From: a virus
Strand: one strand, 5' to 3'
IMG/VR virus record: IMGVR_UViG_3300018916_000015
Span: 1-21,588 of that record
Length of the DNA: 21,588 nucleotides
The notes beneath the pieces were generated by a model. The model ran no database searches. It saw nothing but the letters and a program-made list of their open reading frames with translations, and was not told where the DNA came from. The translations under genes and the position numbers were made by a program. Positions 1 to 21,588 of this stretch are shown one piece after another (position 1 is the first letter of the stretch; every line of letters begins with the position of its first letter).

Positions 1-8
1 TCGGATTA

Positions 9-317
9 ATGCATACGTCGCTCAATCAATTGATTTTAGAATTCAATCGTAGAAGCCTAAGTCAAGATGACGAAAATCCTATTTCAACAAAAGACTTAGG
101 AACGATAATCAGCAACTTCAGCGCAAGAATTATTGCGGCAACGTCCGAAGCGAATAAAATTAAAGCAGTAATCGATTATCGCTCGACAGTAGAAGCAATA
201 CTCGAAGAATTACGTTTGGAAACTGAGGCAACATACTCCAAGAATTCACCTGAAAGCATCCCAATTGTAGAGAACATAATTGAACAAGTACGAGAAAAAT
301 TAGAATTAGATAATTAG
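9..317 (+). CDS. Small helical protein upstream of large terminase; possible small terminase subunit
   Basis: The protein is 102 aa, mostly charged and predicted helical, with no membrane segment. The frame is open to the window edge, so the ATG at 9 may be internal and the gene may be a 3' fragment of something longer. It ends 16 nt before the large terminase gene. Small terminase subunits usually sit directly upstream of the large subunit and are helical DNA-binding oligomers, which makes that role plausible. I see no diagnostic HTH motif, so the assignment rests on position alone. Coding status is supported by its tight spacing and + strand direction, matching the packaging genes. Confidence 0.55.
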   Translation: MHTSLNQLILEFNRRSLSQDDENPISTKDLGTIISNFSARIIAATSEANKIKAVIDYRSTVEAILEELRLETEATYSKNSPESIPIVENIIEQVREKLELDN

Positions 318-333
318 CTAAACAAATAAGTAT

Positions 334-1851
334 TTGAAAACTGCAAGCATATTAAAGGCACGACGAAAAAAAGCGCAAGAATACACGACAGCGCTTAATT
401 TTGTGTCTCCTCCAATGCTTGCAGTGACCGCCCGGACAAATTTTGAGATATTCCGATTATTTGTAAACAATCACATTACCTACAACCATCACAAAGGATG
501 GATTGAAAAACTAAACACCGGAATAAACAGTAAATGTTTGCACGGGATTGCTGGGCAAGATACACTACTTTTAGCGCCACGGGGAAGCAGTAAATCAACG
601 TTTTTAATTGAATGGGTTGCTTGGAATATTGGGGTGCATTCCTCACCTGAAATCTTACTTGCGCTCAAAGTCCTTTACATTTCCCACGAACTTAAAACCG
701 CTCGACAGAAATCCCAACAAATCCAGCGTTTGATTCAGTCTCCGGCATATCGTCAAGTTTTTCCTTGGGTTAAACCAGGAGAAAACTGGGCAAAGGAATT
801 ATGGGAGATCGACTTTGCTCATGCGGGTTTACCTCGTGCTGACGAACCATACACCATTGCGGCGGCGGGACTCGTCGGAAACACCGCAGGTAAGCGGAGT
901 CATTTGTTAATACTAGACGATTTAATTAAGTCCCCGTCTTCAATCAGTAATCCTGACATACGCGATCAGATGGTGAGCAATTGGCGGAACGTCATCAAAC
1001 CAACACGATTTGAAGGATCACGCGCCGTTGTTTTAGGAACACAGATGACGGCAAACGACTTTTATTGTACAGAGACAACCCCTGAAAACGGATGGAAAGT
1101 TATAAGGGAAAGTGCCATTATTCACAATGAACAAGGCGAAGAGATAAGCTATTGGGAACCCGTAGATGATAAGTCCCCTGGTCAGTCGTTGGAATTCTTA
1201 AAAAGTATTCGAGAAAGTGAACCCGAAACTTTTTCATTCCAATATCAAAATAAAGTGATCGCTATTTCAACTCAAGCAATCGGGATGCATTTGATAGTCA
1301 AAAATCAAATACCTGCTGAAATGGACATACTCGTTTTAGGTTGTGACCTATCAGCAGGTGTCAAACAAAAAAACGACTACACAACGTTTGTATTAGGAGG
1401 AATGGTAACGACGAACAGACGAACAACTTTTTATACAATTGATGTTTGGAAAGGTCGTTTAATGGGAAATATGAAAAAGTTAGAAGCGATCGAAAACCTA
1501 TATGAAACGTGGTCACATCTATGCCCATTTATGGAGATATGCTTTGAATCAAACGCCTATCAACTCAGCTTTAAAGGTGACTATTATGATTACGTTGCCG
1601 CAAATAATTTATACAATTGGCGTGTGAAAGCTGTCCCAAGTATCCCTGATAAATTGATGCGCTTGCGCGGTGTGTCCGGTATACTTGAAAATCGCCAGCA
1701 CGTCTTTAATATCTATGGGCGAAACATGGGTGAATTGATTACTCAGATTACAGAGTTCGGATCAACTTCTCACGACGACTTAGCAGACGGATGGGAAAAA
1801 ATGTTGTCGGGACTCAGAGCGAGACAACCACTCTCAACTGCTAGTTATTAG
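334..1851 (+). CDS. terL: Phage terminase large subunit (packaging ATPase and nuclease)
   Basis: This is the motor that cuts phage DNA and pumps it through the portal into the empty head. The 505-aa length is normal for the family. An N-terminal ATPase domain carries a Walker A-like APRGSSKST at residues 81-89 and a Walker B LLILDD at 191-196. The C-terminal RNase H-like nuclease shows its acidic residues in GCDLSAG (D338), ICFESNAYQ (E405) and SHDDLADGWE (D481/D482). All key residues look intact. The chosen start is TTG at 334, 16 nt after the previous gene; no strong ribosome binding site is visible, and ATG at 415 (residue 28) is an alternative, still upstream of the Walker A motif. The portal gene follows 1.65 kb later, separated by one + gene and three minus-strand genes, an unusual interruption of the normal terminase-portal order. 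Confidence 0.92.
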   Translation: MKTASILKARRKKAQEYTTALNFVSPPMLAVTARTNFEIFRLFVNNHITYNHHKGWIEKLNTGINSKCLHGIAGQDTLLLAPRGSSKSTFLIEWVAWNIGVHSSPEILLALKVLYISHELKTARQKSQQIQRLIQSPAYRQVFPWVKPGENWAKELWEIDFAHAGLPRADEPYTIAAAGLVGNTAGKRSHLLILDDLIKSPSSISNPDIRDQMVSNWRNVIKPTRFEGSRAVVLGTQMTANDFYCTETTPENGWKVIRESAIIHNEQGEEISYWEPVDDKSPGQSLEFLKSIRESEPETFSFQYQNKVIAISTQAIGMHLIVKNQIPAEMDILVLGCDLSAGVKQKNDYTTFVLGGMVTTNRRTTFYTIDVWKGRLMGNMKKLEAIENLYETWSHLCPFMEICFESNAYQLSFKGDYYDYVAANNLYNWRVKAVPSIPDKLMRLRGVSGILENRQHVFNIYGRNMGELITQITEFGSTSHDDLADGWEKMLSGLRARQPLSTASY

Positions 1852-1884
1852 ATATAATTATTATTGTTTATTTTTTTAAATTAA

Positions 1885-2223
1885 ATGGATACTAAAAATT
1901 CTAACGTTATCGACGTTCAACCATTCGGATACACAATAGATCCGAATATTCTTAATAAAGTCTATAACGTTATTTGTGATTTTCAAAATAAATACGGTAA
2001 AAAACCAAGTTATCTTCTACTTGGATACGGGACATATATAGGACTTTGTTTAGCATTTTCAAACAGACAAAATGTTTATAACCTAGGACGTATAAATAGA
2101 ATTGCAGAATTTGCTGGTGTGCCTATACAAATCGATCCAGCTTGTGAGTATCGTATTCAAACTATTTATAGCAAAGATGCGTGGGAAGAATCTATAAAAG
2201 CATTAGCATCCAGACAAAAATAA
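1885..2223 (+). CDS. Unknown small phage protein between terminase and portal
   Basis: The product is 112 aa, soluble, with no membrane segment or signal peptide. I do not recognise the family with confidence. The central part (KKPSYLLLGYGTYIGLCLAF) and a tail motif (GVPIQIDPACEYRI) look like a compact alpha/beta fold and recall short phage proteins of unknown role. The ATG follows an AT-rich leader without a Shine-Dalgarno site; a TATAAT lies at 1853-1858 just after the terminase stop and could be a -10 box, but no good -35 is visible. It is followed by converging minus-strand genes and is the last + gene before the portal. Its place in the packaging module suggests a head or packaging accessory role, which is inference. 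Confidence 0.65.
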   Translation: MDTKNSNVIDVQPFGYTIDPNILNKVYNVICDFQNKYGKKPSYLLLGYGTYIGLCLAFSNRQNVYNLGRINRIAEFAGVPIQIDPACEYRIQTIYSKDAWEESIKALASRQK

Positions 2224-2248
2224 TTTTTGACATGACAATCAAATAAAA

Positions 2249-2623
2249 TTAAAGATCATCGGATGATTTTTTAATTTCTTTAAATTCCTTCCCAATTTCT
2301 TTTATCGCGTCTTCTGTATCTTCCTCAATCGCTAGTAACTTATTCCGAGCGTTTCTATCGTTGAGGATCAATTCGTTTAATTTAAAGTGAATCGCTTTTG
2401 AGTCCCTGTTTTGGGTATATAGCAACGCGCCCGAAACTAACCAAGTATAGATAGTAGTGAATGTGTTTATCAGTAATTGGTGAGTGTTGCTGAATCCAAG
2501 AATAAACCCACTGATTATCCATACAAGCAAAATGACAAGGTTAGTCATCAATGCCGTTGGAGATCCTAACCAGTCGGTAACTTTTCTGCTGATTCGTGCA
2601 AAGCGATCGTTAAATTTTGACAT
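2249..2623 (-). CDS. Low-affinity iron permease family small membrane protein
   Basis: The 124-aa protein has two hydrophobic helices at about residues 25-43 and 50-70, followed by a charged helical tail. Conserved features of the Iron_permease family (Pfam PF04120) are visible in order: LGSPTAL at 19-25, the first helix, NTHQLLINTFTTI at 46-58, then YTQNRDSKAIHFKLNELI at 69-86. Length and layout fit bacterial members of about 120-140 aa. The family name comes from yeast Fet4; transport activity of the short bacterial forms is not well established, so the substrate is uncertain. It is not a virion gene and faces opposite to its neighbours, so it looks like a moron that may alter the host envelope or metal handling. 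A hairpin with a U-tract ends 11 nt before the ATG, which suggests regulated expression. Confidence 0.82.
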   Translation of the reverse strand: MSKFNDRFARISRKVTDWLGSPTALMTNLVILLVWIISGFILGFSNTHQLLINTFTTIYTWLVSGALLYTQNRDSKAIHFKLNELILNDRNARNKLLAIEEDTEDAIKEIGKEFKEIKKSSDDL

Positions 2624-2633
2624 TTATATAAAA

Positions 2634-2655
2634 ATCCCTCAAGAAATTGAGGGAT
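2634..2655 (-). terminator. Perfect hairpin with U-tract, 11 nt before the permease-family start
   Basis: Read on the minus strand, ATCCCTCAA and TTGAGGGAT form a perfect 9-bp stem around a TTTC loop, followed by TTTTTATATAA and then ATG. It has the form of an intrinsic terminator for the gene at 2697-3071. It also lies inside the probable leader of the permease-family gene, and the only Shine-Dalgarno-like bases (GAGG) are in its 3' arm. It could therefore act as an attenuator or a ribosome-site lock as well as a terminator. Confidence 0.75.
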
Positions 2656-2688
2656 GTGAGAGATTACCAATGCTCCATTGATAGCAAG

Positions 2689-2694
2689 ATTATA
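2689..2694 (-). promoter_or_regulatory. Candidate -10 box for the permease-family gene
   Basis: TATAAT on the minus strand in the context GGCTATAAT, next to the stop codon of the upstream gene. No convincing -35 is seen. Transcription would begin near 2682, giving a leader of about 58 nt that contains the hairpin at 2634-2655. Confidence 0.4.
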
Positions 2695-2696
2695 GC

Positions 2697-3071
2697 CTAG
2701 AAAGACGTTGCTGCACCCGTCTCGGTCACTGTATTAGTTGGGGCGGGTTGTGCCGCTTCGTCTGCTGTTGGCGTCCCCGGTGGAGCTGTATTTTGAGCAG
2801 TGACGATTAAGGTACGAATTGATTCTTGGAATGATGCCCCTAATGATGTCAAGCTTTGAGTAGTTAATCCGTCTTTCGACTTCGCTTCAATGAGTTGATT
2901 AGTAGCGGCAGTAAGTTCGGCTGTTAATTGCTGTAACTTACCTTCTGCCTCTTGTAGCTTTGTTTCACGTTCAGCGTCTGTAACTTTATCAGCTTCTAAT
3001 GTTACCCGGATTAATTCGGTAGTTTCAGTGAGGATTGTTGAGAGGGACTTAATTGCGTCTGATGTTGTCAT
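2697..3071 (-). CDS. Unknown Ala/Thr-rich coiled-coil protein
   Basis: The product is 124 aa. Residues 1-90 are an Ala/Thr/Glu-rich amphipathic helix with many heptad-compatible positions (for example ERETKLQEAEGKLQQLTAEL), followed by a Pro/Thr/Ala-rich flexible tail (residues 95-124). There is no signal peptide or membrane segment. I do not recognise a family. The ATG at 3071 has no clear Shine-Dalgarno site; an extended -10 box lies at 3107-3115. It ends in the hairpin at 2634-2655. With its own promoter and terminator and reverse orientation inside the head module, it behaves like a moron gene, perhaps expressed from the prophage state. Function unknown. Confidence 0.65.
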   Translation of the reverse strand: MTTSDAIKSLSTILTETTELIRVTLEADKVTDAERETKLQEAEGKLQQLTAELTAATNQLIEAKSKDGLTTQSLTSLGASFQESIRTLIVTAQNTAPPGTPTADEAAQPAPTNTVTETGAATSF

Positions 3072-3106
3072 AAAATTTGCTGAAAGTTTAATCGAAATAA
3101 CAAATA

Positions 3107-3115
3107 ATTATACCA
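3107..3115 (-). promoter_or_regulatory. Extended -10 promoter element for gene 2697-3071
   Basis: The minus strand reads TGGTATAAT, an extended -10 (TGN-TATAAT), about 36 nt upstream of the ATG at 3071. The -35 region is not convincing, which is usual for extended -10 promoters. Confidence 0.5.
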
Positions 3116-3164
3116 TAATTTCATTACATTGATTTACGCCTAGATAACAATTGGAACTTAATGG

Positions 3165-3413
3165 TTAATCGTAAGGTGTAAAATAATCAACCGATTGATT
3201 TAATGCAGTTGCTAATTTAAAAAGTGTAGTGGCGTCTATTGCATTTGTCCCTGTTTCATAAAAAGAAACAGTACGAGGTGAGACTTGAATTATTTGCGCT
3301 AATCTTGCTTGTGTCATATCATTTGCAATTCTCGCAAGCCGAATTTTTAAACCGATTTTTTTATTTAATAGATGTGTTGAATGTTTGTAAGTCGGAATAT
3401 TAATAACGGTCAT
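3165..3413 (-). CDS. HTH transcriptional regulator (Cro/CI-type)
   Basis: From the ATG at 3413 the product is 82 aa. Residues 20-75 form a five-helix HTH_3 (Cro/C1-type) domain: IGLKIRLARIANDMTQARLA, then the recognition region VSPRTVSFYETG, then DATTLFKLATALNQSVDYF. The frame stays open upstream to 3503, but those 30 extra residues would run into the portal leader and do not resemble the domain; a TATAAT at 3441-3446 sits well for the shorter start. The protein is little more than the DNA-binding domain, so it is Cro-like rather than a CI with a cleavable C-terminus. It is divergent from the portal gene, with overlapping promoters between them, so it probably represses its own gene and/or the portal-head operon. 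Confidence 0.82.
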   Translation of the reverse strand: MTVINIPTYKHSTHLLNKKIGLKIRLARIANDMTQARLAQIIQVSPRTVSFYETGTNAIDATTLFKLATALNQSVDYFTPYD

Positions 3414-3470
3414 GGTATAGCCAATACTGGATAACTTTAAATTATAGCAAACGCCCATATTATTAGGAAA
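3414..3470. promoter_or_regulatory. Overlapping divergent promoters between HTH regulator and portal
   Basis: On the minus strand TTTCCT (3470-3465), an 18-nt spacer and TATAAT (3446-3441) form a candidate promoter for the regulator. On the + strand TATTAT at 3458-3463 is a candidate -10 for the portal transcript. The two would interfere, since the minus -35 lies at the + start region. GTAT-AGCCA-ATAC at 3415-3427 is a small inverted repeat beside the regulator's start codon and could be an operator. All calls are by eye. Confidence 0.4.
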
Positions 3471-3503
3471 TAGCAATCGAGCAACACAAAGGATCGAAAA
3501 CAC

Positions 3504-5684
3504 TTGCCACTAGAGACGATGCTTCAAGCGGTTTTAGAACGGGACGGGCGCGCAATGAGTGCTGCCACCGTTGTCGCTTTGCATTGTCAACAAATGCGTG
3601 AATGGGGTTGCCGTGGTGGTAACTTAGAATTCCGACCTATTCAAGATGATCCTAAGAACAATCGTCTGAAATTCATCACAAGACAACATTCGATAAATCG
3701 GTTGTCTTCCCGCCTCAATTATGTGATGGATGCTTTCACTTGTAGAGGCGAAATTTGCTGGTTCTTTCTGCCCAATCCCGACAACTCAGGCGATTACATA
3801 ATTGATTTTTTTGTCGGTGGATTGAACAACCCCGATCCTGAGTACAAATGTTTTTATAAACCAGGCGGCAGGGACTTAGAAAAAGTTATCATAATTTACT
3901 CATACGATCAAGACACTCCCATGCACGGGGGAAGTAAAAAACGGTGGGTAACAATTGAAATAGACTCATTAAAAATTAAACAATCAGAGTCAATTGCTAA
4001 ACCATCTTTTAATCAATTTACCCACAATTTAAACGCTCAAGTTTATGGTGCATTTGGTCAAGCAAATGCACAAGTTTATGACAATCCTTTCGCCCCGTCT
4101 TTACCGATTAGAATCTCTAAAAACAATGCACGTAGATCCGGTCAGCAAGGATCAGATGATTTTAATTGGGTAAAATCTTTAATCGAAGACTATGAAGATT
4201 TAATCGAAAAAGCTCATGGCAATCTCAAGCGATTCTCGAATCCGTCCCTTATAACAACTAGAAGCGCAAGCGAAGTTTTAGAAAACGGTCGTGGGTCAAT
4301 TCCTCAAACATGGGCAAGTGCTAACCGTTATGTTGATAATTATGGTGATCGTCATAGTGGCTCAACTCATCCTGAAGATTCCCCATCGTGGGATATGTCC
4401 CGGACTCATGGCGGGTTTATTTCGACTTCGAGTGGCTCTATTGCAGACATCATCGGGGGCGTATCAGACGGTGAACGTTTTGGATATATTCAAGCAGATG
4501 CTGTGTCAGGCGATCAAAATTTATGGATAAAACAAATCAGGGAATTGATTCATTGGATTATCGGTGGAATAGACCCGCTAGGTATAAGTTCAAGCATTAC
4601 ATTTGCCGAATCCCGTACTCTTTTTGGTCGTGTCCAAAATACAGCCGACTTGAAAGCAGAAAGTTTGTACCGAGAGGGACTTTGCGAGGTATATGAAGAG
4701 TGCATCTTGCATCAAGAGAATATTTTTAAACAATGGTTATTCGGAATACTAAAAAATAATTTTGGTGATGCATTTCAAAATTTAACAAGTTGGAAACAAT
4801 TGACCGATGAACAGTGCCAACAAATTGCCAATTTAGCTAAAGAAGGATCAATCAATCTCCCTCAACCTAAAGGACTTCTACCATTTGGCGATCGCTCTCT
4901 TAATTGGAGATTCACAAGAGAAGTTTTCCAACTTACAACTCGTGAGGTTTTAGACCTTAGTATCAGCGCACGAAATGATCGAGAAGATGGCGTAAGTCAA
5001 GAGACTGTTTTAAGGCGTCAATTTCCTTGGATGTCCGATCAAGAAATCAAAAATGCAATGTCGGGTTTTAGTCCCCGTGTGGTCGGGGCGGCATCCGGCG
5101 CAATACAGCAGTTATTGCAAATGTACAACGCATTTATGAATATGCCCGATCCTGATCCAACAATTCGATCGAGTTTACCAAAAGGCGTTGATCCACCGCC
5201 GTGGGGACTCAGGTTAGGACTTCCAGATTTATTAGATCAAGCGCTTCTCACATTAAAGAAAGAAATCAGTTATGGTCAACCACAATACGAACCCGCCGAT
5301 CCTTTACCGCTCGACTTAGAAGCAATCGCAGCACAACTACAACCGCTTTTAAACCAAGGATTATCTAATGCAGAATCTTCAGAACTACTATCAGCAACCG
5401 GGACAATTCCAACAGGGTCAACCTACGGGATACCCAACTTATCCGCAGTACTCAACAGTTACATCAGATCCAATAGATCAAATTTCCAAGGTAGCATCCC
5501 TTTTAGATCATCTGCGGAATCCCTCTACCCGTCCCCAGGCGCTTCCGTCTCAGCCGATCCAACACGAACCCCAATCGACGCCAACGGTCGGGAGTACGGC
5601 TCAGTTTCAGTCAGCCAATCAACAGGATTTAAACCGCCAATACCAGGAAATGGCGTCGATCCAATCTGGCAACAGTTCTACTAA
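3504..5684 (+). CDS. Probable phage portal protein, with a long overlapping C-terminal tail
   Basis: Portal proteins form the dodecameric ring through which terminase packages DNA. This 726-aa product lies between terminase and coat genes, the usual portal position, and its size and mixed alpha/beta content (for example LSSRLNYVMDAFTCRGEICW near residues 66-85) suit the family; no short motif proves it. The start is TTG at 3504 with AAAGGA about 10 nt upstream; an ATG at 3519 is too far from that site. The last 105 or so residues (from about 622) are encoded in the region shared with the next gene in another frame, and are rich in Ser, Pro and Gly, as expected of a disordered tail. Either this tail is a real overprinted extension or the protein's functional part ends earlier. 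Confidence 0.72.
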   Translation: MPLETMLQAVLERDGRAMSAATVVALHCQQMREWGCRGGNLEFRPIQDDPKNNRLKFITRQHSINRLSSRLNYVMDAFTCRGEICWFFLPNPDNSGDYIIDFFVGGLNNPDPEYKCFYKPGGRDLEKVIIIYSYDQDTPMHGGSKKRWVTIEIDSLKIKQSESIAKPSFNQFTHNLNAQVYGAFGQANAQVYDNPFAPSLPIRISKNNARRSGQQGSDDFNWVKSLIEDYEDLIEKAHGNLKRFSNPSLITTRSASEVLENGRGSIPQTWASANRYVDNYGDRHSGSTHPEDSPSWDMSRTHGGFISTSSGSIADIIGGVSDGERFGYIQADAVSGDQNLWIKQIRELIHWIIGGIDPLGISSSITFAESRTLFGRVQNTADLKAESLYREGLCEVYEECILHQENIFKQWLFGILKNNFGDAFQNLTSWKQLTDEQCQQIANLAKEGSINLPQPKGLLPFGDRSLNWRFTREVFQLTTREVLDLSISARNDREDGVSQETVLRRQFPWMSDQEIKNAMSGFSPRVVGAASGAIQQLLQMYNAFMNMPDPDPTIRSSLPKGVDPPPWGLRLGLPDLLDQALLTLKKEISYGQPQYEPADPLPLDLEAIAAQLQPLLNQGLSNAESSELLSATGTIPTGSTYGIPNLSAVLNSYIRSNRSNFQGSIPFRSSAESLYPSPGASVSADPTRTPIDANGREYGSVSVSQSTGFKPPIPGNGVDPIWQQFY

Positions 5685-6225
5685 TAAGCTGAGTCCCGGA
5701 CAATTACAAGCGGTTCAAAATCTACAAAATGCTGTGACGGCATTAGATAAAGAATTACATCAAGCTTACTCGGCAATGGCAGAGATGTATAAATTTGTCG
5801 AAGTAAACAAGCTTTTGAATCAAGAAATTGATGCACTTGATTCAATGCTTAAGCAAACAACGCCATTCATTCAAACCTCACAAGTTTGGATGCAGGATGC
5901 GCTGCAACATGAGACTGTTTTAGAGAATGTTTGCAGTTTGTTAACTTCTCCAGAATTTCTGTTGTACTGGACGTTTGAATCGCTCAAAAATCTCAATTTA
6001 ATTGAGTCTGATTTTGATGCAATTGCTGACACTTATTTGTCCTTTCTTCAAAGTAAGGGCAAGTACAATCCCCAACAGCAACAGCAATCCGTTCCCTTTC
6101 CGCCTTCCCCCGGTCAAAATGTTCCGCAGGTAAACGCAAAGTTACAAGCGGTTGAATTGATGCGATCGGGTAATCCAGAAGCGGCAAGAATGCTGCAACG
6201 GGCAAGAATGCAAGGTGTTTATTAA
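5368..6225 (+). CDS. Unknown head-module protein, possibly scaffold-like; overlaps portal by 317 nt
   Basis: The 285-aa product starts at ATG 5368 with AAGGA about 7-8 nt upstream, so initiation inside the portal gene is well supported. Residues 1-110 are low complexity, rich in Gln, Pro, Tyr and Ser (QNLQNYYQQPGQFQQGQ). Residues 110-235 look helical (AVQNLQNAVTALDKELHQAY, then EVNKLLNQEIDALDSMLKQ), and the C-terminus is again Gln/Pro-rich then helical. Helical, Gln-rich proteins between portal and coat are often scaffolding or minor head proteins; that role is inferred from position and composition. The first 317 nt are read in two frames. The next gene begins 13 nt after its stop with a near-perfect ribosome site. 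Confidence 0.75.
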   Translation: MQNLQNYYQQPGQFQQGQPTGYPTYPQYSTVTSDPIDQISKVASLLDHLRNPSTRPQALPSQPIQHEPQSTPTVGSTAQFQSANQQDLNRQYQEMASIQSGNSSTNKLSPGQLQAVQNLQNAVTALDKELHQAYSAMAEMYKFVEVNKLLNQEIDALDSMLKQTTPFIQTSQVWMQDALQHETVLENVCSLLTSPEFLLYWTFESLKNLNLIESDFDAIADTYLSFLQSKGKYNPQQQQQSVPFPPSPGQNVPQVNAKLQAVELMRSGNPEAARMLQRARMQGVY

Positions 6226-6238
6226 CAGGAGGTAATCT

Positions 6239-6472
6239 GTGTTTTTAGCTCCAATGATCGGCGCGGCGCTTCCGTCAGCGGTTGCAGCAGCAACGTTAGC
6301 GGCGGGTAAAGCAATAGGCGCAGGAGTTGGTCAAGGTGCAGTCAAAATTGTTGGCAACGGGATAAACGCAATTGGTGAGTTGTTAGACGGTGATGGAAAT
6401 GCATCTGTCCCTCCTAATGCAGCACAGCAGGCGTTTATTCAACAGCAGCAAATGATGCAGCAACGTCGCTAA
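6239..6472 (+). CDS. Small Ala/Gly-rich hydrophobic head-module protein
   Basis: The 77-aa product starts at GTG 6239, fixed by AGGAGGT about 7 nt upstream, one of the strongest ribosome sites in the window. Residues 1-45 are Ala/Gly-rich and hydrophobic (APMIGAALPSAVAAATLAAG), able to form a membrane-active or tightly packed helix; residues 55-77 are Gln-rich (AFIQQQQMMQQRR). I do not recognise a family. Strong translation and position in the head operon suggest a structural or internal virion protein made in quantity, perhaps one that interacts with membrane during DNA entry. This is inference. Confidence 0.7.
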   Translation: MFLAPMIGAALPSAVAAATLAAGKAIGAGVGQGAVKIVGNGINAIGELLDGDGNASVPPNAAQQAFIQQQQMMQQRR

Positions 6473-6535
6473 TTCTGCGAATAATTTTCAAATTTCATCT
6501 GTTGATCATATTACAAACGAAAGGACTTAACGAAC

Positions 6536-6946
6536 ATGACTATGATTCGCAATCCATTTAACACAGGCGGTAACTTTGCAGATAACGGAGTCGGTGCGGG
6601 TCAATCTGCAATGCAGGGACTCAACGCCAACCCCGTGACCGGAATTGCTTCTCAGAATGGCGGTCAAATGATGCTGAATCCTCAGCAACAAATGGATTTA
6701 GCACAGAAGCAAGCCCAATCTGCTGCACAGGACAACTTTAATAATTCCGCTCAATCTCAAGCGTTCGGCGCTCAATTGGGTAACGCTTCTGGAAACTTAA
6801 ACACACAACGCCAAATGGCTGTAGCTGCACAAGCAAACGCCGCCAATAACGTCGCTAATCAGTTGAACAATTTACAACAAGCAAGAGCTACCAATGCTCA
6901 GTTGGTACAAGGAGCAATGCAAGGGGCGGCTCAACTATTTCGTTAG
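6536..6946 (+). CDS. Gln/Asn/Ala-rich virion-module protein
   Basis: The 136-aa product is extremely rich in Gln, Asn and Ala. After a Gly-rich start (NPFNTGGNFADNGVGAGQSA) residues 45-136 read as one long polar helix (for example QQQMDLAQKQAQSAAQDNF). There is no membrane segment. AAAGGA lies about 12 nt before the ATG at 6536. Such composition is common in internal or ejection proteins and in scaffolds, but no family is recognisable. It lies directly before the coat gene. A later in-frame start at MIRNPF (6542) is possible. Confidence 0.7.
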   Translation: MTMIRNPFNTGGNFADNGVGAGQSAMQGLNANPVTGIASQNGGQMMLNPQQQMDLAQKQAQSAAQDNFNNSAQSQAFGAQLGNASGNLNTQRQMAVAAQANAANNVANQLNNLQQARATNAQLVQGAMQGAAQLFR

Positions 6947-6977
6947 TCCCTGTTAAACAAACCATTCACTAAATTAA

Positions 6978-8193
6978 ATGGCTAACTCTCTTTCTTTAGA
7001 AGACTATCCTGCTATTCTCTCGCAAGAGCTATGGCGTCCTCATCCGTTGTACATTGCACGGTGGGCAATTCAACCGCAATTCTTGCATCGTTCCGACCTT
7101 CAACCGGGCGAAACTTTCCTAATGGATCGTTTCGGTTTCTGGGGGGACTCAGGCGATCTGACGATGGAAGCACGAAGCCGCACCGCCGACCAAATTGTTG
7201 GAACGGAAAATACGCGCCAAATTCCCAAATTTAAAGTCCCGATTACTATTCGGGAATTTACCGGACCGTGGTGATCCAACTGACCCAACACGCCCCGGTA
7301 ATTTGAAGCTTAGTTATCAGTCTTTGATGTTTGCGCGTCGGAACATTTGGGATATCAGCCAAGCTGAACCACTTATACAACCCAGTTTTCATGAGTCAGT
7401 CGGTAGCATCACTCTGTTAGATGATTACCGCAGAACAACCGATCGCTTTTATCTCAATCTGCTAAACTCCGGCACGAACGTATATAACCCCTCAAATATC
7501 CCAGATGGCGGGACATACGACAATGCACCGCCAAAATTTACGGTGGGAGATTTACAACGGGTATTCGAACGGTTGAGACGGGCGAAAACTCCGACCTTTC
7601 CAGACGGTTATTATCATGCGCTGATTGATGATCGGATGTTGTTGCACTTGCAAGATGATCCGAGGTTTCAACAGGTAGTGCAATCAAGTGCTTACTATTC
7701 AGTCCCCATGTCTTTAGTTGAAGATCCTCGATTATTCGGACCCGGTCGGATGCCACCGGCTCAAGGCGCGATCAATTATATGGCGCAGCCTAACCAATTG
7801 GCATTCCAAGGCGCGGGTTTAGGTCAAATCATGCCTGGTATGGATGAAGCAATGATGCCATCGGGACTAATTTTCGGCGGCTTCCGAATATTCACAACGA
7901 ATAACGCATTCACCAGTCGTGTCCAACTGACTTATACAAACGTACCTAACCAACAGCAAGCCTTGCATCCGACCGGAAGCGCGCTACGAACGGCATATAT
8001 GGGATGGTTTTTTGGTGCTAACGCTATTGGGGAAGTATTCGGCGGCGCGCCCGAAGATGGTATTCCGGTTAGGATTCGTAAGAACTTAAACGATGACTAT
8101 CAACGTTTTTTGATTCTTATTTGGCAAGCTTTTTTTGGTCTTGGTCTATTAAATCCTGACTTTATTGTTGCCGCTCGGACTTATGGCGATTAA
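6978..8193 (+). CDS. Major capsid protein, split by a +1 frameshift near 7270
   Basis: The first frame runs 6978-7274 (98 aa); the second is open from 7162 to 8193. Joined, they give about 404 aa. The join reads naturally as REFTGP followed by DPTDPTRPGNLKLSYQS. The C-terminal part looks like an HK97-fold coat protein of the N4-gp56/P22-like group: YHALIDDRMLLHLQDDPRF, then GLIFGGFRIFTTNNAF, then AYMGWFFGANAIGEVFGG and a final aromatic segment before FIVAARTYGD. In frame one the sequence is CCG TGG TGA; removing the T at 7269 gives CCG GGT GAT (Pro-Gly-Asp) and a continuous gene. The second half lacks a ribosome site at its first start codons (TTG 7195), so independent translation is unlikely. 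The options are a sequencing error, a recent inactivating mutation or programmed +1 frameshifting at TGG-TGA. The ATG at 6978 has an AT-rich leader (AAATTAAATGG) and no Shine-Dalgarno site, surprising for a coat gene. Confidence 0.82.
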
Positions 8194-8259
8194 TTAAATT
8201 AGTCCGTTGTTTCATTTAGAAAAATAATCAAATTTCAGCAATAGCTGATTCGTGAAATT

Positions 8260-8946
8260 ATGCCATTCGCTAACATAGGTGAACCGTTTAAGCCTTTGCA
8301 TTTTGGAAATATTGTAGGTGTACTCGATGCGTGGGTGGGTAACGGTATTATCGACTACAACGGCTGTGAACGAAAAAGCGTCTATGCATTAGGTCGTTTA
8401 ACAAGTACTTTGCAAACCGCAATCCCTCTATTTATTCCTAGTTGGAAACGCGATCAGGTAACATTTCCCGACCGCCCTCTAATAATTCCCACAGGCGTAA
8501 CAATCAATCGGGTATCTATTCGGATGCCGGAATACGGTAACTTATTTGAGGGCGTATCTCCTTACGGGTTACTTCCTCAAGGATGTCAGTTAGTCGGTAC
8601 GACTGGGGAAAACATTAAAGTGTCTCCGGCAACAGGCGGAACAACTCACACGGTTACAAGTCCTTTGTTGACAGCAGCAAATAACCTGTATACTCCTGAC
8701 AGTTTTTCAACTGTATGGCGTCGATCAGGCGTTGCCGATCAAGCTGCACCATCTTGGATTACAACCACTACCGCACCCGTAACACCTCAAATTACAATAT
8801 CAAATGCAGGCAACACAGCGGCGGGGACAGGCATTAGACTGTCAGTCGCTAACGCAGTTGCGTTTGTCATTTGTTGGTTTGATTTAGAGATCGATGCCAC
8901 ACCACGCCGTATTCGCGAAATTGAGTTACCTATCCCTCCTGTATAA
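8260..8946 (+). CDS. Probable virion structural protein (head decoration or minor capsid)
   Basis: The 228-aa protein has a beta-rich, Thr/Gly/Pro-rich composition with no signal peptide or membrane segment. It lies 66 nt after the coat gene, the usual site for decoration or head-closure proteins. Visible landmarks are IPLFIPSWKRDQVTFPDRPL (residues 54-73), a Thr-rich middle (TTTTAPVTPQITISNAGN) and a closing motif RRIREIELPIPP. I cannot assign a family. The ATG at 8260 has only a weak GTGA upstream. Role inferred from position and composition. Confidence 0.68.
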   Translation: MPFANIGEPFKPLHFGNIVGVLDAWVGNGIIDYNGCERKSVYALGRLTSTLQTAIPLFIPSWKRDQVTFPDRPLIIPTGVTINRVSIRMPEYGNLFEGVSPYGLLPQGCQLVGTTGENIKVSPATGGTTHTVTSPLLTAANNLYTPDSFSTVWRRSGVADQAAPSWITTTTAPVTPQITISNAGNTAAGTGIRLSVANAVAFVICWFDLEIDATPRRIREIELPIPPV

Positions 8947-8991
8947 TTGATCGGTATGACAATCAACTTATAATAGAGAGCGTGTAACAGT

Positions 8992-9501
8992 ATGGCAATC
9001 ACTGGATTTGTCCCAAATGAAGTCTTGAACCCACAACCCCGATGGATGCCGAATCATCCAGATACTTTATGGTGTACTTTTCTTTCGCAAGAAGTACGAG
9101 TAATTGGAATAACCGAATCAGCATCGGTATTGCAATATCAATGCCGAATTGTCAACAGCACAGACAATCGAGTTTATATTGCAAACGAGTCCCAGTTAAA
9201 GGAAATGTCCGAAGCTAAAACTTATGACTCAACGCCCAAAATAAATAAAGCGCCGTGGGCAGCAATCAAAGATGTATTGCTTAAATTCATGGCTTCTTAT
9301 CCTGTAGATCCTAAGCTACGGGAACAATTAGAGGCGCAAGTCAAGAGCCGGAACAAAGGCATCGCAACAGCAATTATCGAAGAGCGCCAGACTCCGACTG
9401 GTAACTTTATGGGTGCTGCTGATTTGTCTAACCGGATGAAACAACGCAACGAACAATTTCCATGGGATGCCATCGGAGATTTGTTCGATTATTCCGCTTA
9501 A
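8992..9501 (+). CDS. Unknown protein of the head-connector region
   Basis: The 169-aa product is soluble. Its first half looks beta-rich (DTLWCTFLSQEVRVIGITES, then LQYQCRIVNSTDNRVYIAN), its second half helical and charged (DPKLREQLEAQVKSRNKG), ending with NRMKQRNEQFPWDAIGDLF. GAGAG lies upstream of the ATG. It follows the presumed decoration gene and precedes two short genes at connector positions. No family is recognised; a virion or assembly role is inferred from the operon. Confidence 0.65.
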   Translation: MAITGFVPNEVLNPQPRWMPNHPDTLWCTFLSQEVRVIGITESASVLQYQCRIVNSTDNRVYIANESQLKEMSEAKTYDSTPKINKAPWAAIKDVLLKFMASYPVDPKLREQLEAQVKSRNKGIATAIIEERQTPTGNFMGAADLSNRMKQRNEQFPWDAIGDLFDYSA

Positions 9502-9518
9502 ATTTACCTTGAGAAAAT

Positions 9519-9776
9519 ATGCTACCAGAAATAATTCATCTAGAGACTGATTCGATTATCACAGCGAACGTTAGCCGCATCGAATGGGGACACGATGATG
9601 TACCCAAAGAAGCAATGCCTAGTGGTGTTACGGAGTTAACTAATAACAATAAAGTTGTATCCCCCGCGGTAGCTATTGTCCGTTTTGTTGGCGAGGTCGA
9701 TTCAGCGCATAGCTTAATCATCGACCGTTCAAGCGAAGATTTCAAAACGCTTAAAACAGCGTTCAATCGCCCGTGA
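9519..9776 (+). CDS. Unknown small beta-rich protein, translationally coupled to the next gene
   Basis: The 85-aa product starts 17 nt after the preceding stop, with TTGAG upstream of ATG 9519. It alternates short hydrophobic strands and turns (EIIHLETDSIITANVSRIEW, then VSPAVAIVRFVGEVD) and looks like a small beta-barrel or sandwich. Its stop overlaps the GTG start of the next gene (GTGA), suggesting coupled synthesis. The position suggests a small head-tail joining protein; this is inference. Confidence 0.6.
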   Translation: MLPEIIHLETDSIITANVSRIEWGHDDVPKEAMPSGVTELTNNNKVVSPAVAIVRFVGEVDSAHSLIIDRSSEDFKTLKTAFNRP

Positions 9777-10246
9777 TTCTGTCAAAACTCGATCAAGATC
9801 GCGTACGGGGACACTTGGGGTATGATGCTCCTAGAAGTGTCCCCGTTGGTCTTGAGCAAAGGATCGTGCAAGCAATGGAGAATATACGCTCAAGCTATGC
9901 CTACACAGGCGCAGGCGGCATACAGTATTGGCTTAAGCGATGCGATAATGCTTTGATTGCTTCTGACCCTACGGACTCACGGTGCTATTCTCAACGTCAA
10001 TTAATTCTTGGAGATGTCAACCGCTCTACCACTACCGTTGCGGCAATCGATATTGATCGGTGGTATGAATTTTATCTGAAAGAATGCGATCGCCTTGCAT
10101 TCAAACTAAACGTTCCAAACCTCCAACGCCCCGCACAGGCGGCTATGCTTTGGGTTAAATATGGATCAGATTACGTACAAGGCATCAAAGGTAATCCTGA
10201 TACTTGCGTAAGCGATCGTATTTTTCTTAGTCGAAATTTTACATAA
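9773..10246 (+). CDS. Probable head-tail connector-type protein
   Basis: The 157-aa product starts at GTG 9773, overlapping the previous stop by 4 nt. Its opening (LSKLDQDRVRGHLGYDAP) and helical makeup recall small adaptor or connector proteins that follow coat genes in siphophage and podophage operons, but I cannot point to a decisive motif. Later landmarks are AAIDIDRWYEFYLKECDRLA and PAQAAMLWVKYGSDYVQGIK. It is the last gene of the + strand virion operon here; a hairpin begins 5 nt after its stop. No tail gene follows, so any tail module lies outside the window or is absent. Confidence 0.6.
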   Translation: MILSKLDQDRVRGHLGYDAPRSVPVGLEQRIVQAMENIRSSYAYTGAGGIQYWLKRCDNALIASDPTDSRCYSQRQLILGDVNRSTTTVAAIDIDRWYEFYLKECDRLAFKLNVPNLQRPAQAAMLWVKYGSDYVQGIKGNPDTCVSDRIFLSRNFT

Positions 10247-10250
10247 AACG

Positions 10251-10284
10251 AAACCGACACGAGACACAGATGCTCTGTCGGTTT
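10251..10284 (+). terminator. Hairpin ending the virion operon
   Basis: AAACCGACA at 10251-10259 pairs perfectly with TGTCGGTTT at 10276-10284 (9 bp), beginning 5 nt after the last + gene. No long T-run follows, so it is a hairpin terminator of moderate strength or an RNA-end stabiliser. Confidence 0.55.
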
Positions 10285-10383
10285 GTATGATCGATTATTA
10301 CTTCTGTGAATAATGAATCAAACCATACATTTAAGATATCAATTTAATTAAACAACGTCAATCATTTGTCCCGGTTATTGAGA

Positions 10384-10442
10384 TATAATTTAAATACTTT
10401 CTTGGTGGGCTTGGGAATTGCGACGTGTTCCCAAGTTTTTTT
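10384..10442 (+). terminator. TATAAT box followed by an intrinsic terminator; possible very short RNA
   Basis: CTTGGGAA (10410-10417) and TTCCCAAG (10428-10435) form a perfect 8-bp stem with a 10-nt loop and a run of T from 10436, a classical + strand terminator. Only 20 nt upstream lies TATAAT (10384-10389). It may be a back-up terminator for the virion operon, or the pair may make an RNA of roughly 45-50 nt. No good -35 at the usual spacing is seen. On the minus strand it follows the stop of gene 10441-10986 but has no U-tract there. Confidence 0.6.
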
Positions 10443-10986
10443 ATATTTTATTTCCGCCCAAAACATTCCATATACAGTAATCCACAATTTTACCCAAGTA
10501 CATTGCTTTTTCAATATCATTCGCACAAAGCATTAAATCCAAATGGGTTACGTTAAAAGTAAAATATGATGCTTGAGGAACACGGGGGTATATAGCAAAA
10601 AAGATAGTAAATTTACTATTGTCTTCGGTTTGTTCAGTCAAGCTAACCCCTGTCAAAAATCCTTCCTGACTAGTATATCTTTCAACAAAATCGCATACAA
10701 ATTTTGAGTCTTCTGATATATCCTCAATATCTGTAAACGGTATTGGTTTAACGACGTGTTCCCGGATGAAGGCAAGATCGTTTTTATCAGACGGTAGCCA
10801 GCTATAAAATCCAAATTGATTACGACCGACTTTTAATTCATATTTCTCAGGCAGTTTATACGGACTGCCAAAATCTAACGGATTAGACTTTCGATAAACA
10901 TAGTAATAGGAACCGAACTGATCACAGGCTTGATCAAAAGATGGGTAACTCCACTTGCAAATATCTAAAAGACGATCGCGTTCCAT
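10441..10986 (-). CDS. Unknown 181-aa soluble protein
   Basis: The product is soluble, rich in Phe and Tyr, without signal peptide, membrane helices or recognisable motif. It alternates beta-like stretches (SKFTIFFAIYPRVPQASYF, then FNVTHLDLMLCANDI) with helical parts. It starts at ATG 10986, 22 nt inside the end of the upstream minus gene, and stops beside the terminator at 10410-10442. It is the first gene to the left of the repeat-rich region and faces the virion operon. No function can be assigned. Confidence 0.65.
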   Translation of the reverse strand: MERDRLLDICKWSYPSFDQACDQFGSYYYVYRKSNPLDFGSPYKLPEKYELKVGRNQFGFYSWLPSDKNDLAFIREHVVKPIPFTDIEDISEDSKFVCDFVERYTSQEGFLTGVSLTEQTEDNSKFTIFFAIYPRVPQASYFTFNVTHLDLMLCANDIEKAMYLGKIVDYCIWNVLGGNKI

Positions 10987-11159
10987 TGGGGTTTATATGA
11001 TGTGTCCTGGTGTTTAATTGCTAGAATATCATCATATGGCAGATCGAGCTGATCTAGGAGTTCTAAACCCACCCATGGCAAGGCAAAGCAGGATACCGCC
11101 AGCGCTAGGGACTGCACGGGGGATATAACGGACTTCAAGGGGTAGTGCAACTCTATCAC
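10965..11159 (-). CDS. Small unknown protein overlapping the next gene
   Basis: The 64-aa product starts at GTG 11159 in the context AGGTGATAG, which gives only a partial ribosome site. It has a hydrophobic middle (SLALAVSCFALPWVGLELL, about residues 17-35) that could be a short membrane helix, then a polar tail. It overlaps the start of the 181-aa gene by 22 nt, consistent with coupling. It may be a real small gene or a chance open frame. No family is recognised. Confidence 0.4.
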   Translation of the reverse strand: MIELHYPLKSVISPVQSLALAVSCFALPWVGLELLDQLDLPYDDILAIKHQDTSYKPQWNAIVF

Positions 11160-11198
11160 CTGCCGCCGAATTATTCACATCAAAAAATTAATTAAATG

Positions 11199-11231
11199 AA
11201 AAACTCCTCTAGTCCATCAAGAGGAGTTTTT
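11199..11231. terminator. Bidirectional intrinsic terminator
   Basis: AAAAACTCCTCT (11199-11210) pairs over 12 bp with AGAGGAGTTTTT (11220-11231) around a 9-nt loop. A-runs before and T-runs after give a U-tract on either strand. It insulates the leftward genes from the repeat region. Confidence 0.8.
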
Positions 11232-11300
11232 TAATGGGTGCATTCGAGTTGTATGCCTGTAAGACAATTTTATCACAAATTTGGTTTAAAGAATGCGGGT

Positions 11301-11875
11301 GTTTAAGTCACTCGGAGGGGGTACAAGTCCTGATTTAAGGGATTGAGCAACCCTAAACTTAAACTTAAACACTCCAAACGTATACTGGGTATAACATTTA
11401 ATAGTTTAATGTTGAAATCAAACCATTATTAATCCTTTACCCCCCCCCATTAATGACCCCCCCCCATTAAACTATCGCGCCGTTTAGTCGGGTAACTGCT
11501 GTTTAAGCTCTCAAGAGGGGGGTACAAGTCCTAGTTTAAGGAATCACTCAAACCTAAACTTAAACATAAACACCCCAAAGATTTACACCGTATAGGTTTT
11601 AATTGTTTAACCCTAAACCTAAACTATATTGTTCACTCTACCCCCCCCTATTGTTGACCCCCTCCCCCATCATCCCCGGTTAGTTTATTAGTCCCGTCTA
11701 ACTCTAATAGGAGGGGGGTGCAATTAGGGAGGGTAAATATAGGTAATTCTATTTAGATTATTTCTTAAACAATTAAACATATTAAACAATCTATACTGTG
11801 TATGGGTTCTACGTGTTTAAGGTTTTGTTTAGTTTAAGGTATTTTGCGGTAGTCGTTTTTGTACCCCCTTCATCA
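11301..11875. repeat. Three imperfect ~200-bp tandem repeats in a gene-free region; candidate replication origin or partition site
   Basis: No gene is seen from 11232 to 11997. Three degenerate units of about 200 bp follow one another. Each has, in order: a G-run block (GGAGGGGGTACAAGTCC at 11314; GAGGGGGGTACAAGTCCT at 11515; GGAGGGGGGTGCAATTA at 11710), TTAAAC/GTTTAA words (well over ten in all), a TATAC-NNN-GTATA palindrome, and one or two C-runs (11440-11448 and 11456-11465; 11641-11648 and 11657-11666; 11862-11866). Units 1 and 2 are most alike. Iteron-like words, AT-rich stretches and palindromes recall plasmid and phage origins or centromere sites. A ParB-like gene lies 1.2 kb downstream. 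No replication initiator is recognised nearby. Function is inferred. Confidence 0.75.
11381..11804. promoter_or_regulatory. Three TATAC-NNN-GTATA palindromes, one per repeat unit
   Basis: TATAC-TGG-GTATA at 11381-11393 is perfect; TTTAC-ACC-GTATA at 11582-11594 and TATAC-TGT-GTATG at 11792-11804 each have one mismatch. Spacings are 201 and 210 bp. A 5-3-5 palindrome kept in degenerate repeats is what a dimeric DNA-binding protein site looks like. The ParB-like and HTH proteins of this window are candidate binders; that is inference. Confidence 0.55.
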
Positions 11876-11997
11876 ATCATCAACAGGGACACATTTGAAA
11901 CCACCAAAACCTGTTTAAAATCTAAGTATAAATACTCATTTTCTTATTCTTATTTTAGTACTACAATATATTAGTTACTAAAAACTAGAAACAAACG

Positions 11998-12669
11998 ATG
12001 CAATTACTTAATTTTCCGCTTGAATCGATCAATGAAGAGTTACCCGCCGTTCTACTTGATGATGGTGCATGGTTATTTTCCGCCCAAGATACTTGCGTCT
12101 TTGGTGAAATAGCTACCAGGGTTAATGCTGCGAAATGGGTACGAACAAATGTACCGCCAAAATGGGTAGTTGAATTGAAAACTAAAGAGGGAAACGGGCG
12201 TCCTGGATTATATCTGACGAAACCTGGATTTTATTTTGCCGTATGTCAGGGTAAATCTGAAATGGCTATTAAGTTCCGCGATGAAGTGTTTGAGACTATT
12301 CTCCCAAAAATCGATGCTAGCGGCGGCTATATTATGCCCACTGCCACTAGCGAACAGTTAGAGGCATTACAGGCGGAAATTGCAGCACTTCAGAAGGACA
12401 AAGAAGAGTTAGCAGGTAAAGTTTATTACATGGAGTTTGGTGATGCCCCGGATGAAAGCTTTGATAGCTTCGAGTATACGGTCTATAAGAACGCTCGGAA
12501 CTTCTACCGATATGCATCTGCTTATGAGTCTCTAACGCCACGCCAGAAGGACGCAATAACCGATGAGTGCGATAAAAAATTTCCTCATCCACGGGTAGCA
12601 CTTCAGGACAAGAAATCACGAAAGAAATATGTCGAAGGAAATGGTCTAAGTCTAGTTAAACGCTGGTAA
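11998..12669 (+). CDS. BRO-N domain protein, phage antirepressor-like
   Basis: BRO-N proteins (Pfam PF02498) are DNA-binding proteins of phages and large DNA viruses, often acting as antirepressors. Residues 5-110 carry the domain: a strand with D31 in FSAQDTCVFGEIA, NAAKWVRTNVPPKW at 43-56, and the signature LYLTKPGFYFAVCQGKSEMA at 71-90, then FRDEVFETILPKI. Residues 117-140 form a coiled coil (LEALQAEIAALQKDKEEL). The C-terminal 80 residues (helical, basic, ending GLSLVKRW) are not a domain I recognise. Length 223 aa is typical. The ATG lies in an AT-rich leader just after the tandem repeats. It is a single-gene unit ended by the hairpin at 12689. It may counter the HTH regulator at 3165-3413. 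Confidence 0.88.
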   Translation: MQLLNFPLESINEELPAVLLDDGAWLFSAQDTCVFGEIATRVNAAKWVRTNVPPKWVVELKTKEGNGRPGLYLTKPGFYFAVCQGKSEMAIKFRDEVFETILPKIDASGGYIMPTATSEQLEALQAEIAALQKDKEELAGKVYYMEFGDAPDESFDSFEYTVYKNARNFYRYASAYESLTPRQKDAITDECDKKFPHPRVALQDKKSRKKYVEGNGLSLVKRW

Positions 12670-12688
12670 CACAAAAGCGATAAAATGT

Positions 12689-12722
12689 AAACTCTCTAGC
12701 AAAACAATCTAGGGAGTTTTTA
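12689..12722 (+). terminator. Intrinsic terminator of the BRO-N gene
   Basis: AAACTCTCTAG (12689-12699) pairs with CTAGGGAGTTT (12709-12719) over 11 bp with one G-U pair, loop of 9 nt, followed by a short T-run. It starts 19 nt after the stop of the BRO-N gene. Confidence 0.8.
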
Positions 12723-12755
12723 ATTAAATTCGTCCGGTGGTATCATTTAATTAAT

Positions 12756-13028
12756 ATGACAGTCGGATTAAACATAATGGATAGGTTTGAATTATTACGG
12801 TTGATTTTTAAATCTCGCAATCAAGCGTTAGTTTCTACAGGTGGAATGGAAGATATTTTAATAATCGAAAATACATCCGCCCCTATTAAGTTAGATATTC
12901 CCGAAGCTGTAAGAAATCGGACTAATAATTACGGGATTATTCCGGGAACTTACATCAAACGAAAAGCGGTGTTAAAATCTTTTGATTCTCCCGAACACGG
13001 GGTACTTTGGAAATTCTTTTTGGAATGA
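12756..13028 (+). CDS. Unknown 90-aa protein
   Basis: The product is soluble with a basic, mixed alpha/beta makeup (DRFELLRLIFKSRNQALV, then GGMEDILIIENTSAPIKLDI, then YGIIPGTYIKRKAVLKSF). No motif or family is recognised. ATG 12756 and ATG 12777 are both possible; neither has a Shine-Dalgarno site. It lies between the BRO-N terminator and the ParB-like gene, in the control and maintenance region. No function is assigned. Confidence 0.6.
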   Translation: MTVGLNIMDRFELLRLIFKSRNQALVSTGGMEDILIIENTSAPIKLDIPEAVRNRTNNYGIIPGTYIKRKAVLKSFDSPEHGVLWKFFLE

Positions 13029-13096
13029 ACAACGGGACACACCACACATTTAAAAATATGCAATAATAGGAAGGCAATTAATTCATTAAAATTTTT

Positions 13097-14308
13097 ATGG
13101 TAGATTTTCATTATCGACCTACATCTACAGTGGATGCCGAGGTATTAATCAGTCAGTACAAACTATTGCCGCCAGAACTGTATTCAAGGGCAAAAGATAT
13201 CCCTCCGGCTGTATATGATAAATGGTTTACGGATTCGCTTGGTGAGATAGCAATCACCGAACCGATTAGTTTTATCGCCGTTCCCTCCGAACTAGCAGAG
13301 TCATTAGGACTTGACGCCGATTTGTATGTGATTGACGGAAGGGGACGGTACAACTATATTAAAGCTGCGTTAGATGCGGGTAAGATTGTTTGTCCCGTGT
13401 CGGTTCAAGAAGTAATATTTGATAACCCCCCCACCCCCAACGATTTGCTGGCTTTCCAGAATTTAAAGACTGAAAGCCAACAACACTTTACCGATTGGGA
13501 ACGGATACGTCTCATTGGTATTTACTACGATGAGTTGGTCAAGTCGGGTAAGTCTGAAGGCGATGCACTCGAAGTGACTAAAGCCGAATTCGAGACGGTC
13601 AACTCAATTAGTAACCTTGTGAATTCGGCTTTAGTCATCTGGCAACGCCTTAAAGATGAGAAGATCGATGAGGGACAAATTGAAAATCTTTTAGCCCAGC
13701 AAATTGTTAGTTTACCCGGACTTGCGATCGCATCAAATATCTTGACAAGTCCCAAAGCTAAAAAAGCAAAACTGACTCCTAAGCGTGGCTTCAATAAGCT
13801 TATGGCAGAGGGATCGGTTAGTCCTGTAAAGCCTTTGAAGGTGCAATCGATTAAAGACATATTGCATGACCTGGTAGCTGATTCGACCGCTTTAATTGGC
13901 GGTAAAGACCTTGCAGTAACTAATAAAGAAAAGATTGAAGTTAAACGCGCTAGACTTCAGAGCAACGGTGCATGGCTACTTAAAAAAATTGACAGTATAC
14001 CCAACCCTCAAAATGCAGAGGAAGAGGAACGATTCAAAGCTGTTACAGCGAAAGTGATCAAATTGGCGTCGTCGTTGCTTGACTACAGCGATTTAGATGA
14101 GGTATCAAACACTTTAAGCTTTGGAATTAAGTTTTTAACCGAGATAGGCAAAGATGAAAAAGCATTGCTCCTCATCGGTAAATCCGCAGGTAAAATCCTG
14201 TCTCTCATTGACGGGAACACGCTAACAGAATTAGAATCGAATGAAACATCCGAAGAAACTGAAACACCGGAAGCGGTCGAATTAGAACTCGATCTTTCAA
14301 TTCCTTAG
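13097..14308 (+). CDS. ParB-like nuclease/CTPase-fold protein
   Basis: The 403-aa product has a ParB/sulfiredoxin-type N-terminal domain at about residues 55-105: ISFIAVPSE, then DLYVIDGRGRYNYIKAALDAG (the DGR box at 80-84) and IVCPVSVQEV. The box reads DGRGR rather than the usual G-x-R-R/H-R, so nucleotide binding may differ. A helical region follows (about 110-200), then a long helical C-terminus and an acidic end. Chromosome-type ParB proteins have an HTH after the box; I cannot confirm one here. No ParA-type ATPase is seen in the window. Plausible roles are partition of an extrachromosomal prophage, or DNA binding at the repeats 1.2 kb upstream. No ribosome site is seen next to the ATG. 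Confidence 0.75.
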   Translation: MVDFHYRPTSTVDAEVLISQYKLLPPELYSRAKDIPPAVYDKWFTDSLGEIAITEPISFIAVPSELAESLGLDADLYVIDGRGRYNYIKAALDAGKIVCPVSVQEVIFDNPPTPNDLLAFQNLKTESQQHFTDWERIRLIGIYYDELVKSGKSEGDALEVTKAEFETVNSISNLVNSALVIWQRLKDEKIDEGQIENLLAQQIVSLPGLAIASNILTSPKAKKAKLTPKRGFNKLMAEGSVSPVKPLKVQSIKDILHDLVADSTALIGGKDLAVTNKEKIEVKRARLQSNGAWLLKKIDSIPNPQNAEEEERFKAVTAKVIKLASSLLDYSDLDEVSNTLSFGIKFLTEIGKDEKALLLIGKSAGKILSLIDGNTLTELESNETSEETETPEAVELELDLSIP

Positions 14309-14330
14309 TCTGCTAGTCATATAATTTAAA

Positions 14331-14364
14331 AGCGCCTTTAGTCTCGTGCTAAAGGCGCTATTTT
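14331..14364 (+). terminator. Intrinsic terminator after the ParB-like gene
   Basis: AGCGCCTTTA (14331-14340) pairs perfectly over 10 bp with TAAAGGCGCT (14350-14359), loop of 9 nt, followed by ATTTT. A TATAAT lies at 14320-14325, immediately before the hairpin. Confidence 0.82.
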
Positions 14365-14373
14365 AATAAAATT

Positions 14374-14676
14374 ATGCAATATAAAAATCAATCAAAAAAA
14401 CGAACAGACGCTAATCAAATTGAGATAGTCAATCATTTTTTGTCCCTAGGATGTAAGGTGCAAGATTTATCGCAGGTAGGTGGTGGATGTTTTGATCTAT
14501 TAGTGGGCATCCCTACCCCAACGGGACTAATATTAAAATTTGTCGAGGTTAAATCAATGGAAGGAAAACTTAACCCAGGACAAAAGCTGTTTGCTAAAAA
14601 ATGGACGGGTGCGAATCATTTGGTACGCACCATTAAAGATGTTGATTGTTTAGTCCGTAGTTGTAATTCTAAATAA
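14374..14676 (+). CDS. VRR-NUC-type PD-(D/E)XK nuclease
   Basis: The 100-aa size is typical of stand-alone phage VRR-NUC nucleases, which cut branched or other structured DNA. The catalytic pattern is present: TDANQIEIVNHF with E17 in the first helix, VGGGCFDLLVG with D41, and FVEVKS with E58 and K60, then GKLNPGQKLF with Q70. All expected catalytic residues appear intact. Start at ATG 14374, 15 nt after the terminator hairpin; no Shine-Dalgarno site. Its stop is directly followed by the ATG of the next gene (TAAATG), so the two are one unit. It probably acts in replication or recombination; no polymerase or helicase is encoded nearby. Confidence 0.82.
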   Translation: MQYKNQSKKRTDANQIEIVNHFLSLGCKVQDLSQVGGGCFDLLVGIPTPTGLILKFVEVKSMEGKLNPGQKLFAKKWTGANHLVRTIKDVDCLVRSCNSK

Positions 14677-14961
14677 ATGACAAAATTTATATCTCAAACT
14701 ACTGTTTTAATTGGTCGAATTTATGTGTGTAGACACGATGTTATCCAATTTTATTTAAATGGCAAGTGGGAGGAAGGCTATATTTTAAGAACTGATCAAA
14801 ACGTAGATGAATCTTTAAGTAAAATTTCTTTTAAATTAGATAAATTCCCAGGACAATTTATAGCTAGTTGTCATCAATTGATAGCATACGAATTTTCTGG
14901 TATTTCTCGAAAGTATAGAATATATCATCAAGCTAAACCACCATCAATCTATGATATATAA
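14677..14961 (+). CDS. Unknown 94-aa protein co-transcribed with the VRR-NUC nuclease
   Basis: The start ATG immediately follows the stop of the nuclease gene. The product is soluble and beta-rich: TVLIGRIYVCRHDVIQFYLN, then KWEEGYILRTDQN, then FKLDKFPGQFIASCHQLIAY. The early part could be a small SH3-like or similar barrel, but I do not recognise a family. Adjacency without a gap suggests a partner or accessory of the nuclease; this is inference. Confidence 0.6.
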   Translation: MTKFISQTTVLIGRIYVCRHDVIQFYLNGKWEEGYILRTDQNVDESLSKISFKLDKFPGQFIASCHQLIAYEFSGISRKYRIYHQAKPPSIYDI

Positions 14962-14968
14962 AAAATGT

Positions 14969-14998
14969 AGTTATAACCAGGAAGCAAAGTTATAACCA
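14969..14998. repeat. Direct repeat upstream of the membrane-FHA gene set
   Basis: AGTTATAACCA occurs at 14969-14979 and again at 14988-14998, a period of 19 nt (about two helical turns). Each copy contains the small palindrome GTTATAAC. It lies between gene 14677-14961 and the gene at 15067, with TATAAT at 15041-15046 downstream as a candidate -10. It is a plausible tandem operator. Confidence 0.5.
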
Positions 14999-15066
14999 CA
15001 AAATGCATAACACACCAAGACTGTTAATAGTGTTACAATATATAATTCATACTTATAAACTTATTT

Positions 15067-15294
15067 ATGTTGCGGTTGAATAAATACCAACTTGATAACA
15101 TTGCTTCAATCGTCGGGTTGATCGGTGGCATAAGTGTTGTTTTGACAGCGCAAGGATATTTAGAAGAAAGATTTGGTTTATCTGTATCTGGTGTATGTGT
15201 GGTTTTAAATGGGTATCTTACAAATAAACCTGCTAACGCTTCGCCTGACACAGAAGAGGCAGAAAATATAGAACAACGAAAATCTGATGGATAA
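15067..15294 (+). CDS. Small membrane protein, holin-like
   Basis: The 75-aa product begins with a short basic-amphipathic stretch (RLNKYQLDNIAS), then a hydrophobic segment at about 12-30 (IASIVGLIGGISVVLTAQGY), a charged turn, and a second weaker segment at about 37-52 (GLSVSGVCVVLNGYLTNK), ending in an acidic/polar tail. Size and layout fit small phage holins with two helices, but no lysin gene is visible nearby, so lysis is only one possibility. It overlaps the FHA gene by 8 nt. A TATAAT at 15041-15046 and tandem repeats upstream suggest its own promoter. Confidence 0.6.
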   Translation: MLRLNKYQLDNIASIVGLIGGISVVLTAQGYLEERFGLSVSGVCVVLNGYLTNKPANASPDTEEAENIEQRKSDG

Positions 15295-15733
15295 GCCATA
15301 TTTACTTATCGAAAAAAAGATTGCAAACGAATGGCAATTTGTAGAAAAAATTGAGCTTAAAACTATCACTGATAATCGCGGTAATTGGTTCTGGAAAACA
15401 TATCGGATTGGGCGATCGCCAGAGTGCGAAATTTCAATCAAATGGGCGGGTAATTTAATCAGTAGATTTCAATCATTATTAGAGCGAGACGATCTCGATG
15501 ATGATTATTTTATAGATGATGGCGTCCCCGGTAAAGTAAAAAGCGCCAACGGGACACGGGTAAACGGAATAAAGATTGAGTCGAAAGTTAAGCTCAAACA
15601 CCATGACGTGATCGGGATAGGTTCAGGGGTACGCGCAATTTACTACAACGAAAAAATGCCTATATTACAAACTACTCATGATGAAACCTACACAGGCGAT
15701 ACGGATATCCCAACAGATAACGAATTTAATTAA
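15287..15733 (+). CDS. FHA-domain protein
   Basis: FHA domains bind phosphothreonine peptides. In this 148-aa protein the domain fills residues 5-120: TYRIGRSPECEISI (G42-R43-S44), then LISRFQSLLERD with S59-R60, then SANGTRVNGIKI with the NGTRVNG loop at 88-94, then VKLKHHDVIGIGSGVRAIYY. The Arg and Ser that contact phosphate and the Asn of the last loop are present; the His usually found after Ser-Arg (SRxH) is Gln here. The last 28 residues are Thr/Asp-rich (TTHDETYTGDTDIPTD) and could be a phosphorylation target. It overlaps its upstream neighbour by 8 nt and downstream neighbour by 56 nt. No kinase is encoded in the window, so it may read host Ser/Thr kinases. Confidence 0.88.
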   Translation: MDKPYLLIEKKIANEWQFVEKIELKTITDNRGNWFWKTYRIGRSPECEISIKWAGNLISRFQSLLERDDLDDDYFIDDGVPGKVKSANGTRVNGIKIESKVKLKHHDVIGIGSGVRAIYYNEKMPILQTTHDETYTGDTDIPTDNEFN

Positions 15734-16271
15734 ACGTTATGGATGGACGTTTTGTAAATTTGGTTTAGTATTTATTTTTTTGTCTCTGGTAGTTGAACAA
15801 TTTATTCATTATTTTCCTATATTTGACTGGTTAAAATTAATTGACCAAAGTATTTACTTCAGTCTAGCGGGTGCAGCCTTTTCTATCGTCATAAAATACA
15901 TACGCGATCACTTCAACCGAGACATAGAAATTTTACGACAAGGACAACAACAGAATAATAAATTAATTCAAGAAAACTACTTGGAAATTGTCGAATCTAT
16001 CCGAACCGTAGACAATCGGGTAAGTTCAATTAAAACTTCAATGAATGCTTTTCAAGTACTCATCGAAAAAGATGATCAACATGATAAAGCACTTCAAGAA
16101 ATTAGACGCGACTTTGCCCAGCTATTAATTGACCACGCACGACTTGAAGAAAGGCAGGCGCAAGATGCACGTTTAGCGTTATTCATGCGAGAGCTAAATA
16201 AGCATTCAGAGGGACAAAATGATTTGCATAGACGCTTAGATAATTTAACCGAGTCCTTAAAAACTAAATGA
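15678..16271 (+). CDS. Membrane-anchored coiled-coil protein
   Basis: The 197-aa product has two hydrophobic helices at about residues 25-43 (CKFGLVFIFLSLVVEQFI) and 56-72 (SIYFSLAGAAFSIVIKY), then a long charged helix from 75 to the end, with coiled-coil character (LRQGQQQNNKLIQENYLEIV, RLEERQAQDARLALFMREL). It starts at ATGATG 15678, inside the end of the FHA gene (56-nt overlap). No later good start exists before the first membrane helix. Probably an inner-membrane protein with a cytoplasmic rod. It ends in the hairpin at 16272. It might relay or anchor the FHA protein; alternatives are a spanin- or exclusion-type phage protein. No family is recognised. Confidence 0.7.
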   Translation: MMKPTQAIRISQQITNLIKRYGWTFCKFGLVFIFLSLVVEQFIHYFPIFDWLKLIDQSIYFSLAGAAFSIVIKYIRDHFNRDIEILRQGQQQNNKLIQENYLEIVESIRTVDNRVSSIKTSMNAFQVLIEKDDQHDKALQEIRRDFAQLLIDHARLEERQAQDARLALFMRELNKHSEGQNDLHRRLDNLTESLKTK

Positions 16272-16295
16272 CCCCATCGATATTAAGCGATGGGG
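16272..16295 (+). terminator. Hairpin after the FHA gene set
   Basis: CCCCATCG (16272-16279) pairs perfectly with CGATGGGG (16288-16295) around ATATTAAG, directly after the stop codon. A real U-tract is missing, so strength is moderate. Confidence 0.6.
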
Positions 16296-16328
16296 CTGCT
16301 ATTTAAATGCTAAACACTGTAGGATTTA

Positions 16329-16871
16329 TTATTTGTTTACCAATGAAATCAATCGGGCTTGACCGTAGTTAGGCAAGTATGTATAGCTGAGTTGGTCATA
16401 GATAATGTTTGGTGCATCTTCCGGTGTAACATCAATCAAAATAAAACACCCACCCCCGCCGTTTTGAAAATCTCTGGCACGTCCCCACGCTCTCACATAG
16501 GACACATTTAATCGTTTCAAATGTAACTCAAATGCTTTAATGTATCGGGCGTTATCTGATAAGGATGCGGAGGGATTAGAAATGGGGAATTGCGGCGTCA
16601 TTCCTATTAATCCGCGAATGCCATCTAATCGCATCAAATGCTGTAATTCTGAATGTTCTTTACCGACTTCAATTTCTATTTTAGTTCCGGTCAAATAACT
16701 CGGATTGTCTTTTTCATCAGGGACATAAAAGACGGTTGATATATGGTTCAAAAATTCTTCTACTCCTATGCGATAGTATAGTTCGACTGCTTGCCTATTA
16801 GCTAACATACGGGCGGCAACGTTTCGATAATGAACTTCGTTTGATGATGTGTATACTGTCGTAGCGGTCAT
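16329..16871 (-). CDS. Unknown 180-aa protein
   Basis: The product is soluble, mixed alpha/beta, with no signal peptide or membrane helix. Landmarks are YRNVAARMLANRQAVELYYR at 15-34, a Gly cluster QNGGGGCFILIDVTPEDAP near residues 137-155 and a final PNYGQARLISLVNK. A stop codon lies four codons before ATG 16871, so the start is fixed close to there. A good AAGGTG lies too far upstream (about 20 nt) and fits an out-of-frame ATG at 16884 better. It is the last gene of the leftward operon. No family is recognised. Confidence 0.65.
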   Translation of the reverse strand: MTATTVYTSSNEVHYRNVAARMLANRQAVELYYRIGVEEFLNHISTVFYVPDEKDNPSYLTGTKIEIEVGKEHSELQHLMRLDGIRGLIGMTPQFPISNPSASLSDNARYIKAFELHLKRLNVSYVRAWGRARDFQNGGGGCFILIDVTPEDAPNIIYDQLSYTYLPNYGQARLISLVNK

Positions 16872-16906
16872 GTATAGAATTCATAGTGTTTCACCTTTTT
16901 AGTATC

Positions 16907-17125
16907 TCAGGTACTTGATAGACTGTCAAGATGATTTTGGATTATATTTTTAATGTATGCCTGTCGACTAACTCCGTTCGGCTTACTTCGATTAATATCT
17001 TCCATCATTTCGGGTTCAATTAGTATTTTTAATTGTATTTTTTTCGCTTGGTACTTTTTGACAGCTTTGTTGTGTGCCGCTTTACCCTTCTCAGTCTGAA
17101 GATATTTTTGTTGTTTGTTTTCCAT
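16907..17125 (-). CDS. Ribbon-helix-helix-type small DNA-binding protein
   Basis: The 72-aa product has a basic N-terminal helix (residues 5-29, TEKGKAAHNKAVKKYQAKK) then a ribbon-helix-helix pattern: strand IQLKILIEPEMM (31-42), helix MEDINRSK, turn NGVSRQAYIKNIIQNHLDSL (50-69). Such proteins bind DNA as dimers and often control their own operons or are antitoxins. No toxin partner is evident next to it. An inverted repeat at 17143-17166, 18 nt upstream of its start, could be its operator. Family call is from pattern only. Confidence 0.65.
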   Translation of the reverse strand: MENKQQKYLQTEKGKAAHNKAVKKYQAKKIQLKILIEPEMMEDINRSKPNGVSRQAYIKNIIQNHLDSLSST

Positions 17126-17142
17126 TATTTTTGATACAAGAG

Positions 17143-17166
17143 AAGGGACTAATCAATAAGTCCCTT
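17143..17166. promoter_or_regulatory. Inverted repeat upstream of the RHH gene
   Basis: AAGGGACT (17143-17150) and AGTCCCTT (17159-17166) form a perfect 8-bp inverted repeat with an 8-nt spacer. It lacks a U-tract on the minus strand and has only TTTT split by no spacer on the + strand, so it may be an operator or a weak terminator in the leftward operon. Confidence 0.45.
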
Positions 17167-17236
17167 TTGATATTTATATGATTGTCAGACAAATTAAATT
17201 GTGTTATCCGGATGTTCTCCTTCTGATTATTGGTTG

Positions 17237-17476
17237 TTATCCGTAATAATCAAGCGTATCTAGAGCGTCGTCTAATGCTCCAATTATTTTTTTGTCGGCT
17301 TCTATCTGTCCTGCTAAAAACTCATCTTTGACACCAAAATGTGTATACCTGTTTTCTCGGTCTAACAATCTCCTATTTAAAATATATTTTATATCGGCAA
17401 GCATGGTATTAACGCTATCTGATGCGGTGTACTTTCTAATCAAAACCTCCAGGTCGTTTTTGTTTTCCGATCTCAT
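17237..17476 (-). CDS. Unknown 79-aa helical protein
   Basis: The product is acidic, predicted helical, without membrane segment (DLEVLIRKYTASDSVNTMLA, then DKKIIGALDDALDTLDYYG). The ATG at 17476 overlaps the previous stop by 4 nt (ATGA), so it is translationally coupled. No family is recognised. A gap of about 110 bp without gene follows on its 3' side. Confidence 0.6.
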   Translation of the reverse strand: MRSENKNDLEVLIRKYTASDSVNTMLADIKYILNRRLLDRENRYTHFGVKDEFLAGQIEADKKIIGALDDALDTLDYYG

Positions 17477-17718
17477 ATATCCATTAAATAAGCGTTTTGT
17501 ATTTCCGCTTCTGTCCCTGTGATTGACTTGGTTAACGCTTGAGCGTAGGCGTTGTCCGTTCTACTTTTGGCGGCTAACAATACGCTCGCTAATTCTGGAT
17601 TGTCTATACTGTTGATGATGTCATGTTGCTGTTGATCAAAATAAGAATGTCCCGTCTGAATGTTTTGACTTGTCACATTCGATTGTTTTTTTAACTGAGA
17701 TAAGTGACTTAAGAACAT
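17473..17718 (-). CDS. Unknown 81-aa protein overlapping the HNH gene
   Basis: The product is polar, rich in Gln, Ser and Ala, likely helical (DQQQHDIINSIDNPELASVL, then AQALTKSITGTEAEIQNAY). It begins at ATG 17718, 83 nt before the HNH gene ends, in another frame; GGAAG about 10 nt upstream is a usable ribosome site. Its stop overlaps the next start. No family is recognised; it may assist the HNH protein, which is inference. Confidence 0.55.
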   Translation of the reverse strand: MFLSHLSQLKKQSNVTSQNIQTGHSYFDQQQHDIINSIDNPELASVLLAAKSRTDNAYAQALTKSITGTEAEIQNAYLMDI

Positions 17719-18079
17719 GAGTTTGACTTCCGTATTGAATCGAATAACCTGATTTTAACAGATTTTTTATTTGAATTGTGTTTCTGTTGAAATGACGATT
17801 AGGCTTTTGAATGTAATTTATGTCCCGGTGGACGTAGTGATGACACTCGGAACATAACGGAAAAAGATGCACCCCTAAGATTAAGTCGTCTAATAGTAGC
17901 TTTGATGATGCGATGGTAGGCTCCTCAACGTATTGAACATGGTGAGATACTTTGCTAGGGCGTCGTTGGCAAATGCAGCACACGGGACACATCTGTTTCG
18001 CTTTGATAGAAATTTGACGCCATAGAATTCCATAGCGATCATCAATTTCATTGTCAAGGATTATCTTAGCTTTCCCCAT
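17636..18079 (-). CDS. HNH endonuclease-type zinc protein
   Basis: From ATG 18079 the product is 147 aa (ATG at 18091 and 18100 are alternatives; GGGGAGAG just before 18079 favours the shortest). It shows two zinc-binding pairs, CPVC and CSEC, around an HNH-like core: KVSHHVQY, then GVHLFPLCSECHHYVHRDI. The Asn of the classical HNH is His here (GVHLF), a tolerated variant. HNH proteins nick or cut DNA; near terminases they assist packaging, but this one sits 16 kb from the terminase and directly after the membrane ATPase, overlapping that gene by 14 nt. A link to DNA processing for the ATPase is attractive but inferred. Its end overlaps the next gene by 83 nt. Confidence 0.82.
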   Translation of the reverse strand: MGKAKIILDNEIDDRYGILWRQISIKAKQMCPVCCICQRRPSKVSHHVQYVEEPTIASSKLLLDDLILGVHLFPLCSECHHYVHRDINYIQKPNRHFNRNTIQIKNLLKSGYSIQYGSQTHVLKSLISVKKTIECDKSKHSDGTFLF

Positions 18080-19592
18080 TGCTCTCCCCATTGTTTTCAC
18101 CGTTTAAAAATTCCATAACGTTAGCTAGAATATCGTCGTTGATTTGTTTTTCAGCAAGCAATTCAATTTGCTGTTTAATCTCTTGTCCCGTCGCCTGTTT
18201 GTTGCCTGCGATGTACCAATTACGCAATTGAATAAGGTAGTTTTCGCCCGGATATTTCGAGGCATCCGGCAAAGGTGTATCAGGATAATTATCAACTCTC
18301 TCGAATTCGTCCACTACCTCGAACGGAATTTTAGTCACGTCTATGTATGGCATAGGCACGACCTCCGGCTCACAGTCGGCTTTCCGCAGCACAACCGACC
18401 GCGCCTTGCAATTATTCCGGTTGTTTGGGTCAATTAAACCGACACTAACCAGGACAGAATTTAACGCATGAATTCCCATCGTCAATTTCTTCCGGTCAAA
18501 ATCGCTAGGGAATGGAGTGTTAGGGTCACTGACAGCATTGTCAAATAAAACCAATTGACCTGCATTGTAGAAATCGCTACCAACACCTGTCAAATCTTTT
18601 TTCCCCGAATGCATCACTAACAGTACTCGAATGCCTGTATCAATTTTATTAGGTAGTCGCTTCGCCCATTTACGCCCCTCAAACACAATTGCGAAAATCC
18701 ATTTAACCAATTGATCGCCTAAGTCCTTTCCTAGACGGTTATAAAGTCCTATCCATTCATCAATGATTAAGAATATAGGCGGGGACTCACGATCGCCTGC
18801 TTTTTGTCGTCTGATCATTTCCAGATAAACGCTTTCAGTCCGGTTGTAGATTTCCATTGGATCGCTAAGTGTCATTGCAATCTCAACGTCTTCTGGTAAT
18901 TGGGGGAACAACCGATCAGCTTTAGGATGATACGAGACGTTGCAGTAAGTAAAATCTGTTTGGGGGACACTGGCAAGGATGCTTGCACCCCATGCTTGCA
19001 TTAATGAAGATTTACCTGAACCCGCTTTACCGATAACGCCGCCGCCTCCCCAAATGAAGCTTTCATCAAACCAGTCGATATTCAAAAGCTTGGCGACTTT
19101 AGCATCAATCGCTTGAGGATGCCGCTTGACAATGATTGCTTGGGACTCTGCTTGTATGGCTGTTTGTTGAGTCCCTGTTGGCACGTTAGGTTGTATAAGC
19201 CCTTTCAGGTTGAATTCGTGAATATACCGTGCTTGTTTGTGCGCTGGCATACAGTCAACAATTTCAGCCAGCAACTCTAACCCTTTCATTTTAGATAAAG
19301 CGGCGTCTGTTTGTTGTGTGACGGTCAACTCGTCTGCAATACCCTTTTTCTCGAAGTTGTCATGTACTTTACCGAGTGCAAACAACCTTTCGTTTTTCTT
19401 GACAACTGCAATCTGCCCAGCAGCGCATCCCATTCCAGCAATGAAATAAAGTAGCTTTGACACTTTTGGTAAGTTGTTGAAGATAACCGGGACAGATAAA
19501 GAAGTGATTGCCGCCGCCGTTAAAATAAAAGCACTCGCTTGACTATTGCTTATAATCTTGCGAGTGTTTGAAATTTCATTTGATAGTCTCAT
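18066..19592 (-). CDS. Membrane-anchored P-loop ATPase (FtsK/HerA/coupling-protein-like)
   Basis: The 508-aa protein has two membrane helices at about residues 19-38 (SAFILTAAAITSLSVPVIF) and 46-63 (LLYFIAGMGCAAGQIAVV), a linker, then an ATPase domain with Walker A GKAGSGKSS at 188-196, Walker B FLIIDEW at 274-280 and a following strand LLVMHSG at 324-330. The C-terminal 80 residues are helical and acidic. Two N-terminal helices before a RecA-like motor is the layout of FtsK-type translocases and type IV coupling proteins (VirD4/TraD). It has no recognisable gamma domain or T4CP all-alpha domain, so the exact family is open. The ATG at 19592 has GAAGGG upstream. It follows five or more small membrane or helical genes and precedes an HNH gene. 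It probably pumps DNA or protein at the membrane. Confidence 0.85.
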   Translation of the reverse strand: MRLSNEISNTRKIISNSQASAFILTAAAITSLSVPVIFNNLPKVSKLLYFIAGMGCAAGQIAVVKKNERLFALGKVHDNFEKKGIADELTVTQQTDAALSKMKGLELLAEIVDCMPAHKQARYIHEFNLKGLIQPNVPTGTQQTAIQAESQAIIVKRHPQAIDAKVAKLLNIDWFDESFIWGGGGVIGKAGSGKSSLMQAWGASILASVPQTDFTYCNVSYHPKADRLFPQLPEDVEIAMTLSDPMEIYNRTESVYLEMIRRQKAGDRESPPIFLIIDEWIGLYNRLGKDLGDQLVKWIFAIVFEGRKWAKRLPNKIDTGIRVLLVMHSGKKDLTGVGSDFYNAGQLVLFDNAVSDPNTPFPSDFDRKKLTMGIHALNSVLVSVGLIDPNNRNNCKARSVVLRKADCEPEVVPMPYIDVTKIPFEVVDEFERVDNYPDTPLPDASKYPGENYLIQLRNWYIAGNKQATGQEIKQQIELLAEKQINDDILANVMEFLNGENNGESNGES

Positions 19593-19601
19593 TTGTCCCT
19601 T

Positions 19602-20024
19602 CTATGAATAAAGACGTGCAAGTGTTTGTTCGATCAATGCTGCTATTTCTAGCGTTTCGTGTATGTATTGCTTGCGTGATTCGTTGAAGCGATTAACGAG
19701 TGAATCCATAAAATTATTTAATAGAACTTCATCAAATAAATCGTTCGCTTTGTTAGTCTGGTGTAATTTAATCAAGTTATCTTGACTTTCTAAGTCTTCA
19801 GATATTTTGTCGTATTTAATTGACAATAGCAACAAAAGGGATTCGACTATTTCAGGTTTAGCGAGTGGATATTTTTTGTAAATACCTTCTCGTATCAATG
19901 CCATAGATGCGTCAATTATATTCTTATTAGTCGGTGGTTTACCATCGAGTTTTTCTAAGATTTTGACTTCAGTTTCATTTAAATCGATAATACTGAAGAT
20001 CTTTTTAACGTCATCGAAATGCAT
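19602..20024 (-). CDS. Unknown 140-aa helical protein preceding the ATPase
   Basis: TTAGGAGCATAATTATG sets the start at ATG 20024, not at the upstream ATG 20051, which lies inside the previous gene. The product is all-helical, charged and soluble (DVKKIFSIIDLNETEVKILEK, then KPEIVESLLLLLSIKYDKIS, then ETLEIAALIEQTLARLY). No motif is recognised. It lies 2 nt after the stop of the small membrane gene and 10 nt before the ATPase start, so it may be a cytoplasmic partner of the ATPase. Confidence 0.7.
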   Translation of the reverse strand: MHFDDVKKIFSIIDLNETEVKILEKLDGKPPTNKNIIDASMALIREGIYKKYPLAKPEIVESLLLLLSIKYDKISEDLESQDNLIKLHQTNKANDLFDEVLLNNFMDSLVNRFNESRKQYIHETLEIAALIEQTLARLYS

Positions 20025-20026
20025 AA

Positions 20027-20314
20027 TTATGCTCCTAATCCTACTAAACAACCGATAGCAAACGCGAAAATAAAAGCTGCTATCAAAACTAAATAATACC
20101 AGCTTGCAAGCTTAAGCGTATAGCTGATTGTTTGTTCTAATTTGATGCTTGAAGCAATCGCATCTTTAACAATTTGAAACCCAACGCCGCATAGTAGTCC
20201 TAAAAGGACAAATAACGTTAAAATCCATTGTCCGTAACCCGTTAACGCAAACCCTGTAAGAAGCCCCCCACCGATAAACAATTCTACATACCCCATCCGT
20301 TCTATCGTTTTCAT
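20027..20314 (-). CDS. Small three-helix membrane protein (95 aa)
   Basis: Hydrophobic segments lie at about residues 9-26 (YVELFIGGGLLTGFALTGYG), 29-50 (WILTLFVLLGLLCGVGFQIV) and 72-93 (YYLVLIAAFIFAFAIGCLVG). Gly-rich helices suggest tight packing. The ATG at 20314 overlaps the previous stop as ATGA, with AAGAGA upstream. No family is recognised. It is the largest of a run of three tiny membrane proteins directly upstream of the ATPase pair. Confidence 0.75.
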   Translation of the reverse strand: MKTIERMGYVELFIGGGLLTGFALTGYGQWILTLFVLLGLLCGVGFQIVKDAIASSIKLEQTISYTLKLASWYYLVLIAAFIFAFAIGCLVGLGA

Positions 20315-20478
20315 TTTGATTTCTCTTGTATAACAACCAACAAAGTTAATAAAATCAACAACAGGGACAAAAAAGCTATGACTTTAAGCGATCCCGATGT
20401 AGTACTCATGACTATACCCGATAGCATAGCTAATGCTAAAGAATCCAAAAAAAGCATTATCCAAATATGTATTTTCAT
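20311..20478 (-). CDS. Tiny two-helix membrane protein (55 aa)
   Basis: The frame is open further upstream to 20616, but the region before 20478 is the coding sequence of the preceding 51-aa gene in another frame. From ATG 20478 the product starts MKIHIWIMLFLDSLALAMLS (helix 1), followed by a short loop and helix 2 (LKVIAFLSLLLILLTLLVVI), then a basic end QEKSK. The start overlaps the upstream stop as ATGA and the end overlaps the next start as ATGA. Confidence 0.7.
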   Translation of the reverse strand: MKIHIWIMLFLDSLALAMLSGIVMSTTSGSLKVIAFLSLLLILLTLLVVIQEKSK

Positions 20479-20630
20479 TTGATTTGTCCGATGTAGAATC
20501 CTGCATAAACGCCTGTAGCAAAAACTAAAATGATTGTTGCAACTGGAAGATATGCGGTCGGAGTAAAATGTATCAAACCAGTAATTATTGCTACAGAAAT
20601 ATTCAAAATTATCCAAGTCATTATTTTCAT
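20475..20630 (-). CDS. Tiny two-helix membrane protein (51 aa)
   Basis: A reading on the minus strand from ATG 20630 gives a 51-aa product that begins MKIMTWIILNISVAIITGLI (helix 1) and continues PVATIILVFATGVYAGFYIG (helix 2), ending QIK. Its beginning resembles the next protein (MKIHIWIM), so the two may be diverged duplicates. GAGAAG lies about 6 nt upstream. Its stop overlaps the next start as ATGA. It fills what would otherwise be a gap and explains why the overlapping longer frame at 20311-20616 is spurious in its first part. Confidence 0.7.
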   Translation of the reverse strand: MKIMTWIILNISVAIITGLIHFTPTAYLPVATIILVFATGVYAGFYIGQIK

Positions 20631-20684
20631 GTGTTTCTTCTCATTGTTTGACTGAAAGATTAAAATCGCACCCTGATTGGAAAT

Positions 20685-21158
20685 TCAATAGGACAAATTG
20701 TCGTAAATTTTAGAGGACTCTGAACAGAAATCGTCACGGAATCCGGTCAACTCAGCTTCAACCATATCGCCCTTAGCCAAGAACATAGATGAATCCATCG
20801 AGTATTTAGCTTCCGCTTGTTGTAACCCGTTAACAATGCCTTGGATCTGGGCTTTAGCTTGCATCTCGATTGTTGCACCCCTACCAATCTCACGGGCAAG
20901 AGCAACATTAGTTTTGGCGTGTTCCGCTTTCCAAAAGTTTTGAGATTGCCATGCACCTAATTGTTGTTTTAATGCAATCACGCCTTTTTCAGAAGTTGTC
21001 TTAGGAATGTTCGCTCTGACAGCTAACATCTTTTCAGTATCAGCCAACGTGTTAAGACCAACAAAATCGCCTTTAATTTCGGAAGTAGTTAGGGGCTGAC
21101 CATTCCCTTTATTGTTGTTACCTGAAAGGTGATTGGTCAAGTCCATAAATCCGCTCAT
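20685..21158 (-). CDS. Unknown 157-aa soluble protein with very strong ribosome site
   Basis: AAAGGAGGT sits about 8 nt before ATG 21158, the best Shine-Dalgarno match in the leftward operon, implying high expression. The N-terminus is Asn/Gly-rich (LSGNNNKGNGQP), the rest is helical and Ala/Gln-rich (TNVALAREIGRGATIEMQAK, then QIQGIVNGLQQAEAKY). There is no signal peptide or membrane helix. High synthesis and helical, low-complexity makeup would fit a structural subunit or a scaffold. It overlaps the upstream stop by 4 nt. No family is recognised. Confidence 0.7.
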   Translation of the reverse strand: MSGFMDLTNHLSGNNNKGNGQPLTTSEIKGDFVGLNTLADTEKMLAVRANIPKTTSEKGVIALKQQLGAWQSQNFWKAEHAKTNVALAREIGRGATIEMQAKAQIQGIVNGLQQAEAKYSMDSSMFLAKGDMVEAELTGFRDDFCSESSKIYDNLSY

Positions 21159-21514
21159 TGTGAAACCTCCTTTGATTGTGTACTATTGAAGCTTTGAATG
21201 ACTCTAAAACCGACAAGTCCTGATGTTGAAACCAAAAGACAGAAGATAGTTAACAAGCAGAGTTGTCCTATTAAATCTTCATTCAAAATTTGAAATCTCT
21301 GACGGGACTTATTCGCTTCTCGTTGCATTTGATGAGCCAGTCGCATTGTCTCGTATCTTAGAAGCCAGTCATCTTCCTCTAAGTTATCTTCATCAAAAAT
21401 AGACCGAACAATGCCATTATCTATAAAATAATTAGCATTTATAGATCCGTCCACTACCCCGGTTGTCTTCTTCAAATGAGGTAATTTGAGATTGCTTTGA
21501 CGAGTCTTTATCAT
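21155..21514 (-). CDS. Single-pass membrane protein (119 aa)
   Basis: The product has a polar, acidic N-terminal 80 residues (FDEDNLEEDDWLLRYETMRL then a basic helix HQMQREANKSRQRFQIL) and one membrane helix at about 84-106 (GQLCLLTIFCLLVSTSGLVG), with a short polar C-terminus. It is likely C-terminally anchored with a cytoplasmic head. The first 83 nt overlap the end of the upstream partial gene; a later GTG around residue 21 would reduce the overlap. Its stop overlaps the next start (ATGA). No family is recognised. Confidence 0.65.
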   Translation of the reverse strand: MIKTRQSNLKLPHLKKTTGVVDGSINANYFIDNGIVRSIFDEDNLEEDDWLLRYETMRLAHQMQREANKSRQRFQILNEDLIGQLCLLTIFCLLVSTSGLVGFRVIQSFNSTQSKEVSQ

Positions 21515-21588
21515 TTGGTTTAGTCCCAGCGAGGGTACAAAAGCTAATTAGTATGAACCCTGTCAGCAAGGCAAGCAAGATTCTATTT
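21432..21588 (-). CDS. Partial gene with signal peptide or lipoprotein-like start, cut by window edge
   Basis: Reading leftward from the window edge, the frame starting at 21587 is open for 51 codons: NRILLALLTGFILISFCTLA, then a polar tail (GTKPNDKDSSKQSQITS) ending in YKC and TAA at 21434-21432. The start codon would be just beyond the edge. A basic residue followed by a hydrophobic core and a Cys looks like an export signal; the residues before Cys (ISF) are not an ideal lipobox. It overlaps the next gene by 83 nt, which lowers confidence. If real, it puts an exported protein at the head of the membrane operon. Confidence 0.45.
   Translation of the reverse strand, partial: NRILLALLTGFILISFCTLAGTKPNDKDSSKQSQITSFEEDNRGSGRIYKC

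Follow-up and report, generated by a model that had tools for sequence, protein, structure and literature searches.

What is a membrane-anchored P-loop ATPase, encoded together with a series of tiny membrane proteins, doing beside the head and terminase genes of a virus? The question was raised by an IMG/VR virus record of 21,588 bases, analysed over its full length and hereafter called the window. A preliminary description had read its leftward genes as a small DNA-translocation, conjugation-like or virion-extrusion machine next to a phage module, an association that it did not recognise. Among named phages the nearest is Synechococcus phage S-EIV1 (41% identity in the terminase, 31% in the capsid). 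Judged by its genes, the window is a fragment of a tailed cyanophage of the S-EIV1 lineage and not a plasmid, which accounts for the head-and-terminase module beside the cassette. Two other contigs match the terminase, portal and capsid regions, G002 at 61% in the terminase and the near-identical G001 at 99%. The latter backs the window at positions 1-11455 only; past 11,455, integrity is judged from composition, which in the right half is nearest to the far end of G001 (0.66), and from a bridging 149-nt direct repeat that spans the end of the overlap, and a chimeric contig is unlikely. The rightward genes adjoining the cassette encode antirepressor, ParB-like, VRR-NUC and FHA proteins and do not form a replication module, while its right flank is absent as the contig ends there. 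A programmed frameshift in the capsid gene was also weighed and rejected.

The leftward run extends from 21588 to about 17237, beyond the left end at 17636 given for it earlier, and is followed by a terminator-like hairpin (Table 1). Its genes encode, in leftward order, products of 119, 157, 51, 55, 95, 140, 508, about 151-154, 81 and 79 aa. The compact membrane-protein and ATPase run was thus borne out in genes, sizes and order: a cut ORF is present at the right edge where a signal-peptide-like product had been noticed, the single-pass protein is the 119-aa product, the strongly translated soluble protein is the one with the AGGAGG site, and the three short membrane proteins have two, two and two to three helices. 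The 4-nt ATGA overlaps thought to couple the genes throughout are found at four junctions only (119/157, 51/55, 55/95 and 81/79), whereas the remaining junctions have spacings of +54, +2 and +9 nt or overlap by more than 4 nt. For the 51-, 55-, 95- and 140-aa ORFs, spacing and topology are what speaks for real genes. The 51- and 55-aa products are likely paralogues, as only 1 of 1000 shuffled sequences scored as well in their comparison. Family searches including PHROG and Pfam returned no match for the 140-aa protein, and an AlphaFold model of the 157-aa protein from one sequence had a pLDDT of 48, too low to be used.

Table 1. Features of the leftward gene run and of its ATPase (positions in the window)
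Feature	Position	Strand	Remark
Signal-peptide-like ORF	21432..21587	-	cut by contig end
119-aa bitopic protein, one hydrophobic helix near C terminus	21155..21514	-	
157-aa soluble protein, predicted all-helical, AGGAGG ribosome site	20685..21158	-	
51-aa two-helix membrane protein	20475..20630	-	hydropathy
55-aa two-helix membrane protein	20311..20478	-	hydropathy
95-aa membrane protein, 2-3 helices	20027..20314	-	hydropathy
140-aa helical soluble protein	19602..20024	-	
508-aa membrane-anchored P-loop ATPase, probable FtsK-HerA superfamily	18066..19592	-	phrog_38189, tblastn, PDB profile matches
ATPase Walker A, GKAGSGKS	19008..19031		
ATPase Walker B, IFLIIDE	about 18756..18776		
ATPase EGRK motif, candidate arginine finger	18669..18680		
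ATPase His at usual Gln sensor position	about 18609..18611		
HNH-like protein	17636..18091	-	ATG at 18091 or GTG at 18100; phrog_119
81-aa protein	17473..17718	-	
79-aa protein, last gene before hairpin	17237..17476	-	
Terminator-like hairpin, closes leftward transcription unit	17143..17166	-	

The two N-terminal membrane helices ascribed to the ATPase agree with its hydropathy (about residues 20-38 and 46-64) and precede a motor with intact Walker motifs. The same arrangement, helices before motor, was predicted by hydropathy in each lineage of the family that we recovered. In an alignment of eight members, the D-E pair of Walker B and the arginine of the EGRK motif are invariant (8/8), while the polar sensor position holds a histidine in seven members and a glutamine in the member from contig L016, which itself carries a degenerate Walker A (GNSGSHKS). 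The third motif of the FtsK-HerA superfamily comprises a conserved arginine and a polar sensor residue that is mostly glutamine (PMC11703096); this glutamine is thus replaced by histidine in two of the three ATPase lineages. AlphaFold models of two ATPase sequences had a pLDDT of 34, too low for fold comparison.

The preliminary description had suggested a comparison with FtsK, HerA, TraD and Zot, which we carried out with profiles. A profile built from the eight members best matched, in the PDB, HerA (9c1m, E 6e-5; 8xau, 0.004; 8ziq, 0.008) and EccC5 (E 0.008), with packaging NTPases weaker; the HerA match is modest, unrelated chains appearing from E about 0.002 in the same search. Walker A, Walker B and EGRK are collinear in the HerA and EccC alignments. 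Because of these best matches, the ATPase is probably a divergent member of the FtsK-HerA superfamily, and we place it there, outside all of the named families, with moderate confidence. None of the curated models for FtsK, VirD4/TraD, Zot or HerA was reached: the Pfam FtsK_SpoIIIE model missed its gathering score (two of the eight members came closest, at E 0.1), DUF87 fell short of its cutoff (E 0.039), T4SS-DNA_transf and TrwB gave nothing up to E 10 within the HMMER filters, and no Pfam Zot domain was found. Together with the small membrane genes that accompany the ATPase in its relatives, the FtsK-HerA profile matches uphold the proposal of a membrane-anchored, pump-type enzyme.

The family phrog_2666, which bears the label of a terminase large subunit, is also matched by all eight members (best E 2.8e-4), and membrane-containing phages are packaged by FtsK-HerA motors (PMC11703096), so that an auxiliary packaging or procapsid-docking motor, bringing DNA or terminase to the membrane, could be envisaged. 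The match lies at profile position about 325, unlike the usual N-terminal motor of terminases, and the label may therefore be wrong; furthermore, the window and the N-1 group described below each encode their own terminase. We consider such a packaging role highly unlikely.

Relatives of the ATPase were detected by tblastn in seven annotated phage records, all from the N-1/A-1 group of myophages infecting Anabaena, Nostoc and Dolichospermum (22-27% identity, about 24%; E 7e-10 to 4e-3). They correspond to six isolates, namely A-1(L), N-1, YongM, YongM2, Elbi and Dfl-JY23, as OR360731 and KU234533 are both A-1; the ATPase gene is A1L_45 in A-1(L) and QLF85123 in YongM. Residues 62-370, from anchor to motor, match phrog_38189, a family of unassigned function (E 1.4e-15). 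A third, more distant lineage is represented by a metagenomic cyanomyophage contig (L016/G003) rich in the cyanobacterial HIP1 octamer. None was found among 72,556 plasmids queried with three family members. Two short-peptide scans of genome contigs including cyanobacterial chromosomes, and extra viral scans with single members, yielded no further relatives within the reach of their peptide patterns. In the S-EIV1 lineage, 46 records (six measuring 78-126 kb, many being fragments) had no counterpart of the ATPase in a search that detected the N-1 control; it therefore appears as a rare module in that lineage.

The neighbours of the ATPase were then compared across lineages. In all six isolates the ATPase gene is preceded by genes for a 94-100-aa bitopic and a 150-aa soluble protein, by small ORFs and by a gene for a membrane protein of 91-95 aa with three helices, and these N-1-group neighbours evolve under purifying selection (median dN/dS 0.11-0.20). 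The cassette is thus conserved within the N-1 group. The N-1-type phages, whose ATPase is annotated 'DNA translocase FtsK', share with the window a homologous ATPase, its two-helix anchor and the kinds and order of the upstream genes, whose products are similar in length and agree in topology. They differ in belonging to another lineage, contractile-tailed and PolB-encoding; the window adds the 140-aa gene, without a counterpart found in N-1-type phages, and the HNH gene, and has small two-helix proteins where those phages have a soluble 55-68-aa protein.

A profile of the 150-aa family ranked the 157-aa protein of the window first among 1488 ORFs, but equally good scores came from 5 of 1000 fully shuffled and 31 of 1000 block-shuffled sequences, so that homology between these positional counterparts is only suggested. 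By position and topology the 119-aa protein would correspond to the bitopic protein, and by length, position and topology the 95-aa protein to the 91-95-aa membrane protein; shuffle tests for the former, and profile and shuffle tests for the latter, lent no support from sequence. Profile comparisons of single small proteins between the window and its relatives were not significant. As the sequence evidence for the neighbours is thin, conservation extending to the window is likely, and shown for the N-1 group only. That the small genes are kept together in relatives, as the earlier proposal required, therefore holds in six isolates, and for the window itself by gene order and topology.

The HNH gene fared differently. 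Its position in the run was confirmed, but the product matches phrog_119 weakly (E 7.5e-4) and no Pfam model. In the regions examined from relatives, no HNH gene adjoins the ATPase, and the proposed partnership of nuclease and ATPase was rejected on this ground.

Counterparts of the cassette are likewise missing from virion inventories. Proteomics of YongM virions lists no product of 48433-51382 (PMC8875764 Table 4), and the A-1(L) virion list, with named structural proteins gp2-gp34 and gp80-82, includes no cassette protein (PMC10966104). The cassette is therefore probably non-virion, which argues against the virion-extrusion reading. An inovirus or Zot machine was rejected as well, given the lack of a Zot match and the tailed-phage terminase, portal and capsid genes of this virus. 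The conjugation-like reading did not hold either: the window has no relaxase or T4SS gene, and a T4SS coupling protein was rejected for this reason together with the missing Pfam match and plasmid homologues.

A wider form of this idea, an export machine resembling conjugation or type VII secretion in which the ATPase is the coupling or secretion motor and the 157-aa protein its substrate, could draw on EccC5 among the PDB matches and on a membrane-anchored M23 and lysozyme cell-wall enzyme encoded downstream of the ATPase in L016. This enzyme is not beside the ATPase in other lineages and could equally be a phage endolysin, VirB4 and pore genes are absent from the window, and the 157-aa protein has no visible WXG motif; a type VII system with a WXG substrate was rejected. 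Export is, in our view, quite unlikely.

Since a distant ATPase and similar neighbours recur in otherwise different cyanobacterial viruses, the cassette seems to encode a shared machine, hitherto uncharacterised and outside the virion, and not an apparatus for conjugation or virion extrusion. Within the N-1 group its place is among replication genes, with a primase upstream and a helicase and DNA polymerase B downstream, and in L016 the genes upstream of the ATPase include an actin-like partition protein. Based on these locations and on its non-virion character, we tentatively favour, at less than even confidence, a DNA translocase that is anchored in the membrane and handles phage DNA within the infected cyanobacterium; the rightward neighbours in the window, which are no replication module, count against it. 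Held in the host membrane by its two N-terminal helices, the ATPase would have its FtsK-HerA-type motor on the cytoplasmic side. The other membrane proteins, bitopic, multi-helix and small, would build its platform in the membrane or control it, and the helical 157-aa protein, strongly translated, may serve as soluble adaptor. ATP hydrolysis would move or hold phage DNA at the membrane, possibly keeping replicating genomes attached, sorting them or clearing tangled DNA before packaging by the terminase. We infer here DNA as the substrate, the complex itself and the step of infection. A further proposition, rather unlikely as it stands, is that of a mobile, phage-encoded membrane complex for DNA translocation which differs from FtsK, from T4SS coupling proteins and from packaging motors. 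It would organise replicating phage genomes, or segregate them, at the membrane of the cyanobacterium, and would have passed between unrelated lineages of tailed cyanophages.

Several small, non-virion membrane proteins could also mediate superinfection exclusion, gathering at the site of entry while the ATPase blocks or reels back the DNA of competitors. The rarity of the module in the S-EIV1 lineage would suit such an accessory role, as would the weak matches of the L016 ATPase to mad8, an ATPase of the MADS defence system (E 1e-6), and to defence HerA. However, all six isolates of the N-1 type retain the module amid replication genes and under strong purifying selection, which is rather what a core function would show, and exclusion seems unlikely. 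Still more doubtful is a genome-entry motor made early, after the first DNA segment has entered, to pull the remainder through the membrane; a membrane-anchored, DNA-pump-type motor unlisted in virions would fit, but early expression is needed and a site upstream of helicase and polymerase genes gives no timing.

The translocase that we favour resembles several known systems. With HerA (HerA-NurA, Sir2-HerA) the ATPase shares the Walker motifs and the EGRK region, but HerA lacks an N-terminal membrane anchor, no NurA or Sir2 partner was seen here, and with curated HerA models the scores of the members stay far under the threshold (17 bits for L016 with NCBIfam HerA, cutoff 970). FtsK/SpoIIIE proteins have the same layout, with the pump ATPase placed after a membrane anchor, yet usually with four membrane helices instead of two, and their gamma domain was not recognised in the ATPase. 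VirD4/TraD and Zot/pI motors are also membrane-anchored, and differ by the missing Pfam matches, relaxase and filamentous-phage genes. Phage-encoded FtsK/SpoIIIE proteins are already known, for instance in podovirus AP-20-A, a lytic tailed phage with its own terminase as here; that protein belongs to another PHROG (PHROG_1358), and the available part of the source describes no membrane cassette (PMC13299392). The present cassette was described nowhere in the literature that we searched. As tailed phages have their own terminase, a membrane-anchored pump absent from virions implies a poorly understood step of infection, and, if confirmed, would show how some phages handle their genomes via the host membrane. 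The ATPase is shared by at least three lineages of cyanophages, some of whose isolates grow on the model strain Anabaena sp. PCC 7120, so that direct tests are within reach. Its YongM homologue is listed as 'DNA translocase FTSK' and assigned to a presumed-essential set (PMC11356776).

All eight ATPases (that of the window and its relatives from N-1/A-1-group phages and the cyanomyophage contig L016) match phrog_2666, a family labelled terminase large subunit. Since the ATPase P-loop aligns at about position 325 of the phrog_2666 profile, this sequence comparison suggests that the label may be wrong. The L016 ATPase has a degenerate Walker A motif (GNSGSHKS), and the surrounding cluster encodes an actin-like partition protein and small membrane proteins, together with a membrane-anchored M23 plus lysozyme enzyme.

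The window capsid gene is interrupted by a frameshift, with 5 bases fewer in the GGTGGTGGTG stretch, which is likely a sequence or assembly error. The capsid gene of the near-identical contig G001 is free of the frameshift. Programmed frameshifting was considered and rejected. The region in which the similarity between the window and G001 stops holds a direct repeat whose two copies share 73% identity. In the genes that follow, the 403-aa weakly ParB-like protein had no relatives in the phage collection, and the FHA-domain gene is followed by one for a membrane protein of 197 aa whose helical tail is long.

Positions of the features discussed
Feature	Location	Pfam E-value
Major capsid gene, frameshifted	window 6978-8193	
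149-nt direct repeat, two copies	window 11317-11465 and 11518-11666	
Antirepressor/BRO-like, 403-aa weakly ParB-like and VRR-NUC proteins	window 11998-14676	
Phage-encoded FHA-domain protein	window 15287-15733	8.5e-12
ATPase	window 18066-19592 (-)	
Cyanomyophage gene cluster around ATPase	L016 1554-7149	

Separately, the conjugative Anabaena cylindrica plasmid pANACY.02 (L021) was observed to encode a beta clamp, gamma/tau, delta, SSB and the phage-type DNA polymerase B, with E2-like, JAB and ThiF-like genes close by.
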